A DNA stretch of 64,000 nt. Origin: Halomarina salina. GTDB taxonomy: Archaea > Halobacteriota > Halobacteria > Halobacteriales > Haloarculaceae. The stretch spans positions 744,001 through 808,000 of the forward strand of contig NZ_JALLGW010000001.1 in the NCBI RefSeq assembly GCF_023074835.1. Reading direction: 5' to 3'. Both the position numbers and the translations under genes were made by a program. The notes beneath the pieces are model-generated. The model made no database searches, had not been told where the DNA came from, and saw only the letters and a program-made list of their open reading frames with translations. How positions within the stretch are numbered: position 1 is the stretch's first letter; each line of letters starts with the position of its first letter. Positions 1 to 64,000 of this stretch are shown here, piece by piece.

Positions 1-403
1 CTTCTCGAACGACCAGTCCATCCCGGCGGACCGTGGCGACGGTGGCCGTCTCCGCCCCCACGACTCCGGCGACCCGCGGCGTGTCGTAGTCGTCCTTCTC
101 GAAGTCCAGCGCGAGCAGGGAGAGCGCTAGCGCGTCGCGAGCGGGGTAGCCCAGCCCGAGCTTCTCGGTGACGGGATCGACGTGCGACCCGTTGCCGACG
201 ACCGCCACGGGGCCGTCCGCCCGGTCGACGGTCCGCAGGCAGTTGTACGAGACGTACGGGTTGTCCGTGGGCGGCGCGTCCGGCGTGGGCGCGACGGTGA
301 GCGTCCCGTCCCGGTCGGCGACCCGCCGGTTCGGGAACGACCGCGAGGAGACTCGATACCCACCGATGCCGGGACCGACGACGACGAAGCGACCGACGTA
401 CAT
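1..403 (-). CDS. purO: IMP cyclohydrolase PurO, archaeal type (C-terminus cut by the window edge)
   Basis: The reverse strand read from the ATG at 403 begins [20 protein letters not shown] and continues [13 protein letters not shown]. The [11 protein letters not shown] stretch is the N-terminal signature of the archaeal IMP cyclohydrolase family, which closes FAICAR to IMP in the last step of purine synthesis. About 134 codons are present; the family is about 190-220 residues, so roughly a third is outside the window. Later stretches ([16 protein letters not shown]) also fit the family. No frameshift is seen. The gene diverges from the tRNA-Gln gene. Confidence 0.88.
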
Positions 404-502
404 ACGTGTTCGTGCATACTTCACGCTCAAGTAGCTGACGAAGATGCACGTTCGACCCGAAACGAAGGGGTCGAGGTCGAGCGTCGACGCGGAACCACGA
501 CG

Positions 503-510
503 TTTTAATA
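503..510 (+). promoter_or_regulatory. TATA box of the tRNA-Gln gene
   Basis: TTTTAATA lies 25-32 bases before the first base of the mature tRNA. This is the usual archaeal TATA-to-start distance. Confidence 0.55.
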
Positions 511-534
511 TCCGGGCTCCTTCGGTTGAACTGC

Positions 535-607
535 AGTTCCATGGGGTAGTGGCCAATCCTGTTGCCTTCTGGGGGCAACGACCCAGGTTCGAATCCTGGT
601 GGAACTA
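535..607 (+). tRNA. tRNA-Gln (anticodon CUG)
   Basis: The acceptor arms AGTTCCA (535-541) and TGGAACT (600-606) pair perfectly, followed by discriminator A607. The T arm has the standard GGTTCGAATCC core. The anticodon stem TTGCC/GGCAA encloses the loop TTCTGGG, giving anticodon CTG, which reads the Gln codon CAG. The D arm is GGGTAGTGGCCAATCC. No intron is needed to fold it, and CCA is not encoded. Confidence 0.95.
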
Positions 608-690
608 CTTCTTCCGCGCCCGACCGCCGAGCGCCGTTGCCGTCGGGTGAAACCCCGACGTTGAAATCCTCCCCCGCCGTGGAGGGTGGT

Positions 691-2196
691 ATGACTGCCT
701 CAGACCTCGCTTCGCGGGTCACCGAGGTCCTCTCGGTCGACGCCGAGGAGTTCCAGCGCCGGGTCGAGCGGGAAGCCGACGACCTGAAGCGCGAGGTCCA
801 GGCGGGGACGTTCGACAACCCGCAGGGCATCGTCGGACTGGAGTACGAGTTCTACGGCGTCGACACCGACGACCACTCGCTGAAGCGCGTCCCGCGTCGC
901 CTCCTCCAGTACATCGGCTTCGAGAAGGAACTCGGCCTCCACAACGCCGAGATGCAGACGACGCCACAGCCGCTCTCGAAGTACGGCCTGCGCGCCCAGA
1001 CCGCGGAGGTGCAGGCGCGCCTCGACGCGGCGCTCCGCGAGACGCGCTCCTCGGGCATCGACCTCGTCTCGGACGGCATCTGGACGGTCCCGCCGGTCGG
1101 CGAGACGGCGCGCTCGTACCTCTCGGACAGCGTCGAGGACGCCGACGTCCGCATCGCGACGAACATGTCCGACGCCGTGCGCTACCACGCGATGGCGAAC
1201 GTCGGCGACGGCATCCGGATGGAACTCGACCTCCCCCACGTCTCGCTGTCGGCGGACACCGTCATGCCCGAGAGCCTCATCACGTCCATCCAGCCCCACT
1301 ACCAGGTCTCGCACGCGCCCGACCTGCCGGGGTACTTCGCCTACGCGCTCCGCATCGCGGGGCCGCTGCTCGCACTCGGCGTCAACTCGCCGTTCGTGCC
1401 GCCGGAGCTGTACGACGCCGACCCCGAGACGGTCCTCGACGACGGCTGGATGGAGAGTCGCGTCGGCGTCTTCGAGTCGTTCCTCAACACGGGCGGCGAG
1501 AACAAGGTGCGGTTCCCGCCGGACTTCGACAGCGTCGAGGAGGCCATCGACGACATCGCCGCCGACCACACCGTCGTCCCGATGCTCATCGACGAGCAGG
1601 GGCGGTTCGACGACCAGTTCGCGCACTTCCGGCACACCCACGGCTCGTACTGGCGGTGGGTCCGCCCGGTGTTCGACGGGCCGACGAAGTCGGCCGCGAA
1701 CGCCCGCATCGAGTTCCGTCCGATTCCGGGCCAGCCGACCGTCCGCGACTCGATGGCGTTCATGGCCGCCTACGCCGGCCTGCTGGAGAGCCTCCACGCC
1801 CGCGACCACCCGCTGGTCGACTTGCCGTGGGAGGCCGCCCGCGACAACTTCTACGCCGCCGTCCGCGACGGCCTCGACGGCGAGTTCCGGTGGGTCACCG
1901 CCGACGGCGAGGAGACGACGGACTCCGACGTGCTGTTCGACGAACTGCTGGAGTACGCCCGCGACGGCCTCTCGCTCCGGGGCCTCTCCGAGCGCGAGAT
2001 AGACCGGTACATCGAGCCCCTCGGCGTCCGGGTGGACCGCGGCGTGACGCCCGCCTCGTGGAAACACGAGCGGGTCCGCCAGCTGGTCGCGGACGGCGCG
2101 CCGTTCGACGAGGCGGTCTACGCCATGCAGAGCGACTACGTGGAGAAACAGGACGCGACGCTCGTCGAGGGCTCGTTCACCGACTGGCTGGAGTGA
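691..2196 (+). CDS. Glutamate-cysteine ligase-like (GCS2-type) protein
   Basis: The protein is 501 aa, starting at the ATG 691 after a GGAGG at 681-685 rather than at in-frame codons inside the tRNA. Near the N-terminus GIVGLEYEFYGVD resembles the GxExE substrate/metal motif of the glutamate-cysteine ligase fold. Further regions (HNAEMQTTPQ, ARIEFRPIPGQPTVRDSM) fit the GCS2/YbdK-like superfamily. Haloarchaea use gamma-glutamylcysteine as a major thiol, so a role in its synthesis or in a related ATP-dependent ligation is plausible. The exact substrate is inferred only. It ends convergently with the SDR gene; the 200-bp gap holds nothing recognisable. Confidence 0.7.
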   Translation: MTASDLASRVTEVLSVDAEEFQRRVEREADDLKREVQAGTFDNPQGIVGLEYEFYGVDTDDHSLKRVPRRLLQYIGFEKELGLHNAEMQTTPQPLSKYGLRAQTAEVQARLDAALRETRSSGIDLVSDGIWTVPPVGETARSYLSDSVEDADVRIATNMSDAVRYHAMANVGDGIRMELDLPHVSLSADTVMPESLITSIQPHYQVSHAPDLPGYFAYALRIAGPLLALGVNSPFVPPELYDADPETVLDDGWMESRVGVFESFLNTGGENKVRFPPDFDSVEEAIDDIAADHTVVPMLIDEQGRFDDQFAHFRHTHGSYWRWVRPVFDGPTKSAANARIEFRPIPGQPTVRDSMAFMAAYAGLLESLHARDHPLVDLPWEAARDNFYAAVRDGLDGEFRWVTADGEETTDSDVLFDELLEYARDGLSLRGLSEREIDRYIEPLGVRVDRGVTPASWKHERVRQLVADGAPFDEAVYAMQSDYVEKQDATLVEGSFTDWLE

Positions 2197-2398
2197 CGGC
2201 TCCGGCGTGTGGTCACGGTCGAGCGCGCTCGACTCGGAGAGGAGTCCACTAGCGGGAACTGGTTACCGCCGGGCACCAGACCAAGGCGACCTACTGAGCC
2301 CACCTGTGTCCAGAACGTTCAGCTCCCCTAGTGGACGGCGAAATTCAGGAACATCTATCTATCAATCTATCGGTGCCCGTCCCCCGAATCGTGTCGGC

Positions 2399-3271
2399 TC
2401 AGTCGTAGGTGAGCGTGTAGCCGCCGTCGAGTAGCAGGTCGCCCGCGTTGATGTAGTGGCCGTGCTTCGAGAGGCCGAACGTGCAGACGTTCGCCACCTC
2501 GTACGGTTCCATCATCTCCTTCGTGCGGGCCTGTTCGAGCAGCACCTGCGTCACCGCCTCGTCGACGGTGATGCCGCGGGCGTCGGCGGTGTCGGGCAGC
2601 TGCTTGGCGACGAGCTCGGTCTTCACGTAGGCTGGGCTGACCGAGAACCCGCGAATCGACCCCTCGCCCTCCGCGGCGATGGACTGCGTGAGGCCGCGGA
2701 GGCCGAACTTCATGGAGTTGTACGCCACCTTGTCGCGGGTGACGTAGTGACCGTGGATGGAGGCCATGTTGCAGACGACGCCGCCGCCCGCCTCCTCGAA
2801 GTGCGGCCAGCAGAGCTTCGTCAGCAGGAGCGGCGCGCGGAGCATGATGGCGTGGATCTGGTCGTACTTCTCCATCGGGAAGTCGGCGATGGCGTCGATG
2901 TGCTGGATGCCCGCGATGTTGGCGAGGTAGCGCACCGACCCCTCCTCGCTCGCCGCGTCGACGACCGACCGCATCTCGTCGTCGTCGGTCAGGTCGCCCG
3001 GGGCGCCGAGGAATCGGCCGTCGAGGCCGAGGTCCTCGGCGGTGTCCTCGACCTCCGAGAGCCCCTCCTCGTCGATGTCGGTACCGACGACGGTGAGGCC
3101 GTTGGCGGCGAGACCGAGCGCCGTCGCCCGGCCGATGCCGTTGCCCGCGCCGGTCACCAGCGCGACGTGCTCCGACGAGAAGTTCGGGTCGGGCACCGTC
3201 AGCAGGTCGTCGGTGGTTATCTCGCTGGGTCCGTACTTCGCCATCGCTTCCTCGACGGACGTGTCGGCCAT
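2399..3271 (-). CDS. SDR-family dehydrogenase, 3-hydroxybutyrate-dehydrogenase-like
   Basis: The protein is 290 aa if started at the ATG 3271 (MADTSVEEAM); an in-frame Met nine codons later (3244) is an alternative. The Rossmann signature TGAGNGIG lies near residue 45, followed by NIAG and the catalytic Ser...YNSMK. The PAYVKTELV stretch after the active site resembles D-beta-hydroxybutyrate dehydrogenases. It may oxidise or reduce a short-chain hydroxy acid. The PHA cluster about 7 kb away is consistent with hydroxybutyrate metabolism but does not prove it. Confidence 0.75.
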   Translation of the reverse strand: MADTSVEEAMAKYGPSEITTDDLLTVPDPNFSSEHVALVTGAGNGIGRATALGLAANGLTVVGTDIDEEGLSEVEDTAEDLGLDGRFLGAPGDLTDDDEMRSVVDAASEEGSVRYLANIAGIQHIDAIADFPMEKYDQIHAIMLRAPLLLTKLCWPHFEEAGGGVVCNMASIHGHYVTRDKVAYNSMKFGLRGLTQSIAAEGEGSIRGFSVSPAYVKTELVAKQLPDTADARGITVDEAVTQVLLEQARTKEMMEPYEVANVCTFGLSKHGHYINAGDLLLDGGYTLTYD

Positions 3272-3382
3272 GCGTGGCGCGACGCGGCGGTGGGTGAAAT
3301 AGCTCCGCCCCTCCCCTCGCCGTCGCCGACCGTCGGTTGCCGCGACCAGTGCCGACAGCCGTCCGGAGGTCCTAGCGCCGGT

Positions 3383-3616
3383 ATGCGTCTCGAACTCTCG
3401 GCGCGCGAAAAACGGTTCCTGCGTGCGGCACTCGCGGTGCTCGGCGTCGCGCACCTGCTCGTCCCGGGACTGTTGCTCCGCGTTGCCCGCGCGGCGTACG
3501 ACCGGGGCCTCGACGTCCGGTTCGTCGCTCGCGGCGCTGCGTCCCGCCGCGTCCGACTCGTGGGCTTCGTGATGGTCGCCGTCGCGGCGGTGTGGCGACG
3601 GCTCGCACGCGTTTAG
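3383..3616 (+). CDS. Small putative membrane protein (77 aa), unknown function
   Basis: The ATG at 3383 is preceded by GGAGGT at 3365-3370. The product has two hydrophobic stretches (about residues 14-30 and 57-72) separated by an Arg-rich loop, so two membrane helices are likely. It diverges from the SDR gene and lies just before the siderophore locus. Its stop overlaps the first DtxR-like site, so it is probably a separate unit. No family recognised. Confidence 0.6.
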   Translation: MRLELSAREKRFLRAALAVLGVAHLLVPGLLLRVARAAYDRGLDVRFVARGAASRRVRLVGFVMVAVAAVWRRLARV

Positions 3617-3626
3617 GCTCGCCGAA
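3613..3626. promoter_or_regulatory. DtxR/IdeR-like operator candidate 1 (weaker)
   Basis: TTAGG-CTCG-CCGAA has the same 5-4-5 inverted layout as the stronger sites at 3649, 5048 and 9431, with one mismatch in the right arm. It overlaps the stop codon of the small membrane gene and lies 42 bp before the binding-protein start. Confidence 0.4.
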
Positions 3627-3648
3627 ACTTCGGTGGAGTTATAACCGA

Positions 3649-3662
3649 TTAGGTTGGCCTAA
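3649..3662. promoter_or_regulatory. DtxR/IdeR-like iron operator upstream of the siderophore-binding protein
   Basis: TTAGG-TTGG-CCTAA is an inverted repeat matching the core of bacterial DtxR/IdeR boxes (TTAGGTTAGSCTAA). It ends five bases before the ATG of the binding protein, where a bound repressor would block initiation. The regulator is inferred to be a haloarchaeal DtxR-family protein such as Idr or SirR; none is encoded in this window. Confidence 0.65.
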
Positions 3663-3667
3663 ACCGT

Positions 3668-4885
3668 ATGAGCGACGAGCGAAGTCGACGACAGTTCCTG
3701 CTCGCCAGCGGTGCGGTCGGTGCCGGTACACTGCTCGCCGGCTGTACGGGTGGCGGGGGCGACGACTCGACGACCGACGGAGGGGACGCCGGGGGAACGG
3801 ACGCCGCGACGACCGACGGTACCGGGACCGACGCCAGCGGGACCACGGAGAGCGGCGACGGGACCGAGGAGTCGACCACCGAGGGCGGGTCGTACTCGGT
3901 GTCGATGGAACCGGTCGGCGAGGTCCAGTTCGACGCGGTCCCCGAGACGGTGGCCGTCTACTGCCCCGGCTACGCCGACATGGCCGTCGCGCTCGGTCAC
4001 GGTGACGCCGTCGCGACGGTCGGGCAGAAGTCGCGCTACTACACGAGCTACTACGACGACCTCTCGGGCGTCACCGTCGACAAGGGGTCGTTGACGAACA
4101 TGTACCAGGAGGGAATCGACAAGGAACTGTTCTACGAGGTCGACGCCGACCTCCACCTCGTCGACCCCAACTGGCTGATGAACAACTTCGACGGCTGGGA
4201 GCAGAGCGACGTCGACGAGATAACGGAGCAGGTCGCGCCGTTCCTGGGGAACACCATCTTCCGACGGACGGACTCCTGGCACGACTACCGGTACTACTCG
4301 ATGTACGAGGCGTTCGAGAAGGTCGGGCAGATGTTCGACGCGACCGACCGCTTCGAGGCGTTCTCGTCGTTCCACGACGACGTGCTCTCGACCGTCGAGT
4401 CGAACCTCCCGGCGGAGAGCGAGCGGCCCAGTGCGCTGTTGACGTTCGGGTCCGGCGACGAACCCGACGCGTTCTCGCCGTACCGGGTCAGCGATAAGGG
4501 GACGAACAAGAAGCAGTTCCACGACCTCGGCATCGGCGACGCGCTGGAGGGGTCGGGCATCGGCGGCCTCTCGACGAACGACCGCGGCCAGATAGACTAC
4601 GAGACGATGGCGGAGGTCGACCCCGAGTCCATCCTCATCCGAGGCCACGAGACGAAGACCGAACAGGAGTTCCAGGAGACGGTCGTCGCGTACATGGAAT
4701 CGCACCCGGTCGCGAGCGAACTCACGGCGGTCCAGAACGGGATGGTGTTCCGTGGCGGTCCCATCTACGAGGGTCCCATCCAGAACCTGTTCCTCACCGA
4801 GCGGTTCGCCAAGGCGTACTACCCCGACAGCTTCTCCGGCGAACTGTTCGACCGCGACGAACTGGCGAGCGTCATCACCGGCTGA
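3668..4885 (+). CDS. Iron-siderophore ABC transporter substrate-binding lipoprotein
   Basis: The protein is 405 aa. The N-terminus has a Tat motif (SRRQFLLA) and a lipobox LAGC, followed by an acidic Gly/Thr/Asp linker to about residue 75, as in haloarchaeal surface lipoproteins. The rest is a helical-backbone-linked binding-protein fold: VAVYCPGYADMAVALGHGD at the start, ESILIRGHET in the second lobe, then VFRGGPIY. This is the FepB/BtuF-type class that binds ferric siderophores, cobalamin or heme. The adjacent FecCD permease and ATPase and the DtxR-like boxes favour iron-siderophore. It starts a unit of its own, 186 bp before the permease. Confidence 0.82.
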   Translation: MSDERSRRQFLLASGAVGAGTLLAGCTGGGGDDSTTDGGDAGGTDAATTDGTGTDASGTTESGDGTEESTTEGGSYSVSMEPVGEVQFDAVPETVAVYCPGYADMAVALGHGDAVATVGQKSRYYTSYYDDLSGVTVDKGSLTNMYQEGIDKELFYEVDADLHLVDPNWLMNNFDGWEQSDVDEITEQVAPFLGNTIFRRTDSWHDYRYYSMYEAFEKVGQMFDATDRFEAFSSFHDDVLSTVESNLPAESERPSALLTFGSGDEPDAFSPYRVSDKGTNKKQFHDLGIGDALEGSGIGGLSTNDRGQIDYETMAEVDPESILIRGHETKTEQEFQETVVAYMESHPVASELTAVQNGMVFRGGPIYEGPIQNLFLTERFAKAYYPDSFSGELFDRDELASVITG

Positions 4886-5047
4886 ACGGCCCCCGACGTA
4901 GCTCCCAGCCCGGACCGTTCCTCGACACTCTCCTGCCGTGTTCCGAACGGGGGGTAGCAGTCGAATCACGAGCGTGGAGCGCGTCGACCGTCCCGGCTCC
5001 GAGAGTAGCCCACGTAGGAGACCGACTCCGAAACGGTTTTCACTGTT

Positions 5048-5061
5048 TTAGGGGTACCTAA
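5048..5061. promoter_or_regulatory. DtxR/IdeR-like iron operator upstream of the permease
   Basis: TTAGG-GGTA-CCTAA has perfect arms, extended by one further T/A pair on each side. It lies ten bases before the permease ATG. The spacing and arm sequence match the sites at 3649 and 9431. Confidence 0.68.
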
Positions 5062-5071
5062 AGGCAATCGA

Positions 5072-6280
5072 ATGGCGACTGACACCGACACTGCCGCGAC
5101 CCGCCAGGACCAGGGGCGGGTGTGGCTCGACGGAAAACTGGTGACGCTCTGTCTCGGGGGGACGCTGGTCGTCGTGGCGAGTCTGCTCGTGCAGGTGAGT
5201 TTCGGGACGTACTCGATGAGCATCCCGCAGGCGTGGGGTGCGGTCGCCGACCCGGCCGTCTGGACGCACCCGCAGGTGCTCCTGCGGTTCCTGCTGGGGG
5301 AGGGGCTCGGCGACGCGGTGGCGGGGACGCTCGGTCTCTCGACGGCCGAGGTGGACCTGCCGACGGCGACGAACATCGTCTGGAACATCCGCCTGCCGCG
5401 CGTGTTCGTCGCCATCCTCGTCGGGATGGCGCTCGCGGTGTCGGGCGCTATCTTCCAGGCGGTCACGCGCAACGAACTCGCCAGCCCGTTCATCCTCGGC
5501 GTCTCCTCCGGTGCGGGACTGGCGGTGCTGCTCACACTCGTCGTCTTCTCCAGCGTCAGTATCGCCATCCCGCTGGGTATCACGACGTTCGTCTTCGACT
5601 CGACCGCGATGCTCCCGCTGACGGCGGCGCTGGGCGGCGCGCTGGCGTTCGCCATCGTCTACGCCATCGCGTGGAAGGGCGGGACGAGTCCGGTCCGGCT
5701 CGTCCTGGCGGGCGTCATCGTCTCGACGGTGTTCCAGTCGCTCCAGACGGCGCTGTTCACGTTCGCGAGCGACATCGGCGTCGTCCAGCAGGCCATCGCG
5801 TGGACGACGGGGTCGCTGACCGGCGTCGAGTGGGAGCAGGTCCGCCTCGCGCTCCCCGGAACGTTCGTCGCCGTCGTGCTGTCGCTCGCGCTCGCCCGGC
5901 AGTTGAACGTCCTCCTGCTCGGGGAGTCGACGGCCCGGTCGCTCGGGATGCCCGTCGAACGCATGCGCTTCGGGCTCTCGGCGGTCGCCATCCTCGCAGC
6001 GGCCGCCTCCATCGCCGTCGCGGGCATCGTCAGCTTCGTCGGCCTCATCGTCCCCCACGTCGTCCGCAACATCGTCGGGAGCGACTACCGGAAGCTCGTC
6101 GTCGGCTGTCTGTTCGTCGGTCCGGCGCTGATGTGCGCGGCCGACGTCGGCGCTCGGCTGTTCTTCGAACTCGCGTTCAACCAGCCCCAGCAGCTCCACG
6201 TCGGCATCGTCACGGGTCTCATCGGCGGGCCGTACTTCCTCTACCTCATGCGGAAACAGCAGACGATGGGTGAACTATGA
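5072..6280 (+). CDS. FecCD/BtuC-family iron-siderophore ABC permease
   Basis: The protein is 402 aa, about 60-70 more than usual. The extra length is a polar N-terminal leader and a longer first periplasmic-side loop (around residues 55-100). Family hallmarks: NIRLPRVFVAILVGMALAVSGAIFQ, NELASPFILGVSSGAG, and near the end GIVSFVGLIVPHVVRNIVGSDYRKL. About nine to ten membrane helices. It forms the channel for the binding protein upstream and overlaps the ATPase start by 4 bp (ATGA), so the two are translationally coupled. Confidence 0.93.
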   Translation: MATDTDTAATRQDQGRVWLDGKLVTLCLGGTLVVVASLLVQVSFGTYSMSIPQAWGAVADPAVWTHPQVLLRFLLGEGLGDAVAGTLGLSTAEVDLPTATNIVWNIRLPRVFVAILVGMALAVSGAIFQAVTRNELASPFILGVSSGAGLAVLLTLVVFSSVSIAIPLGITTFVFDSTAMLPLTAALGGALAFAIVYAIAWKGGTSPVRLVLAGVIVSTVFQSLQTALFTFASDIGVVQQAIAWTTGSLTGVEWEQVRLALPGTFVAVVLSLALARQLNVLLLGESTARSLGMPVERMRFGLSAVAILAAAASIAVAGIVSFVGLIVPHVVRNIVGSDYRKLVVGCLFVGPALMCAADVGARLFFELAFNQPQQLHVGIVTGLIGGPYFLYLMRKQQTMGEL

Positions 6281-7329
6281 GTCAGGACGGGCCCGAACAC
6301 GACGGCGCAGCCCCGGACCGTTCGCCGGCCACCTCCGCCACGGCGGACGGTGGCGACCGGACCGACGACCCCGTCGGAGAGTCGGCCGACGAAGCCGACG
6401 TCGCCGCCAGGGACGGCCGCTCGACGGGCAGCCACGACGAGGCCGCGGCCAGCGCCATCGTCGGCGAGGACCTCGCCATCGGCTACCCCACGACCGAGAC
6501 GCCGGTCGTCGAGTGCGACCGACTCGACATCCCCAACGGGGAGATAACGGCGCTCGTCGGCCCGAACGGGTCCGGGAAGTCGACGCTGCTGAAGACGCTG
6601 GCGCGCGAACTCGCGCCCGAACGCGGGAACGTCGTCCTCAGTGGCCGGGACATCCAGGAGCGCTCGGGGAAGGAACTGGCCCGCGAACTGGGCCACCTCT
6701 CGCAGGAACACGACTCGCCGTCGTCGATCACCGTCGAGGACCTCTGTTACCACGGTCGGTACCCCTACCGCGGCATCTTCGACTCGCTGAGCGAGGACGA
6801 CGACGCGGCCGTCGAGCGGGCGATGCGGCTGGCCGGCGTCGAACACCTCGCGACCACCGAGGTCGGCCAGTTGAGCGGCGGGCAGCGGCAACTCGCCTGG
6901 ATCGCGATGGTGCTCGCCCAGGACACGGACGTGTTGCTCCTCGACGAACCGACGACGTTCCTCGACCTCCACCACCAGTTGCGGGTGCTGGAGACGCTCC
7001 GCACGCTCAACGCCGACGAGGGCGTGACGGTCTGCGTCGTCCTGCACGACATCGCCCAGGCCGCCCGCTTCGCCGACTACCTCATCGCGCTCCGCGACGG
7101 CGAACCGTACGACTGGGGACCGCCCCGGCAGGTCGTCACCGAGGAACTGCTCGCCGACGTGTTCCGCGTCGACGCCGCCGTCCGCTACACGCCCGAACCG
7201 GAGGTCGTCCCCCGGTACGCGCTCGGCGAGGCCGACGACGAGGCGTCCGGGCAGGCCACCAGCGGCGGCCAGTCCGAGGGGAGTGCTGCGAGCGAGTCCG
7301 CCACCGACGGGCCCGCTGCCGGCGAGTGA
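6277..7329 (+). CDS. FecE/BtuD-family iron-siderophore ABC ATPase
   Basis: The protein is 350 aa. The first ~60 residues are acidic and disordered and the last ~40 are Gly/Ser/Ala-rich; both are additions to the usual ~260-aa core. Walker A is GPNGSGKST, the Q-loop is SQEHDSPSS, the signature is LSGGQRQ, Walker B is VLLLDEPTTFLD and the switch His is in VLHDI. It powers the FecCD permease that it overlaps by four bases. Confidence 0.93.
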   Translation: MSQDGPEHDGAAPDRSPATSATADGGDRTDDPVGESADEADVAARDGRSTGSHDEAAASAIVGEDLAIGYPTTETPVVECDRLDIPNGEITALVGPNGSGKSTLLKTLARELAPERGNVVLSGRDIQERSGKELARELGHLSQEHDSPSSITVEDLCYHGRYPYRGIFDSLSEDDDAAVERAMRLAGVEHLATTEVGQLSGGQRQLAWIAMVLAQDTDVLLLDEPTTFLDLHHQLRVLETLRTLNADEGVTVCVVLHDIAQAARFADYLIALRDGEPYDWGPPRQVVTEELLADVFRVDAAVRYTPEPEVVPRYALGEADDEASGQATSGGQSEGSAASESATDGPAAGE

Positions 7330-7389
7330 GCCGAGGTCCCTGTCGGACGCAACCGTGGCACGTATGCCCGTTCGTTGAGAGGAGCTGAC

Positions 7390-9357
7390 GTGAACGACGA
7401 GAACCCGTTCGACGCCTACCGGGCGGCCGTCGAACGGCCCCTCTATCGGCTGTTCCGTGAGTACGGTCGGCCGCGACTCGGCTGGTTCGCCGTCGGGATG
7501 GGCGGGAACTTCGTCGCCCGCGTCGCCAGCCTCGTCCCGCCGCTCGTCCTCGGTGCGGCCGTCGACGGCGTCTTCGGCTCCGGTTCGTACAACCTGCCGC
7601 TGGTCTCCGCGAGCGCGATTCCCGCGACACAGGTCGACCAGTTCTGGTTCTCCGTCTGGCTCATCGCTGGCGCGTTCGTCGTGACGGCCGTCTTCACCTA
7701 CGTCTACGGCGTCGCCGCCAACCTGTTCGCCCACGAGGTGATGCACACCGTCCGCGTCGACAGCTTCGAGAAGATGCAGCGCCTCGACATGGCGTTCTTC
7801 GACGACAAGCAGACGGGCGAGGTGATGTCCATCCTCAACAACGACACGCAGAACCTGGAGATGTTCCTCGACAACGCGCTGATGAACTCGGCGCGGCTCG
7901 TGGTGATGGTGCTCGGCATCGCCGCGGTGCTGTTCTGGCTCAACTGGCAGCTCGCGCTGGTGACGCTCGTCGCCGTCCCGCTGATGGTGGTGGCCACCCT
8001 CGGGTTCATGCGCGCGGCCGAACCGCTGTACGCCGCCCAGCGGAGCACCGTCGGCGACCTCAACACGCGACTGGAGAACTCGCTGTCGGGCATCGAACTC
8101 ATCAAGTCCAGCGCGAGCGAGCGCTACGAGGTCTCGCGCGTCCGGGGCGCCTCCAGACAGCTGTTCGACGACACCATCGCCGTCCTCAAGCTCAACTACC
8201 TCTACCGGCCCGGGATGGAGCTGCTGGCGGGGCTCTCGTTCGCCGCGACGTTCCTCGTCGGCGGGTACTGGATCGTCAACGGGGCACCGGGGCCGTTCAC
8301 TCTCTCGCTCAGCGAGGGTGAACTCATCACGTTCCTGTTCATGACCCAGCGGTTCGTCACGCCGCTGTCGGAGGTGTCGAACATCGTCGACCAGTACGAG
8401 AACGCGAAGGCCTCCTCCGAACGCGTCTTCGGCCTGATGGACATCCCGGTGCGCGTGCAGGACGCGCCCGACGCCGTCGAACTGGACGACGTGGCGGGCC
8501 GCGTCGAGTACGACGGCGTCGACTTCGCGTACGACGGGGAGCGACCGCTCGCTCCCGGCGAAGATGGCGACGCAGCCGCCGCCACCGCTGGGGCCGCCAC
8601 CACCGAGGCCGCCGCTGGGACTTCCGCGACAGCGGGCGAGCGGGTCCTCCACGACGTGACGTTCGACGCCGCACCGGGCGAGACGGTGGCCGTCGTCGGG
8701 CCGACCGGTGCGGGGAAGTCGACGCTCCTGAAACTCTTGCTCCGCCTGTACGAACCGACCGGTGGGAAGATTCGCCTCGATGGCCACTCGCTCGACGCCG
8801 TCACGGTGGACAGTCTCCGTCGGAGCGTCGGCTACGTCTCCCAGGACACGTTCCTGTTCGACGGCACCATCGCCGAGAACGTCGAGTACGGTCACTTCGA
8901 CGCGACCGACGAAGAGATTCGCGAGGCCGCCCGCGCCGCCGAGGCCCACGAGTTCATCCGGGACCTGCCCGACGGCTACGAGACGCGCGTCGGCGAACGC
9001 GGCGTGAAGCTCTCCGGTGGCCAGCGCCAGCGCATCGCCATCGCCCGGACCGTGTTGCAGGACCCGCCCGTCCTCGTGCTGGACGAGGCGACGAGCGCCG
9101 TCGACACCGAGACGGAGGCGCTCATCCAGCGCTCGCTCGACCGACTCTCCGAGGACCGGACGACGCTGGTCATCGCCCACCGTCTCTCGACGGTGAAGAA
9201 CGCCGACGGCATCCTCGTCCTCGACGACGGCCGGGTCGTCGAGCGCGGCACCCACGAGGCCCTGCTGGCCGAGGACGGACTGTACGCCACGCTCTGGGGC
9301 GTGCAGGCCGGTGAGCAGTCGCCCGAGGCGGTCGTGGACCGCGGCGACGACGACTGA
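7390..9357 (+). CDS. Exporter-type ABC transporter, fused membrane and ATPase domains
   Basis: The protein is 655 aa from the GTG at 7390, chosen because GAGAGGAG precedes it by a few bases; an in-frame TTG at 7375 is also possible. Six membrane helices (residues ~25-320) include the exporter coupling region MQRLDMAFFDDKQTGEVMS. The NBD has Walker A GPTGAGKST, signature LSGGQRQR, Walker B LVLDEATSAVD and the switch His in IAHRLSTV. An Ala/Thr/Gly-rich insertion of about 35 residues (8560-8640) interrupts the start of the NBD. It follows the siderophore ATPase by 60 bp, so it may export siderophore or act in iron uptake; this is inference. Confidence 0.88.
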   Translation: MNDENPFDAYRAAVERPLYRLFREYGRPRLGWFAVGMGGNFVARVASLVPPLVLGAAVDGVFGSGSYNLPLVSASAIPATQVDQFWFSVWLIAGAFVVTAVFTYVYGVAANLFAHEVMHTVRVDSFEKMQRLDMAFFDDKQTGEVMSILNNDTQNLEMFLDNALMNSARLVVMVLGIAAVLFWLNWQLALVTLVAVPLMVVATLGFMRAAEPLYAAQRSTVGDLNTRLENSLSGIELIKSSASERYEVSRVRGASRQLFDDTIAVLKLNYLYRPGMELLAGLSFAATFLVGGYWIVNGAPGPFTLSLSEGELITFLFMTQRFVTPLSEVSNIVDQYENAKASSERVFGLMDIPVRVQDAPDAVELDDVAGRVEYDGVDFAYDGERPLAPGEDGDAAAATAGAATTEAAAGTSATAGERVLHDVTFDAAPGETVAVVGPTGAGKSTLLKLLLRLYEPTGGKIRLDGHSLDAVTVDSLRRSVGYVSQDTFLFDGTIAENVEYGHFDATDEEIREAARAAEAHEFIRDLPDGYETRVGERGVKLSGGQRQRIAIARTVLQDPPVLVLDEATSAVDTETEALIQRSLDRLSEDRTTLVIAHRLSTVKNADGILVLDDGRVVERGTHEALLAEDGLYATLWGVQAGEQSPEAVVDRGDDD

Positions 9358-9430
9358 CCGCGTCGGCGGACGCTCCCCGACCGGTACCCTGCTTTCCCAC
9401 CGGCCGGACAGTCGTCCGCCGACCATTGTT

Positions 9431-9444
9431 TTAGGCCTGCCAAA
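9431..9444. promoter_or_regulatory. DtxR/IdeR-like iron operator upstream of the haloarchaeal orphan gene
   Basis: TTAGG-CCTG-CCAAA has one mismatch in the right arm. It is 90 bp before the ATG at 9534, or 17 bp before an in-frame short ORF start (GTG 9461), and links the next gene to the same regulon. Confidence 0.55.
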
Positions 9445-9533
9445 AAATCGAAGCGCATTTGTGGGTCACGCCGAATCGGACGCCATGGACGACCGGAGAC
9501 ACTCGGACGGCGGGCCGTCCGGGGGCGACTGAG

Positions 9534-10355
9534 ATGGTCGGTTCCTCACTGCGCGGTATCCGCGACCGACTCGACGCGCTGGCAGGTGGCGGCCACTTCG
9601 AGGTGGTCTGTGCCCGGACCGGACGGCGGCCGTTCCCGGCGGCCGACCTCCGTTTTCCCTCCCGGCCCGCCGCCGAGGAGGCGGGCCGCCTCGTCGCGCA
9701 GTACCGCGAGTCCCTCCGGCGCTACGACCCGACGCTCGCCGCCCTCGACCTCATCGTCTGCGAGTCGGTCCGGGACGGCCGCGACGGTCCGAGCAGACAG
9801 GCGACCGTCGAGTTCTGCCACGACGTGGCCGGTGCGACGTTCGAGGCGCTCGCGGCCGCCGACCACGACGCCACCGAACGCGCCGTCATGGACCACTACC
9901 TCGCGGCGGCCGAACGCGTGCCCGACCGGGACGCGCTCTGTCTCGCACTTCTCGACTCGATGGCGACGGAACTCGACCGGCGACTCGACACGGCGGACCT
10001 GGTGGCGGTCTGCCGGGACGCGGCGGCGCGACTCCCACACCCCATCCACAACGGCGACCCGCTCGACGCCACGCTCGGCCGATTCAGGTCGCTGTCGCTC
10101 CTCGACGAGTACGAGCGCCGGCGAGGAGTGCCGGAAGAGGGGGACGGGGACGGAACGACGAGAGCTGTCGACGTCGTCCTCACGGGGTACGCGCTGGCCG
10201 ACGACGGCGTCACGACGCTCCCGCTCGTCGTCGACCTGTTGCGGCGGAGCGACGCGCTCCCGACGGTGCCGCGGGCGACGCCCCTCGACGACCGGACGTG
10301 GCGACTCACCGTCGCGTTTGACGGGTCGCCGACGGGCCTGACGACGGTGTCCTGA
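9534..10355 (+). CDS. Conserved haloarchaeal protein of unknown function linked to the siderophore locus
   Basis: The protein is 273 aa from the ATG 9534; upstream TTG 9459 is in frame but weaker. It begins MVGSSLRGIRDRLDALAGGG, then a segment with VCARTGRRPFPAADLRF, an all-helical middle and a C-terminal segment with VVLTGYALADDG. No catalytic motif, signal peptide or membrane segment is visible. A very short frame (GTG 9461, 23 codons) overlaps its start. Proteins of this layout occur beside siderophore ABC genes in haloarchaea (recalled, not checked). The iron-type box upstream supports iron-linked expression. Confidence 0.75.
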   Translation: MVGSSLRGIRDRLDALAGGGHFEVVCARTGRRPFPAADLRFPSRPAAEEAGRLVAQYRESLRRYDPTLAALDLIVCESVRDGRDGPSRQATVEFCHDVAGATFEALAAADHDATERAVMDHYLAAAERVPDRDALCLALLDSMATELDRRLDTADLVAVCRDAAARLPHPIHNGDPLDATLGRFRSLSLLDEYERRRGVPEEGDGDGTTRAVDVVLTGYALADDGVTTLPLVVDLLRRSDALPTVPRATPLDDRTWRLTVAFDGSPTGLTTVS

Positions 10356-10370
10356 GGTACTCGCGCCCGA

Positions 10371-11123
10371 CTACCACTCCATACCGCCGTTGACGGCTAG
10401 CACCTGCCCGGTCATGTAGCCCGACTCGGGCGAGGAGAGGAAGCGGACGATGCCGCTCACGTCCTCTACCTCGGCGAACCGGCGCAGCGGGATGCGTTCG
10501 AGGATCTTCTCCTGGACGCGCTCGGGCACCTCCTCGAGCATGTCCGTCTTGACGAACCCCGGCGCGACGCAGTTGGCGGTCGACCCCGACCGGGCCATCT
10601 CCAGCGCGATAGTCCGGGTGAAGCCAAACATCCCCGACTTCGTGGTGGCGTAGTTCGCCTGCCCGTAGTTGCCCTGCTGGCCGACGACGCTGGAGATGTT
10701 GATGAGTCGACCCTGCTCGGACTCCAGCAGGTCCGAGAACAGACAGTGGGTGCAGTTGTAGACGCCGCCGAGGTTGACGTCGATGACCCGGTCCCAGTCC
10801 TCCTTGGTCATGTTCTTGAACGTCTTGTCGACGGTGATACCGGCGTTGTTGACGAGGACGTCGACGGGACCGAACGCGTCGCGGACGTCCTCGCACATCG
10901 CCTCCACCTGAGCGTGGTCGGAGACGTCTCCCTGTGCGGTGATTGCGCTGCCGCCGGCGTCGCGGATGGCGTCGACCACCTCGGCCGCCTCCGCCTCGGA
11001 CGACCGGAAGTTGACCGCGACGTTCGCGCCGTACTCCCCCAGTTCCATGGCGATACCGCGCCCGATACCGCGGGATGCACCCGTCACGACGCAGGTCTGC
11101 CCTGCGAGCATGTCGCTCGACAT
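10371..11123 (-). CDS. phaB: Acetoacetyl-CoA reductase PhaB (SDR family)
   Basis: The protein is 250 aa. It has TGASRGIG near residue 14, NNAG, the catalytic Ser...YATTK, and APGFVKTDM after the active site; it ends VNGGMEW. This is the FabG/PhaB branch that reduces 3-ketoacyl-CoA with NADPH to the (R)-3-hydroxyacyl-CoA used by PHA synthase. It follows phaC by 185 bp on the same strand, which supports PhaB over a fatty-acid FabG. Alternative start: Met at 11111. Confidence 0.88.
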   Translation of the reverse strand: MSSDMLAGQTCVVTGASRGIGRGIAMELGEYGANVAVNFRSSEAEAAEVVDAIRDAGGSAITAQGDVSDHAQVEAMCEDVRDAFGPVDVLVNNAGITVDKTFKNMTKEDWDRVIDVNLGGVYNCTHCLFSDLLESEQGRLINISSVVGQQGNYGQANYATTKSGMFGFTRTIALEMARSGSTANCVAPGFVKTDMLEEVPERVQEKILERIPLRRFAEVEDVSGIVRFLSSPESGYMTGQVLAVNGGMEW

Positions 11124-11308
11124 GCTAGGAGTCTCCCCGGGAGGGGTGATAGTAGTTACTCGGAGTACTGCCGGGTTATCACGACGGAACCGGTACTGAC
11201 ACGGATTCGGGACGGTCTCCACCGATCCGTCACGGCGTCGGCGCTGCTCGTCGAGACGCGCCGCTCTCGGAGCGGTGGTCGCGTCGGAAAAATCGCGTCT
11301 GCGGGGGT

Positions 11309-12772
11309 TTACTCCTCGTCGGCGTCGCGTGCGTCGAGTTCGTCGAGCCACTCCTGGGCACGGCTCTCGGCGACCTGCGCCGTCTCGGAGATGGTCGCCA
11401 CGTCGGCGGACGCGAGGTCCTCGACAGTCTCGATGCCGGAGTCGCGCAGTCGCTCGGCGTACGTCGGGCCGATGCCGTCGACGACCTCGACGTCCTCGCC
11501 CTCCACGCCAGCGGGACCGGCGTCCTCCTCCTCGACCTCGGTGCTCGCCTCCTCGACGTCCTCGGAGACGTCCCCCTCGGTCTCGCTCTCCACGACGACC
11601 TCGACGTCCTCGTCCTCGGGGACGTCGTCGAACGCGCTGTCGGTCCCCTCGTCGCTCTCCGATACGTCGGTGTCGCTCTTCTCGTGGTACCACTCGGCGA
11701 CCTTCGGCCAGACCTCCTTGTGGGAACTGCCCGAGACGGAGAGTCCGATGTGGCCGGTCGGGTACTCGATGACGGTCACGTCGTCGCTGCCGACGACGTC
11801 GTTGAACGGCTTGGAGGCTCCCGGCGGGATGAGGTGGTCGTACTCGCCGAGGATCTGGAGGATGGGCATGTCGATGTTGCCGATGTCGACCGGCTCACCG
11901 TCCAGTTCCAGTTCGTTCTTGTACAGCTTGTTGTCCTGGTAGATGTCCTCGAGGAACTGGACGTACGCCTCGCCGGCGACGTCGATGCCCTCCGAGAGCC
12001 AGCGCTCCATCCGCGCGAAGTTCTCGACGAAGTCCTCGTTCTCGATGTTGTCGTACAGGCGGGCGTACTTCGAGACGTAGTTGGCGATGGGGTCCATCAG
12101 CGCGAACCCCACGTCGAGGAACTCGCTCGGCATGTTGCCGTACACCTCGGTGACGTCCCGTGGGTCGTAGTAGTCGTCGTCGCCCCACGTCTCTAGCACG
12201 CCGCCGCTCTCCTCGAAGCAGAGGCCGGCGGCCATCAGCCCGAGGTTCTTCACCTTCTCGGGGTGCTGTGCGGCGTACATCACCGACATCGTCCCGCCCA
12301 TGCAGTAGCCGAGGATGTTGATGGACTCCTGGTTCGAGCGCTCGCGGACCACGTCGACGCAGTTCTCGATGTAGCGGTTGACGTAGTCGTCGAGCGTCAG
12401 GTGGCGGTCCAGCCGCGACGGCTCGTTCCAGTCGATGAGGTAGACGTCGTGACCCGCCTCCAGCAGGCGGCGGACGACCGACCGGTCGGGCTGGAGGTCG
12501 AGGATGAACGGCTTGTTGATGAGCGCGTAGATGACGAGGATGGGCACCTCGCTCTGCTCGTCGGTCTGGGACTCGTAGTGGACGAGTTCGAGCTTGTTCT
12601 CTCGATAGACGACCTCGCTGGGGGTCTGACCCACCTCGACGGACTGGAGCGTCTCCAGTCGCTCGTCGGCGACGTCGGCCTTGTCCACGGCGTCCGTCGA
12701 CGCCTCCAGCAGCTTACGCTGGGTGTTGAGCGCGAGTTCGAACGGGTTGGGAGCGGACTCCTCGCGGCTCAT
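11309..12772 (-). CDS. phaC: Class III poly(3-hydroxyalkanoate) synthase subunit PhaC, with C-terminal HhH extension
   Basis: The protein is 487 aa. The alpha/beta-hydrolase core carries the lipase-like box GYCMGG with nucleophile Cys157, Asp312 in GEYDHL and His341 in TGHIGL; this is the PhaC triad. It polymerises (R)-3-hydroxyacyl-CoA on granules together with PhaE. From about residue 370 an acidic tail leads to a helix-hairpin-helix-like segment ([17 protein letters not shown]), so the protein is about 120 residues longer than bacterial class III PhaC. Its start overlaps the phaE stop by 4 bp. Confidence 0.95.
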
Positions 12773-13311
12773 TCGTCCTCCAGGTGGTCGAGGATGCGGT
12801 CGAGTCGGTCCTCGACGTCCTGCTGACGCCGTTCGAGTTCGACCAGTCGCCCGGCCACCTCGTCGACGTCGCTGCGCGTCGAGAAGCCGAGCTGCGACAG
12901 CGTGTCCTCGCTGAGTTCCTCGCTCTCCTTCTGGAGGTCCATCATCGCCTCGACCATCGACCCCTGGGAGGCGGCGAACGCCGTCGTACTCATGACCTCC
13001 TTGAACGCGTCGTTCGCGCTGCGGAGCCAGATGTCGCGGAACTCGGTGAGCGAGACGTCCTCGCCCTCCGCGGCGTCGGTGACTCGCTCGTACATCTGGT
13101 CGGCGGCGTCCATCCACACCTCGTAGGCGCGGGTGTACGACTCGACGCTCTCGGTCATCGCGTCCTCGTCGAGCATCGCGCCCTCGGCGTTGTCGGCCCA
13201 CGACTCCATGAACTTCGCCTGGGCCTCCATGTTCTGCTCGACGGAGCGCGCCATCGCCTCGTTCATCCGCTCGGCCATGTTGAGCCAGTTCTGCTGTGCG
13301 CCGTCGCTCAT
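12769..13311 (-). CDS. phaE: PHA synthase subunit PhaE, haloarchaeal type
   Basis: The protein is 180 aa, acidic and helical. [27 protein letters not shown] is the conserved haloarchaeal PhaE core, and a C-terminal coiled coil (about residues 145-178) follows. It is much shorter than bacterial PhaE, as is normal in haloarchaea. It is required as the partner of PhaC for activity. It overlaps both phaP (stop 13308) and phaC (start 12772) by 4 bp, so the three are translationally coupled. Confidence 0.92.
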
Positions 13312-13964
13312 TCGCTCTCCTCCGCTCGCTGCTGGAGTTCGTCGACCTGTTCCTGCATCCGGTCGACCTGCTGGCGGTACTGTTCGAGCTGTTTCTCGAA
13401 CGTCTCGCGGAACTGCTCGGCCTGACGCTCGAACGCCTCGCTCATCTCGTCGGCCTGGCCCTCCATCTCGGACTGGAACTGCTCGTACTGGTCGAGGGAC
13501 TCCTCCATCGTGGTGATGGTCCGCTCCTGGACGTCCTCGTGGGCCTCGAGCAGGGCCTCGACCTGCGCTTCGAGCGCGTCCAGGTACGCCTCGGAGAACT
13601 CGTCGTACTCGTCGGCGGAGCGCTCCATCCCCTCTCCGGCGGCCTCGAACGCCTCCTCGTGGGCGTCGAGCAGGTTGTCGAACCCCTCGTCGACGGAGCG
13701 TCGCATCTCGCGGACGCCCCGGGAGCCGACGGCCGGCGTCGTCATCGTCTCGACGGCGTCGAGGTACGCGTGGATGCCGTCGCGGGCGAACTCGACGCCC
13801 GTGCGCTGGGTCTCCTCCTGGGTGTCCATCCCGTCGACCATCGCGTGGTTCATGCGGCGCTGGAAGTCGAGCGAGCGCTCGAACGCTTCCTGGCCCTGCT
13901 TGACGGCGTCGCGCTGGAGTTCGAATGCGGTACTCATCGGTCCGGTGTAGCTGTTGTCAGTCAT
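13308..13964 (-). CDS. phaP: PHA granule phasin PhaP
   Basis: The protein is 218 aa from the ATG 13964; a second Met at 13937 is possible. It is rich in Glu, Gln and Met with long amphipathic helices. The last ~120 residues ([15 protein letters not shown] and on) form a heptad-like coiled coil, as expected for a protein coating PHA granules. There is no enzymatic motif. The start overlaps the stop of phaR by eight bases, so the phaR-phaP pair is coupled, matching the phaRP unit of Haloferax mediterranei. Confidence 0.88.
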
Positions 13965-14280
13965 CTGAATCACTGGTGGCTCGGTCGCGTTTGATCGGTA
14001 CGACGACGGTCTGCACGATATCCCCCTCCTCGATGTCGAGGGCTTCGCGCTCGGCGTCCGGAATCGAGATCCGTCCACCGCTCTGGACCCGTGTCTTGAA
14101 CATCGCCAACTGGCTCATCGCGCCCAACTGCGACGGAACCGAGTCGGCCATCCCGTTGGCACCGAGCATACGCTGCACGTACTGCTGCTGGCGGTCTATC
14201 GCCTGCTCGGACGCCTCCTGGAACTCCCGCGCGAACAGCGCGGGCGGCCACATCGGGTCTCGGTCGTCGGACATCGTCAT
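13957..14280 (-). CDS. phaR: PhaR, AbrB/SpoVT-type regulator of PHA genes
   Basis: The protein is 107 aa from the ATG 14280, where a TATA box 23-29 bases upstream points to a leaderless message; GTG/ATG codons further up are ignored. The C-terminal half KTRVQSGGRISIPDAEREAL is a swapped-hairpin AbrB DNA-binding fold. The N-terminal half is helical (QASEQAIDRQQQYVQRMLG) and may contact granules or phasin. In H. mediterranei PhaR represses phaRP and controls granule formation. The gene order phaR-phaP-phaE-phaC is the same here. Confidence 0.88.
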   Translation of the reverse strand: MTMSDDRDPMWPPALFAREFQEASEQAIDRQQQYVQRMLGANGMADSVPSQLGAMSQLAMFKTRVQSGGRISIPDAEREALDIEEGDIVQTVVVPIKRDRATSDSDD

Positions 14281-14302
14281 CTGGGGACAGGAGACTGCGA
14301 GA

Positions 14303-14309
14303 CTTAAAC
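14303..14309 (-). promoter_or_regulatory. TATA box of the phaR-phaP-phaE-phaC operon
   Basis: On the reverse strand GTTTAAG lies 23-29 bases before the phaR ATG. This fits a leaderless transcript starting at or next to the start codon. Confidence 0.5.
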
Positions 14310-14322
14310 GTTGCTCTGGAAC

Positions 14323-14360
14323 ACCATCTGTTACCATCTGCTACCATCGTGTACCATTCT
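14323..14360. promoter_or_regulatory. Four 10-bp-spaced direct repeats in the phaR/phaJ divergent promoter
   Basis: Four copies of ACCATCTG-like units (ACCATCTG, ACCATCTG, ACCATCGT, ACCATTCT) begin at 14323, 14333, 14343 and 14353, exactly one helical turn apart. They lie upstream of the phaR TATA box and between the two divergent promoters. This is the layout expected for cooperative binding by a multimeric regulator such as PhaR. Confidence 0.55.
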
Positions 14361-14435
14361 CCGAAACCGTTTTGCCCGTTCGTCTCGTTCCTGTGCGTAT
14401 GGATACAGTTCGGGTTTCGATGAGGAGCCATGCGG

Positions 14436-14443
14436 TTAATACA
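14436..14443 (+). promoter_or_regulatory. TATA box of the phaJ/maoC gene
   Basis: TTAATACA lies 24-31 bases before the start codon at 14467, which suggests a leaderless or very short-leader transcript. Confidence 0.5.
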
Positions 14444-14466
14444 CACGGGGTTCAAGGGGGACTCGA

Positions 14467-15084
14467 ATGAGCTACACGCGTCAGCCGTTGTTCGACACGT
14501 GGATGCGGACCTCCGAGCTGTTCGTCGACAGCGTCGTCGCTGCGAACCGAGCCACCGCCGCGGCGTTCGGCGTTCCGATGGCAGAGAACGGCTCCGAGAC
14601 AGGTGACGTCGACACCGAGGACCGACTCGAAGCCGACGAGGACCTGGCGGAGTGGGAGACCGAGACGACGGTCCACTCGCGGGAGAACCTCGGCGTCGGT
14701 GACTCCGTCCAGTTCACCAAGACCATCACGGAGCGTGACGTCGAGCGGTTCGCGGCCGCGAGCGGCGACACCAACCCGCTCCACCTCGACGAGGAGTACG
14801 CCGAGAAGACCCGGTTCAAGGGCCGCATCGCACACGGGACGCTCGTCGGCGGCCTCATCAGCGCGGCGCTCGCCCGGTTCCCCGGCAACGTCATCTACCT
14901 CTCGCAGGACCTGGAGTTCCTCAAACCCGTCCGCATCGGGGACCGCATCACCGCCGACGTCGACATCGTCGAGGAGTTCGACGACGACCGGTTCCGCCTC
15001 ACGACCCGCGTGCTGAACGGCGACGAGACGGTCATCGACGGCGAGGCGGTCGTCCTCATCGACCACCCGCCCGACGACGAGTAA
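14467..15084 (+). CDS. phaJ: MaoC-like (R)-specific enoyl-CoA hydratase, PhaJ type
   Basis: The protein is 205 aa. An N-terminal ~65-residue acidic leader precedes a single hot-dog fold. The hydratase-2 motif is ERDVERFAAASGDTNPLHLD followed by FKGRIAHGTLVGGL, containing the catalytic Asp and His. It hydrates trans-2-enoyl-CoA to (R)-3-hydroxyacyl-CoA, feeding PHA synthesis from beta-oxidation. It diverges from phaR, sharing a ~190-bp control region with the helically phased repeats. The same maoC-phaRPEC neighbourhood is known in Haloferax. Confidence 0.88.
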   Translation: MSYTRQPLFDTWMRTSELFVDSVVAANRATAAAFGVPMAENGSETGDVDTEDRLEADEDLAEWETETTVHSRENLGVGDSVQFTKTITERDVERFAAASGDTNPLHLDEEYAEKTRFKGRIAHGTLVGGLISAALARFPGNVIYLSQDLEFLKPVRIGDRITADVDIVEEFDDDRFRLTTRVLNGDETVIDGEAVVLIDHPPDDE

Positions 15085-15108
15085 CGGACTCGCTCCCGTT
15101 CGCGTCTC

Positions 15109-15144
15109 GGAGATTCTCCCTCGTTTCGCTCGGTCCGAATCTCC
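15109..15144. repeat. Dispersed hairpin element B, copy a
   Basis: The arms GGAGATTC and GAATCTCC enclose TCCCTCGTTTCGCTCGGTCC. It starts 25 bp after the phaJ stop and could terminate its transcript. A related module (GCGGCTCCTCTCAGTCGCCG) follows at 15151. Confidence 0.6.
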
Positions 15145-15212
15145 CTACTCGCGGCTCCTCTCAGTCGCCGTTCCTGTTCCGGAGACGCTCGTCGCACTCG
15201 CGTCGTCTTCCC

Positions 15213-15282
15213 TCTCGCGGTTCCTTTCAGTCACCGCTCGTCTCTCGGAGATTCTCCCTCGCTTCGCTCGGTCCGAATCTCC
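15213..15282. repeat. Composite repeat A+B abutting the cgi121 stop codon
   Basis: Module A (TCGCGGTTCCTTTCAGTCAC... to 15242) is followed by hairpin B at 15247-15282 with arms GGAGATTC/GAATCTCC. The hairpin ends one base before the cgi121 stop (15283), so it could form at the end of the hel308-cgi121 mRNA. Confidence 0.55.
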
Positions 15283-15795
15283 CTACTTGTCTATCGTCAA
15301 CAGCGCCACACGCTCTCGGACGAGTTCCGACAGCGACGCGTCGGTCGCCGCCCGTTCGGCGTCGGTGATGTCGAAGAACGAGCAGACGCGCTCCTCGTCG
15401 TACCCGCCGAGCGTCTCCGCCGGTTCGAGCAGTTCGCTGACCGCCGCGACCGCCGCCCGTTCGTCTCCTCCCGTCCCTCCGTCGGTCTCCGGCGCGTGGA
15501 CCACCACCACGACCGGCACCTCGCCCTCGCTCACCCCGAGCGCGAGCGCCTGGTCTATCTGGCGGCGACCGGCGGCGTAGAGGACTATCTCGACAGCCCG
15601 GTCGCGGGCGACGTTCTCGTCGCGCTCGAACGCCCGGTCGGCGAGTTCGACCGCCCGCCGGAGGTGCGCCCGGTCGACGACCGACCGCGCGTCGAACGCC
15701 TGCACCGCACAGCCGTGTTCCTCGCCGATACCGCCCAGCGTCGCGACGAACTCGTCGACCGACTCGACGGTCGCCCGCCCTTCGACCAGTTCCAT
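15283..15795 (-). CDS. cgi121: KEOPS complex subunit Cgi121
   Basis: The protein is 170 aa. It opens [16 protein letters not shown] and has the core AVQAFDARSVVDRAHLRRAVELADRAF, then NVARDRAVEIVLYAAGRRQIDQAL, which are Cgi121 signatures. KEOPS (Kae1-Bud32-Cgi121-Pcc1) makes t6A in tRNAs; Cgi121 binds the tRNA and the Bud32 kinase. Its start overlaps the last base of the hel308 stop, so the two form one operon. Confidence 0.9.
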   Translation of the reverse strand: MELVEGRATVESVDEFVATLGGIGEEHGCAVQAFDARSVVDRAHLRRAVELADRAFERDENVARDRAVEIVLYAAGRRQIDQALALGVSEGEVPVVVVVHAPETDGGTGGDERAAVAAVSELLEPAETLGGYDEERVCSFFDITDAERAATDASLSELVRERVALLTIDK

Positions 15796-18041
15796 CAGTA
15801 GTCACCGAGGCTGGTCTGGTCCTCCTCGTCCGGGTCGTCGGCTTCGACGGCCAGCGCCGCCGTCTTCGCCTCGGGGTCCTCGCGGACGCCGTCCATCGCG
15901 GAGTCGTCCCGGCCAGCGGCCTCCAGGATGGACTCGGCGGTCTGGGTCCGACCGCGGAGCGCACCCAGGACGACGGACTTCTCGGCGTTCCGGAGGCCGG
16001 CACGGTCCTGGATGCCCGCCTCGTACAGCCGCCGGGCGCGTTTCCGCCCGACGCCGCGGACGCCCGCGAGGTCGATGAGCTCCTCGCCGACGCCGTGTTT
16101 CACCCGGACGCGTGCCTCGCGGATGGTCGGGGCGATGGTGAGGTCGAGTTCGCCCGCGAGTCGCTCGGCCGCGCCGAGCAGCCACTCGGCGGTGTCGACC
16201 TTCCCGCGGACGTCGCCCGGTCCCACGCCGTAGCGCTCGGCGATGCGCTCCTCGTCGACCTCGCTGGCCCAGTCTTCGAGCATTCTCGCCGTCTTGAGCG
16301 CCGACAGCCAGTCCTCGAACCGGCCGTCCTCGAACTCGCTGGGCATCGCGCCGAGGAACTCCTCCTCGCGCTCGTAGGCCAGCATCGTGTACTGCTCGCG
16401 GTCGCCCGAGCGCAGGTAGAGGTCGTACATGTCCGGGGTTCGGCTGACGAGGTGGTAGAGGCCCATCGCCGTCGCCTCCGTGGCTCCCCGCAGGCCGTCG
16501 ATGATCTCGGCGGCGCTCATCGGGTCGAGGTAGAGCCGCGAGACGGTGTGGCCGATGCTGGTGGCGGCCAGACTGTCACCGTCCTTCTCGAGGAACTCGT
16601 TAGCGACGAGGTAGGCGACGACGTCGTCGGTGACCCGCTCCAGTCGGCCCGGTTCGTCGGTCTGGGTCGCGTACAGCGTCCGTTCGAGGAACGAGAGGAG
16701 GCTCGACCGGGAGTCGGCGAACCCGCTGGCGACGGTGGCCAGCACGTGCGTCCGCAGGGCGGGTTCGGCGGCGAGTTTCGACTGGACGGCCTCGGGGTCG
16801 GCCCAGACGTACCGCTCGAACAGTTCGTCGAGTTCGTCGTGCCCGTTCGCCAGCAACACGGCCTCGCCGTAGGGGTCGAGGCCGGGGCGACCCGCCCGTC
16901 CGAACATCTGGTGGACCTCCAGTACGGACAGCGGGGCCATCCCACCCACGGAGCCGTCGTAGCGCCGCCAGTCGCGGACGACGACGCGCCGCGAGGGGGT
17001 GTTGACGCCCGCCGCGAGCGTCGGCGTCGCGCTAACGACCTTGATGAGTCGGTCCTGGAACGCCTCCTCGACCAGCGAGCGGTGGTCGCGTGCGAGGCCC
17101 GCGTGGTGGAACGCGGCCCCGCGTTCGACGGCGTTCGCCAGGTCGTCGCTCGTCTCGGTGTCGCTCACCTCCCGGACGGCGTCGGCCACCTCGCCGAGCG
17201 CCTCCTGCTCCTCGTTCGTGAGCGTCTCCTCGACGACGCCCGCCAGCCGCTTGGCCGCGCCCTCGGCGTTGCGCCGGGAGTTGACGAACACGAGCGTCGA
17301 CCCGTCCTCGTCGAGGGTATCCCGGACGATGGCCGAGGTGGGCTTCTCGTTGCCCCTGACTGGCAGTTCTCGCTTCTCGCCGTCGTCGAAGTGCAGCGCC
17401 TGCCCGTAGTGGACGCCAGTGCGGAGGTCGATTGGCCGCCAGTCCGAGTCGACGAGTTCGGCGTCCAGCCAGTCGGCGACCTGCCCGGCGTTGCCGATAG
17501 TCGCCGAGAGCGCGACGGTCTGGAGGTTCGGGTTCAGTCGCCGGAGTTTCGCGAGCGTCACTTCGAGCGTGGGGCCGCGGTGGGCGTCGTCGACGAGGTG
17601 GACCTCGTCGCTGACGACACACGAGAGGTCGTCGATCCACGACGCGCCGTTGCGGACGAGCGAGTCCACCTTCTCGCTGGTGGCGACGACGATGTCCGAC
17701 GAGGAGAGCCACTCGCCCTCGGACTCGTAGTTCCCCGTCGAGACGCCCACGGAGAGGCCGTAGCGCTCGAACTGCTCGAACTCGGCCTTCTTCTCGGAGG
17801 CGAGCGCCCGCAGCGGGACGATGTACAGCGCCTTCCCGCCGCGGGCGACGCTCGACAGCATCGCCAGTTCGGCGATGAGCGTCTTGCCCGACGCGGTGGG
17901 GATGGAGGCGACGAGACTGTTCCCCTCCGTGACGCCCTTCTCGACTGCTTCGGCCTGCGGTGGGTAGAGGTCCTCGATACCGTCGTCCCGGAGGTGGTCC
18001 GCCAGCCAGTCGGGGACCTCGGGGACGTCTGCGACGTTCAT
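15795..18041 (-). CDS. hel308: ATP-dependent DNA helicase Hel308
   Basis: The protein is 748 aa, a Ski2-like superfamily 2 helicase. Motif I is SIPTASGKT (residues 46-54), motif II is DEVH (145-148), motif III is SAT and motif VI is [11 protein letters not shown] ratchet domain follows, then a C-terminal helix-hairpin-helix ([21 protein letters not shown]). It unwinds lagging strands at stalled forks. It is the first gene of the operon with cgi121. Confidence 0.95.
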
Positions 18042-18182
18042 TGACGGGACTTACGCGCCGTCGTTTTTAAACGCTCGCCAGTCGGGCCGGAAGTGGAACT
18101 GTCGCGCTCCGACCGGCCGGCCGAGACGGGCGACCGGCCGGACGAGCGCCACCCCTTTCTCACACCCCGCCGAACCTCTCGT

Positions 18183-18425
18183 ATGCGCATCGAGTACGAC
18201 CGCGACACCTGCATCGGGATGTTCCAGTGCGTCGCCGAGTGGGACGCCTTCTCGAAGGACGAGGACGCCGGGAAGGCAGTACTGGCCGAGAGCGAGGAGC
18301 GCGACGAGGACGTGTTCGTCCGCGAGATACCCGAGGACGAGGAACTGGACGCGAAGTTCGCGGCGCGGGTCTGCCCCGTCGACGCCATCCGCGTCTACGA
18401 CGACGACGGCGAACAGGTCGTCTGA
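18183..18425 (+). CDS. Small ferredoxin
   Basis: The protein is 80 aa. The cluster motif is DRDTCIGMFQCVAEW near the N-terminus, with a third Cys in ARVCPVDAIRVYD near the C-terminus. Only three Cys are visible (C-x5-C...CP), so a 3Fe-4S cluster, or a 4Fe-4S with a non-Cys ligand, is likely. The sequence between is acidic. It is monocistronic and diverges from hel308. Confidence 0.85.
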   Translation: MRIEYDRDTCIGMFQCVAEWDAFSKDEDAGKAVLAESEERDEDVFVREIPEDEELDAKFAARVCPVDAIRVYDDDGEQVV

Positions 18426-18465
18426 CGGGCGAGCCCTACGGGAAGAGAGGTGTCGAGAGAGCGCG

Positions 18466-19380
18466 TCAGGATATCTGGTCGTACTGGTCGCCGAGCTTCT
18501 CCGCGGCGTCGTCGAGCAGCCCCTGTTCCTCCTCGTCGAGGTCCCACTCGACGACCTCCTCGACGCCGTTCGAGCCGAGTCGGACGGGGACGCCGAGACC
18601 GACGCCCGAGTGACCGAACTCGCCGTCGAGGACGACGCTGCCGGGCAGCACCTCGCCCGTGTCGTGGAGGATGGCCTCGACCATGTGGGCGACGCCCGTC
18701 GCCGGCCCCCACTGCGTCGCGCCCTTGCGCTCGATGACGTCCATCGCGGACTCCTGCAGTTCTTCGAGCAGGGTGTCGCGCTCGCCGCTGTCGAACGTCG
18801 GGTCGCGGCCGTCGACGCGGACCTTCGAGAACACGGGCACCTGCGCGTCGCCGTGCTCCCCGAGGATGGTCGCCTCGACGTTCTGGACGGGCACGTCGAA
18901 GCGCTGGGAGAGGACGTAGCGGAAGCGAGCGGAGTCGAGTCGGCCGCCGAAGCCCACGACCTTCCCGCGGTCGCGGTCGCCCGTCTCGTAGAGGTGGCGG
19001 TTGAGCAGGTCGACGGGGTTCGACGTCGTCACCGAGACGAAGTCGTCGTTGTACTCGGCGACGGAGGAGCCGATGTCGTCCATGATGGGCGCGTTGTCGC
19101 CCGCGAGGTCGATGCGGGTCTGCCCCGGCTGGCGCGGGATACCCGCCGTGATGACGACGACGTCGCTCCCCTCGGTGTCCTCGTAGCCCCCCTGGACGAC
19201 CTCCGTGTTGGAGTCGTACGCGACCCCGTGGTTGACGTCGGCGGCCTGCCCGACCGTCTCGTCTTCCTTGTCCGGGATGTCCACGAACACGAGTTCGTCC
19301 GCGATGTCGCGCAGTGCGATGTTGTACCCCGCTGCTGCGCCGACCGTTCCGGCCGCCCCGACGACGCTCACTTTTACCAT
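18466..19380 (-). CDS. mdh: Malate dehydrogenase
   Basis: The protein is 304 aa, the length of the Haloarcula enzyme. The NAD site is [11 protein letters not shown] at the N-terminus. The specificity loop is [21 protein letters not shown], whose Arg residues favour malate over lactate. NPVDLL and the catalytic [14 protein letters not shown] follow. It is an LDH-like tetrameric malate dehydrogenase of the TCA cycle. A TATA-like TTTAACC and a 12-bp palindrome lie just upstream. Confidence 0.96.
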
Positions 19381-19410
19381 GCCAACAAACTCCCACGGAC
19401 AGTGGTTAAA

Positions 19411-19422
19411 CGCTTCGAAGCG
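19411..19422. promoter_or_regulatory. 12-bp perfect palindrome upstream of mdh
   Basis: CGCTTCGAAGCG is its own reverse complement. It sits directly upstream of the mdh TATA-like element, where an archaeal activator or the BRE region would lie. Confidence 0.35.
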
Positions 19423-19645
19423 GCCCAAATCGGCCGGCGGAGGGCTTCTTTCCAGTGATTGCGACTCTTACATGATTTTTTGCCACTGTCGCGTATCGAA
19501 CGCCACTGGCTAACACTGTTCACTACCGAAGCGACTCTGCTTCCAGCGAAGCCATCGCACCGTGGTCTGGTTTGCATCCACACGGTCGCTCTCGTTCACG
19601 GTCCGACAACGTGCACCCGCTTCGAATCCATCGAATCTCGCTCTG

Positions 19646-19723
19646 CTCGCGGTTCCCTCCGGTCACCGCTCGGCTTCCCGTGGTTCTCCTTCACTCGCTA
19701 GCGCTCGTTCAGTCCGAACCACG
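19646..19723. repeat. Composite repeat A+B, copy c
   Basis: Module A (CTCGCGGTTCCCTCCGGTCA... at 19646-19677) is followed by a hairpin with arms CGTGGTTC (19679-19686) and GAACCACG (19716-19723). The arm sequence differs from copies a and b but stays complementary. It lies in the 396-bp divergent gap between mdh and the next gene; the rest of that gap holds only the mdh promoter. Confidence 0.55.
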
Positions 19724-19776
19724 CTCTCCCACGATAGTCGGCACGTTTTTCGGTTCAGACGACCGTACCGTGGGGT

Positions 19777-20439
19777 ATGAGCGAGTTCGACAAGGAAGCG
19801 GAGCGAGAGAAGCTCCGCAAGCAGTTCGCCGAGGACGAGACCGACCGCGAATCGACCGAGCGGATGAGCGAACTGCTGCTTCAGGGAGCGACGATGACCA
19901 ACAAGCACTGCGACGTCCACGGTGACCCCATCTTCCGCTACGACGGCGAGGAGTTCTGCCCCACCTGTCGCGCCGGCGGCCAGGAGACGCAGTCTGTAGA
20001 CCCCGCCGCAGGAACGAGGGGCGACGCTGCTGTCCCGGAGGAAACGCCCACACCGAACGAGACTCCCGCCCCCGACACGCCTCCCCGCTCCGACGCGGCC
20101 GATGTGGCCGACGGCTCGGCCACGGAGCCACCGGCTTCGATTCCAGAGACGCCGGTCGAGTCGCCGTCGGACGCGACCTCTCTCGACGGGCACGACTCCT
20201 CACCCCGGACCCCGACGCCCGAACCGGACGCCACCGACTCGCAGCGTCGCTCGACGCCAGCCCGAGGAGAGCAGACACACACCGACCTCGGCGAGGCACG
20301 CGCGTCGCTCGCCCGGACGGTCACCCGATTCGCCGACGAGGCCGAACGGACGGACGACCTCGCCCGCTCGCGCGAGTACCTCGCTGCGGTCGAGGACGCC
20401 GCGAACGCGCTCGCGGCCGTCAGAGACGCCGAGAAGTAA
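19777..20439 (+). CDS. SSSCA1/autoantigen p27-like zinc-ribbon protein
   Basis: The protein is 220 aa. The N-terminal domain contains RMSELLLQGATMTNKHCDVHGDPIFRYDGEEFCPTC, the conserved module of the Sjogren syndrome/scleroderma autoantigen 1 family: a zinc ribbon with CxxH...CPTC spacing. The middle (residues 70-165) is Pro/Thr/Asp-rich and disordered, and the C-terminus is helical. The molecular role is not known in archaea. Confidence 0.82.
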   Translation: MSEFDKEAEREKLRKQFAEDETDRESTERMSELLLQGATMTNKHCDVHGDPIFRYDGEEFCPTCRAGGQETQSVDPAAGTRGDAAVPEETPTPNETPAPDTPPRSDAADVADGSATEPPASIPETPVESPSDATSLDGHDSSPRTPTPEPDATDSQRRSTPARGEQTHTDLGEARASLARTVTRFADEAERTDDLARSREYLAAVEDAANALAAVRDAEK

Positions 20440-20509
20440 TCGGTTCTGTTCCCCGCCGGTCGCTGGTCGGTGTTTCTTGTCGGCTGTGTACCCTGCTGAC
20501 CGCCCGCAG

Positions 20510-23071
20510 CTACTCGTAGTCACTCCCGACGACCTCGCGGACGCGTTCGGCGGTCACCGCGCCGACGCCCGCCACCTCCTGCAGGTCCTCCTCGCTCGCG
20601 GTCATCACTGCCTGCACGCTCCCGAAGTGCTCCAGCAGCGAGCGAGCGGTGACCGGCCCCACGTCGGCGATGGAGCCGACGACGTACTCCTGCTGCTCGG
20701 TGAGCGTCTTCGCGGCCTTCTCGCCGTGGACGCTCACCGCGCGCTCGGACTCCTCCTGTTCGCGTCGGGCGATGACCTCGACGAGGTCCGCGGTGTCGGC
20801 CTCGTCGGTCGTCCGCAGGATGGACGCGCCGAAGTCGACCGCGAGCGAGGCGAGTGCGCCACGGATGGCGTTCGGGTGGACGTTGCGTGCGCCGTAGAGG
20901 TCCTCGCCCTCCACGATGACGACGGGCCGCGAGTAGTGCCGCGCGGCGTCTTTCACCTGCTCGAACATCGAGCGGTCGCCGCCGACCAGCGTGTCGAGGA
21001 AGTCCTCGACGGACTTGCGCTCGACGACGACGCGGTCCGAGAGGACGTAGTCCCCGACCGCGAGCGTCTCGAGTCGAGTGGTGATGCCGTCGCGCGTCGA
21101 GAGGTCCCGCGCGATGTTGGCGTCGAGTTCCCGCTGGTCGACGACGATCTCGACCGTCTCGCCGTCGTCGCGGGCCGTCGCTACCGTCGCGTCCTCGTCG
21201 TCTTCGTCGACAGCCGGTTCGTCGTCCCCTGCTCCCGAGTCGGTCTCGCTCTCGTCGCTCGCATCGCTCCCGCGGTTCTCGCCACGCTCGTCGGCCCGTT
21301 CGGGCGTCGTCTCGCTCGCACTCGCACCGCCCGTCGCGAACGCGTCCAGCCCGGACTGCCCGTCGTCCCCTCCGTCTCCGGTCGGCGTCGTGGCTCCGTC
21401 GCCGGCCTCGTCGTCGGCAGGTACGTCGCTCTCGTCGTCAGGTTCGGTCCCGGCATCGGACTCGCGCTCACTGCTCGCGCTCTCGAACTCGTCGAGTCCG
21501 TGCTGGCCGAGTTCCTCGTTCACCTCGCCCGCGACGCTCTTGAGCGACCGCAGTTCCTCCTCCATGCGCTTCTCCTCGCGGCGTGATATCCAGAAGTACG
21601 CCTCGTCGCGCGTGTCCTCGGCGAGCAGGACGTGGACCTTCCCCTCGGTCTGGCGGCCCGTCCGGCCCTTGCGCTGGATGGCGCGGATGCCCTTCGGAAC
21701 GGGTTCGTAGAACAGTACGAGGTCGACCTCGGGAACGTCTAGCCCCTCCTCGGCCACCGAGGTCGAGACGAGTACCTCGAACTCGCCGTCCCGGAACGCG
21801 TCGAGCGTCTCCTGTTGCTGTTTCTGGGTCATCCCGTCCGACCCCTCCTTGTCGCCCTGGCCGACGAACTTGTGCGTCGAGAAGTGGTCGCCGAAGAACT
21901 CCGTCAGGGTCTCGGCGGTGTCGCGGGACTCGGTGAACACGATGACGCGTTCGCCCTCCTCGATGCCGAGCGTCTGGGCGAGCAGGATGCGCGCCCGGCG
22001 GAACTTCGGGTGGAGGTCGTCGAACGCCTCGGCGCGGCGCATCGCCTCCTGGACGCGCGGGTCCGAGACGAACCGCTGGGAGGCCTTCGACGCGCCCGAG
22101 GAGCGTGCGGCGTTGCGCTGGCGCTCGAAGTACCGCCGGAGCGACTCGACGGACTGCGTCTCGACGAGTTCGACCGCCCGCCGGAGCTTCATTATCTCGG
22201 CGTGGGCCGACATCCCCTGATAGCCCTCGGACTGGTCGTTGCTCATCATCTTCTGGAGCTCCGACCGAATCGAGTTGAGGTCGCGCTGGGACATCTCGGG
22301 GTTCGTCGAGTTCGTCACCCCCAGCTGTTTCAGCTTCTCCAGTCGGTCCGAGATGACCTCGTTGAGCGCGTCGCGTATCTCGATGACCGTCTCCGGCAGC
22401 TCGACGCGCTCCCACTCCACTTCGGTGTCGTGGGTGAACTCGCTCACGTCGGAGTCGGCCTCGGTCATCACCTCCACCTCGCGCAGGCCGAGGTTCTCGC
22501 AGACGATTAGAATCTCCTCCTTGTCGCCACCCGGCGAGGCGCTCATCCCCGTCACGAGCGGGTTCGCCGCGTCCTCGTGGTAGCGCTCGGCGATGTAGCA
22601 GTACGCGTAGTCGCCGGTCGCGCGGTGGCACTCGTCGAACGTGAGGTGGGTGACGTCGCGCAGGGAGATGCGGTTGCCCACGAGGTCGTTCTCGACGACC
22701 TGCGGCGTGGCGATGACGACCCGCGCGGACTCCCACAGTTCCGCGCGGTCGTCGGGTCGGACCTCGCCCGTGAACACCACTATCTCGTCGTCGGGAATCG
22801 TCAGCGCCTCGCGGTAGAAGTCGGCGTGCTGATTCACGAGGGGTTTCGTCGGGGCGAGCAGGAGGGACTTCCCGCCCACGTCGTGGAGGCGCTGGGCGGT
22901 GACGAGCAGGCTCACCGCCGTCTTCCCGAGGCCCGTCGGCAGGCAGACGAGCGTCTGGTCACGTAGTGCGGCCTCGGCGAGTTCGACCTGGTACTCACGG
23001 TGCTGGAGTAGCCCCGGCGTGAGCAGTGGGCCGTCGATGGTCTCCGCGTCGGACTCGCTGGTTGCCGCCAT
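20510..23071 (-). CDS. hef: Hef-type helicase/nuclease (XPF/FANCM family)
   Basis: The protein is 853 aa. The N-terminal SF2 helicase has Walker A LPTGLGKT (44-51) and DECH (146-149), with motif VI QRKGRTGR. An acidic, Ser/Gly-rich linker of ~120 residues follows. The C-terminal XPF nuclease carries GDYVLSDRVVVERKSVEDF, and tandem HhH motifs end the protein (DVGPVTARSLLEHFGS, VAGVGAVTAERV). It processes stalled forks and branched DNA. All expected catalytic motifs are present. Confidence 0.95.
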   Translation of the reverse strand: MAATSESDAETIDGPLLTPGLLQHREYQVELAEAALRDQTLVCLPTGLGKTAVSLLVTAQRLHDVGGKSLLLAPTKPLVNQHADFYREALTIPDDEIVVFTGEVRPDDRAELWESARVVIATPQVVENDLVGNRISLRDVTHLTFDECHRATGDYAYCYIAERYHEDAANPLVTGMSASPGGDKEEILIVCENLGLREVEVMTEADSDVSEFTHDTEVEWERVELPETVIEIRDALNEVISDRLEKLKQLGVTNSTNPEMSQRDLNSIRSELQKMMSNDQSEGYQGMSAHAEIMKLRRAVELVETQSVESLRRYFERQRNAARSSGASKASQRFVSDPRVQEAMRRAEAFDDLHPKFRRARILLAQTLGIEEGERVIVFTESRDTAETLTEFFGDHFSTHKFVGQGDKEGSDGMTQKQQQETLDAFRDGEFEVLVSTSVAEEGLDVPEVDLVLFYEPVPKGIRAIQRKGRTGRQTEGKVHVLLAEDTRDEAYFWISRREEKRMEEELRSLKSVAGEVNEELGQHGLDEFESASSERESDAGTEPDDESDVPADDEAGDGATTPTGDGGDDGQSGLDAFATGGASASETTPERADERGENRGSDASDESETDSGAGDDEPAVDEDDEDATVATARDDGETVEIVVDQRELDANIARDLSTRDGITTRLETLAVGDYVLSDRVVVERKSVEDFLDTLVGGDRSMFEQVKDAARHYSRPVVIVEGEDLYGARNVHPNAIRGALASLAVDFGASILRTTDEADTADLVEVIARREQEESERAVSVHGEKAAKTLTEQQEYVVGSIADVGPVTARSLLEHFGSVQAVMTASEEDLQEVAGVGAVTAERVREVVGSDYE

Positions 23072-23179
23072 CTGTGGGAGACTGGCGCGCGTTCGTGGTT
23101 AAGGGTTCGCGTATCGGGGTGAAAGTGAACCGACGTCCCGCTGGCCCTGCCGGACGCTCGGCCGTCGCTCGGTCGACAC

Positions 23180-24088
23180 TCAGCCGACGAACTGCAGGAC
23201 GGCGAGGACGGTGACGACCGACGCGACGGTGGTGACGAACACGTTCGCCGAGGCGAGGTCGGCGTCGCCGCCGAGTTCGGTCGCGTAGACGAACGTCGAG
23301 ACGGCCGTCGGCATCGCGAGCATCAGCACGCCCGCTCGGGTCGTCGAGAGGTCCGCAGAGAGCGCCCAGAACGTCAGGAGCGCGACGGCGGGCATCACGA
23401 ACATCTTGACGACCAGCACCGACCCGACCGTCGGGAGGTCGACCGACTCGCGCTCCAGCGACAGCGACGCACCGATGGCGACGAGGGCGGCCGGGAGCGC
23501 GAGGTCCGCCACCGCTCCGAGACCGGCCGAGACCGTCCCCGGAATCGACACGCCGAGCGCCGCAGCGCCCAGTCCGGCGACGAGCGAGAGCAGGACGGGG
23601 TTGGTGAGGTACCCCCGGAGTTCGGTTCGGAGCGGCGTGTCCGTGTCGGTGAGGAAGGCGAACACCGCGAGCGTGAGGGGGACCTGCGTCAGCGCCCCGA
23701 CGCCGAGGACGAGGCTCGCCTTCGCGGTCACGCTCCCCCCGAACGCCGCGTCGACGATGGGCAGGCCGAGGAAGCCGAGGTTGCAGTGGTACGACTGGAC
23801 GACGGCGACGCTCCGCCTGGCGGGCGAGGACTCGCGTCGGTGGACGACCCAGGCGACGGCCGCGACGAGGAACAGCACCGCCCAGAACCCGACGACGAGG
23901 CGCGGTTCGAGCACCTCGTCGAGCGACTTCGAGGCTGTGGAACCGAACACGAGGGCGGGGAGTGCGACGTAGAAGGCGAAGGTGGTGAGCAGGTCCGTCC
24001 GGGTCTCGGTCAGGAGGCCGGCGGACCGCCCGGCGACGCCGAGACAGAGAACGACGAGCAGGTAGCCGAGGTTCGAGACGACGCTCAC
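23180..24088 (-). CDS. AEC-family (auxin efflux carrier-like) transporter
   Basis: The protein is 302 aa with about ten hydrophobic helices. SYHCNLGFLGLPIVDAAFG and ALVAIGASLSLE are the two conserved crossover regions of the AEC/BART fold. Bacterial and archaeal members export or import organic anions or amino acids; the substrate cannot be told from the sequence. It starts at the ATG 24088, 100 bp after the antiporter gene on the same strand. Confidence 0.88.
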   Translation of the reverse strand: MSVVSNLGYLLVVLCLGVAGRSAGLLTETRTDLLTTFAFYVALPALVFGSTASKSLDEVLEPRLVVGFWAVLFLVAAVAWVVHRRESSPARRSVAVVQSYHCNLGFLGLPIVDAAFGGSVTAKASLVLGVGALTQVPLTLAVFAFLTDTDTPLRTELRGYLTNPVLLSLVAGLGAAALGVSIPGTVSAGLGAVADLALPAALVAIGASLSLERESVDLPTVGSVLVVKMFVMPAVALLTFWALSADLSTTRAGVLMLAMPTAVSTFVYATELGGDADLASANVFVTTVASVVTVLAVLQFVG

Positions 24089-24187
24089 TGCGTGTCGGTT
24101 CGCGGGGGTCCCCGTTCCGTGTTGCGTTCCGCGACGGCGGTTCCGGTAGCCGTCTCCTCGGGACAGCCCACCCGGCTCCCCGCAGGA

Positions 24188-25387
24188 CTACGACGACGCT
24201 GGAATCAGCCCCGCGAGTCGGTCGGCGTACTGCATCGCCAGCGTGCCGAGGACGCTCATCACGAGGACGTAGCCGACGGCGAACGCCGGAACCGTCTCGG
24301 CGAGCACCGGTGAGGCAGCCCCGGCGACCAGCGCCGCGATGATGAGCGAGAACTCCCCGCGGGTGACCATCCCGGCGGCGACGCGCACCGAGCGGCGGTG
24401 GTCGAGGTCGTACACCCGACGGCCCGTCGCGTAGCCCGAGACGAGTTTCGACAGCGTCGTCAGCACGACGGCGACGGCGAGGAGGCCGACGACCCCACCG
24501 ACGAGCGCTAGCTGGGTCGTCAGCCCGATGTAGAAGAAGAACACCGCCGCGAACACGTCTCGAATCGGCGCAAGCAGGCGTTCGAGCGGTTCGAGGTGGC
24601 GCGTGCTCGAGAAGCCCATCCCGATGAAGAAGGCGGCGACGGCCTCGCTGACGCCGAGTTCGAGCGCGATACCGCCGACGAGCGTCGCCACCGCCACCGC
24701 GCGCAACACGAACAGTTCGTTCGAGTCGACCGCGAGGTAGCGCGCGAACAGCGCTCCACCCTTCACGACGCCGACGACCAACACCAGCAGGAAGGCGGCG
24801 GCGACACCGACACCCTCCACGGCCGTCGCGAGGTCACCGCCGCCGAGGACGACGGCCGACAGCACCGCGAGGTAGAGCGCGATGAAGAGGTCCTCGAAGA
24901 CGAGCGTCCCGAGCATCGGTTCGGACTCCGCGTTGGCGATCCACCCCAGGTCGATGAGCGACTTGGTGATGACGGCACTCGAGGAGATGTAGACGACGCC
25001 GCCGAGGACGAACGCCTCGGTGAGCGACCAGCCCGCGACCAGGCCGATGGCCATCCCGACGGGGAAGTTCACCCCCAGGTCGAGCACGCCCGCCGAGAGG
25101 ATTCGGTCGCGACTCGCCAGCAGGCGCTCGACGCTGAACTCCAGGCCGAGGAAGAACAGCAGGAAGACGATGCCCAGCTCCGCACCGAGCGCGACGAACT
25201 CGCTCGTCGGTTGAGGGACCAGCGGCGTCGTCTCCGGGAGGACACGGGTCGCCAGTTCGCCGACGCCGATACCCGCGACGATGTAGAGTGGGATGACCGA
25301 CACGCCGAGTCGACGGGCGACGACCCCCGCGAGGACGAGCGCGAGGAACATCGCGCCGACGGCGAGCAGCGTCGTGCCCTCAGCCAT
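24188..25387 (-). CDS. CPA2-type cation/proton antiporter membrane subunit (KhtU/KefB-like)
   Basis: The protein is 399 aa with 12-13 membrane helices, starting at the ATG 25387, eight bases inside the end of the partner gene. Typical Na+/H+ exchanger-fold features: LGIVFLLFFLGLEFS, the unwound region with SSSAVITKSL, and FIGMGFSS. It lacks a cytosolic TrkA domain because that is encoded separately upstream, as in Bacillus KhtTU. The likely role is K+/H+ exchange. Confidence 0.88.
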   Translation of the reverse strand: MAEGTTLLAVGAMFLALVLAGVVARRLGVSVIPLYIVAGIGVGELATRVLPETTPLVPQPTSEFVALGAELGIVFLLFFLGLEFSVERLLASRDRILSAGVLDLGVNFPVGMAIGLVAGWSLTEAFVLGGVVYISSSAVITKSLIDLGWIANAESEPMLGTLVFEDLFIALYLAVLSAVVLGGGDLATAVEGVGVAAAFLLVLVVGVVKGGALFARYLAVDSNELFVLRAVAVATLVGGIALELGVSEAVAAFFIGMGFSSTRHLEPLERLLAPIRDVFAAVFFFYIGLTTQLALVGGVVGLLAVAVVLTTLSKLVSGYATGRRVYDLDHRRSVRVAAGMVTRGEFSLIIAALVAGAASPVLAETVPAFAVGYVLVMSVLGTLAMQYADRLAGLIPASS

Positions 25388-25898
25388 CCACGTCCTCGTC
25401 TCCGTCCTCGGTTTCGCCTCCGGTGACGACGTCGTCGAGTTGCCGACACGCGTCGCGCGACCCGAGGACGACGAGCGTGTCGTCTGCACGGATGTCCGTG
25501 TCGGCAGCGGGGTTCTCGATGGTATTCTCGCCGCGCTGGATGGCGATGACGGAGATGCCGAGGTCCTGTCGCAGGGTGGTCTCGGCGAGCGTCTTCCCCA
25601 CCAGCGGCGATTCGGGCTGGACCTTCGCCCACTCGATGAGCGTGTCGTCGGAGAGGACGGTGTCGATGCTCTCGGTGCGGATGGGCTGGAAGTACGCCCC
25701 CTCCATGATGGTCCCGACCTGTCGAGCGAGACGGTCCGAGAGTCCGAACAGCTTCTCTGCGTCCGCGTCCTCGGATTCGCGGAGGAACAGCTCACGTCTC
25801 CCGGTGTTGTGGATGACGATGACGAGGCGCGACTCGCCGTCGAGTTCCACCTCGAACTTCTTGCCGACGCCCGGCAGGTCGCTCTCGTAGACGGTCAT
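25380..25898 (-). CDS. TrkA-C domain regulatory subunit of the antiporter (KhtT-like)
   Basis: The protein is 172 aa. The N-terminal ~80 residues (MTVYESDLPGVGKKFEVEL) are the KhtT-like domain, followed by a TrkA-C domain (QPESPLVGKTLAETTLRQDLGISV) that in this family binds cyclic nucleotides such as c-di-AMP. It precedes the membrane subunit with an eight-base overlap. The ATG at 25898 is chosen because a TATA box lies 24-32 bases upstream. Confidence 0.87.
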   Translation of the reverse strand: MTVYESDLPGVGKKFEVELDGESRLVIVIHNTGRRELFLRESEDADAEKLFGLSDRLARQVGTIMEGAYFQPIRTESIDTVLSDDTLIEWAKVQPESPLVGKTLAETTLRQDLGISVIAIQRGENTIENPAADTDIRADDTLVVLGSRDACRQLDDVVTGGETEDGDEDVDG

Positions 25899-25921
25899 AG
25901 CCGAATCGAGCAGTCGGCGAG

Positions 25922-25930
25922 GTATAAAAC
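25922..25930 (-). promoter_or_regulatory. TATA box of the KhtT/KhtU-like operon
   Basis: TTTTATACC on the reverse strand lies 24-32 bases before the ATG at 25898, so the message is probably leaderless. Confidence 0.5.
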
Positions 25931-26057
25931 GTGCCTCGGCGCGTCGGCCCGACGCAGCAATCCGGTTCGGCCCCGTGATGGCTCCCTCCCGGGTCGATGT
26001 CACGGGGGATGTTCCCAACCCCTTCACTTCGAGTGCAGAACCGTGACACTAGGCGAC

Positions 26058-26206
26058 GTCTGACGCTCACCGATGACGGAACCGTCAGACCAGCGTCTGA
26101 CGCCGTTTGAAGACGCACGTCGGTCGAGTGGCTGACGGATGTCGGACAGTCCCACTCGCCGGACTGTCTGCTATCCGGCTGCCGTACGTCAGACAACTGG
26201 CTGACG
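26058..26206. repeat. Cluster of GTCTGACG/CGTCAGAC inverted and direct repeats
   Basis: The 8-mer GTCTGACG or its complement occurs at 26058, 26083, 26095 and 26187, with near-copies at 26130 and 26200. The first two form a perfect inverted repeat. The cluster is in the ~500-bp gene-free stretch upstream of the antiporter operon and downstream of the polyprenol-kinase-like gene. The rest of that stretch shows nothing else. Confidence 0.5.
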
Positions 26207-26401
26207 ACACTGGCTGTGACTCGCTGTTTCTGAGCGCCGCGCTCCGAACGTCTCTCGGTGACGACGCCTCCACGAGTGGGTCACGAAGCCCTTCGTTTCG
26301 ACTGGAGAACACGATACGGCGACCACTCGATTCGGCGATCACTGGAGATTCGTTCGTTCACCACGGTGTGCTCGTCGGTTCTGGTGGGGTCGCCGGTCCC
26401 G

Positions 26402-26995
26402 TCAGGCCATCCCGACGACGAGCCACCCCAGCGCGACGCCGACGGCCGCGGCCGGGGGGATGGTGAGGTTGTCGTCGATGACGTAGGTGGCGACGACGGG
26501 TTTGACGCCGTCGGCGAGCGTCGCGGCCGCCGCGCCCGCGACGGCCGGGATTGGAGCCAGGCCGACGCCCAGCGCGATGGCGAGACAGACCGCGAACATC
26601 GCGACGAGGACGGGCCACCCCTTCACCGACTGGAGTTCGCCCGACCCGAGCAACCCGCTGACCGGGTCGCCGAGCGCGAGCATCAGCATCCCCGCGACGG
26701 CCGCGCCCTCGACGGCACTCGGCGGGAACAGCCACGCGACGCCCGCCATCGAGAGGAGGTACAGCGCGTACCCCGCGAGGTTGTCCTGCTCGTACTCGCG
26801 GGTGAGGGTGTCGAAGATGCGCCACTGGACGGCTCCCGACAGTCGCAGCGCTTCGAGAACGAGCCCCAGAAGGGCACAGACGGTCCAGGCTGCCTGGACC
26901 CAGCGCCACGGGATGTCGAACAGGAGGTACGTGATGGGGATGCCAGCGCCGGTCGCGTGGACGAGTCGGCGCTGGACCTCGGCGGGCAGGACCAC
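26402..26995 (-). CDS. Polyprenol/dolichol kinase-like membrane protein (SEC59 family)
   Basis: The protein is 197 aa, starting at the GTG 26995, four bases after the glyS stop. It has five or six membrane helices. Conserved polar signatures: RLVHATGAGIP, ALGDPVSGLLG and ATLADGVKPV, matching the CTP-dependent dolichol/phytol kinase family. It probably phosphorylates an isoprenoid alcohol for lipid or glycan carriers; the substrate is inferred. It is third gene of the CBS-glyS operon. Confidence 0.8.
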   Translation of the reverse strand: MVLPAEVQRRLVHATGAGIPITYLLFDIPWRWVQAAWTVCALLGLVLEALRLSGAVQWRIFDTLTREYEQDNLAGYALYLLSMAGVAWLFPPSAVEGAAVAGMLMLALGDPVSGLLGSGELQSVKGWPVLVAMFAVCLAIALGVGLAPIPAVAGAAAATLADGVKPVVATYVIDDNLTIPPAAAVGVALGWLVVGMA

Positions 26996-26999
26996 GACG

Positions 27000-28814
27000 C
27001 TACTCGACGGGGTCGCCCCAGTCGGCCAGCGCACCGCCGGTACGGAGGTCGGCGATAGCGGCGGGCAGGTCGTCGACCGGGAGGCGGACCTGGTCGGTCG
27101 AGTCCCGGTCGCGGAGCGTGACGGTCTCTTCCTCCAGCGTCTGGTAGTCGACGGTGACGCCGTAGGGCGTGCCGACCTCGTCCTGTCGTCGGTAGCGCCG
27201 ACCGATGGCACCGGAGTCGTCGTAGGCGACGCTCAGCCCCGCCTGCCGGAGCGTGGCGGCGAGGTCGCGCGCCCGGTCGTCCATGCCGTCCTTGCTCATC
27301 AGCGGGAAGACACCGACCGTCGTCGGGGCGACCTCCGGTGGGACGGCGAGGTACGACCGCTCCTCGTCGTCGACCTCGTCGGTCCGGAGCGCGTGGTCGA
27401 GGACGGTGTACACCAGCCTGTCGACGCCGAACGACGGCTCGACGACGTGGGGCGTGACGTGCTCGCCCGCCTCCGTCACCTCCTCGACGCGGTAGTCGAG
27501 GGCGTCGGCGGGGACGGCGTACGTCTCGTCGTCACCAGAACGCTCCGCGTTCTGGTTGGCTCGCGAGTCGCTTCGCGTCTCGCGAACGTCGACGGTCACC
27601 TCGACGGTGTCCGCGTCGCTCAGGTCGTCGAACTGCTCGTCGCCCGCCGCAGCCATCCGGTCGAGTTCCTCCGCGATGGCTCCGGCAGCGCCACCGAACT
27701 CGGGGCCGAGGACGCTCATGTCCGGCTCGACGACCGCTCGCTCGACGGTGACGGGGTCGTCGTACTGCTGGAACACGGTGAAGTCGGCGTCGGCGTACTT
27801 CGCGTGCTTCGAGAGGTCGTAGTCGCCGCGGTAGGCGAAGCCCGTTATCTCGATCCAGTTGCCGTCTATCTCGGCCTCGGCGTCCCAGCAGTCGCTCGCG
27901 TAGTGGGCGAGTTCGCCGGGAAGGTGCTGGCGGTACCGGAAGCGGTCCATGTCGACGCCGATGCGCTCGTACCAGTCGCGGGCCACGCCGAGGTAGAACG
28001 CCACCCAGTCGCTCGTGATGATACCCTCGTCGACGGCCTCGCCGACGGTCGTCGTCTCGATGCCGCCGTCGCCCTGCTGGGCTTCCGCGGAGTAGAGGGG
28101 GAGTTCCACGTCCCGAACGCGGTCGAGGGGTGGCTCGTCGGCCTCGGGGTCGACGAAGTGCTCCAGTTCGGCCTGCGTGAACTCCCGGACGCGGACGAGG
28201 CCGCGTCGCGGCGATATCTCGTTGCGGTAGGCGCGGCCGACCTGTGCGACGCCGAACGGCAACTGGTTCCGGGCGTACTCCTTCAGCCGGGAGAACTCCA
28301 CGAAGATGCCCTGGGCGGTCTCCGGGCGGAGGTAGCCGGGCTGTGAGGAGCCGGGACCGATGTCCGTCTCGAACATCAGGTTGAACGCCGACACGTCGAC
28401 GCCCGCCAGCGGCGCACCGCAGGAGGGACACGTGATATCGTTGTCCGCGATGAGCGCCTCCACCTGGTCGGTCGGGAGGCTCTCGGCGTCCTCGACGTCC
28501 GTCGCGTCCTCGACGAGGTGGTCGGCGCGGTGGGACTCGCCGCACTCGGGGCACTCGACGATCATGTCGTCGAAGCCGTCGAGGTGGCCCGACGCCTCGA
28601 AGACCGGTTCGGGCATGATGGTGGGGGCGTCGATCTCCATGTGGCCCTCGCGGGTGACGAACCGGTCGCGCCAGGCGTCCTCGACGTTCGCCTTCAGGCT
28701 CGCACCCTGTGGGCCGTAGGTGTAGAATCCCGCGACGCCGCCGTACGCCTCGCTGCCCTGGAAGAAGAAGCCGCGGCGCTTGGCGAGTTCCATCAGGTCG
28801 GCGCCGTCGCTCAT
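27000..28814 (-). CDS. glyS: Glycyl-tRNA synthetase, class II
   Basis: The protein is 604 aa. The N-terminal KRRGFFFQGSEAYGGVAGFYTYGP is the class IIa GlyRS signature. Motif 2 is RNEISPRRGLVRVREFTQAE. An inserted domain holds paired CPECG/CPSCG zinc ligands around residues 90-135. Motif 3 lies in PSFGVDRL, and a C-terminal anticodon-binding domain follows. Its start overlaps the CBS gene by 4 bp (ATGA). Confidence 0.96.
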   Translation of the reverse strand: MSDGADLMELAKRRGFFFQGSEAYGGVAGFYTYGPQGASLKANVEDAWRDRFVTREGHMEIDAPTIMPEPVFEASGHLDGFDDMIVECPECGESHRADHLVEDATDVEDAESLPTDQVEALIADNDITCPSCGAPLAGVDVSAFNLMFETDIGPGSSQPGYLRPETAQGIFVEFSRLKEYARNQLPFGVAQVGRAYRNEISPRRGLVRVREFTQAELEHFVDPEADEPPLDRVRDVELPLYSAEAQQGDGGIETTTVGEAVDEGIITSDWVAFYLGVARDWYERIGVDMDRFRYRQHLPGELAHYASDCWDAEAEIDGNWIEITGFAYRGDYDLSKHAKYADADFTVFQQYDDPVTVERAVVEPDMSVLGPEFGGAAGAIAEELDRMAAAGDEQFDDLSDADTVEVTVDVRETRSDSRANQNAERSGDDETYAVPADALDYRVEEVTEAGEHVTPHVVEPSFGVDRLVYTVLDHALRTDEVDDEERSYLAVPPEVAPTTVGVFPLMSKDGMDDRARDLAATLRQAGLSVAYDDSGAIGRRYRRQDEVGTPYGVTVDYQTLEEETVTLRDRDSTDQVRLPVDDLPAAIADLRTGGALADWGDPVE

Positions 28815-29668
28815 AGCGACTTCAGGAGGTCCATGTCCTGGACGATGCCCACGAGTTCGCTGCCGCTCATCAGCGGAATCTGCTCGATGTCGTGTTTCAG
28901 CATCTGTCGCGCGGCGTGCTGGGCGGTCTTCTTCCGCGAGAGCGTCACCATGTCGTCGCTCATGAACTCCGCGGCGGTGCCCTCGGGGAACTCCACGTCA
29001 CGGGTCGGGATGTAGCGGTTGCCGACCGCCTTGATGCCCTCCCACTTCCAGTCGTCGTCCTCGTCGGCGATGGAGTCGCCCGTCTCGCCCTCGCCCTCGA
29101 CGACCTCGGCCACCTCGATGATGTCGGCCTCGGTGATGATGCCGACGGTGTCGACGCCGTCGTCGTCCTCGTCGACGACGAGACCGTACGGGACGTCCGC
29201 GTACGACAGTTCCCGCTCGACCACGGCCAGCGGCGTCTCGGCGTAGACGCAGTTGATGGCCGTCGTCGCCAGGTCGCCGACTTCGCTGTCGCCGTCGGCG
29301 TCGCCCTCCGCGATGGCACGGACGACGTCCGTGATGGTGACGATTCCCTCCAGCGTGTCGCCGTCGACGACGGGGACCCGTCGGGCCTCGTGGTCGCGCA
29401 TCACCGCGGCGAGGTCCTCCAGCGAGGCGTCGCTGCCGATGGTCGGACCGTCCTCGACGAGCAGTGCGAGCTGGTCCTCGTCGGGGTTGTTGATGAGGCC
29501 CTCCCGGGAGACGAGTCCCCGGAACACCTCGCCCTCGTCGTTCGGTTTCACGACGGCGACGGAGGAGAACTCACCGGTGCGGAGATACTCCAGCGCGTCG
29601 TCGCGGTTGCCCGGTAGCGACACCGTCACGACGTCGTCGCCCGGCGTCATGGCGTCTGCGACGTTCAT
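28811..29668 (-). CDS. Protein with four CBS domains
   Basis: The protein is 285 aa made of four CBS repeats in two Bateman modules (e.g. RRVPVVDGDTLEGIVTITDVVRAI and the last LMSGSELVGIVQDMDLL). No other domain is fused. Such proteins sense adenine nucleotides; the partner is unknown, but coupling to glyS suggests a link to translation or energy status. The reading frame starts at ATG 29668. Confidence 0.88.
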   Translation of the reverse strand: MNVADAMTPGDDVVTVSLPGNRDDALEYLRTGEFSSVAVVKPNDEGEVFRGLVSREGLINNPDEDQLALLVEDGPTIGSDASLEDLAAVMRDHEARRVPVVDGDTLEGIVTITDVVRAIAEGDADGDSEVGDLATTAINCVYAETPLAVVERELSYADVPYGLVVDEDDDGVDTVGIITEADIIEVAEVVEGEGETGDSIADEDDDWKWEGIKAVGNRYIPTRDVEFPEGTAAEFMSDDMVTLSRKKTAQHAARQMLKHDIEQIPLMSGSELVGIVQDMDLLKSL

Positions 29669-29858
29669 GTGTCACCCTGACTCCGCCCGCGTACAAAGGC
29701 GTTGCACATCCACGGCGACCGCTCACACAGCCGTTAGCTAGACATCATTCAATTGCTTGTACTGATGTCTCTAGTGACAATAATGAGTGTGGAAGAGCTA
29801 TTGCTGTCCATCTCCCCCGTGCCTAACGACGTACTCCGACTCTGAGTACGGAAACACG

Positions 29859-30410
29859 TTACTGACCGTTCGTTTCGAATTGATAGTATCGGTCTGGGTC
29901 TGGGAAAAACTTCTCTGGTTCGTCATATCGGTAGGAGACGAGTGATGTCCCATCGAGTTTCTTTATATGCGAATGCATCTCCCCTCGTTCCATGGATGTC
30001 CGAACCATCTCTGAGGCGAACTGCATCCGGTATGTTCCTGAAATGAATAATGATAGCTGTTGATCAGTATCGATACGCTCAATTACGATAAAGACATTAT
30101 TTGATTGAATTTTCTGGTAAACTATCGTCTCATCGAAATCTGCGCGTGAGTCAAACTCTAAAAGTGACTCTTCTTTGTCACCTGAAATGATGTACGTGAG
30201 TCCCCACTCATCAGTTTTCCCCGATGTCGGGTTCTTTGGGGTTGTGTCCCCAGCAGATAACAATAATGTTTCATACCCGTTTTGCTCCCGATCAGCTATC
30301 ATTGCTTTTGTGTCGGCGAGCATCTGCTCGACCCCATCCCTCACCGTATCGGGGTCGCCAACTCGTTCGAGTCTATCATGACCGCCGTGTTCTGGATTCT
30401 CTCCAACCAT
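29859..30410 (-). CDS. Conserved haloarchaeal protein, unknown function (183 aa)
   Basis: It starts MVGENPEHGGHDRLERVGDP and has an alpha/beta middle (LTYIISGDKEESLLEF, VFIVIERIDTDQQLSLFISG). No signal peptide or membrane helix. Base use is more AT-rich than the genes to its left, as in the following 8 kb, which marks the start of the accessory stretch. No function recognised. The gap 29669-29858 holds no gene. Confidence 0.7.
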   Translation of the reverse strand: MVGENPEHGGHDRLERVGDPDTVRDGVEQMLADTKAMIADREQNGYETLLLSAGDTTPKNPTSGKTDEWGLTYIISGDKEESLLEFDSRADFDETIVYQKIQSNNVFIVIERIDTDQQLSLFISGTYRMQFASEMVRTSMERGEMHSHIKKLDGTSLVSYRYDEPEKFFPDPDRYYQFETNGQ

Positions 30411-30554
30411 ACCTCTGTCAAAGGATGGATTCCAATAAAGGATGCGAGAACTCGGTTGCTATGATTGGGGGATGGAGTTTCCGAAGATCTAGTAGTTGTT
30501 CATACTGTCTATGATGGGCGAGGTATTGCCTGTTCCACACCGAGGCAACGTCGC

Positions 30555-30953
30555 TCAACTCGAAATGCCAATTCCAGCCTCAAGAAACAACGATACTCCC
30601 AATACGATGATACTCGCGACGAATATCTTCGTATCTCTGCTGATTCGCTCTTCAAGAAGCAGTCTATCTTCGTCTGAGGGAAGCGCGTCTTGTATTCGCT
30701 CTTCGAACGCGTATTCTGTATCGTTGTCCGTGGTGAGTAGCTTCTTGTTTTTGTGGGGTCGCTCCGGTTGGATACCGAAACTCCCAACGCCGAACATGAG
30801 CACTCCAATAACGAACAATACGTACTTGAGGGTAAGTAGCCCGTCACCGAAAAGAAACGACAGGACGGCACTGAACGCAATGATTCCTCCGGCCACAGTG
30901 CCTACCCAGAGGGTAAACTCAATTACCTTCAGCTCTCGTCGACTATTCCTCAT
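30555..30953 (-). CDS. Small membrane protein at the end of the oligopeptide ABC operon
   Basis: The protein is 132 aa with three hydrophobic segments (about residues 13-35, 42-62 and 110-130) and a polar central part (DTEYAFEERIQDALPSDED). Its ATG 30953 lies 11 bases inside the upstream ATPase gene, so it is translationally coupled. The function is unknown; it may be a sixth gene of the transporter operon. Confidence 0.65.
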   Translation of the reverse strand: MRNSRRELKVIEFTLWVGTVAGGIIAFSAVLSFLFGDGLLTLKYVLFVIGVLMFGVGSFGIQPERPHKNKKLLTTDNDTEYAFEERIQDALPSDEDRLLLEERISRDTKIFVASIIVLGVSLFLEAGIGISS

Positions 30954-32283
30954 CGATCCGCCGGGCAAGGACTGGTTCGACGTCCTCATACTCCGACATA
31001 TGTCGATGGCAATAGCTCTGACGGCCTGTTTCACTCACTGTATGGAACTCCGGACGCTCATTATCGCAGACGCTGCCAAACGTATTGTGGAGATGTTGTC
31101 GCGCATCTCTTGGGCGTCCGTCTTTCACCTGTTCGACTGCGGTTTGCAGAGGTTCGTTCACGTCGTTTGGCAAATCAAGTTGCCTGAAGAGATCTTCATA
31201 TGCTTCCTCTATGTCGTCGTATCTCGAGAACAGGCCTAACCGGCGTCTGACTCGATCGGATGTCCCCAACTCAATTCGTGAACGTTCTCGGATAACTTCA
31301 CGGAACCGCTCGATTGCATCCCACACCTCGCTATCGAGGTGTTCGTATTCCGGCGGTCGAATCTTAGCGGGACAGCGCGTCGCAAATTGGCAACCTTTGG
31401 GGGGGTCCCGTGGACTGGGCGGCGTCCCAGGTAACATAATGCGCTCTCGGGAGGCTGTTGGATCTGGTCGAGGGATTGCCGACAGAAGCGATTGGGTATA
31501 CGGATTCTCTGGATCGTTGTAAAGCTCCTCGGTCTCTCCGAGCTCCATAATCTTTCCAAGGTACATCACTGCAACCCGGTCACAAATATGGCGAATTACA
31601 GATAGGTCGTGGGCGATGAAGAGATACGTCAGGTCGAACTCGTCCTGTAAGTCCTCGAGCAACGTGATGATTTTCGCCTGAACACTAACGTCGAGCGCAC
31701 TTACGGGTTCGTCCAGAACTACGAACTCCGGCTCAAGCGCTAGTGCCCGCGCAATACCAACTCGTTGTCGCTGTCCTCCAGAGAACTGGTGTGGATATCG
31801 AAAGTAGTGCTCCTTTCGAAGACCGACCTGTGACAGAAGCTCGACTACGCGCTGACGACGTTCTTGCTTTGTCTCCCAACCATGGGCGTCTAGTGGCTCT
31901 TGGATAATTTCACCGACCGTCATCCGGTCGTTGAGGCTCGATTCAGGGTCCTGGAAGACCATCTGAGCGTTTCGACGCCATTCCTTCAACTCAGAACCGC
32001 TGAGCGACGTAACATCTGTCCCATCGAATAATATCTCGCCTTCTGTAGCAGTCTCCAATTGGATGAGAGTCCTTCCGAGAGTGCTCTTTCCCGACCCAGA
32101 TTCGCCGACTAATCCAAAGGTCTCACCCTCTTTGATTTGGAAGCTAACGTCATTGACTGCCTTCACAGGAGCATCGGCAAAGAACCCATCTCCACCATAG
32201 TATTTTTTGAGATTCCGCACTTCGAGTAGCGTTTCGCTCTGTGTACGTTGCTCAAGGTCTGATTGGCCAGTTGTCTTGCTCAT
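30943..32283 (-). CDS. Oligopeptide-type ABC ATPase (DppF/OppF)
   Basis: The protein is 446 aa. Walker A is GESGSGKST, the signature is SGGQRQR and Walker B is FVVLDEPVSALD. The oligopeptide C-terminal region with CQFATRCP follows. A further ~100 residues (from about 340) carry more Cys/His (SVCDNERPEF, SYCHRHMSEY), longer than bacterial OppF. It overlaps the preceding ATPase by 4 bp. Confidence 0.92.
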   Translation of the reverse strand: MSKTTGQSDLEQRTQSETLLEVRNLKKYYGGDGFFADAPVKAVNDVSFQIKEGETFGLVGESGSGKSTLGRTLIQLETATEGEILFDGTDVTSLSGSELKEWRRNAQMVFQDPESSLNDRMTVGEIIQEPLDAHGWETKQERRQRVVELLSQVGLRKEHYFRYPHQFSGGQRQRVGIARALALEPEFVVLDEPVSALDVSVQAKIITLLEDLQDEFDLTYLFIAHDLSVIRHICDRVAVMYLGKIMELGETEELYNDPENPYTQSLLSAIPRPDPTASRERIMLPGTPPSPRDPPKGCQFATRCPAKIRPPEYEHLDSEVWDAIERFREVIRERSRIELGTSDRVRRRLGLFSRYDDIEEAYEDLFRQLDLPNDVNEPLQTAVEQVKDGRPRDARQHLHNTFGSVCDNERPEFHTVSETGRQSYCHRHMSEYEDVEPVLARRIDEE

Positions 32284-33389
32284 ACTGTATCACTCTCCGT
32301 GGTAGAATCGGCTCCAAGTGATCGGTGATGTGCTACGCGAGATTCCTCGTCTTTATCGCTGGGGTAAAGCAGACATGCCGCGGTATGCTCATCGCTTTCA
32401 CCTACTTGTACGTGCTCTGGGTGAACTTGGTCGCACGCGTCGAATGCTTCTGGACATCGTGGTGCGAACCGACAATAGGTGGCTGGCTCATTCGGCGTTG
32501 GGACATCCCCCTCAATCGTCCGGAGCCGTTCATTGCCGGACCGTTCGCCTGGTATCGCGTCAAGCAACCCTTGTGTGTAGGGGTGACGGGGGTTTGCGAA
32601 CAGTTCTTCTACTGGTGCCGTTTCCACGATCTCTCCTGCATACATGACGTTAACGCGATCCGCTATTTCGGCGATCACCCCCATGTCGTGAGTGATGAAC
32701 AGGATTGAAAGCCCACGCTCCTCTTGCAGCTCCCCGAGTAAATCGAGAATCTGCGCCTGAATTGTTACGTCCAGCGCCGTGGTTGGCTCGTCGCAGATGA
32801 GAAAGTCTGGGTCACAGGCGAGCATCATCGCAATGACGGCCCGTTGGCGCATTCCGCCCGAAAACTCGTGTGGATACTCGTTGAGTCGGCGTGATGCATC
32901 CGGGATCGCGACGGATTCAAGAAGATTTACCGCTTCCTCACGGGCCTCTTCACCACGCAGCCCTTGGTTGAACCTGAGGGCTTCCATAATTTGGTTTCCG
33001 ACGGTGTAGACAGGATTCATCGACTGTTGTGGATCCTGAAACACCATCCCAAGGCCACTCCCTCGGATCTCCTGATACTGTTTATCTGTATATTCTGTTA
33101 GCTCCTTCCCATCAAACTGGATTGATGAACCAGATAGTATCTTCCCTGGGCTTTCAATGAGTCCCATGAGCGACCGCGCAGTCACACTCTTCCCAGACCC
33201 TGATTCGCCTACAATACCGACGGTTTCCCCTTGCTTTACGTCGAAGCTAATCCCATCTACAGCCCGAATTGTCTCCCGATCAGTGTAGAACACTGTTTGC
33301 AAGTTTTTCACTGACAGGATAGGCTCCCCGTCTGTGTCTTCCTTTAGTTCTTCTTCGGTTTTCCCTTGACTCGTGTCTGTCTGCATCAT
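32280..33389 (-). CDS. Oligopeptide-type ABC ATPase (DppD/OppD)
   Basis: The protein is 369 aa. Walker A is GESGSGKS, the signature is FSGGMRQRAVIAM and Walker B is FLICDEPTTALDV. The C-terminal CRFAPRCPEAFDAC segment is typical of DppD/OppD. It pairs with DppF as the ATP motor. It overlaps both neighbours by 4 bp (ATGA junctions). Confidence 0.93.
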   Translation of the reverse strand: MMQTDTSQGKTEEELKEDTDGEPILSVKNLQTVFYTDRETIRAVDGISFDVKQGETVGIVGESGSGKSVTARSLMGLIESPGKILSGSSIQFDGKELTEYTDKQYQEIRGSGLGMVFQDPQQSMNPVYTVGNQIMEALRFNQGLRGEEAREEAVNLLESVAIPDASRRLNEYPHEFSGGMRQRAVIAMMLACDPDFLICDEPTTALDVTIQAQILDLLGELQEERGLSILFITHDMGVIAEIADRVNVMYAGEIVETAPVEELFANPRHPYTQGLLDAIPGERSGNERLRTIEGDVPTPNEPATYCRFAPRCPEAFDACDQVHPEHVQVGESDEHTAACLLYPSDKDEESRVAHHRSLGADSTTESDTV

Positions 33390-34936
33390 GCACCTCCACC
33401 TGCTGCGGCTTGTTCTCCAGTGCTGCTTTCAGTTTCGGGGTCGATTGCGTCTCGAAGTCCGTCGCCGAGAGCATTCAATCCCGTGACGAGGATGACGATC
33501 ATCAGTCCAGGAATCAGCGAAATGTGCCAGGACGGCCCTGCCACGTAGCTCTGGCCTTGTGATATTGCCCGTCCCCAGGCTGGAGTCGGTGGGGAGATTC
33601 CAAGACCGTTACCCAGGAACGAGAGCGCAGCGAGTCCGATGATTATCCCTCCTACTGACATAGATGCGTATACCAGGAGGTAGCCCATTACATATGGGAA
33701 CATGTGCTTTCGCATGATAACGCGTGGACGCTGCCCGAAGCTTTTCGCGGCGTCGACCCACTCTTCTTGGGCCACTTGGAGGGCAGGTCCTCGGACTGCC
33801 CGCCACAGCCCCGGCCATCCAGTGAACGCAAATATCAATGCAAGTAAAAATCCTCCGTCAAGAACACCTGCCAACCAGTGGTTAGCAAACACTGCACTTA
33901 CCATAATCAGCAGTAGGAGCTGTGGTACCGATACAATACCGTCTGCCGTGGTAAGAATGCCGAGGTCAACACTACCGCTGTAGTACGCAGAGAGCATCGA
34001 GAACACCATTGCGAGAAGTGCACTGAGGCCAATGGATAATCCTGCGACAATGAGCGTAATCCGTGCTCCCCCCATCATAAATGTGAACAGGTCTCTCCCG
34101 TTTGGAAGGGTCCCGAACGGATGATAGCGGTTGTACTGATCGTAGCTGAACGGAGCGACGTTCTGATCACCTGCCCCCTTTGACTTCGAGTTGAAATTGG
34201 CGTCTCCGGGCGTAATTGATTCAACTTGGCCGCTCTCCTCGGAGTAGAACTGGATCTCAGACCCATATGGCGATTGGATATTCTGGCTAACAGTCGTTGG
34301 ACTAAGGGTGGATCCGAATAGCGCCATCGTTAAGAAGAGTAAGACGATGAGTATCCCAAACTGCCCCCATCGGTGATTTCTCAGTTTATTAACAATATCG
34401 TCTGAAGGGGCCCAGTTGGCACGTCGATAGTTATTCCTGTAAATGAGCCAGCCCTGGAATATCCAGTAAAAGGCGAACAGTGCGTACACAAGGACCAGCA
34501 ACACACGGAGTGCCCACGCGAACGCAGGCTCTAGACCGAGGAAGGTTCCAACCCAGGGGCCATCAGCACCAGCTAAGTGGCCTTGATTCGGGATTAGCTG
34601 GCGGCTCAGTAATGTCGGGAGCGATTCTGCTACCTCCCGAAATCCTGAAATCGCATTCGATAGCCCCTGTTGCACCCCCACAATGGCCTGGGAAGCGCCA
34701 GGAGACACTAACCCAATGAGGACGTCGAAGAATGCCGTTATCCCCATGACTAGTGCATCCAGCAGGGTTAGTACCCCTCCCAAGAATGCTCCCAGCTCCA
34801 CCAATAGCAGTAATCCTGCAACGGTTGCCCACCGAATCGCGGGCCTAGGATTTTCTGCGATACGCGCTCGCAGTGATGACTCATCCCGTTGGAACGGGCC
34901 TCCTCTTGTCGCTTCGTTTGTTGAATTTGCACACAT
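33386..34936 (-). CDS. Oligopeptide-type ABC permease (DppC)
   Basis: The protein is 516 aa, about 200 more than bacterial DppC. The additional N-terminal part (residues 35-170) has two or three membrane helices and a large loop. The C-terminal half is the classic permease with the EAA loop EWVDAAKSFGQRPRVIMRKHMFP. It pairs with DppB. The last residues are Ala/Gly-rich. Start ATG 34936 is two bases after the dppB stop. Confidence 0.9.
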   Translation of the reverse strand: MCANSTNEATRGGPFQRDESSLRARIAENPRPAIRWATVAGLLLLVELGAFLGGVLTLLDALVMGITAFFDVLIGLVSPGASQAIVGVQQGLSNAISGFREVAESLPTLLSRQLIPNQGHLAGADGPWVGTFLGLEPAFAWALRVLLVLVYALFAFYWIFQGWLIYRNNYRRANWAPSDDIVNKLRNHRWGQFGILIVLLFLTMALFGSTLSPTTVSQNIQSPYGSEIQFYSEESGQVESITPGDANFNSKSKGAGDQNVAPFSYDQYNRYHPFGTLPNGRDLFTFMMGGARITLIVAGLSIGLSALLAMVFSMLSAYYSGSVDLGILTTADGIVSVPQLLLLIMVSAVFANHWLAGVLDGGFLLALIFAFTGWPGLWRAVRGPALQVAQEEWVDAAKSFGQRPRVIMRKHMFPYVMGYLLVYASMSVGGIIIGLAALSFLGNGLGISPPTPAWGRAISQGQSYVAGPSWHISLIPGLMIVILVTGLNALGDGLRDAIDPETESSTGEQAAAGGGA

Positions 34937-34938
34937 GA

Positions 34939-36027
34939 TTAGTCAGCATCCTCCAATGCGATCCGCGGATCGATGAACGTATAGAGCAGGTCCTGAGCGA
35001 TGTTCAGCACCACTTGAATAATGACGAATACGAAGACGAGAGCCATTACAACCGGGATATCTGGGCCCAGTATCGACCGGAAAAACAGATTCCCGAGGCC
35101 GTTGATGCTGAACACCTGTTCGACGAGAACTGAGCCGCCAATGAGCAGGTAGAACTCATTCATAATCACGGGGAGAAGCGGCACAACGGCATTACGACCG
35201 ACGTGCTTGGCGATAATTCGCCGTGTCGAGAGCCCTTTCGCCTTCGCTGTCTCGACATACTTCGAGTTGATGCTCTCGAGAACCGCGGTTCGAGCAATGC
35301 GGATCTCATTCCCCATCGATGCTGAACCCAGCACCAGTGCTGCGGGAAGAATCCATTTAAACGCTATCGCCATATTCTGTATATTTGGCACTGGAATGAA
35401 TAGCAGGTCCAGTACTGGGACCCCGTTGAACAGGTCTATCGTGTTGAACAGATTGGCGACTTCATCGGGTGTTCCGATAACATCTGTTCGTACCCAGAAC
35501 CCTCGATACCAGGAGAGGAGTCCACCTGCAGAGAGACTACCAGCAATCATCACAGCAAGCCAGAAGTTGGGCATTGCTCGCCAGATGATACCGCCTCCAG
35601 AGGCCAAGTAGTCGCCCCACGTGTTTGCCCGAATTCCGGCATAGATCCCTATGGGTACCCCAAACACGATGGCGATGACCACAGACCAGAACCCCAGCCA
35701 CAATGTCGCTGGCATTCGACCAAGAATAACATCAACCACTGGGACGTTCCGCTGAATGACCCATGATTGGCCGAAATTCAGCGTGAACAGGTCTGTCATT
35801 ACCATGAAGTACTGGTCCCAAAGCGGAACTCGTGATCCATCTGGATAGGCAATTCCGAGTGCGATACGCAACTGACGAGCTGCTTCTGGATTTGCGTCTC
35901 GGCCAAGTATCGATAGTACTGGGTCAAGTGGCCCCAAATACATAACTAGAAATGACATTGTCAGGCCGAATAGAATCACGGGTATGCCCAGAATCAACCG
36001 CTTTACGAGATAGAGGAGCCGATTCAT
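34939..36027 (-). CDS. Oligopeptide-type ABC permease (DppB)
   Basis: The protein is 362 aa with about six membrane helices. The EAA-type coupling loop is KYVETAKAKGLSTRRIIAKHVGRNA, and LPVIMNEFYLLIGGSVLVEQVFSINGLG precedes the last helices, as in DppB/OppB. It is second in the operon, 255 bp downstream of the substrate-binding gene. That gap holds no recognisable gene. Confidence 0.93.
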   Translation of the reverse strand: MNRLLYLVKRLILGIPVILFGLTMSFLVMYLGPLDPVLSILGRDANPEAARQLRIALGIAYPDGSRVPLWDQYFMVMTDLFTLNFGQSWVIQRNVPVVDVILGRMPATLWLGFWSVVIAIVFGVPIGIYAGIRANTWGDYLASGGGIIWRAMPNFWLAVMIAGSLSAGGLLSWYRGFWVRTDVIGTPDEVANLFNTIDLFNGVPVLDLLFIPVPNIQNMAIAFKWILPAALVLGSASMGNEIRIARTAVLESINSKYVETAKAKGLSTRRIIAKHVGRNAVVPLLPVIMNEFYLLIGGSVLVEQVFSINGLGNLFFRSILGPDIPVVMALVFVFVIIQVVLNIAQDLLYTFIDPRIALEDAD

Positions 36028-36282
36028 TTGATACTACTACCCTCTACGGGTGCTGTGGGATGGCAGGCAAAGCCCAGAGTACCTACTATGGACTTCGCCC
36101 ATGTGACACCTCTCACAGAAACCCGACCTCTAGCTTGTGGTGGAGCTACACAGTTCGACAGTGAGTCTATTGTTTTCATTTTGTAATACCTGATGGGCTA
36201 AATCCCACAGCCAAACGCTGTCTGATTGGCCGATTGGTAGTCGAGGATTTGAGTATATCGATACGGTCGGAGTAGTGTTGGC

Positions 36283-38217
36283 TTAGCTACCGCTGCTATT
36301 ACCGCTGCTATTACCGCTGCTGGTACTGCCACCACTACCACCACTGCCGCTGCCACTTCCTTGCCAGTGGCTTTCATAGGCTTCTGCACCGCCGGGGAAA
36401 ACCTGGGGCGGCTGTAGATGGAACGCACCATTACCGCGTCCCTTAAACACACTGTTCACGAACTGCTCCTGATTGATGACGTATGCCATGGCCTGCCTGA
36501 CTGCCTTTGGCACCTTCTCCATGTGGAACCCGACGAAGTAGGTGTTTATTGAGGACGTTTCAGCCATGTTGACCGTCTGGTCGTTCTCGAGTGGACCATA
36601 CGTACCCGTCGCTTGTCCCCCTTCTGCTTGTCCTAGGTCGGCCTTGTTCGGGTTATACTGTGCAGTTGGAATTGCAGCGACGTCCGCATTGCCGTTCAAG
36701 AAGTAATTGAACCGTGCTGTTGTGTCCGTGATAATCGCCGAGTCAATCCCCTCGATTGCTGCCATCTGTCCATGGTAGTCGTCGAAACGGTCTGCAGAGA
36801 ACGAACCACCGTTCCCGGATTCCCAGTTCGCAAACTGGAATGGACCACAGCCGATGGGATTAGAGGTGGAGAACTCCTCGTACCCCATCTCGCCCTCGTA
36901 GCCCTCGATATCACCAACGATTCCCTCTGGAACGACGGAGAACGCCGAGTACGCGAGTACCGGAAGGACATACGTGAATGGGTTGTTCAGCGTGATCTTG
37001 AAGGTGTAGTCACCCGTTGCTTCAACACCAGTAGATCCTGAAACCACATTCCCATCGTCGTCAGTTTCGCGCGCAATATCTAGCACGGAGATGGGGAAGT
37101 ACGTGTTCGTCGAGTTCGTAGATTCGACGAGCCGCCGGATTGAGTATACGACGTCAGAGGCGGTGACCTCACCATAGTCGCCGTGGAACTGGATCCCCTC
37201 TTTAAGAGTGAATTCGTATTCCGTCAGGTCATCGTTCGAGGTATAATCCTCGACAATGAGGGGTTGGACTTCTGTCGTCCCGTTCTGGTAGTTCATGGGG
37301 GCGTCGAACATGTTCATAATCTTACCCCCACTAGCAGTGTTCCCCGAAGCAATCGGGTCAAGCGTACTGAAGGTTGCCGAGATAGTATCCAGACGGCTTT
37401 TTCCTTCGAGTCCGTTCACTGAAATGTTTTCTTTCGATCGGGACCCACCCATACCCCCAGGTGGGTTGTAGTCGAGTCGGTCGTACCAGAATACCTGTGA
37501 TGCTTGATGGTAAATCGGCAGCAGTGCAGCAGATTCCCAGAGGCCTTCTTCCATTCGGACTGCTGCTTCATTGCGTGCAGTCTCCGCAGAATCACTGTTA
37601 CCTGGGTTGTCAGTGATCTGGTCGAACTGGTCGATCATATACTGCCGAACGGAGGCATCACCCTTTGCGTCCTCCGACCAGAACAGTCGTGCGCCGTTCG
37701 GAGTATATCCATCTGCGTCGTAGATGGTGTTGGGTGGGTCAACAAGCTGAAGGAAGTTCTGCCCCCCCGGGTAGTCAGCGATCCACCCGAGTGTATACGC
37801 CTCATGCTCCCCCTTCTCGGTCGTATCGATTAGAGCGCTGAAGTCAGCCTCATTAATATTCATGTCTATATAGGCTGACTCCAACCGTGCGCGAATCGTA
37901 TTCGCCATCTCGGTCCACGCTGGGCTAGTGTACTGAAGCCAGTTGAGCTCGAATCGGTTATCCGGCCCGTATCCGGCCTCTTCCATCACTCGCTTGGCCT
38001 CTCCGACCCGCGTTTCGTTGGCTCCGTATGGATAACTGTCGAGTCCTTGGAATCCTTCCCCGCCGTTTTCGGTTCCAGTGCCTGTTTCGTTTCCTGAGGT
38101 ATCATTCCCTGAACTTTCGCTGTTCGAGTCACTGGAACAACCCGCTAATGCAACTGCCGCGGTAGCCCCCGTTGCCTGCAAGAATCGCCGCCTCGTTTTT
38201 CCGCTACTGTCTGTCAT
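36283..38217 (-). CDS. Oligopeptide/solute ABC substrate-binding lipoprotein with circularly permuted domain order
   Basis: The protein is 644 aa from the Met at 38217. It has a Tat signal (TRRRFLQ), lipobox LAGC with Cys27, and a Ser/Gly/Asn linker to about 55. Residues 61-260 match the C-terminal part of DppA/OppA-type proteins (EAKRVMEEAGYGPDNRF, EAYTLGWIADYPGGQNFL, LLPIYHQ). Residues 278-619 match the N-terminal part (STLDPIASG, TEVQPLIVEDYTSNDDL, KEGIQFHGDYGEVTASDVVYS) and end at FPGGAEAYESHWQ, where the 61-260 block normally follows. The tail is Gly/Ser/Asn repeats. It is the binding protein of this operon; permutation is my reading from family knowledge. Confidence 0.88.
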   Translation of the reverse strand: MTDSSGKTRRRFLQATGATAAVALAGCSSDSNSESSGNDTSGNETGTGTENGGEGFQGLDSYPYGANETRVGEAKRVMEEAGYGPDNRFELNWLQYTSPAWTEMANTIRARLESAYIDMNINEADFSALIDTTEKGEHEAYTLGWIADYPGGQNFLQLVDPPNTIYDADGYTPNGARLFWSEDAKGDASVRQYMIDQFDQITDNPGNSDSAETARNEAAVRMEEGLWESAALLPIYHQASQVFWYDRLDYNPPGGMGGSRSKENISVNGLEGKSRLDTISATFSTLDPIASGNTASGGKIMNMFDAPMNYQNGTTEVQPLIVEDYTSNDDLTEYEFTLKEGIQFHGDYGEVTASDVVYSIRRLVESTNSTNTYFPISVLDIARETDDDGNVVSGSTGVEATGDYTFKITLNNPFTYVLPVLAYSAFSVVPEGIVGDIEGYEGEMGYEEFSTSNPIGCGPFQFANWESGNGGSFSADRFDDYHGQMAAIEGIDSAIITDTTARFNYFLNGNADVAAIPTAQYNPNKADLGQAEGGQATGTYGPLENDQTVNMAETSSINTYFVGFHMEKVPKAVRQAMAYVINQEQFVNSVFKGRGNGAFHLQPPQVFPGGAEAYESHWQGSGSGSGGSGGSTSSGNSSGNSSGS

Positions 38218-38997
38218 ACCAAGAGCCACTATCCAATCATGATTAATATAATTGGCGCTATTGGCGCGGTATTTGCGTCATATCAACGTTTTAGCTACCG
38301 CTCTTCGTCTCGCTCCCGCTGCTCCCGGACAAACATTCTATTCTGCGACTAAAAATACTCCCTGTTAGCTAAAAGCGCTTCTTCAGTTATCTGCGTCGAG
38401 CTACGACCCCCCTATCGGAAAGTGTACTATGTCGAGAGAGATATTCCCATTTCTGGCTGAAATATATCCATTTTGTGGTCGAGTTCTTCATTCGATCACT
38501 GATATTTGGATCACTACCGTTATTGTGCTTCTTTGGCTGACTCTTTCATCGTGCCGCTATGTTAACTTGCTCGCTCCTCTTGCAGTGAGTCGCATTCCAA
38601 GCAAGAAATAAGATGGAAGGTGATCATGGTTATACGGATTACTAGACAATATCGTAGAGAGCACCGAGTTTCATGTCTTGACTGCGATTAGTGCTCTTTT
38701 TCGATGTAAGGCCCCCGATACTGTCATAGCGAACTCATCAGACCAAGGAGGGTCTATAGACGTTACTTACTAGCTCCTGAATTAAATCTATGGAATATTT
38801 GTATTAAAAATCGGACAATATCAGGGCGGATCTGATTCACAGGCCGGTCGTACAACTCTATCTCGCTCAATAGTTGCGGCGGTCTGGCAGATCAGCGGCG
38901 AGGAGAACTTGATAACCCGTTCCAGTGGGACGGATCTCTGTATACAAATCTAGCCGGTTGATGATCGTCTTTTGCTTGGCCGCTCGGTTGGTCTGTC
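38218..38997. other. AT-rich gene-free stretch
   Basis: This is 780 bp upstream of the binding-protein gene. ATTATATTAAT near 38235-38250 (reverse strand) is a likely TATA element for the ABC operon. A 60-codon open frame at 38429-38611 has no start signal or recognisable product. Base composition suggests decayed mobile DNA. Confidence 0.5.
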
Positions 38998-39272
38998 TCA
39001 ACATTCCGAGTCGTCGGGATCAACTCCGACGAACGAATCGTTTTCAGTGGACACGAACCCTATTCCGTCGACCACCTCTCGTTCGGCGGCATGTTCACGA
39101 GCTATGTCGAAGGTCACCCACGTCGTCCCGTTGGTCGTCGAGGTGTATCCCCCATCTGCGAATCGATCGGTACCTTTGTCGCCTCGCCATCGCACTTCTC
39201 GGTCCGCCAGCGAACCCACTGCGACCGATCAGTCAATGCCGACAGCAGATTGTCACACGCGGGCAGACTCAT
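38998..39272 (-). pseudogene. Remnant of a phage NrS-1 polymerase-like/primase replication gene
   Basis: On the reverse strand, one frame gives MSLPACDNLLSALTDRSQWV and RWRTEKCDGEATKVPID. The next frame continues GGYTSTTNGTTWVTFDIARE, then DGIGFVSTENDSFVGVDPDD and a stop. Together these match the N-terminal region of haloarchaeal plasmid/provirus replication proteins (pattern QWVxWR...KVPI...TW..F..A...DGIGFV...D...G.D.D). The frame changes at a GGGGG run near 39165. The rest of the gene is gone. Confidence 0.6.
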
Positions 39273-40052
39273 TCCGTTCGCTTCCCTCGGCCGAGAGCGA
39301 GGAAGATGCCTGCTCGATTCGAGCCACTCCCTGCTGTCGGGCGTGCCATCTCTCGAACCGCACGGGTGAGTGGACAACCAGGCTAGCGCTTTATCGCTAC
39401 CACCACAAAGATCGGTCATCATCGCCGAGTCGCTCGCTGGTTTTCATCATCGGTTTCGACGGTCCTATGCCGGTTATGACCGCTTTTTCTCGCACTCCGC
39501 TCACGAGAGAGCGTTCACGATCAATCAACCTCTCCGCAAGAAAGGGTAAAGAAGGTGAGTATGACTGACCGCTATCGCCCCGGTGGCGATTCAAGAATGG
39601 CGTTGTGTTGATGGATGAGGGCTGTTGATGCAGTATTTCGTCTGTCATAGACATCTCCGACGACCGCCTCGCGACCTGCAATGCGTCATATTCGGCTGCA
39701 GTTATGCGGTTTCGGGGTCAGACATCGTTTATGTTGATACCGGTCCGAGCCATGCTCACCACTCATTGGTTGAAATCAAGCAGGAGAGCGCCAGTGCTGG
39801 CTAGGTGGCGCTCTTGCAGGTGGCTGTCGGTCGCTGTATCAGTGGCGTGGGTTGCACTCTTGATTGCGTTCTCACGGGTGTTCTTGCGGTCGAAATCACC
39901 GATGATGAGACTCCAGGGACGGACGGAGGGCTGCCGAGCCGTGTTCTCCCCGGCCCTGCGACCGCTGGAGCGAGTATGAGCGCGCTGCTCTATCGGCCTC
40001 CCAGACCACCGGTAGAGCCATCAGAGGTTCGCCTCCGGCCACCGATCGGCAG
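39273..40052. other. Gene-free or degraded stretch
   Basis: Open frames exist on both strands but none is convincing. A reverse-strand frame ending at 39763 reads SLIIGDFDRKNTRENAIKSA and onward without a start codon in reach, so it may be a fragment of an unrecognised gene. A 94-codon reverse frame (39397-39681) has no family resemblance. Confidence 0.4.
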
Positions 40053-43000
40053 TCAGTCGAGACGGTCACGAAGCCACCTCACGGGGTACATTGCGGTCAG
40101 GCCAGCCGTGTCGATGGTGAACTGCTGGGGTGGCGTCGTCTCCGCATAGGACGCCTCGACCCGCGGGTCGCCATCGGCAGGGTCGCACAGCGCATCCAGT
40201 ACGGCATGGCCATCGCGCTGTGACATAACGATCCAAATCGCTGCTTCGGGGTCGCAGGCGGCCATCTTGTCGAAGTCGGCGGGGGTAGCCTTGCGAAGGT
40301 CGTTGTTGACGCGTTCGACCTCGACAGGGACAATCACGTCGCCGTCAGTGTCGAGTGCGGCGATGTCGAGTCGGTGCTCGGAGTCCGGGAGGTCGTAGTA
40401 CGGGACGACCTCGGTCGCCGGTGAGTCGGGATTGTCAACGAACTCTTGTTCGAGCCATCGTCGGCCCACCTCGACACCGAGGACGTGTTGGCTGGACTCT
40501 TCGAGATCACCCTGGCCGTGGCCGTAGTCGACGCCCTGTCGGTAGCTCTCGCCGATCACTTCCCGGCCTGCAGGGGTGACGCTGAACAGGCGGTGTGGGT
40601 GGTCGGTGTCGTGACGCAGCACGTCGGTGTCGAGCAGGTCCTGGACCGCTTCGCTGTCGATGCCGACGTACTCTTCGAGGCGGAGCATCGAGTCGTACAG
40701 GAGGTCGTATTCGAGCGGGTCGTACCGGAGTTGCTGGGCGTTGTAGACGGCCTGGAGGAAGAGGAGCTGGGTGTCCGACCACTCGGTCGCGGCCCGTTCG
40801 TCGGCCGTGAGCTTGAGGTTCACTTCGCAGATCGGGATGTCGGCGCGGTCGGCCTCGGCGAGCGACGAACAGCAACTGATCGCCCGACGCAGCCCGTCGA
40901 TCGAGGGGTCGTAGCGGTTGTCGCAGTCAGCACACTGGAGCGCATGACTCGCGGCGTCGTACGTGACCATCGGTGGGAGGCGCTGGGTATGGGGGAGTGC
41001 GCTGTCGACGCGGCTCGCGGCGTCGGGCTCGGCCACCTCGCTTTCAGGCTCGACAGTTCCAGGGTCGGTGAGCGTCAGTCCGTACGCCTCTCGGGTACGC
41101 TCGGTGGCCAGCGTTCGTGCGGCGTCGAACCGAACCTGTCCGGTGTCGTCCAGCGGGTCGTCACCGTCCGGGTGACCGTCGGGGAGCGCCCCCGATTCCA
41201 GTCGGAACGGTCGGGGTTCGGTATCGCCGAAGCCAGCGGGCAATGCGGCGAGCCACTCGCCGCGCGTCAGTGCCCGCAGTCGAGCGCCGACCGCGTCGGC
41301 GTTGAGCTCGTCCGTCGCCAGCCGTTCGGCCAACGGCCGGTCGTGAGGGACGTTGCCGGTGACGAGCGTCGAGACGTTGTTGAGAACCTCCTCGTAGGCG
41401 CTCGGGGAGCGCTCGCGGAGCTGCGCGGGGAACTGCATCGCGAGCGTGATCGCACAGTCGAATCCGCGAGCCTGTGCAAGGAGTGTCTGCAACAGATCCG
41501 AGATGGCGATGCTTGCCGCCTCCTCGACGTAGAGGTTGACCAGCGGGTCAGCTGGGTCGGCAGGCGCTAGCTCAGTATCCCTGTCTGGGTCGTCGTCGGT
41601 GTCGGTCAGGTCGTCGCCGGCTCGTTTGGTGCCGATCGCCGCGACGGCCTGCTTGCGCCGTCGGAGCGCCGTCCAGAGGTTCGAGAGGACGACCAGCGCG
41701 AGGACGCGCTGGGCTTCCGAGCGCAGCCCGCCGGTATCGAAGATGATGACCGTATCCTCGTCGAGGTGGTCGGCGAGGTCGAAGCGCGGGCCGTCGTCGG
41801 CCGTGTCGGGTAGTGTGCTCGAGTCGTGGGTGGTGCTCGGGATGTCGCTGACGTGGTTGAACACCCGCCCGAGGCGCTCGTCGGCGGGAATCTTCTCGAT
41901 ACGGTTGGCGACCCCCTGCATGATCTCGTCGAATGACTGTGTGCGGTTGGCGGTGACGCCTGCGAGCATCCGTTCGAGGTCGCTATCGGAGACCGCGGGC
42001 GCGGTCTGGCGCTCGTGCATACGGCGGGCGGCCTGGTGGAGTGCGCGGTGTGTGTAGGCGTCGTCGCCGTGGACGGGGTCGAACAGCGCCTTGACGAGAT
42101 ACCGGATGACGTCCGGTGAGCGGACGGCCTGCTCGAAGCGCTCACGGCCCATGATCCCCATGAGGATGTCGAGATAGTGGTCGGCGACGTCCTCGACGGC
42201 GGTCGTCCGACCGACGCCCGCTTGGAGTTCTGCACGAATATCGAAAAACGAGAACGCGGGGAGTACCTCACTGCAGTCGAAGTGGATGACATCGTTGAGG
42301 TCGCCGTAGCGAGCGTAGTGGGCGCGGCAGTACTGTTCGGCGAGTCCGTCGCCCTTCGGCGCGATAAGGATGTCCGCGCCGTCGGTGGCCGCATGGTTGT
42401 CGAGGATGGCGCGGACGAGCGCGGTCGACTTCCCTGAGCCGGTCTTGCCGAGCCAGGCAGCGTGAAGCGGCTGGAGCGTCGGCGGGACCGCGATGGGCTT
42501 GGGTTCGGTTTGGCCGTTCTCGGTGACGGGATGGCCGAGCGTCAGGCCCGTCGTTCGGTAGGTTTCGAGCTGTGCCTCCGGTGGCCGTGGCCGGTGTGCC
42601 CGCTCGCTGGCGGTTGCGGCGAGGCCGCGCTCGCCGCCCGCGGTGACGGTACTGTCGAGCAGGCAGAAGCTGGGGGCTTCGCTCGGGTCAGCGACGACCC
42701 CCCGACTGCGTGGATAGGAGAAGGGTAGTCGCGTTCGAAACCGCTCGTAGTTCGGCGGGTAGAACGTCCGCGTTTCGAGGTCGGTGAGTACCTGTTGGCC
42801 CCGCGGCGGTTCGTGGAGTTCGCGCAGTTCGTCGTCGTGGTGGAGCCGCCCGAACACCGAGTACGACGTGTGGCTGAGGTAGTCGAGCGTGCTGGCGAGG
42901 TCGGCCGCGGCGTTGATGGCGGTGGTGGTCGCCGCCCCGGTGAGCGCGACGGCGCGAGCGTTGACGGCGAACGACCGACGGGCGTCCTTGGCGGTGAGTT

Positions 43001-43850
43001 CCTCAACGCGCTGGGCGTCGCTCGGTGTCAGCTCCGCTTTCGTCGGCTGAGTGTCGCGGTCGTCGTCCTCGTAGCGGGCGTAGATGCGCTGCTGGTAGCT
43101 GTCGGCCCCGTGTGAGAAACTCGGATACGGCCGCATGAGTACCTGGTAGACGATCGGAACGGGAGTGTTGACCATCGTCTCGATGACCGATGCCAGCGGC
43201 ACGCGCCCCCGTGCGCCCGAGGTCCCGGCCGCTGTCCCCTTTCGTTGGACGGTTCCCGTGCTGGCAGTGCTCGCGCCGCGCCCGTCAGCACGGGCCTGGC
43301 GCTCGATGCGATGGCCGTCCGTCCCCTCGCGGATCGCCCCGAACGACCGCAGGCAGGTGCGCCAGTCGCGTCGGCCGGCCGCACTCCCCCAGAACTCGAC
43401 GCCCGCGACCCACGGGTCGGGCAAGTCGTCGTCTGGTGTCGGACCGGCGTTGGCGAAGTCGGCCGGATGGAGTTCGACGTGCTCGAACTGGTAGGTGTCG
43501 GGGAACAGTCCCCGACAGACCCGTTCGAGGACGTTCGAGTTGCCGGGCGGGTCGACGCCAACGTAGTACTCGAGCCGGTTCGGGCGGCCGTGTGAGAAGA
43601 CGAGCCACTCGATGGTTGCCGTCGGTCGGGCCTGATACAGGTGCTGGAGCCGCGACCTAGTGTCGGCGGGTTTCAGACTGTGGAACTGGCGAAACTGTGC
43701 CGCGACCGTCCCCGGATCGAGCGTCCCCTCGGCGGGTTGGATGCGAAGGTATCGTCGCCTCTCGTAGCCGTCGCGAAGCGTCGTCCGAGCCCGTGGGTCG
43801 ACGTCGTTATCATCGGCGTTCCCGAACCAGTGCCCGAAAGTGTCAATCAT
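40053..43850 (-). CDS. HerA/TraD-like conjugation-type ATPase with zinc ribbon and nuclease-like C-terminus
   Basis: The protein is 1265 aa. An N-terminal ~450-residue region precedes an ATPase with Walker A GKTGSGKST (468-476), IIFDTGGLRSEAQRV, and a Walker B-like LYVEEAAS, as in VirB4/TraD/HerA DNA pumps of haloarchaeal plasmids. After about residue 950 come a CxxC/CC cluster (CADCDNRY...SCC), a winged-helix-like part, and a final domain with HRLDIAALDTDGDVIVPVEV resembling a D...ExE restriction-type nuclease. Likely role: moving or processing plasmid DNA. The nuclease assignment is inference. Confidence 0.8.
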   Translation of the reverse strand: MIDTFGHWFGNADDNDVDPRARTTLRDGYERRRYLRIQPAEGTLDPGTVAAQFRQFHSLKPADTRSRLQHLYQARPTATIEWLVFSHGRPNRLEYYVGVDPPGNSNVLERVCRGLFPDTYQFEHVELHPADFANAGPTPDDDLPDPWVAGVEFWGSAAGRRDWRTCLRSFGAIREGTDGHRIERQARADGRGASTASTGTVQRKGTAAGTSGARGRVPLASVIETMVNTPVPIVYQVLMRPYPSFSHGADSYQQRIYARYEDDDRDTQPTKAELTPSDAQRVEELTAKDARRSFAVNARAVALTGAATTTAINAAADLASTLDYLSHTSYSVFGRLHHDDELRELHEPPRGQQVLTDLETRTFYPPNYERFRTRLPFSYPRSRGVVADPSEAPSFCLLDSTVTAGGERGLAATASERAHRPRPPEAQLETYRTTGLTLGHPVTENGQTEPKPIAVPPTLQPLHAAWLGKTGSGKSTALVRAILDNHAATDGADILIAPKGDGLAEQYCRAHYARYGDLNDVIHFDCSEVLPAFSFFDIRAELQAGVGRTTAVEDVADHYLDILMGIMGRERFEQAVRSPDVIRYLVKALFDPVHGDDAYTHRALHQAARRMHERQTAPAVSDSDLERMLAGVTANRTQSFDEIMQGVANRIEKIPADERLGRVFNHVSDIPSTTHDSSTLPDTADDGPRFDLADHLDEDTVIIFDTGGLRSEAQRVLALVVLSNLWTALRRRKQAVAAIGTKRAGDDLTDTDDDPDRDTELAPADPADPLVNLYVEEAASIAISDLLQTLLAQARGFDCAITLAMQFPAQLRERSPSAYEEVLNNVSTLVTGNVPHDRPLAERLATDELNADAVGARLRALTRGEWLAALPAGFGDTEPRPFRLESGALPDGHPDGDDPLDDTGQVRFDAARTLATERTREAYGLTLTDPGTVEPESEVAEPDAASRVDSALPHTQRLPPMVTYDAASHALQCADCDNRYDPSIDGLRRAISCCSSLAEADRADIPICEVNLKLTADERAATEWSDTQLLFLQAVYNAQQLRYDPLEYDLLYDSMLRLEEYVGIDSEAVQDLLDTDVLRHDTDHPHRLFSVTPAGREVIGESYRQGVDYGHGQGDLEESSQHVLGVEVGRRWLEQEFVDNPDSPATEVVPYYDLPDSEHRLDIAALDTDGDVIVPVEVERVNNDLRKATPADFDKMAACDPEAAIWIVMSQRDGHAVLDALCDPADGDPRVEASYAETTPPQQFTIDTAGLTAMYPVRWLRDRLD

Positions 43851-43990
43851 TAATATGTCGTGTGTATGTTACCTGGTAGCGTTGTACATACAATCTCTGG
43901 ACGGTCGGTAAAAATCCCTTTCGCCTCTCTCAGCATTCAGTGACGGTATGAGTTGACGACTCGTTCGCAGACAGTCCGGAGCCGCTCAGT

Positions 43991-44026
43991 AGTTGCTGGC
44001 CGCCCGCACAGGGGTGCGGGCGCGTC
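43991..44026 (+). promoter_or_regulatory. Shared upstream hairpin, copy 1 (before the 147-aa zinc-ribbon gene)
   Basis: AGTTGCTGGC leads into a perfect stem CGCCCGCAC/GTGCGGGCG with loop AGGG, ending 18 bp before the ATG at 44045. It shares the GGGGTGCGGG right arm with the copies at 48262 and 54941. Confidence 0.5.
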
Positions 44027-44044
44027 ACTGTGCCCCTGTATCCG

Positions 44045-44488
44045 ATGGCCGACCATCAGCCCCCTTCGACCGACGAGACCGACGTATCGCAGCCGGAGCC
44101 CCCCGTGGCCGACGTGGACAGCGCGCCCGGTGAGACCCCCGAGATAGCGTCGAGCGGGTCCGAGGCGGTCGCCCCGATCAGCGCGACGCCGCAGGACTAC
44201 ACCCGCTGTCCGAGATGCGACGCTCGGCGGTTCGTCGCCCGCCAACTGGTCTACGAGCAGCGCCAGTACGACGAGCAGGGCGACCTGACAAGCGCCGACG
44301 TGACCGTTCGGGCGGCCCTGGAGTACTGCTGTGCGGACTGTGGCACCCGACTCCGTGAGATGCCCGTGAGTCAGCCTGACTTCTACGGCGAGGTGGCCGT
44401 TCTCCGAGCGGACCTCGATGCGGCCGTGCAGCGACGGCTGGCGTGCTGGGTCGCCCGGCTCCGCGAGTACCACCCCGGTCGAGGCTAA
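44045..44488 (+). CDS. Zinc-ribbon protein of plasmid type, unknown function (147 aa)
   Basis: The first ~55 residues are acidic and disordered. Then CPRCDARRFVARQLVYEQRQ and YCCADCGTRL form two CxxC knuckles. The C-terminus is helical. No catalytic motif. The ATG at 44045 is used; a GTG five codons upstream is also in frame. It sits alone between two reverse-strand genes and has the shared hairpin upstream. Confidence 0.7.
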   Translation: MADHQPPSTDETDVSQPEPPVADVDSAPGETPEIASSGSEAVAPISATPQDYTRCPRCDARRFVARQLVYEQRQYDEQGDLTSADVTVRAALEYCCADCGTRLREMPVSQPDFYGEVAVLRADLDAAVQRRLACWVARLREYHPGRG

Positions 44489-44504
44489 ACCCCATCGCCC
44501 CCGC

Positions 44505-45299
44505 TCAGGCGAGCGGGTCGATCGTCTCGTACTGGTAACCGCACTCAATCGCGATCTCCAGACACTCCTCGGCGAACGACTCGATGGCGACGCCGGCCGT
44601 GCCAGCTCCGACGAGCAGCCGTTGTGTCAGCAGTTCGTTAACGAGGGCCTGCTTCGTGTCGACCTGTAGTGTCGGCAGCGTCCCGTGGATGTACCTGATG
44701 GGGTGGTCCTGGAACGTCTTGACACCATCCGACGACTCGCTGTCCGCGCTTCCGTCGACCTGGACGATCTGCCCCTCGCTCTCGCCGAGCACCTGCACCC
44801 AGTACTGGGTCAGCGGCGGGTCGGCCAACAGCGTCGTCGCCTGGTCGATCCGATCAGCGAGGCCGACGGGTTCGGGATACGGCTGGGCCTCCGGGTCGTA
44901 TCGCGGATACGCCTGCTGCACCCAGTCGACGATGCCGTCGACGAACTCGCGACAGACCGTCTCCGGGTCTGTTCCGGGGAGCGTATGATTCGTGAACACC
45001 CCGAGCTGGTGAGCGTAGAGCTGGCGGGCGAGCTGGGCGACCTGCGGGTACGCCAAGTCGTCGTGGTAGCCGGCGAGGTGTGCCGTCTGGTGGTAGGTCT
45101 GGGGTTCGCTGGCTCCTTCGGGTGCCTGGGCGAGCCGCGACCCGTCGCCGATCGCCTGCACCGAGAACGCGAGGACGTCCGGATCCTCAAGGTATTCGCG
45201 GGCCGTCTGTCGCCCCTCGACGAACGGGTCGTCGACGCCGTCGGTGAGAATCTCGACGAGCGTGGGGTCTGGAACTGTGGGCTGTCGGGGGTCGTCCAT
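44505..45299 (-). CDS. Hypothetical haloarchaeal plasmid-type protein (264 aa)
   Basis: The ATG at 45299 is chosen because GGAGG stands eight bases before it; a Met at 45332 is in frame. The sequence is acidic and helical, with YHQTAHLAGYHDDLAYPQVAQLARQLYAHQ in the first half and QYWVQVLGESEGQIVQVDG later. No known domain, signal or membrane segment recognised. It lies tail to tail with the zinc-ribbon gene. Confidence 0.65.
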   Translation of the reverse strand: MDDPRQPTVPDPTLVEILTDGVDDPFVEGRQTAREYLEDPDVLAFSVQAIGDGSRLAQAPEGASEPQTYHQTAHLAGYHDDLAYPQVAQLARQLYAHQLGVFTNHTLPGTDPETVCREFVDGIVDWVQQAYPRYDPEAQPYPEPVGLADRIDQATTLLADPPLTQYWVQVLGESEGQIVQVDGSADSESSDGVKTFQDHPIRYIHGTLPTLQVDTKQALVNELLTQRLLVGAGTAGVAIESFAEECLEIAIECGYQYETIDPLA

Positions 45300-45945
45300 A
45301 GGGTGGCCTCCGTGTGAGCCGTTCGCAGACATCGGTAAATACGTCAGTACAGCGTGGGCTGACAGTACCGAGCACGTGAGTGCCGACAAGACGGGGTGGT
45401 CGACTGGGGACGCCTCAGTGTGTCCGACCCCGTCGGGGGTGTCGGCCGTCGACGGTCGATAGTCGGTGATGCGCGGTGGCCCGCCCCACTCGGCGCTGCC
45501 GCCCTCCGCTCGCTCACGGCTCTCTGCTCGTGGCCTCCTGCCGGTCGGCCACGCATCGCTCGCCGTTCGCGTTCGAGGCGCTTCCGTCGGTCGCGCCTCG
45601 CGTCGCTCGCGACCGACCAGTCCGGGCGTGTGGCTCGCTCCTATCGTCGCTTCGCCATTCCGGGCGTGTGGCCTCGACGCCAGCGGGTAAGCGGGCGGGG
45701 TTGCGCTCCAGTCGGTGCTCACCCACACCCGCTTACTCCGCTGGCCGCTCGCTCCGGGCGGGTCGCACGCGCGGGGCTCTGCGTGTGCCGGTCACCTCGG
45801 GGCGCGCTCGCTCGCGCCCAGTGGCGCTCGCGAAGGCGCGAGCGAGCGCGCAGTCGTGACTGGTCGGGTTGTCGAGGGTGGAAAACCGCGATGTTAGAGA
45901 TCGCGGTGTCGGACGCTCAGTGAGCGCCTTCGGAGTTTGACTCCA
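45300..45945. other. GC-rich gene-free region full of CGCTCG-type palindromes
   Basis: About 650 bp with many CTCGCTCG, GCGCTCGCG and CGTGGCC...GGCCACG pieces. Open frames on both strands are Arg/Ser/Pro-rich shadows caused by the composition. The strong hairpin at 45802-45851 lies near the right end, 95 bp before the next gene. It may hold a replication, transfer or regulatory site. Confidence 0.5.
45802..45851. repeat. 17-bp perfect inverted repeat
   Basis: GCGCGCTCGCTCGCGCC (45802-45818) and its exact reverse complement (45835-45851) flank a 16-bp loop. It is the strongest hairpin in the window and is not directly after a stop codon. Confidence 0.7.
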
Positions 45946-46788
45946 ATGGCAACTAGGAACGTTTTCGGTAATGAAGTTTCGGTCGACGAACAGGGCTTCG
46001 AACAGACGGACGAGCGAGCGGTCGACGAGGACGGCTTCGAGGTGGTCGATGAGACCCCCGAGCTCCGAGCGAGCGTCCAACAGGAGATTCAGGCGAAGGT
46101 GGACGCGAACCACCCGGACGGGATGGTCACCAACGAGTACTCTCACCTGCCGCTGGCGACGGAAGAACGGATCAGAGGTCGCGAGGCGGAGTTGGAGCGG
46201 ATCAGCGCGAAGGCAACGCTGGGTCGGCAGTCAGGGCGTGAGCGGCGGACGCGAGTAGTCGTGACGAAAGTGTGTAATGGACGTGCGTCGACGCCGGATC
46301 CCAGAGCGACGCTCTCCCCCGAGGTACTGGGGACGGTGAACCGGCAGGCGGGGCGAATCGCCGAGCGGGTTGGCGGGGCGATGCGGGCGGCGCTTTCGAA
46401 GCGGATCGCCGAGCGGGTGGGGGGCAGTGTGGACGTGACCAGTGCGGTCCTCGACACGGTTGCCGAGCAGAAGGCGGCGGCAGGGTGCGTCGTGCCTATC
46501 GCGGAGGTGCCCGGTCTCGACACGTTCGAGGTGAGCGTCGAGGGCGAGTTGGTCCAGACCTGGGAAGCGTCGCACGGGGCTATCCAGCAGGTCGGGCTGT
46601 TGGCGGACGACAGCGGGCAGATCAAGCTGACCGTCTGGGAGAAAAGCGACCAGCCCTGGATCGACGAGGGCCAGCGCGTCCGGATCCGAGGGGCGGCGAA
46701 GAACTGGTACAACGGGCGGTGTAGCCTCGCGTTGACCTACGACAGCCAGGTGATCGTGCCCGAGCGCGGGCGGTGGTGGACCGGGTAG
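45946..46788 (+). CDS. OB-fold, RPA-like single-strand-binding candidate of plasmid type
   Basis: The protein is 280 aa from the ATG 45946. The acidic N-terminal half has no recognised domain. The C-terminal ~90 residues (ELVQTWEASHGAIQQVGLLA, then DDSGQIKLTVWEKSDQPW, GQRVRIRGAAKNWYNGRCSL) have the strand pattern of an OB fold like archaeal RPA/SSB. It could bind ssDNA during plasmid replication or transfer; inferred from fold and context. Confidence 0.65.
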   Translation: MATRNVFGNEVSVDEQGFEQTDERAVDEDGFEVVDETPELRASVQQEIQAKVDANHPDGMVTNEYSHLPLATEERIRGREAELERISAKATLGRQSGRERRTRVVVTKVCNGRASTPDPRATLSPEVLGTVNRQAGRIAERVGGAMRAALSKRIAERVGGSVDVTSAVLDTVAEQKAAAGCVVPIAEVPGLDTFEVSVEGELVQTWEASHGAIQQVGLLADDSGQIKLTVWEKSDQPWIDEGQRVRIRGAAKNWYNGRCSLALTYDSQVIVPERGRWWTG

Positions 46789-46807
46789 GCGCGTCGGTTC
46801 TGGGTTT

Positions 46808-47791
46808 TTATTGGTGGCCGGTCCACGCCACCCCGCCTCCCCACCCTCCGCTCCGTGCTCGCTCCCGACGGTCGCTGCGCGCGCAGCCACGACCGTACCG
46901 CCCAGGCGTCGGTGTGGCCGCGGTCGCCCCGATGCCGAGCGGTGACACGCCGCCTCCGTCGCGCTCACCCGCTCGTGCCGGTCGCCGCGTCGACCGGGAA
47001 CGCCGTGGTGCTGGGCCTGTCGCTCGCACCGAACTGCGTCCCTGCAACCCGAACCCGTGTTCGTTCTCCGGGGGTAACGGCCGGGACGTAGAGCCGCTCG
47101 CCGCCGTCCGTGTACGCGCTGTACAGCCATCTTCGGTGTGTGTCGCGGATTCCTCGACGGCGACGACACACTCCTCGCCGGGGGTCAACGGATACTGACG
47201 GCGCTGCCACCACTCGCGAGCCGTTCCGAGTGTTGCGACCGCCAGACTGCTACCGATGGCCACACCGATACCGAGCCACCACAGCCCGACGAGCCAGAGA
47301 CAAAGGGGAAGGACGCCGAGCGCGACCACCGGTACCATTGGTCGGAGTAGGCGGCGCATCCGACCCGCGAGGTAATACGCCCACGCGAGCATCCCGGCCA
47401 GCAACAGCGGCCACTCGTACTCGCCGATGGTCAACCCGAGGACGAACGGACCACCGTAGAAGGCGAGCTGCCTGCGTGTGGGGGTGACGACTCTGCGCTG
47501 CACGTCCGTTCGAAGCGTGTGACGCAGCCAGTGGCGTTCCCGTTCGAGACGGGCTTGCAGGTCTTCGACCGTCACCGGATCCGGGGACCCGGAACGGATC
47601 GGGTCGGGCGGCGCGGTCAGTCCGAAGAGGTCGGGACCTCGCCAGAGCAACCACGCTCTCGCCTCGTCGTGGAGTCGGTACAGGATGAAGCTGAGTATCA
47701 GTGCCCCAATCACCGCCGCAACCAGTCCTACAGGATGGATCTCCTGCAGGCCGTCGACGGCAGGAACCGAGACGCTTGGTCCGTGTGGCAT
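46808..47791 (-). CDS. Membrane protein with a probable frameshift near its 3' end
   Basis: From the ATG 47791, residues 1-220 look real: three or four membrane helices (LVAAVIGALILSFILY, PFVLGLTIGEYEW, VVALGVLPLCLWLVGLWWLG) and then PLTPGEECVVAVEESATHTED. After that the frame turns into Arg/Pro/Ser-rich shadow. The neighbouring frame reads LYSAYTDGGERLYVPAVTPG and onward to a stop at 46965, a far better continuation. One base seems lost near 47128 (GG|CTG). Function unknown. Confidence 0.6.
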   Translation of the reverse strand: MPHGPSVSVPAVDGLQEIHPVGLVAAVIGALILSFILYRLHDEARAWLLWRGPDLFGLTAPPDPIRSGSPDPVTVEDLQARLERERHWLRHTLRTDVQRRVVTPTRRQLAFYGGPFVLGLTIGEYEWPLLLAGMLAWAYYLAGRMRRLLRPMVPVVALGVLPLCLWLVGLWWLGIGVAIGSSLAVATLGTAREWWQRRQYPLTPGEECVVAVEESATHTEDGCTARTRTAASGSTSRPLPPENEHGFGLQGRSSVRATGPAPRRSRSTRRPARAGERDGGGVSPLGIGATAATPTPGRYGRGCARSDRRERARSGGWGGGVAWTGHQ

Positions 47792-47902
47792 ACGATACCA
47801 TCTGACTCGGACAGAATAGTTCCTTCGCCGTTCGGAACGAATGGAATCATGGGGGCCGCGCTGCAGTCGGGTTATCCGCGCCTGCAGGGGCGAGGCGTTC
47901 CA

Positions 47903-48241
47903 ATGACGACCCACCCACTCGACCGACTCTCGACGACCGCGCGTATTCTGAAACGCGCCCAGTACGAGGCGTTCGCGTTCTCACTGCTCGCCGACGGGGA
48001 CGTTCTCGTCCGCAACGAGAGCTACGCCAATCCGAGCGACCACGAGTACCGCGTTCGGGTTCGTGACGGCCTGCCTGTCGCGTGTCCCTGCCCGGCCGAC
48101 GAACGGTACGAGCACGCCTGCAAACACCGCGTTGCGTTGGCGGTACGGCGTCCGGTTCTCGACACCGCACGTGCCGCCCGAGCCGTCACTGACGCGGACA
48201 GGGCCGCGGCTGGTCTCTTAAGTCGGCGATCGACTCGCTGA
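47903..48241 (+). CDS. Small SWIM zinc-finger protein (112 aa)
   Basis: The core CPCPADERYEHACKHRVAL fits the SWIM motif CxCxnCxH. YEAFAFSLLADGDVLVRNES precedes it. SWIM domains bind DNA or protein in transposon- and plasmid-related factors. The ATG at 47903 is preferred; an in-frame Met at 47849 exists. It overlaps no neighbour and lies before the TFB gene. Confidence 0.75.
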   Translation: MTTHPLDRLSTTARILKRAQYEAFAFSLLADGDVLVRNESYANPSDHEYRVRVRDGLPVACPCPADERYEHACKHRVALAVRRPVLDTARAARAVTDADRAAAGLLSRRSTR

Positions 48242-48261
48242 CTACCCTCTCCTGCACCGCC

Positions 48262-48298
48262 GTCGGTTGTTCTTCCCCCCCGAGGGGTGCGGGGCGTC
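48262..48298 (+). promoter_or_regulatory. Shared upstream hairpin, copy 2 (before the TFB gene)
   Basis: GGTTGTTCTTCCCCC and CGAGGGGTGCGGGGCGT end two bases before the start at 48300. It has the same TTGTTCT lead and GAGGGGTGC centre as the copy at 54941. Confidence 0.5.
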
Positions 48299-48299
48299 G

Positions 48300-49268
48300 A
48301 TGAGTGTCCCGAGATCGACCATGCGACACCGAGCTATCTACGATACCGGCTTCGACGAGGACGAACAGAGTGGGTCAACCGCTGAGACGTGCCCGGAGTG
48401 CGACGGGGTGGTCCGAACGAACAGTCGAGAGACGGTCTGTGAGGACTGTGGGCTGATCATCGACGAGCAGGTGATCGATCACGGGCCGGAGTGGCGAACG
48501 TTCGACGACGATGGCACTCGTGACCGTGTGCGGACGGGCGCACCACTCACCGAACGCCGTCACGACCGGGGGCTCTCGACCGAGATCGGGAGGAAGCGTG
48601 ACGGGCGGGGTAACACGCTCTCAGGACGGAAGCGTCGGCAGCTCTCCCGGCTCAGACGCGAACACGGCCGCGCCCAGCAAGCCTCGACGGCCGAGCGCAA
48701 CCTCGCACACGGACTGGGGGAGGTTCGACGGATCGCGGGGACGATGGACCTCACCGATTCGGTAGTCGAGCAGGCATGTGCCCTGTTCCGACGGGCGCAG
48801 GGTGAGGACCTGTTGGTCGGTCGCTCGGTCGAGGCGATGGCGGCGGCGTGTGTGTACGCGACCTGTCGGTGTAACGGCCTTCCGCGGTCCCGTGGGGAGG
48901 TCGCAAACCAGGCCCGTGTCGCACGGTCCAGGGTCGTCGCGGCGTACAAGACGCTGAACCAAACGTTGCCGTTGCCGGCCGCACCGGTCCCCCCAGCGGC
49001 TTACGTCCCGTCGGTGGCCTCGACGGTCGGCCTCTCGGCGGGCACCGAACGGCTGGGGACGTTCATCGCCGAGCAGGCCCACGAGCGAGGGCTCTCGAAC
49101 GGGAAACACCCCGCAGGCGTCGCGGCGGGGGCGCTCTACCTGGCCGCGGAAGAGCGCGTCGAAGGAGTGACCCAACAGGCGCTCGCCGAGGCGGCGGACG
49201 TGACGGCGCTGACCGTCCGCTCACGATGGGTGGCACTCAGCAAGACCATCGATTGTGACGTGGTCTGA
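48300..49268 (+). CDS. tfb: Transcription initiation factor IIB (TFB), additional copy
   Basis: The protein is 322 aa; the start may also be the Met at 48321. The N-terminal zinc ribbon is CPECDGVVRTNSRETVCEDCG. The B-finger region HGPEWRTFDDDGTRDRVRTG follows, then two cyclin folds (AAACVYATCRCNGLPRSRGE; AAGALYLAAEERVEGVTQQ). Haloarchaea carry several TFBs with different promoter preferences; this plasmid-type copy may serve the element's own genes. Confidence 0.92.
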   Translation: MSVPRSTMRHRAIYDTGFDEDEQSGSTAETCPECDGVVRTNSRETVCEDCGLIIDEQVIDHGPEWRTFDDDGTRDRVRTGAPLTERRHDRGLSTEIGRKRDGRGNTLSGRKRRQLSRLRREHGRAQQASTAERNLAHGLGEVRRIAGTMDLTDSVVEQACALFRRAQGEDLLVGRSVEAMAAACVYATCRCNGLPRSRGEVANQARVARSRVVAAYKTLNQTLPLPAAPVPPAAYVPSVASTVGLSAGTERLGTFIAEQAHERGLSNGKHPAGVAAGALYLAAEERVEGVTQQALAEAADVTALTVRSRWVALSKTIDCDVV

Positions 49269-49391
49269 GCTATCGAAGAACGGACTTACCGGCTGAAAAG
49301 TGAGCTGCCCGCTCAGATCCGTCTTCGTCTACTAGACGTTGCGACGCGCTCAATGTATGAGCGTGAGCGAGAGAGATCAGCCACTGGAATG

Positions 49392-49429
49392 GATTGCCGG
49401 TACTGATTGACAGAGAGCGTGAATCTAAC
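49392..49429. repeat. Intergenic repeat family R, copy 1
   Basis: GATTGCCGGTACTGATTGAC followed by AGAGAGCGTGAATCTAACC. It lies in the 244-bp gap after tfb, which holds no gene. Related copies are at 50272, 50921 and 51690. Confidence 0.5.
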
Positions 49430-49512
49430 CGGAGTACCGGTGCAGTATCCCTCCGGGACTTTTCACATCAGACTGTCACGCCAGTGTTTCTCATCTCGAT
49501 TACTTGACCCTC

Positions 49513-49830
49513 TTAAACCAATGGGTCAACGTCGGTGATGTGTGCGCCTCGTGAGACCGTCTGGGCCGTCGTATCGAATGAAACGATATCCTCGTCGGCA
49601 AGCTTCGGAAGGTCACGATGCATCAGTGCGACCTCCATCTGCTCGTAGTCCGTTTCGTCAGCCATTGACGACGTATCGACCATTCGAGTCGCGACTTCAC
49701 TGGCGAGGAGTTCGAGTTCGTATTCGCTGTCGTCTTCTGAGAGAATATCGACGATCACCCGTCGTCGCTCAGTCGTCACGGCCTCGAAAGCAGCATTTTT
49801 GGAGATCCCCCCCGGTTCGTACTCACGCAT
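49513..49830 (-). CDS. Small winged-helix-like haloarchaeal regulator (105 aa)
   Basis: FEAVTTERRRVIVDILSEDD looks like the first helices of a winged-helix domain, and LELLASEVATRMVDTS and VALMHRDLPKLADEDIVSFD give the recognition helix and wing. Proteins of this kind (short HTH domains next to HalOD1 proteins) are common haloarchaeal regulators. It diverges from the HalOD1-like gene, sharing a ~100-bp promoter region. Confidence 0.7.
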   Translation of the reverse strand: MREYEPGGISKNAAFEAVTTERRRVIVDILSEDDSEYELELLASEVATRMVDTSSMADETDYEQMEVALMHRDLPKLADEDIVSFDTTAQTVSRGAHITDVDPLV

Positions 49831-49934
49831 ACTGATACTAACTGACGTATCACAACACGCTAATTGTTTCGGTCAGAGTTCTCCCCGAAATATATTACTC
49901 ACTGGAATCCAGAGCAATCACGTGAGCGAATAGT

Positions 49935-50246
49935 ATGGATGAAGCTGCTCCAGGTCAGACCGGGTCGGCTGAGCACTACACATACGATATTGGTCCAGAA
50001 GATCCGATGAGTGCAGCCATCGTCTATGCGGCTGCTGATGCCCTCGATTGTGATCCATTAGCGATGCCCGAGTTGCTGTACGATGCCGTCAATGTGGATG
50101 CTCTTGATGCAATGTACCCTCGTGACGGTCACAAGCACTCCGATAATCCGTCGGTCTCGTTTCGTTACTGTGATCTCTCGGTTACCGTTGATGGTGACAC
50201 AGTCGTATTGGATGCGACGACTATTGTCGACCAATCTGATGGCTAG
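49935..50246 (+). CDS. HalOD1-type output-domain protein (103 aa)
   Basis: AAIVYAAADALDCDPLAMPELLYDAVNVDALDAM and the C-terminal SVSFRYCDLSVTVDGDTVVLD match the layout of the haloarchaeal output domain HalOD1, here standing alone. Such domains act downstream of bat-type sensors and response regulators. It diverges from the winged-helix gene. Confidence 0.72.
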   Translation: MDEAAPGQTGSAEHYTYDIGPEDPMSAAIVYAAADALDCDPLAMPELLYDAVNVDALDAMYPRDGHKHSDNPSVSFRYCDLSVTVDGDTVVLDATTIVDQSDG

Positions 50247-50271
50247 TCGCTGCTGTGTATCGAACTGCGTC

Positions 50272-50310
50272 GATTGCCGGGAATGATGAGCTGAGAGCGT
50301 GCGTGTATCA
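50272..50310. repeat. Intergenic repeat family R, copy 2
   Basis: GATTGCCGGGAATGATGAGC then TGAGAGCGTGCGTGTATC. It is a diverged copy, 25 bp after the HalOD1-like stop. Confidence 0.4.
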
Positions 50311-50358
50311 CTGACGACCTCGATGTGACTCGGTTTCTCGCCCAGTCGTATTCTCTAT

Positions 50359-50841
50359 TCAGCTATCGAAGGGCCCCGAAGCATTCGTGGTCGTACTCAC
50401 CCACGAGAAGTCACCCGCTTCGTCCACGATACCTTGGACGTAATTGTAGTAGTCACGGTCGTCGGGAACGGGTGAGAGCGGAACTCGACCCCCATTTTCC
50501 GGAGCGGTCCCGTCGATAGTGAACTCGACGAGATAGACCACCGGTTCGGTGAACACGGCTTCAAACGTTTGGGTCTCTCCGGGAGCGACAGATGCGGATG
50601 CTCGAAGATTCCGTTGTGTCTTCGGAATCGTAACGTCTCCGCGAACATCGTATCCCTCTCCGGTTGTCACAGGCTCAGCACCCACGGCACTAACAGCGAC
50701 GCTGATGATGTGTGGAAGCTCGTGGTGATTCTCGAATCGCAGGGTACCAGCTGGAATGCTCTCGCCACGAATCCGACTACATCCAGCGAAACTCACTGCA
50801 CTCGCAGTACCAAGGGCGGTAAGGAGGGCACGCCGATTCAT
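50359..50841 (-). CDS. Secreted lipoprotein of unknown function (160 aa)
   Basis: The N-terminus MNRRALLTALGTASAVSFAGC has an RR pair and a lipobox FAGC with Cys21, so it is probably a Tat-exported lipoprotein. The rest is beta-rich, e.g. GTLRFENHHELPHIISV and ETQTFEAVFTEPVVYLVEF, like a small beta sandwich that would face outward. No known family. Base use is more AT-rich than its neighbours. Confidence 0.75.
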   Translation of the reverse strand: MNRRALLTALGTASAVSFAGCSRIRGESIPAGTLRFENHHELPHIISVAVSAVGAEPVTTGEGYDVRGDVTIPKTQRNLRASASVAPGETQTFEAVFTEPVVYLVEFTIDGTAPENGGRVPLSPVPDDRDYYNYVQGIVDEAGDFSWVSTTTNASGPFDS

Positions 50842-50920
50842 ACGAATGTATTATTGCTTCCACATATGTATGTTCGGCCACAGAATATGTACTGAGACAC
50901 TCACGGCACGTGTCGCTCAC

Positions 50921-50960
50921 TCTGCGCTATCGAGAGACACAGAGCGTGAGTCTATCGAGG
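50921..50960. repeat. Intergenic repeat family R, copy 3
   Basis: A partial copy that keeps the AGAGCGTGAGTCTATC core after CTATCGAGAGACAC. The rest of 50842-51260 holds no gene. Confidence 0.4.
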
Positions 50961-51269
50961 TGACTGTCGTCGACGTATGTAATCCCCACAAAGGATACCC
51001 CTACTGACCAGAACCATGAGGAACCGCCGTCAACCATGGATGAATAGTTGTGCAGTTACACCGGTCGTACAAACCGTACACACGGATTTTGAGGACGGTT
51101 TACAGCTACCTGTGGATGCCCGACTCTGTCGACACTTCCTCGGAAGACGTGACTGTCAGAAGTATATTTGAAACACACACTACTGAAATTTTGTTTATTT
51201 AATATTTGAGACTGTGTACTATTCTGTTACTTTTATCAGCCCGTTCGTGGAGGGCGCAGTGTGGGACGA

Positions 51270-51524
51270 ATGCGAACGCTGCTTCCGTGGTGGCTTGGCG
51301 CGCGGTGGATGGACCGGCAGGTTGACGCGCTGTACGAGGCGGTCGTCGACGGCGCACAGGAGAGCGAGGCAGCCGTCGAGCGATTGGGTGACCTCGCAGC
51401 CGACGGGAACGAACTGGCGGCGGCGGCGCTGCGCGAGATAACTCGCTCGCTGGACGCACCGCTGGACGCCCGCGTGCTGGCGAAGCAGACGCTCGCAGCC
51501 ACGGGACACGTTCACTCGGCCTGA
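51270..51524 (+). CDS. Small helical protein of unknown function (84 aa)
   Basis: The sequence MRTLLPWWLGARWMDRQVDA continues as a regular helical repeat (AAVERLGDLAADGNELAAAALREITRSL). A GTG at 51261 is an alternative start. GC-rich codon use marks it as coding although it has no known relatives. Confidence 0.5.
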   Translation: MRTLLPWWLGARWMDRQVDALYEAVVDGAQESEAAVERLGDLAADGNELAAAALREITRSLDAPLDARVLAKQTLAATGHVHSA

Positions 51525-51689
51525 AGACAGTTACAACCGCAGTACGCGGTGGGTCGGGTCCTCGGCGGCTGGTTCGAAGCCCAGTTCCGCGACGATGGCC
51601 TCCATCGTCGAGGGGACGCTAGCGGTCGTACGTACCACGTCGGCTCCGGCCGCTCGTTGGCGACGACGACTAAGAACGCGTGCTGCGTT

Positions 51690-51727
51690 GATTGCCGGTT
51701 TTGATAGACGCAGAGCGTGAGTCTAAC
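51690..51727. repeat. Intergenic repeat family R, copy 4
   Basis: GATTGCCGGTTTTGATAGAC then GCAGAGCGTGAGTCTAACA, closely matching copy 1 and lying after the small membrane gene's stop (51749). Confidence 0.5.
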
Positions 51728-51748
51728 ACTCTTCACACTCAGCGCGAG

Positions 51749-52039
51749 TCAGAAGGCGGTTCCGAGCACGAAGAACCCGCCGAAGCAGATGGTAGCGACG
51801 ACGAGTGTTCCGACGAAGAGTATCACGTCGTCACGACCGGTTGCATGTCGGCGTATTCGGCGTCGACTAACTGGTGCGAGTGCCACTGCTGCTCCGAGTA
51901 GCCCGAGACCACCAATCGCTGGAAGGACTGCCGTGAACACTCCCGCAGCGGCGTGGAGAGCGGCGATACCAAGCAACCCGAGTGCGAGGGTCAGGTCGAG
52001 GGCGCTTCCCGTGTACCGGGCGACGGAGGCGACTGCCAT
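51749..52039 (-). CDS. Small membrane protein (96 aa), unknown function
   Basis: Four hydrophobic segments: TLALGLLGIAALHAAAGVF, VLPAIGGLGLLGAAVAL, then after an Arg/His-rich loop, VILFVGTLVVATICFGGFF. The start is taken at the inner Met (52039); an outer Met at 52072 is possible. No known family. Confidence 0.6.
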   Translation of the reverse strand: MAVASVARYTGSALDLTLALGLLGIAALHAAAGVFTAVLPAIGGLGLLGAAVALAPVSRRRIRRHATGRDDVILFVGTLVVATICFGGFFVLGTAF

Positions 52040-52073
52040 ATCAACGCGTAGATACCCTGCTGGTAAATTCATT

Positions 52074-52178
52074 ATGACTGACCTGCCTGTCGATGTGGAC
52101 CCCGCTGTCAGACTCGCGGCACAAGTCTATCAGCTGAATCTGGTGAATTCTGATGAAAGAAAGATGGCTCTCAGGTGA
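52074..52178 (+). CDS. Possible 34-aa protein
   Basis: ATG 52074 opens MTDLPVDVDPAVRLAAQVYQ and runs to a stop at 52178. The composition is haloarchaeal-like and acidic, but it is very short and has no recognised relatives. Confidence 0.3.
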   Translation: MTDLPVDVDPAVRLAAQVYQLNLVNSDERKMALR

Positions 52179-52192
52179 TGCAGCGCCTACGT

Positions 52193-53566
52193 CTACACTT
52201 GATAGACGTACGCGTCGTCCCCGAGATCGTCGGGATAATCTCCCACGGCCCACCCGATACCAGTCGTTTCGATGTAGTAGTACTTCTCGCCCTGATACTC
52301 CCAGTAGGAACCTGTCATGGAGTCGTCACCGAGGATGCCAACACCCATGTGTCCCGGTGGCTGGATGAGGACTGTATCGTAGCCGAACGGTTCGAGCTGC
52401 AGTAGCGACGCGAGGAGCACCGACGTGTCCTCACAGTCCCCACCACAGTCACCCATCACCTCGGCGATGTACTTCGTGTAGTCGTCGTACCCCGTCGACA
52501 CGTCGTCGGGGACGTACGGGATGTGCTGGATGACATCGATAGCGAAGTTCGCAATTGACACGTCGCTTTCGAGTCCCAACGCTCGCGCGTCCTCCGTGAA
52601 CAGATTGCCGAAGAACGAGGCGAAGCCGCTGTTCATCTCGTAGGTGACGAACTCCGAGCGTGAGCGGCTGTGACTGCGCTTTCGAGCGGCCAGGTAAGCA
52701 TGCTTGTACAGGTAATAGCTCGTCGTGAACTGCTGTCCCTGCGAGCGACCACTGAGTTTGACGCTGATCGCCCCCTCTTTGACGAGCAGTTCGTGATTCT
52801 CACTCTCGCTATCTGAAAGGGCCTGCAACGCCGCTGGCTGAGCCGTTCGTCGAAGCTGGCCGTTCGATTCCTTCTCGATGAAATCTGTCTGATGAATCGT
52901 TACCACTTCCGAGCTATCGACCTCTTCGAGTGCTCGTCCTTCGGGGAGCAAGAGGACGAACAGCTGGAATCGGGTCTCGGTTGGGAGACTCGACACATCG
53001 AGATCGACACTCGATCGAGTGTCGGCGTTGCGATAGGTGATCGGGTCCCCTCGGCCCACAACGTCGAGCATGTCTCCGTCCTCGTTGATCGCAAACACCG
53101 TGGATTCCAACCCGCTGAACTGGCTCAGATTCGGGTCTGCACCTGTGAGAATCATCCCAAGACGTTCCGAGGAGTACTCCTCGATATGAGAGATGTTAAA
53201 GTCGCCCTCTACGGTGATCGTGTTCGTCGGTGGCGCAGGAGTCGGTGTTCGGGTAGTTATAGCGGTCGGTGTCGGCGTTGCCATTGGAGTCGGCGTCGGC
53301 GTCGGTGTCGCTGTCCGGGTGACGGGCGTCGTGGTTCGCTTGCCTGGCTCGCCAGCGAGATCCGACCGCTCTTGGACTGACCCGTCTTTCGGCGCGTAGT
53401 CTTTCGAGTCGATAACTCCATCCCCATCACTGTCTTTGATCGCTGGTTCTTGCTGTGCATCCTCTTCGCCGAGGCAGCCAGCGAGTGTCATCGTGGCCGT
53501 ACCCCCGGCGGCGAGGAGCAATCGCCGCCTCCGAACTGACTCAACCGTATCCTTCGAATTGTCCAT
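52193..53566 (-). CDS. Surface lipoprotein with a transglutaminase-like domain
   Basis: The protein is 457 aa with a Tat motif (RRRRLLLA) and lipobox LAGC. A calcium-binding-like DSDGDGVIDSKD motif lies near residue 46, then a Thr/Pro linker (TATPTPTPTPM). The C-terminal half carries GDCGGDCEDTSVLLASLL (nucleophile Cys) and GHMGVGI (His), the core of archaeal transglutaminase-like cysteine proteases/ligases. It may cut or cross-link surface proteins; inferred. Confidence 0.82.
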   Translation of the reverse strand: MDNSKDTVESVRRRRLLLAAGGTATMTLAGCLGEEDAQQEPAIKDSDGDGVIDSKDYAPKDGSVQERSDLAGEPGKRTTTPVTRTATPTPTPTPMATPTPTAITTRTPTPAPPTNTITVEGDFNISHIEEYSSERLGMILTGADPNLSQFSGLESTVFAINEDGDMLDVVGRGDPITYRNADTRSSVDLDVSSLPTETRFQLFVLLLPEGRALEEVDSSEVVTIHQTDFIEKESNGQLRRTAQPAALQALSDSESENHELLVKEGAISVKLSGRSQGQQFTTSYYLYKHAYLAARKRSHSRSRSEFVTYEMNSGFASFFGNLFTEDARALGLESDVSIANFAIDVIQHIPYVPDDVSTGYDDYTKYIAEVMGDCGGDCEDTSVLLASLLQLEPFGYDTVLIQPPGHMGVGILGDDSMTGSYWEYQGEKYYYIETTGIGWAVGDYPDDLGDDAYVYQV

Positions 53567-53756
53567 ACAGTTTCGCAGAATTACATATTGATAAACTTAT
53601 CCGATTTTCATACACTCACAAAAATGGTGCATTCCGTCCTCCGTCAGAAACGGTGAATGTGAATCGAACGCACACAACCGAGAGCCAACACGACCGATAT
53701 TCGTCGGTACCACCTCGCCTCGAATCGTCACTGTTCCGTGGCTTTTGACACGGCAT

Positions 53757-53786
53757 GTTTGTTCTCGCCAGCATGGGTGCTGGCGG
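53757..53786 (+). promoter_or_regulatory. Shared upstream hairpin, copy 3 (before the 167-aa gene)
   Basis: TTTGTTCT leads into the perfect stem CGCCAGCA/TGCTGGCG with loop TGGG, 27 bp before the ATG at 53814. The stem sequence differs from the other copies but stays paired. Confidence 0.55.
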
Positions 53787-53813
53787 ACCTGAACCCGTCA
53801 GCGGACGACCAAG

Positions 53814-54317
53814 ATGCACCAACTGATCTACGCACTCGTGGAGGCATCGACTGCAAGCGACGCGCTGGCCCGCGCGCACAGTGTCTTTGATGGGCTGACT
53901 GGGCCCGACTTGCAGATCGCACCGGTATTCGACTACTACGTGACGTTCGACGACGACTCCTCGACGGTCGCTGGCCCTGCGCGGTGGGGCGACCTCCCGA
54001 CCGTCGTTCGTGCTGACTCCCCTGCCGGCCGGCGACTCATCGACCGCGGGTGGGCAGCGACCGAACGTGAGTTCCAGCGTGACCTCGCCCGTGCTCGAGA
54101 CACACTCGACCGACTCTCGGATGCAGATGTGATGCGTGACGTCGAACTCGCCCGCTATACCTGTCGACGTCTCGGTGCGCGTCGTGGCCCACCGATCTCC
54201 CTCTACGATGGGTCGGGGCAGGGGGTTCGGGACCGCGAAACGCTCGATCGGCTGCTGGCTCGAGAACGCGACGCCGATTTGTTCCTGTGGGTCGTCCCTG
54301 CGGACGTTCACTACTGA
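53814..54317 (+). CDS. Plasmid-type protein of unknown function (167 aa)
   Basis: MHQLIYALVEASTASDALARAHSVFDGL opens an alpha/beta protein with YYVTFDDDSSTVAGPARWGD and a helical middle (ERDLARARDTLDRLSD). No motif or membrane segment. It stands first of a plus-strand run with the next two genes and carries a shared hairpin upstream. Confidence 0.7.
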   Translation: MHQLIYALVEASTASDALARAHSVFDGLTGPDLQIAPVFDYYVTFDDDSSTVAGPARWGDLPTVVRADSPAGRRLIDRGWAATEREFQRDLARARDTLDRLSDADVMRDVELARYTCRRLGARRGPPISLYDGSGQGVRDRETLDRLLARERDADLFLWVVPADVHY

Positions 54318-54479
54318 CGGCGAGGGCGAGTGGCCACTTTCCCGACGCCGAAAGTCCCTTCTGACCGACGGGAGAGTGCTACCAGACAGGTTCACAGGTA
54401 GTAACCAGTGAAAGCATGACTCGTCGGTGACCCGCCTTGTGGTCGGTCTGTACGCGCCCGGAGCGCCGGAGGCGCGATA

Positions 54480-54797
54480 ATGTCAGACGATTCTGAAATT
54501 GAGGTTCGATTCCAAGCAGCGTTCGACGCGAACGGCGCGCTCGAAGTGACCGAGACGAGCGTCGAGACGTCACTAGCGGATTTCGGCGCGGCCGTCGACT
54601 ATCGCGAGCGCGACACGCGGCGTGCTAAGCCCGCAGCCAGCGAGTTCGGTGTCGATGACCGCTCGAAGATTGACCAGCGTGGCGACCGAGGAAGCGAGCA
54701 GTCGCGGCTGATCGCCCAGACAGATGCGACGCAACGAGCGCTGGACGGCACCTCGGCACGACATCCAAATCTGTACGAACAGCCGCCCTCGGAGTGA
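54480..54797 (+). CDS. Small hypothetical protein (105 aa)
   Basis: MSDDSEIEVRFQAAFDANGA starts an acidic then Arg-rich, mostly disordered protein. No known family. It lies in the plus-strand run between the 167-aa and the DUF932-like genes. A GC-rich palindrome (CGCGCC...GGCGCG) sits just before the ATG. Confidence 0.5.
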   Translation: MSDDSEIEVRFQAAFDANGALEVTETSVETSLADFGAAVDYRERDTRRAKPAASEFGVDDRSKIDQRGDRGSEQSRLIAQTDATQRALDGTSARHPNLYEQPPSE

Positions 54798-54940
54798 TGC
54801 CCCGTCTCGCGTTCACTCCCTCGCCCGTGGTCGGTTCCGGTTGGCTGGATGACTCCCGAGTCACCAGTGGTGTCGACCCCGTCCGCTTCGCGGCGACCGT
54901 CATGGAGAACGGAGCGACTGAACCGCTGTCGTCTCCGCAC

Positions 54941-54977
54941 GTTGGTTGTTCTGCCCCGCGAGGGGTGCAGGGCGTGT
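54941..54977 (+). promoter_or_regulatory. Shared upstream hairpin, copy 4 (before the DUF932-like gene)
   Basis: GGTTGTTCTGCCCCGCG then AGGGGTGCAGGGCG, 42 bp before the ATG at 55020; close to the copy at 48262. Confidence 0.5.
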
Positions 54978-55019
54978 GTGTCCTGCCGGTCAGCCGTGAC
55001 CGATTGAGAGGTGTCTGAA

Positions 55020-56201
55020 ATGCAAGAACCAGGACGCCGGCACGTGTTCGCTGGCATCGACAGTCGCACCGACACAGCACTCCCCGCTTGGTACGCTGAC
55101 CGCGTTGACGACACAGACGAGGTGATGACGTTCTCCGAAGCGATTCGCGACCTCCCGCGAGCCACGACCACCGAGGTCGCCTACCGGAATCCGGTAAGCG
55201 ACGAGTGGGTCGAAACCGAGCGGTTCAACGCCGTCGCCGAACCCTCGCGGCTTCGTCAGCAGGCGACGGGCGGTGGTGGTAAGAACGTGGCCGATGGAAG
55301 CGGTAGCGAGAGCGTGGACCCGCTGTTCCACGTCCCCTCGGACTCGTACACCATCCTAAATCCCGTCGAGGTGTACGCACCCCTCGAACGGGTTCTCCGC
55401 GAACAGACCGTCGACGGCCGTCGACTGGCGGAGGTGGCGTTCGGCGAGATCAGGCAGTATCGCGGGGGTGGGGAAGTCCACATGGACGTACTATTCGACG
55501 GGTTGGAGGTGACGCTGTCCGACCGACGTGACCCGATCACGATGGGCGTCACGTCGGGCTATGACTTCTTCGGCGGCCACGCGGTGTACGTCGAAGGCTT
55601 TGCGCGTGATACCGCGTGCGCGAACTCGATCCGGTCGCTCACCAACAAAGAGGTCGTGCGACATGTCGGCGGTGTCGAGGCATTCGACGACTGGTGGGAG
55701 GAGATTCTCGGACAACTCGATCTCGTTGCGGACGACCTCGCGGGGTTCATCGACGCGGCCCAGGGGGTGACGCTCGAGTTCACGGACCTGCCGTTCGATG
55801 TGGTGGGGTTCTACGACTTACTTGACTTTCCGCAGTATCTCGCCGAGCAGGCGGCTAGCGACGTGCGGGCGAACGCAGTGAACCCCTTCGAGATCGATAT
55901 GTGGACGCTGCATTCGGGCGCGACGTACGCGCTGACCCATCACTTCCGCGGGAAGGAGGGGACGTCACTCGACGGCTATCAGCGCGTCGCCAACGACGTC
56001 CTATTCAACCCCGAGGCGACCATCGACCGCGTTCAGCAGGCCTACGAGCAGCAGACAGAAGAGGTCGAGCAGGAAGGGCTGACCAGTGGGCGTGGGCAGG
56101 CCCGCATCGAACAGGTCGGAGACGATCTTCGGGACGCGGTCGAGCAGTTCGAGTCCCGTGAGGAAGCGCTGCGTGAGCGGTTCACGCAGGTGTCGAACTG
56201 A
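55020..56201 (+). CDS. DUF932-like phage/plasmid protein
   Basis: The protein is 393 aa from the ATG 55020, with GAGGTG eight bases before it; an in-frame GTG 55011 exists. SDSYTILNPVEVYAPLERVL and GSGYDFFGGHAVYVEGFARDTACANS-like text (55570-55630) resemble the DUF932 family, whose members are mostly in phages and plasmids. A C-terminal helical coiled coil ends the protein. Function unknown. Confidence 0.65.
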   Translation: MQEPGRRHVFAGIDSRTDTALPAWYADRVDDTDEVMTFSEAIRDLPRATTTEVAYRNPVSDEWVETERFNAVAEPSRLRQQATGGGGKNVADGSGSESVDPLFHVPSDSYTILNPVEVYAPLERVLREQTVDGRRLAEVAFGEIRQYRGGGEVHMDVLFDGLEVTLSDRRDPITMGVTSGYDFFGGHAVYVEGFARDTACANSIRSLTNKEVVRHVGGVEAFDDWWEEILGQLDLVADDLAGFIDAAQGVTLEFTDLPFDVVGFYDLLDFPQYLAEQAASDVRANAVNPFEIDMWTLHSGATYALTHHFRGKEGTSLDGYQRVANDVLFNPEATIDRVQQAYEQQTEEVEQEGLTSGRGQARIEQVGDDLRDAVEQFESREEALRERFTQVSN

Positions 56202-56228
56202 ATCGGTATCGCTATTTTATCGAGTTCT

Positions 56229-56363
56229 ATGTCCAACCTCGATTCTGATGAGAACTGTTGTCCTACCTGTGACGGTCCTATCGTGAGTGTAACGGTCGTC
56301 GGCCCGAGTGTAGCAATTATCGCTCCGTGCGGGCATCAGATCCCACCCCAACTACTCGACTGA
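56229..56363 (+). CDS. Tiny zinc-finger protein (44 aa)
   Basis: ATG 56229 gives MSNLDSDENCCPTCDGPIVS, then a short hydrophobic strand and PCGHQIPPQLLD before the stop. CPTC and PCGH form one likely zinc site. It follows the DUF932-like gene by 27 bp and may be in its operon. Confidence 0.55.
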   Translation: MSNLDSDENCCPTCDGPIVSVTVVGPSVAIIAPCGHQIPPQLLD

Positions 56364-56411
56364 AGAACCGGTTTCGAAAGCACGTCTTCGAGGGCTCTCG
56401 CGTGTATACCG

Positions 56412-57053
56412 ATGATAAGGAGCAGATCGGGGCGACTTCGACCCACGGATGCTCCGACCATCGTTCGTGAACGTGACACGAAACGACTCGTCGCACAGAC
56501 CGACATCTCTCCCACAGGAGCGGAGAACTTCGTCGATCATGACGACCTCCGTGAGCAGGTAGTCAAACTCGAACTGTTCTGCCTCCTCCATCAACCCATC
56601 ATCGAACTGAACGACGGCGGATGGAAATCCCTCAATCAGATGTCCGATAGTCAGCAGTGCACAGCACTGCTTTCGATTACGATGATCGAACGCGATATCC
56701 CTCTCATCATTGACCAACCTGAAGACGTGCTCGGCAACCAGTCCATCTTCTTGGAAGTTGTGAGCCTCCTCCGCGACATCAACCACGACCACGAAATAAT
56801 CACAGCAACTCACAACGCCAACATTCCAGTACTGGGTGATGCGGAGCAAATCATCGTCATGCGTTCCAACGGACAGGAAGGGTTCTTCCGACCCTATGGG
56901 TGGATTGACGATCACGTGACCAAGAATCAGACACGAGATTTTCTCGAAGGAAGCGAACAGGCATTCAGAGGGCGTGACGACAAGTACCGCCAGTCCGACA
57001 CAGTTGCATCCCCGTCGTTGGTGAAACGCTTTGGGTCGAGCACACGTGATTAA
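56412..57053 (+). pseudogene. C-terminal fragment of a large AAA/SMC-like ATPase
   Basis: 213 codons. MSDSQQCTALLSITMIERDI and PLIIDQPEDVLGNQ correspond to the signature and Walker B (DQPED) of large defence-type AAA ATPases, followed by the switch HNANIPVLGDAEQIIVM. The Walker A half is missing and the usual SDGQ is SDSQ. It is probably a decayed remnant. Confidence 0.55.
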
Positions 57054-57111
57054 TTCGATAGTGGAGAAAGACTTTTTCCTGCGAGGGAATACAATCATAT
57101 AATAACGCATC

Positions 57112-57294
57112 ATGGGACTGCTTGACGATGTCGAAGACGTGCTTGACGGTGGAGGCAAGGAACGCACAAAATACGAGTACGAGTGCGGCGCGTGTGGGTG
57201 TGTCTGGCGGACGACTGTGTCGCCTCATAGTGCGCAGTGTACCGACTGTCACGCCGACGATAATCTGACGCTGCTCTCGGAATCAGCAGAATGA
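57112..57294 (+). CDS. Small zinc-ribbon protein (60 aa)
   Basis: The acidic N-terminus MGLLDDVEDVLDGGGKERTK leads to CGACGCVWRTT and CTDCHAD, giving two CxxC knuckles. Small haloarchaeal zinc proteins of this kind are usually small regulators or adaptors; function unknown. It is monocistronic. Confidence 0.7.
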   Translation: MGLLDDVEDVLDGGGKERTKYEYECGACGCVWRTTVSPHSAQCTDCHADDNLTLLSESAE

Positions 57295-57329
57295 CCATCC
57301 GTCGGCGCTGAGTACCGATTGGCTCGGTA

Positions 57330-57441
57330 GCCTCACTCCCGTTTTGGGGTCTTTCCTACTGTGACACGCGTCAACGGAGGCTTCCGGTAGTGCTCCTCGC
57401 TGTTTCAATCCCGTTTTGGTTTTCTTCCCTACTACCGCGAC
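57330..57441. CRISPR. Possible two-repeat CRISPR remnant
   Basis: Two related units, 57330-57365 and 57402-57441, share CCCGTTTTGG and CCTACT and are exactly 72 bp apart. The second opens GTTTCAATCCCGTTTTGG, like many archaeal repeats. A 36-bp spacer-like piece separates them. The first unit is degenerate, and no cas gene is in the window. The rest of 57295-57579 shows nothing else. Confidence 0.3.
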
Positions 57442-57579
57442 AAGGGAGAAATCCATACCGGACTGGGGTTGGGAGGTGAGCACTCTTTGAATGGCCCTGC
57501 GTGGATATAACCGACTTATTGACTAGCCCGCGCCGTGGTGCATAATCTAGTTCAGCCAGTAAGTCCCCAACCTGAGCGA

Positions 57580-57813
57580 TTATTCCCGAGACTCTTTCCA
57601 TCTCGCTGCAGTGAGTATCTGTCCGATACCCTTTGTGATGATGAGTAACCCGATCAGAAAGTACAACGGGATGAAATCATAATTGTTGAGATCCCCAATG
57701 AGTATCACGGAAAGCGCCGGGTTCCATGTCCGAACTACGAGTATAAGGCCGATGAAAGACAATATTACTCCGAGTAGCGTGAGTACACGTTCATCCGACG
57801 AAGGGCCCTTCAT
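57580..57813 (-). CDS. Small membrane protein (77 aa), unknown function
   Basis: The Met at 57813 is chosen after GAGTGAGC. Two or three helices (LTLLGVILSFIGLILVV, IPLYFLIGLLIITKGIGQIL) with few charges. More AT-rich than the core genes. No family seen. Confidence 0.6.
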   Translation of the reverse strand: MKGPSSDERVLTLLGVILSFIGLILVVRTWNPALSVILIGDLNNYDFIPLYFLIGLLIITKGIGQILTAARWKESRE

Positions 57814-57994
57814 GCTCACTCCTTCGACTGAATAGTATTCAAATCTCTGTCGTATCACTGACACTTTTGATAAATCCTCCCAATGGTCTATGAGGGGTGC
57901 CGGTTGACTGTGACCGGGTTGGTCAGCCCCCGCTGAATACAACCGGCAACCAGTTCCGATATGTTTATAGCTGGATGATAGATACTGTCAGGTA

Positions 57995-58153
57995 ATGTCA
58001 CGCAACTCAGCGGCCCGGACGGACCTGAGCGATGACGGCGAGGTGATGGCTGCTATCTCGGAGCAGCGACTTGTCATCGCTGACATCTCGCGCGACGACG
58101 CGTGGCTCTCGGTGCCGCTGAGGCAGGCAGTCGTTCTCGATGAGAATCGGTAG
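57995..58153 (+). CDS. Small haloarchaeal protein (52 aa)
   Basis: ATG 57995 gives MSRNSAARTDLSDDGEVMAA, then EQRLVIADISRDDAWLSVPL. The RLVIADISRDDAWLS core resembles a small conserved haloarchaeal family. A TTTATA-like element lies about 30 bases before the start. Function unknown. Confidence 0.6.
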   Translation: MSRNSAARTDLSDDGEVMAAISEQRLVIADISRDDAWLSVPLRQAVVLDENR

Positions 58154-58232
58154 GAAGGCTGTTGACATCCCCCACCAAAGTGATTGAAGGGTTCCCGATG
58201 ATCGTTGGGAAATTCTGGTTTGCGACCCATTC

Positions 58233-59474
58233 TCAGTTCTCGCGTGGAGCGAACCGCCCCACACTTCGATCGAACAGATGGACCGCTGGCTGTGCCAACC
58301 AGCCGGTACTCCTATCCACTGCTGGATTCGGAGTTACTTTTCGTCGTATGTTCTCGGCCCCATTCACGTCAGCATTCGCCACGGTATCACAGGTTTCACA
58401 GACGTACAATCCGCGTTCGACGCGCTGATCGCCGTCTCGTGTCTTACAGACGGAGCAGGTCGCCGAGGTACCACGTTCTGACACTTGCTCGACCGTGACG
58501 CCTTCGGCCTCAGCTTTGTACCGGAGGATCGATACGAATCGGTCATAAGCCCAGCTGTGTAGGTCCCGATTCCCGCGTGTCCCCCAGTTGCGAGTCTCGC
58601 CCGTGTCGTCAACTCGGATTCCGTTGAGGTCACCCACGGCGACCGTTCCGATATCTCTCTCGACACACTCCCTGACGATGTGCTTCGTCAACGTATGGAT
58701 GAAGTGGGTTCGACGCTCGGTACGTATCCTGTCGAGGCGTTTTCGCTGGCTCGACTGTGAGTCGTCACACTTTCCTTTCTGTTTCCCGAAGTAGTACTCA
58801 TCTTGCTTCAGGACGTTACCGGGGAACAGGATTGACTCGCCGCCGAACGAGAGCGCGGCGATATTGCTGATCCCCAAGTCGATTCCTGCGGTACCGGCCC
58901 CTGGCGGTTCAGGATCAATCGTCGTTCGACAGACGAACTGCAATCGCCACTCTCCACGCTTGTGAACTGCCCGAATTTGCTGAATCCGCCACTCCGAGAG
59001 ATCGATATCGGGGCGCGTACGATACTCACAGAGAATGAAGTCCAGGTGCCGTTCCTTGAGATTCGTTCCCTTCGAGAGACGAACGCGACGATGTCGTGCA
59101 TCGTGTCTGAATCCGTCTGCTTTGAACGTGACCGTCGACCGTGGGTGAGAGCCATTCCGTTTGCGATAGCCAGGGGGCCGAGCATTGTCATCCCCGTTCT
59201 GGCGTTTCGCCTGCCAGCTGTCGAACGCTTCAACGAGTTCTTCGAAAACGCGCTGACTGGACTGCGAATGCAGATCCCTATAGCGCTCGTGACTGTTCAA
59301 CGTGGATTTTAGCTCCCTACCTTCGGGTATCTCTCCCGTTGCTTCCCACCGTTCTTGGATGTAGTATCGGGCTACGTTCCAAAGCTTCGAAGCTGCGACC
59401 CCGAGTGCGTCAAGGTGGTCACTCACTTGACGTTGATTCGTGACCGTCGCTTCGAACGTTCGAATCGTGCGCAT
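58233..59474 (-). CDS. tnpB: TnpB, IS200/IS605-family (IS1341-type) RNA-guided nuclease homologue
   Basis: The protein is 413 aa from the ATG 59474 (an in-frame GTG five codons upstream at 59489 is possible). RuvC-I is GIDLGIS (Asp199) and RuvC-III is ADVNGAEN (Asp369). A zinc ribbon has CSVC (340-343) and CETC (359-362). At the RuvC-II position the text is VAVGDLNG, so Gly281 stands where Glu is usual. No tnpA is present. Hairpins TTCCC/GGGAA (58192-58211) and GAGGGT/ACCCTC (59582-59596) flank it and could mark its ends and the guide-RNA scaffold. Confidence 0.9.
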   Translation of the reverse strand: MRTIRTFEATVTNQRQVSDHLDALGVAASKLWNVARYYIQERWEATGEIPEGRELKSTLNSHERYRDLHSQSSQRVFEELVEAFDSWQAKRQNGDDNARPPGYRKRNGSHPRSTVTFKADGFRHDARHRRVRLSKGTNLKERHLDFILCEYRTRPDIDLSEWRIQQIRAVHKRGEWRLQFVCRTTIDPEPPGAGTAGIDLGISNIAALSFGGESILFPGNVLKQDEYYFGKQKGKCDDSQSSQRKRLDRIRTERRTHFIHTLTKHIVRECVERDIGTVAVGDLNGIRVDDTGETRNWGTRGNRDLHSWAYDRFVSILRYKAEAEGVTVEQVSERGTSATCSVCKTRDGDQRVERGLYVCETCDTVANADVNGAENIRRKVTPNPAVDRSTGWLAQPAVHLFDRSVGRFAPREN

Positions 59475-59645
59475 TGATGGTTGTTCCACGGCCGCAGTGG
59501 GAGACAGCGTTATCTGGCCGCGGTATGGTATATAAACCTCTGGGTCCAGTCTCTCTATTGAGTCGATGAGCAGTCCGTTATGAGGGTGATACCCTCTCTT
59601 GAGATCTCGGAAGGCTGATAGTCTCCCACCCGTTTTGCTTGCTCA

Positions 59646-60326
59646 ATGGCTTCGCTAGGCTCGTGGAAGCGCGACTTCGCGAGCGGCCTCATCGTCCTCG
59701 GTCCCGTCCTCGTCACCCTCTACATCCTGCGATGGCTGTTCGTCCGACTCGCCGCGCTCGGTCTCATCGACATCTGGCCGAACCAGGGCGACCCCAACTA
59801 CGTCGCCGACCAGGTCCCCTGGTACGCTTCCTACGTCGAGGTGGCGCTGTTGCTCGCCATCCTCCTGTTGCTCACGCTCTCCGTCGGCTACATGATGCGG
59901 ACCACGTTCGGCAATCTCGTCGAGGGCGGTATCGACTCGACGATGAACCGACTGCCGGGGTTGCGTGTGGTCTACAACGCCTCGAAGATGGCGGTCGAGA
60001 CCGCCGTCTCCGGGCCCGAGGACCTCCAGAGCCCCGTCAAGGTCGAGACGTGGAACGGGATGCGGATGACCGCGTTCAAGACCGGGAAACGCTCGGCGGA
60101 CGGCCGCGAACTGCTGTTCCTCCCGACCGCCCCGAACATCACCACCGGGTTCGTCGTCGAGGTCGAACCGAACGACTACACCGAGGTCGACGAGACCGTC
60201 GAGGACGCCCTCACCCGCATCCTCTCGGCCGGGTTCGGCGACGCGAAGGAGAGCGGCGTCCAGATCGACGTCAACGAGGAGATGCCATCGCTCCGCGCCG
60301 ACGCTGACGACGCCTACGACGCCTGA
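59646..60326 (+). CDS. DUF502 membrane protein
   Basis: The protein is 226 aa with two N-terminal membrane helices (GLIVLGPVLVTLYILRWLF; VEVALLLAILLLLTLSVGY). PGLRVVYNASKM and the conserved cytosolic LFLPTAPNITTGFVVEVEP segment mark the DUF502 family. Function not established. It is the first core gene after the accessory stretch. Confidence 0.9.
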   Translation: MASLGSWKRDFASGLIVLGPVLVTLYILRWLFVRLAALGLIDIWPNQGDPNYVADQVPWYASYVEVALLLAILLLLTLSVGYMMRTTFGNLVEGGIDSTMNRLPGLRVVYNASKMAVETAVSGPEDLQSPVKVETWNGMRMTAFKTGKRSADGRELLFLPTAPNITTGFVVEVEPNDYTEVDETVEDALTRILSAGFGDAKESGVQIDVNEEMPSLRADADDAYDA

Positions 60327-60397
60327 CACCCACGACACTTGCTGTCGCCCCCTTCTCGACTCGCCCGTCGTTCGCTCGCCGTTCGCTCGGCGCTCGC

Positions 60398-61225
60398 TCA
60401 GGAGAGTATCGCCCGGAGCGCGAACAGCGCGTTCTCCTTCCGTTCGAGCACGCGCCGGTAGAAGTACGAGAGCCACCTGCTGCCGTAGGGGACGTACTGG
60501 TACACCTCGTACTCGCGAGCGAGGTCGACCTGCGCGTCCTCCCGGACCCCCATCAGCATCTGTATCTCGAAGTCGGTGCCGTGTTCCTCGTGTAGCTCGA
60601 TGGCTCGCTCGACCATCGCCGGGTCGTGACTTCCGACCCCGACCGTGCCGTCGTACTCGCGGAACAGGAACTCCAGGTGTCGCTCGTACGCCTCGTTCAC
60701 AGCCGCTTTCCCCTGGTGAGCGAGCTCCCGCGGCGGGTCGTACGCGCCCTTGACGAGTCGGAGTTTGCCGGGATACTCCACGAGCTCCCGCAGGTCGTCG
60801 TCGGTACGCTTCATGTTCGCCTGGACGCACAGGCCCATCTCCGGGTGGTCGGCGACGTTCGCCTCGAACGCGTCGATGGTGGTGTCGATGGTGGTGTAGT
60901 CCTCCATGTCGACCCAGACGAACCGCCCTTCCTCCTCGGCCACCGCGACGATGCTCGCGAGGTTCTCCTCGAACACGCTCGGGCCGACCTGCAACCCGAG
61001 TTGCGACGGCTTCACCGAGACGCAGGCGTCGAGCGAGTCGGGCATGTCCCGGAGCAGACTGCGGTACGCGGCGGCGTCCTCGTCGGCCGGGTCGCGCTCC
61101 TGGTAGTGCTCCCCGAGCAGGTTGCAGATGCTCTTGACGCCCGACGCCTCCATCCGTCGGACGTGGTCCAGCACCGCGGCGGCGTCCTCACCCGCGACGA
61201 ATCGGTCCGCGACCGGAGGTATCAT
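60398..61225 (-). CDS. Proline dehydrogenase
   Basis: The protein is 275 aa. RLVKGAYDPP, EIQMLMGVRED and the C-terminal YVPYGSRWLSYFYRRVLERKEN are the FAD/proline-binding signatures of PutA/PRODH TIM barrels. It oxidises proline to pyrroline-5-carboxylate and passes electrons to the quinone pool. It lacks the second (P5C dehydrogenase) domain, as is usual in archaea. Short CGTTCGCTCG-type repeats lie between it and DUF502. Confidence 0.94.
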   Translation of the reverse strand: MIPPVADRFVAGEDAAAVLDHVRRMEASGVKSICNLLGEHYQERDPADEDAAAYRSLLRDMPDSLDACVSVKPSQLGLQVGPSVFEENLASIVAVAEEEGRFVWVDMEDYTTIDTTIDAFEANVADHPEMGLCVQANMKRTDDDLRELVEYPGKLRLVKGAYDPPRELAHQGKAAVNEAYERHLEFLFREYDGTVGVGSHDPAMVERAIELHEEHGTDFEIQMLMGVREDAQVDLAREYEVYQYVPYGSRWLSYFYRRVLERKENALFALRAILS

Positions 61226-61371
61226 GCTGGCAAGTTCTGCCGCCCGGCGACTTGAGCGTGTTTATCCGTCCGTTCGCTCCCGCTCGTCGGGTCTGGTAGC
61301 GCTCGCACCCATCACGCTCCCCCGACGACGGCCTCCGACAGCGTTTACTCACCGCCGCGAGCACGTCGGGT

Positions 61372-61917
61372 ATGACCGGACTCGCTTCGCTCGTCGCCGC
61401 GCTCTGGGCGATGCTCCCCGCGTACCTCCCGAACAACGCGGCCGTCCTCTTCGGCGGCGGCCCACCCATCGACGGCGGCCGGGAGTGGAACGGGCGACGA
61501 CTCCTCGGCGACGGGAAGACGTGGCGCGGAACGGCGGCGGGCGTCCTCGTCGGCACGCTCGCCGCACTCGGACTGAACCGCATCGCCTCCCGCGTCGAAG
61601 GGCCGACGTCGTGGTCGCTCCCCCGATTCTCCGTTCGTGCTGGGGTCGCTCTCGCAGCAGGTGCGATGCTCGGCGACATCGGTGCGTCGTTCCTCAAACG
61701 CCGGTCGGGCCGCGCTCGCGGTGCCATGGTCCCCGGCCTCGACCAGCTCGACTTCGTCGCCGGGGCACTGGCGCTCGCTCGCCTCGTCGCGCCCGACTGG
61801 TTCAGGCGGACGTTCACCCGACCGACCGTCGGCCTCGTCCTGATCGTCACGCCGCTGCTCCACGTCGGGACGAACGCCATCGCGTACGTGCTGGGACTGA
61901 AAGACGAACCCTGGTAG
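61372..61917 (+). CDS. carS: CDP-archaeol synthase CarS
   Basis: The protein is 181 aa with five membrane helices. [16 protein letters not shown], then [13 protein letters not shown] and [15 protein letters not shown] match the CarS family, which transfers CTP to unsaturated archaetidic acid to make CDP-archaeol for polar lipids. It diverges from the proline dehydrogenase gene. Confidence 0.95.
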
Positions 61918-61974
61918 AGGACAGTTTATCCACGACTGGGAGTTCGCTCGCTGGTGTTCGTCCCCAGAGAATTC

Positions 61975-63096
61975 TCAGTCCAGCCGTTCCAGCACCGCAC
62001 CAGCGTCGTACGCCAGCGACAGCGTCCGCGACCGGCCGCGTCCCTCGACGCTGGTGTAGGTGGCGTCGATGAGACCCAGCTGGTCGAGCTTGTTGATGAG
62101 TTCGGAGTAGCGGGTGTAGCCCAGTCCCGTCTCCTCCTCGAACGCCTCGTACACCTCGCCAGCCCGCTCGCCGTCGTGTTCGGCGATGACGCCGACGAGG
62201 GCACGCTCGGAGTCAGACAGGCCCTGCAGGTGCCGCGAGAGGTGGACGTACTTCGACTTGTCGTAGGCCGAGTCGACGTCCTCCAGTTCGACGCTCCGCG
62301 AGGCACGCATCTCGGCTTGCAGCCCAGCGCGACGGAGCAGGTCGATACCGACGCGCAGGTCGCCACCGGTGTCCGCCGTCAGGTCGGCGACCTGGTCGAT
62401 AATCTCGGGTCCACAGGAGCCCTCGACGAAGCCGTACTCGACGCGCTCGCGGAGGATGTCCGCGATTTCTGGTTCGTCGTACCGTGGGAAGTACACCTCC
62501 TCGGGGCGGAACACGGACTGGACGCGCGTGTCCAGTTCCTCGATGATGTCGAGGTCCAGGTCGGAGGAGACCAGCACGACGCCGATCTTCGCCCCCGAGT
62601 GGGCTTCGTGCGCGCGAAGGAGGGAGTACAGCGTGTCGCTGGCCTCGTCGTCGTAGAACAGGTAGTTCACGTCGTCGAGCGCGACGACCAGCACCTCGTC
62701 GTCCTCGACGAGGCGGTCGGTTATCTGGCCGAACAGCTTCTTGAACGAGATGCCGCTGGTCGGCGGTTCGTACTCGAACATCTCCTCGAACAGGCGCGAG
62801 AAGACGGCGTAGCGCGTCGAGTCCACCTGGCAGTTCACCTGCGCGACGTTCACGTCCGAGACGGCCTGCAGTTCGTCGAACAGTTTCCCGACGGCCGTGG
62901 TCTTGCCGGTCCCCGGCGGACCGCGAACCATCACGTTCAGCGGCCGGGAACCGCGCGCAGCGGGCCTGAGCGCGTACTTCAGGTTCTGCATCTGCTCGTC
63001 GCGGTGGTAGAACGTCTCCGGGACGTAGTCTATCTCGAAGACGTGCTCGTCGCGGAAGACGGACTCGTCCCACGACAGCATCTCGTCGTCGGCCAT
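61975..63096 (-). CDS. cdc6: Orc1/Cdc6-family replication initiator
   Basis: The protein is 373 aa. Walker A is VRGPPGTGKT, Walker B is VVALDDVNYLF, sensor-1 is VLVSSDLDL and sensor-2 lies in GGDLRVGIDLLRRAG. A C-terminal winged helix (TGLGYTRYSELINKLDQLGL) binds origin DNA. Haloarchaea have several such genes. The upstream 450 bp show no AT-rich unwinding region or ORB repeats, so an origin here is unlikely. Confidence 0.93.
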   Translation of the reverse strand: MADDEMLSWDESVFRDEHVFEIDYVPETFYHRDEQMQNLKYALRPAARGSRPLNVMVRGPPGTGKTTAVGKLFDELQAVSDVNVAQVNCQVDSTRYAVFSRLFEEMFEYEPPTSGISFKKLFGQITDRLVEDDEVLVVALDDVNYLFYDDEASDTLYSLLRAHEAHSGAKIGVVLVSSDLDLDIIEELDTRVQSVFRPEEVYFPRYDEPEIADILRERVEYGFVEGSCGPEIIDQVADLTADTGGDLRVGIDLLRRAGLQAEMRASRSVELEDVDSAYDKSKYVHLSRHLQGLSDSERALVGVIAEHDGERAGEVYEAFEEETGLGYTRYSELINKLDQLGLIDATYTSVEGRGRSRTLSLAYDAGAVLERLD

Positions 63097-63275
63097 TTCA
63101 CTTTCACCTCGCTACTGAGACGACTTAACTGTTGGGAGGACACCCGTCTGACACGTCCGTCGACGGGAGGCTCACGGTTCGTTTCACACCACGCTCGGCG
63201 TCGAAGATGCCCGTCTCGCGTGCTCTCACCGGCTCGCGGGTCACTCCGCTCGCGGGGCACTTCGACCCGTGCTCT

Positions 63276-63307
63276 CCTCGCGGCTCCCTTCGGTCACCGC
63301 TCGGCTG
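63276..63307. repeat. Dispersed module A, copy in the orc1 upstream region
   Basis: CTCGCGGCTCCCTTCGGTCA and CCGCTCGGC match module A at 19646 and 15213. It is followed by GGAGATTCTCGCTCG at 63309, a partial hairpin B. The region 63097-63552 otherwise has no gene. Confidence 0.5.
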
Positions 63308-63508
63308 CCGGAGATTCTCGCTCGTGTCACTCGCTGGGCTCGTCACCGGCCGCTCCGCCGCCGGTTTCCAGCGGCACCGAACGTTCCGCGCGGCTCAGAA
63401 CCACGCTACTCTGCGGGTCGCTCGCGCTCCCCGCTTCGTTACGAGGCGCTCCCGATGGTCGCGCCTCGCTACTCCTCACGGCTCACGTCCGTCCGCCGCT
63501 CGTAGCTC

Positions 63509-63552
63509 CGCGGTTCTCACTCACTCGCTTCGCTCGTTCGCTCCGAACCGCG
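63509..63552. repeat. Dispersed hairpin element B, copy d, directly at a stop codon
   Basis: The arms CGCGGTTC (63509-63516) and GAACCGCG (63545-63552) enclose the TCACTCACTCGCTTCGCTCG core. It ends one base before the stop codon of the MutS-related gene, the same placement as at cgi121. Confidence 0.6.
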
Positions 63553-64000
63553 CTATTCGAACTTCGCCAACAACCGCCGATAGAACCCGTCGCCGTCGCC
63601 CGCGTCGTCGGCCAGTTTCTCGACGATGAGTTCGGGCGTCGAGCGCGCCAGTCGGCCCTTCACCGGTGAGCGGTTCACCTGTAACTCGCCGTCGACGAGC
63701 CCAACCGCCTCGATGCCGTCGACCTGCACCTCGAACCCCGTCGCGTCGCGAATCTCGCCGGCGAGGTGCGAGACGAACACCGCCGTCGCCTGCTGTTCGT
63801 GGAGCGATTCGAGGATGCCCGCGATGATGCGGGCGCTCGCACCGGGTTCGGTGATGGACTCCAGTTCGTCGACGAGGACGAGGCGCGTGCCCGGTCCCTC
63901 CACCAGGTCGCCGAACTCCTGGAGGGTCGCCTCGAACGCCCCCGCGTCGAGCGTTCCCTGGCTCTTCGCCTGGTAGTGGAGCGCGTCGAACCGGCGGAGT
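63553..64000 (-). CDS. MutS-related ATPase, C-terminal part (5' end outside the window)
   Basis: The open frame enters at 64000 with LRRFDALHYQAKSQG and continues LVLVDELESITEPGAS ARIIAGILESL, a MutS-type Walker B (VDELE) and dimer-contact region, then AVFVSHLAGEI with the switch His. About 148 codons are present, so most of the protein lies beyond the edge. Which MutS branch it is (MutS5-like or other) cannot be decided from this part. Confidence 0.8.
   Translation of the reverse strand, partial: LRRFDALHYQAKSQGTLDAGAFEATLQEFGDLVEGPGTRLVLVDELESITEPGASARIIAGILESLHEQQATAVFVSHLAGEIRDATGFEVQVDGIEAVGLVDGELQVNRSPVKGRLARSTPELIVEKLADDAGDGDGFYRRLLAKFE

Follow-up and report, generated by a model that had tools for sequence, protein, structure and literature searches.

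Natural circular permutation in a haloarchaeal SBP_bac_5 binding protein encoded beside a Dpp-type importer, and indications of its recurrence in the family

The window, by which we mean the whole stretch of 64,000 nucleotides that was analysed, contains on its minus strand a substrate-binding protein (SBP) gene, which begins with an ATG at 38217, ends with a stop codon at 36283 and has an in-frame GTG at 38229 upstream of the ATG. Genes for two permeases and two oligo_HPY ATPases are located downstream of it on the same strand. Relatives of the binding protein were read with separate profiles for the N-terminal and C-terminal blocks, which distinguished the normal order (N-C, 52 proteins), type A (C-N, 35 proteins, the order of the window protein) and type B (C2-N-C1, 26 proteins). 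The features are as follows, with the basis of each assignment in parentheses.

36283..38217, minus strand: type A circularly permuted SBP_bac_5 substrate-binding protein, 644 aa (ORF, translation, Pfam, homologues, model)
38137..38217, minus strand: Tat signal and lipobox leader, residues 1-27, RRRF...LAGC (sequence, pattern in relatives)
38038..38136, minus strand: low-complexity tether, residues 28-60 (sequence, model)
37438..38037, minus strand: old C-terminal block, residues 61-260, starting with YPYG (Pfam, profile reading, alignment to L016)
37774..37776, minus strand: Asp148 in GWIAD, aligned to DppA Asp436, mature 408 (alignment)
37387..37437, minus strand: junction, residues 261-277, old C-terminal tail and mature N-terminus (alignments)
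36361..37386, minus strand: old N-terminal block, residues 278-619, matching OppA 1-332 and DppA 1-323 (Pfam, profiles, alignment to L016)
36283..36360, minus strand: new C-terminus, residues 620-644 and the stop codon, with a Gly/Ser/Asn tail from 622 (sequence, model)
34939..36027, minus strand: dppB-type permease, BPD_transp_1 (Pfam, conservation beside type A genes, tree)
33386..34936, minus strand: dppC-type permease, BPD_transp_1 and weak OppC_N (Pfam, locus comparison)
32280..33389, minus strand: dppD-type ATPase, ABC_tran and oligo_HPY (Pfam, locus comparison)
30943..32283, minus strand: dppF-type ATPase, ABC_tran and oligo_HPY (Pfam, locus comparison)

A DUF7529 protein is encoded just downstream of dppF (29859-30410, minus strand).

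It has been reported that lipid-anchored Tat substrates are a speciality of haloarchaea and that such lipoproteins carry a twin-arginine motif and a lipobox Cys located 12-21 residues past the second Arg (PMC2945643). The leader that had been recognised in the original prediction was found in the window protein (RR..LAGC, with the lipobox Cys at residue 27), and the lipobox pattern is present in 34 of the 35 type A proteins. Two normal-order proteins of the Halorussus type, L016 (L016:5812-7626) and L055, keep the Tat motif and lack the lipobox Cys (VALTGTAAG and VAVTGTVAG, respectively). The Gly/Ser/Asn tail described as the new end is indeed present at residues 622-644, but it is peculiar to the window copy; other type A proteins end within a few residues of ...HWQG, without such a tail.

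The central claim that the C block (residues 61-260) precedes the N block (278-619) was borne out, in that rotation of the protein restored a continuous match to Pfam, to structures of the DppA/OppA type, and to L016, a normal-order protein of Halorussus ruber. The native protein matched SBP_bac_5 (PF00496) in two swapped stretches with 196.5 bits against a curated cut-off of 32.4, and the rotated protein matched it in a single stretch (1-361/368) with 209 bits. In phmmer comparisons with solved structures, the score increased upon rotation from 70.4 to 83.3 bits for E. coli DppA and from 79.3 to 91.5 bits for Haemophilus 3m8u. With these best matches the rotated protein also aligned across the junction, so that the comparison in both orders that had been proposed as a check came out in favour of the rotated order. 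With L016, block 278-619 shares 49% identity over residues 64-400 and block 61-260 shares 42% over residues 404-596, and the global alignment scores were 1254 for the rotated, 679.5 for the unrotated and -65 +/- 19 for the shuffled sequence. Furthermore, L016 reads ...GGPDAYTQHAEQ-NYPYGYNQ... straight across the new ends of the window protein, whose chain starts midway through what is usually the C-terminal half, at the counterpart of approximately residue 323 of mature E. coli DppA. Both halves therefore have their homologous counterparts in a normal protein, but in exchanged order, and the former termini are connected, which is what defines a circular permutant. A colinear alignment to a normal DppA and an assembly join, either of which would have spoken against the permutation, were looked for and neither was found.

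Structure prediction with AlphaFold used alignments of the family of the window protein, to which normal-order proteins were added as separate blocks. The type A model (pLDDT 84.5, pTM 0.82) is disordered at residues 1-55, where pLDDT is below 50, and at 622-644; the type B model had a pLDDT of 88.6 and a pTM of 0.85. In sequential structure alignment, which covers each chain in sequence order as far as the cut, residues 265-621 of the type A model matched OppA 1-332 of 517 and residues 274-619 matched DppA 1-323 of 507 (Z about 24-25), and residues 137-612 of the type B model matched DppA 1-439. That the matches stop at approximately 323 and 439 of DppA is as expected if the chain ends there. 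The structural comparison with DppA that had been proposed thus agrees with the permutation for the N block as far as the cut, where the comparison itself stops. According to the domain boundaries published for OppA, both cuts fall in domain III, in the second lobe, and the normal N-terminus lies in the first lobe.

The same order with the same cut was found in 15 loci from the GTDB collection, including the complete chromosome of Halosimplex pelagicum. These loci belong to Haloquadratum, Halolamina, Halorhabdus, Halodesulfurarchaeum, Halorubrum, Halapricum, Halobacterium and Halosimplex and to one Haloarculaceae bin, and the suggestion that haloarchaeal relatives be searched for this order was thereby answered with at least eight named genera. 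Of 391 haloarchaeal genomes, 27 had a type A protein with a high score, the window's own being counted among them, and in a draw of 393 genomes from the phylum all nine genomes with such a protein belonged to the window's own order. When type A and type B proteins were used as queries against the plasmid collection, the full-cover matches among those listed were to haloarchaeal proteins, each aligned in two pieces, and the bacterial matches listed spanned no more than approximately one half to three quarters of the query length. The dN/dS ratio between close pairs was 0.03-0.28, and type A is under purifying selection.

The type B cut divides the C block in its middle, approximately 120 residues beyond the type A cut. 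For instance, the type B protein L058 is 61% identical over 476 residues to the normal-order L091, with the final 80 residues shifted to the start of the chain, and the type B protein L064 is 66% identical over 465 residues to the normal-order L095, with the same kind of rearrangement. Since the SBP_bac_5 model ends before this cut, type B is invisible to Pfam, where these proteins give a single, normal-looking domain match. In the careful tree, the type A proteins form one clade with 100/97 support, the early branch L137 included, and judged from these sequences type A is of single origin, from a normal-order ancestor in the same operon position. Most type B proteins group near L091, and L064, a lone case from one genome only, is placed among normal-order proteins with strong support. 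A single type B clade was rejected by the AU test (p ~1e-64 for the whole protein and ~1e-88 for the C block), which rules out a single origin of all type B proteins. The same pattern of origins was obtained in trees of the rotated protein, the N block, the C block and the DppB permease, as would be expected of halves with a shared history; in the permease tree, type A is again one clade, the main type B group stands beside L091, and L064 and L095 are paired with 99% support. Because type A is one clade, type B has at least two origins, and the permease tree concurs, the phylogenies show at least three independent circular permutations in one family of one archaeal class. It would seem that the permutations occurred in situ, since permuted genes and their normal-order sisters share the operon position. 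In addition, a normal-order protein, L132 (L132:3725-5677, plus strand), falls inside the main type B group in the careful tree with weak support (90/75), and it could represent a further, fourth permutation or a reversion to the normal order, or else be misplaced in the tree.

Several other explanations for the swapped order were weighed. An assembly join, a collapsed tandem duplication or a frameshift has next to no probability: nothing was found in its favour, although the G+C island that holds the operon could in principle mark a misjoin, and composition is uniform along the gene, dN/dS is well under 1, and an intact ORF with the same order and cut recurs in many independent assemblies, one of them a complete chromosome, on which ground an artefact was rejected. 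A fusion of halves from two different SBP genes in swapped order, with no permutation of one protein, is possible in principle, and the unequal identity of the halves to normal relatives (49% and 42%) would fit it. However, the N-block and C-block trees give one pattern, which is matched by the permease tree of the operon, and the tail joined to the N block in types A and B resembles this family's own old C-terminal tail; such a chimera is accordingly considered most improbable and was discarded. It is also very unlikely that there was one ancestral permutation, with a cut that later shifted and an order that was reversed in some lineages, in place of several events. The position of L132 could mean such a reversal, and the two cuts are located in one and the same region of the fold, but type B as one clade was rejected, L064 is firmly placed among normal-order proteins, and the SBP_bac_5 proteins with solved structures have the normal order, which also argues for a normal-order ancestor. 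It is therefore highly probable that the window protein is a genuine, conserved, naturally circularly permuted SBP_bac_5 binding protein, most likely an ordinary Venus-flytrap protein serving the adjacent importer.

The junction bears on how such permutations could arise. The 17 residues at 261-277 had been described as a linker between the old termini, which needs correction: in types A and B the junction residues resemble first the old C-terminal tail and then the strand at the mature N-terminus, and the segment is therefore mostly native sequence and no new linker, namely old tail and the run-up to that strand. For example, L137 reads ...GGFRQKYNTVSLAE-GSRLEMIASGMSGFDP, and normal proteins read ...GPSRQKLNKVTLNR and ...INTGTMSTLDP. 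Retention of the old tail would fit the attachment, end to end, of an intact C-terminus to the N-terminus of a mature chain. Tandem duplication followed by trimming, the route originally proposed, is plausible, and other routes are conceivable. A route by which the halves were first split and then fused again, or some other form of cut-and-paste, is considered unlikely, if worth keeping in mind. No tandem-duplicated or partly trimmed intermediate was present among the matches listed and no leftover SBP fragments were found in the loci, which speaks for such a route, but split halves were likewise not seen, and a leader that stays at the new N-terminus together with a kept old C-terminal tail fits a fusion of two whole copies followed by deletions. 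Among the matches listed, just one single ORF was much longer than normal, a kinase-like fusion, L128:1921-4845 (plus strand, 975 aa), in which a protein-kinase-like N-terminal domain (Pkinase match with an E-value of 2e-5, below the curated cut-off) is followed by a segment that may be a membrane or Tat-like one and by a type B SBP; this protein is possibly a membrane sensor.

The dpp operon stretch (about 30-40 kb of the window) has a G+C content of 51-53%, and the window is otherwise mostly near 67%; at 48000-60000 the G+C content is again lowered, and variable, with values mostly of 53-64%. The 391-genome draw contained four genomes of the window's genus, none of which had a high-scoring type A match, and in the first tree the window protein grouped with proteins of Halolamina and Haloquadratum (88% SH-aLRT). 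Horizontal acquisition of the window copy appears likely. At the edge of the G+C island there is a 1265-aa ORF (40053-43850, minus strand) with a Walker A-like GKTGSGKS motif, which calls to mind conjugation or HerA-type ATPases and may be the sign of an integrated element.

A DppB relative, 64-80% identical to that of the window, follows the SBP gene in every type A locus that is long enough; the type A loci without dppB, L006 and L014, are both short. It has been reported that D436 of the E. coli DppA precursor holds the amino group of the peptide (PMC12136057). D148 of the window protein aligns with this residue, and the motif is present in all 35 type A proteins. The position of the carboxylate-holding Arg of DppA, R383 (mature 355), falls in an alignment gap in the window protein, and therefore the ligand may not be a dipeptide. 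With the Asp kept and this Arg without a clear counterpart, the type A ligand is probably peptide-like; that of type B is uncertain. Where type B proteins were read correctly, Ser replaces the Asp of GWxxD; only the GWxWSW rows are informative in this respect, and pattern reading of the conserved Asp caught a wrong motif in some rows. The Ser of GWIWSW was seen in type B proteins among L058-L077, L130, L131, L133, L134 and L136, and also in the normal-order L091, and thus the change of ligand probably preceded the permutation in the type B line. For Halobacterium salinarum, dppA transcripts have been reported, which may or may not be those of the permuted gene.

Taken as a working scheme, the window protein would be exported in folded form by Tat, as its leader suggests, and anchored to lipid at Cys27, with the approximately 35 disordered residues that follow serving as a tether. 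A peptide or peptide-like ligand would be captured between the two lobes in the Venus-flytrap manner and passed to the DppBCDF-type importer encoded just downstream. The main change relative to the normal proteins would be that the anchor is attached to the other lobe. Whether anchor position matters to the permuted proteins is doubtful, though the idea has something to recommend it: all three events put the new termini in the same region (approximately 323 and 439 of DppA), the authors of the TpMglB-2 study raised the same idea (PMC4990184), and lipid-anchored Tat substrates are characteristic of haloarchaea (PMC2945643). In contrast, the disordered tether is of similar length in permuted and normal proteins (median 34-35 and 30, respectively), so that anchor position may not matter, and three events are a small sample, for which loops tolerant of cutting would explain the termini too. 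It is a rather unlikely, more far-reaching proposal that the family is a hotspot of recurrent permutation, with at least three independent events at two sites and a possible fourth event or reversal in L132, and that each event moved the lipid tether to the other lobe and was retained because it alters membrane tethering or docking.

The window protein resembles DppA and OppA (cluster C, SBP_bac_5) in that both blocks are homologous, the operon is of the dppBCDF type, the Asp of GWxxD is kept in type A, and the predicted N block with the start of lobe 2 matches them (Z about 24-25). It differs in its swapped blocks, in a tether on another lobe and in the lack of a recognisable carboxylate-holding Arg, and from its sequence we would not class it as a dipeptide-specific DppA. 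No earlier description of a permutation in cluster C or SBP_bac_5 was found in open-licence papers, in line with the original prediction, in which no described case was known for this family, and the main text of the CIRPIN permutation screen of AlphaFold clusters does not mention SBP_bac_5. The closest precedent found in open-licence papers, and the only natural permutation described there among ABC binding proteins, is TpMglB-2 (Tp0684, 'Type Ic / Cluster Bc', PMC4990184), which likewise is a naturally permuted, lipid-tethered binding protein with close operon partners and a moved anchor. However, TpMglB-2 has a type I (cluster B) sugar-binding fold and one topology, whereas the window family belongs to cluster C and has several cuts; membership in Cluster Bc was rejected, as the profile and fold matches go to cluster C SBP_bac_5 instead. 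The permuted part of TpMglB-2 is only 13% identical to its normal counterpart (PMC4990184), which makes its homology unsure, whereas the haloarchaeal normal-order relatives are up to 66% identical to permuted proteins. These relatives (L016, L091, L095 and others) share the family, the operon position and, mostly, the Tat leader and lipobox, and differ in having the normal block order. Several natural permutations per family are also known from DNA methyltransferases (PMC3320104) and PDZ domains (PMC12667903), which are unrelated; the present case concerns a two-lobed binding protein located outside the cytoplasm, whose normal-order sisters are very close. What is notable is therefore the recurrence of permutation together with the closeness of the normal-order relatives.

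The origin and fixation of circular permutations are a matter of debate, mostly because the examples known so far are ancient and their sister sequences have diverged too far. In this family, permuted and normal-order proteins that are up to 66% identical stand before the same transporter operon in related archaea. With such close sisters and at least three events, it becomes possible to test directly by which genetic route the permutations arose, how tolerant the fold is and what a moved anchor does. The type B proteins, which pass as a normal single domain in Pfam SBP_bac_5, are also a warning for annotation, and the family as a whole is a good place to study how proteins survive re-wiring.

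Follow-up and report, generated by a model that had tools for sequence, protein, structure and literature searches.

A hairpin family upstream of putative establishment genes in conjugative plasmids of haloarchaea and related integrated elements

We have analysed a window of 64,000 nucleotides from Halomarina salina (contig NZ_JALLGW010000001.1, positions 744,001 to 808,000), in which four hairpins lie on the plus strand of an accessory element, each before a gene, at the positions where an earlier note had placed them. The first (43991..44029) has a degenerate T lead, AGTTGCTGG, a 9-bp stem (CGCCCGCAC/GTGCGGGCG) and the loop AGGG (24.2 bits, E 3.9e-5 with our model R1), and is followed by a gene for a zinc-ribbon-like protein (44045..44488, plus strand; Zn_ribbon_8, E 0.005, under the Pfam cut-off), with its ATG at 44045, 20 nt past the stem; distances are measured from the stem end of the model. 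The second (48262..48302, plus strand; TTGTTCT lead, imperfect C/G stem, loop GAGGGGTGC, 33.9 bits) precedes a TFB gene (48321..49268, plus strand) with 55-57% to plasmid TFBs. For four of these homologues the alignment begins with their first residue at 48321, so the start lies 23 nt past the stem and not 2 bases from the hairpin, as had been proposed. The third (53757..53790, plus strand; lead TTTGTTCT, 8-bp stem CGCCAGCA/TGCTGGCG, loop TGGG, 24.4 bits) is found 26 nt before the start of a gene for a 167-aa protein (53814..54317, plus strand) that is common on haloarchaeal plasmids (125 plasmid records) and has 50-54% to plasmid proteins of 163 aa. The fourth (54941..54980, plus strand; TTGTTCT lead, TGCCCCGC/GCAGGGCG with one mismatch, 30.6 bits) stands 44 nt before the start of a 393-aa gene (55020..56201, plus strand) with the Shine-Dalgarno sequence GAGAGGTG. 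This last gene had been labelled DUF932-like; no DUF932 match was obtained in Pfam or NCBIfam, and its match is PHROG 13083, of unknown function. It was found in 119 of 391 genomes of the class, and all 30 loci fetched, the window's own included, have an upstream hairpin. The same plasmid backbone contains a replication factor A or ssDNA-binding-like gene (45946..46788, plus strand; 49-55% to plasmid RPA/DNA-binding proteins), before which the R1 scan of the window gave no hairpin. A gene for a homologue of type IV secretion coupling-type ATPases (40053..43850; 30-34% to proteins of pJ7-1, pHAR02 and pNG600, weak HerA/DUF87 match) is on the minus strand and so runs opposite to the hairpins.

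The window contains three joint occurrences of the TTGTTCT lead and GGGTGC centre described before, whereas shuffles lead one to expect 0.02; copy 43991 departs from the exact lead. The two stems quoted for these hairpins are correct, and the claim that stems vary yet stay paired holds well for copies 43991 and 53757; folded singly as DNA, these reach z -2.8 and -4.3 and fall below every one of 200 shuffles. Copies 48262 and 54941 folded no better than their 200 shuffles (z 0.4 and -0.8), so for these two the pairing rests on relatives. With R1 the E values of the four copies run from 4.9e-8 to 3.9e-5, with 0.024 for the next candidate in the window; as R1 was trained on 22 sequences, among them these four hairpins and others from plasmids, its matches to them are by construction.

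The window hairpins are members of a large family. A covariance model made from the four copies alone, the check that the earlier note itself had called for, retrieved further hairpins before genes of related plasmids, at 46 places in 448 kb of four named haloarchaeal plasmids, 45 of them on the strand of the block, and a broader model gave 388 matches in 1.70 Mb. Throughout the phylum (148 genomes) only single weak matches appeared outside the order, in eight genomes (E 0.0012-0.01). The Rfam scan of the window at the gathering threshold yielded nothing but a tRNA, and viral contigs searched by exact pattern for two frequent types of stem gave no match. A plain pattern, TTGTTCTN{4,18}GGGTGC, gave matches over 146 genomes of the family at the level of the reversed control, and structure models were therefore used instead; one match on another contig of the H. 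salina genome (C2) lacked a visible hairpin structure on inspection and was put down to chance. None of the papers listed by text queries of the literature described this hairpin or an archaeal leading region, and the family is apparently new. The plasmids also carry a second, palindromic element in 137 copies.

The module consists of a T-run, 1-3 nt, a stem of ca. 8 bp whose sequence is specific to each family of downstream genes, and a G-rich loop. The T-run and the GGGTG-like loop are kept, while stems differ between families and remain paired. Among 71 distinct relatives pairing was above both shuffles and slid controls, with 90.1% of cells paired (70.9% in shuffles) and 107 double-changed cells, against 42. 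Composition thus does not explain the stems across the relatives, although window copies 48262 and 54941 do not exceed it individually, and a selected, shared structure before genes of the accessory element is supported. The position profile of 257 distinct copies has only the T-run, the C/G stems and the G-rich loop, with no AT boxes in the stem. Pair changes counted per gene family were 20 for G-U and 17 for A-C, few events and with no positive control; this count replaced single-linkage clusters, which lumped 205 of the 257 sequences, and the earlier raw counts of flanked cells had been 22 and 44.

The hairpins lie upstream of at least 20 unrelated gene families. Downstream genes formed 37 clusters (14 of 448 were left out of the clustering), and the larger clusters each have their own stem. 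In the annotated plasmids 48 of 50 matches are directly before annotated genes. The hairpins of the family are always on the coding strand and mostly 3-55 nt from the start codon. The spacing, taken from 404 matches reduced to 342 distinct ones (9 of these without an ORF), varies by more than 10 nt; where there is no Shine-Dalgarno sequence, 139 of 175 start codons fall 15-29 nt past the stem. In three families (9, 10 and 17) the Shine-Dalgarno sequence is within the 3' arm, 7-9 nt from the ATG, and GGAGG is present in that arm in 30 of 51 matches at a distance of 8 nt or less versus 4 of 383 others (Fisher p 2e-28). The arm must then be transcribed and the transcription start in these three families is not downstream of the hairpin, which weakens the idea of a fixed, leaderless start 20 nt past it. 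Many copies begin 1-26 nt past the stop codon of a gene on the same strand, so that co-transcription is possible, and for 11 of 47 hairpin genes the upstream neighbour is on the opposite strand. Haloarchaeal TATA/BRE promoters lie upstream of start codons, and the hairpin shares this promoter-like distance; unlike them, it is GC-rich and has no AT-rich box. A TATA-like word was found before none of 48 hairpin genes, compared with 34 of 228 other genes, and 20-50 nt before the T-run in ca. 1% of the copies. The hairpin genes without such boxes include TFB and ArdC, the latter a family with hairpins in 28 sources, for which the ArdC N-domain was confirmed.

Within each block the hairpins keep to one strand (68 of 68 sources, with a scorer trained on set A2, the 150 best R1 matches). 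In four blocks they stand at 42 of 102 genes on that strand and at none of the 32 on the other (Fisher p 1e-6); if the opposite-strand genes are mostly cargo, part of this bias is explained. The hairpins are also linked to type IV secretion genes. We compared 83 clusters, from the best 150 hairpin matches listed, with 116 VirB4 places: 26 clusters had no VirB4 on the contig, four were more than 100 kb away (two of them agreeing), and 50 of the 53 near a VirB4 gene were on its strand, three being opposite to the nearest one. On another contig of the H. salina genome (C4) hairpins and VirB4 likewise share a strand. No relaxase or oriT was identified for these plasmids, and MOB-suite classed all 54 plasmids with a match as non-mobilizable; single-strand transfer is for these reasons an assumption. 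Text queries of the literature brought up no haloarchaeal plasmid with a described leading region, oriT or relaxase.

The earlier note had suggested a shared RNA or DNA switch, which is reasonable; the context of conjugation genes, one strand, ArdC and TFB points beyond it. In the Frpo/ssi ssDNA promoters of F-type plasmids (PMC11541004), inverted repeats precede leading-region genes on one strand, near genes for anti-restriction and ssDNA-binding proteins, as here, where we infer that the block is a leading region and the other hairpin genes are establishment genes. As described there, Frpo mimics bacterial -35 and -10 boxes in the folded strand, unlike the haloarchaeal hairpin, which has an 8-bp stem too short for a whole transcription complex, no promoter boxes, archaeal transcription machinery and about 10 copies per plasmid. 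For pLS20-family Bacillus plasmids, PMC8708921 describes one sequence (EGeRS1/EGeRS2) repeated before several establishment operons, ardC among them, again as here if the other genes do act in establishment. Like our element, EGeRS1 contains inverted repeats and lacks a strong promoter; by its description it differs in being 400-600 bp long with many repeats, and the p576-type sequence, a double-stranded promoter with an operator, is also unlike the hairpin. With Rfam cis-regulatory RNA families the hairpin shares a conserved loop, a covarying stem and a position upstream of genes; unlike them, it has many unrelated downstream genes and no Rfam match. Our best reading is that of an archaeal counterpart to the bacterial regulatory sequences of establishment genes, and this suggests a common switch that turns genes on when the plasmid enters a new cell. 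According to PMC7213743, ArdC is needed in recipients and not in donors. Two halovirus stretches with homologues of the 393-aa gene had no hairpin match at E 1 or better, which we count in favour of this reading.

Most likely the hairpin acts on the entering single-stranded DNA. The strand received by the recipient would be single-stranded after transfer, the hairpins would fold in it, and each, with its flanking T/A run, might serve as a transcription start site, perhaps also for priming, before second-strand synthesis. TFB, ArdC and other protective genes would then be produced early and transiently, and would be largely silent once the DNA is double-stranded, as the lack of TATA boxes leads us to propose. 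We give nearly even chances to a regulatory hairpin before each of many establishment genes, in haloarchaeal conjugative plasmids and integrated relatives, that works by such a start. More tentative is the narrower claim of an archaeal ssDNA promoter, a minimal T-run and short hairpin before at least 20 gene families from which the polymerase starts without TATA on incoming conjugative DNA, which would be the first archaeal establishment regulon described. Against a single-stranded start, an 8-bp stem is too short to hold the whole TBP/TFB/polymerase complex as a duplex, and the coupling ATPase of the window and the three discordant VirB4 clusters do not follow the strand of the hairpins.

A serious rival, to which we give a tentative but real chance, is an mRNA leader, i.e., a transcribed hairpin whose U-run or stem-loop is bound by a factor of the plasmid or the host, so that translation or mRNA stability is set jointly for the whole group of genes. 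The constant coding strand, the closeness to start codons, the Shine-Dalgarno sequences that three families carry in the 3' arm and the many copies just past same-strand stops all fit it. However, an RNA helix should favour G-U pairs, and their count, small and without a positive control, had no excess over A-C; promoter-like sequence is missing upstream even though some hairpin genes have opposite-strand neighbours, and a leader role alone leaves the association with conjugation genes without an explanation. A double-stranded, TATA-less promoter or operator could instead be read by the plasmid's own TFB, whose gene adjoins hairpin genes, and by the TBP that pHAR02 also carries; the start codons without Shine-Dalgarno would then have promoter-like spacing and leaderless mRNAs, and the 137-copy palindromic element suggests operators of the protein type on these plasmids. 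We consider this improbable, because a stem of free sequence and conserved pairing is unlike a double-stranded site read by sequence, and because the spacing to start codons is so variable. Less probable still is a single-strand initiation site for second-strand synthesis by a plasmid primase, with the proximity to genes as a by-product. Two plasmids do have a primase gene in the transfer operon, and PMC11541004 groups Frpo with ssi as ssDNA promoters of bacterial plasmids, but priming needs no tight placement before the starts of so many gene families.

In the sources searched we met no account of how archaeal plasmids express their genes when they first enter a cell. The hairpin flags plasmid genes throughout Halobacteria that are candidates for a role in establishment, mostly without a known function and likely to repay a search for anti-defence proteins, and it offers a direct handle on which plasmid strand is transferred. 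If the start on single-stranded DNA is true, it would represent a TATA-free way to begin transcription in archaea.

The four hairpin copies that the earlier note had placed on the plus strand at 43991, 48262, 53757 and 54941, before genes for a zinc ribbon protein, TFB, a 167-aa protein and a protein that it called DUF932-like (here the 393-aa gene at 55020), were confirmed in the window, where the pattern formed by their lead and loop occurs 3 times against 0.02 expected. Their folding was upheld in part: as a single DNA strand, copies 1 and 3 proved much more stable than shuffles, but copies 2 and 4 were not better. The start of the TFB gene had to be moved to 48321, the point at which the alignment to homologues from four named plasmids begins with residue 1. 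An unfiltered search of window positions 28000-64000 with R1, a covariance model whose training set of 22 copies included these four, gave them E values of 4.9e-8 to 3.9e-5, followed by a candidate at E 0.024 within the opposite-strand ATPase gene. The check that the note proposed, a plasmid search with a model from the window copies alone (R2), did find further copies: 448 kb of sequence from four named plasmids, of which three are complete, gave 46 matches (E ≤1), 45 of these on the strand of the hairpin-bearing gene stretch (the block). R2 had no match in loci L073, L076, L077, L079 and L080, whose genes are chiefly of the cargo, replication and maintenance kinds.

The family extends well beyond these copies. 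Relatives of the 393-aa gene were found in 119 of 391 genomes of the class and in 54 plasmid records, and a hairpin lies no more than 110 nt from the start in each of the 30 loci fetched, including that of the window. The four named plasmids carry a like hairpin before many other genes, with very different stems. R1 gave 388 matches at E ≤0.05 (73 sources, 1.70 Mb), and the 150 best of its matches served to train a gapless scorer, which gave 404 hits at a score of at least 14 versus 4 in reversed sequence. Four further hairpins, all on the minus strand, lie on a 143-kb contig of the genome to which the window belongs (G000:C4:81021-107428). The hairpin of the 393-aa gene (L038:1411-1462 and other loci) has a tandem GGGCGC-A-GGGCGC on its 3' side, giving the 5' arm GCGCCC two possible partners; at locus L061, GCGCCTC/GAGGCGC stands in their place.

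Among 71 distinct aligned copies, pairing was kept in 90.1% of cells versus 70.9% in shuffles, with a covariation score of 0.448 versus 0.121, in an alignment that was fitted to the model and is thus biased towards structure; sliding the partners lowered pairing to at most 58%. Independently of that alignment, the consensus hairpins of separate gene clusters have paired arms unrelated from cluster to cluster, among them CGCCGGC/GCCGGCG, CGTCCCGC/GCGGGACG, GAGCCTCC/GGAGGCTC and GGGG/CCCC. What stays constant across families is the T-run, with 76-86% T at each of four positions, and a loop of the form A.GGG(T/C)G.

An ORF of at least 50 codons starts within ca. 130 nt after 333 of 342 distinct copies, leaving 9 without one. 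In annotated plasmids 48 of 50 hits (score at least 10) are directly upstream of annotated genes, including those for TFB, ArdC, DUF6735, DUF6166, DUF6610, a 163-aa protein and the 393-aa protein, and the downstream proteins of 434 of 448 hits (score at least 12) form 37 clusters, with 13 singletons. The start codon is ATG in 320 copies, 175 without a Shine-Dalgarno sequence (139 of these ATGs fall 15-29 nt past the stem) and 145 with one (111 of them at least 32 nt past it, 21 no more than 6 nt). An RNA reading of the hairpin draws on three gene families, exemplified by L066:7173-7209, L084:13995 and L118:6238, in which the ATG is 3-6 nt past the stem and a GGAGG Shine-Dalgarno lies within the 3' arm, 7-9 nt before the start codon; with this proper spacing, the arm of these families is therefore in the message. 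However, pair changes within families comprise 20 G-U versus 17 A-C, though an RNA helix should favour G-U (binomial p 3e-4 for a 4:1 ratio, which is our assumption). It is possible that both apply, transcription starting on single-stranded DNA at the T-run and then running through the hairpin. As to conventional promoter signals, the position profile of the copies has no AT-rich peak either ahead of the T-run or in the stretch from hairpin to gene. TATA-like words at -50 to -18 precede none of 48 hairpin genes in annotated plasmids versus 34 of 228 other genes with at least 80 nt upstream (p 0.001), a shortage that is partly trivial because the GC-rich hairpin fills that place; free of this effect, the 20-50 nt before the T-run hold such words in ca. 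1% of weighted copies.

Every one of 68 sources carries its hits (score at least 14) on one strand, as do pNG600, pJ7-1 and pHAR02 with 11, 10 and 12 hits (score at least 12), and in four annotated blocks the hairpin precedes 42 of 102 block-strand genes versus none of 32 on the opposite strand. These three plasmids share a same-strand operon with VirB4 or coupling-protein homologues and xseA/xseB, followed by the hairpin block, with an annotated primase in two of them; the pJ7-1 transfer genes are annotated as hypothetical, and the window ATPase has its homologue there in a 1275-aa protein. Of 145 genomes of the class, 88 have VirB4 relatives, which share a contig with 57 of 83 hairpin clusters. 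Where VirB4 lies within 100 kb the strands agree in 50 of 53 clusters, the hairpins being downstream in linear coordinates in 36 of the 50. The exceptions are G147:C2, in which a later-found minus block at 122-128 kb agrees with the minus VirB4, G167:C7 and G199:C1. On contig C4 of the window's genome a distant VirB4 relative (29%) is on the minus strand, like its four hairpins. The window itself is an exception, with its coupling-ATPase homologue (40053-43850) on the strand opposite to the hairpins. This 1265-aa protein, divergent from copy 1, is related to T4SS coupling proteins of haloarchaeal plasmids; the window's element resembles an integrated plasmid that was rearranged or has decayed. 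An IS605-type TnpB (58233-59489, minus strand) adjoins the element, and the stretch at 29000-40000, which contains an oligopeptide/ABC transporter operon, is low in GC (51-55%) for a window of 66-70%.

In bacterial conjugative plasmids the leading region holds anti-restriction, SSB and similar genes, which are on the transferred strand and are preceded by the single-stranded DNA promoters Frpo/ssi (PMC11541004, in whose main text the word archaea does not occur), and ArdC is required in recipients, not donors (PMC7213743). Bacillus plasmids of the pLS20 type repeat long establishment gene regulatory sequences (EGeRS) before ardC and other operons; the mechanism of EGeRS1 is given as unknown, and its authors consider single-stranded DNA promoters unlikely, on the grounds of its length, its missing promoter and the strand that is nicked (PMC8708921). 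The haloarchaeal module follows the same logic of placement as Frpo/ssi and EGeRS, but its anatomy of one 8-bp stem, T-run and G-rich loop matches neither Frpo nor EGeRS, and we have for this reason not filed it as either.

The plasmid blocks hold a second repeated element, TTAACCAACR-N20-24-YGTTGGTTAA (e.g., L064:4052-4093, L067:19867-19908 and L065:28593-28634), with 137 copies in 1.63 Mb and none in the reversed control; the window has no copy. In annotated loci each of its 28 copies falls between genes, and a looser scan put 57 of 141 copies at most 120 nt upstream of a hairpin. The element looks like a double-stranded operator, likely that of a plasmid-wide regulator, and we infer that it may be the off-switch of the regulon of hairpin genes.
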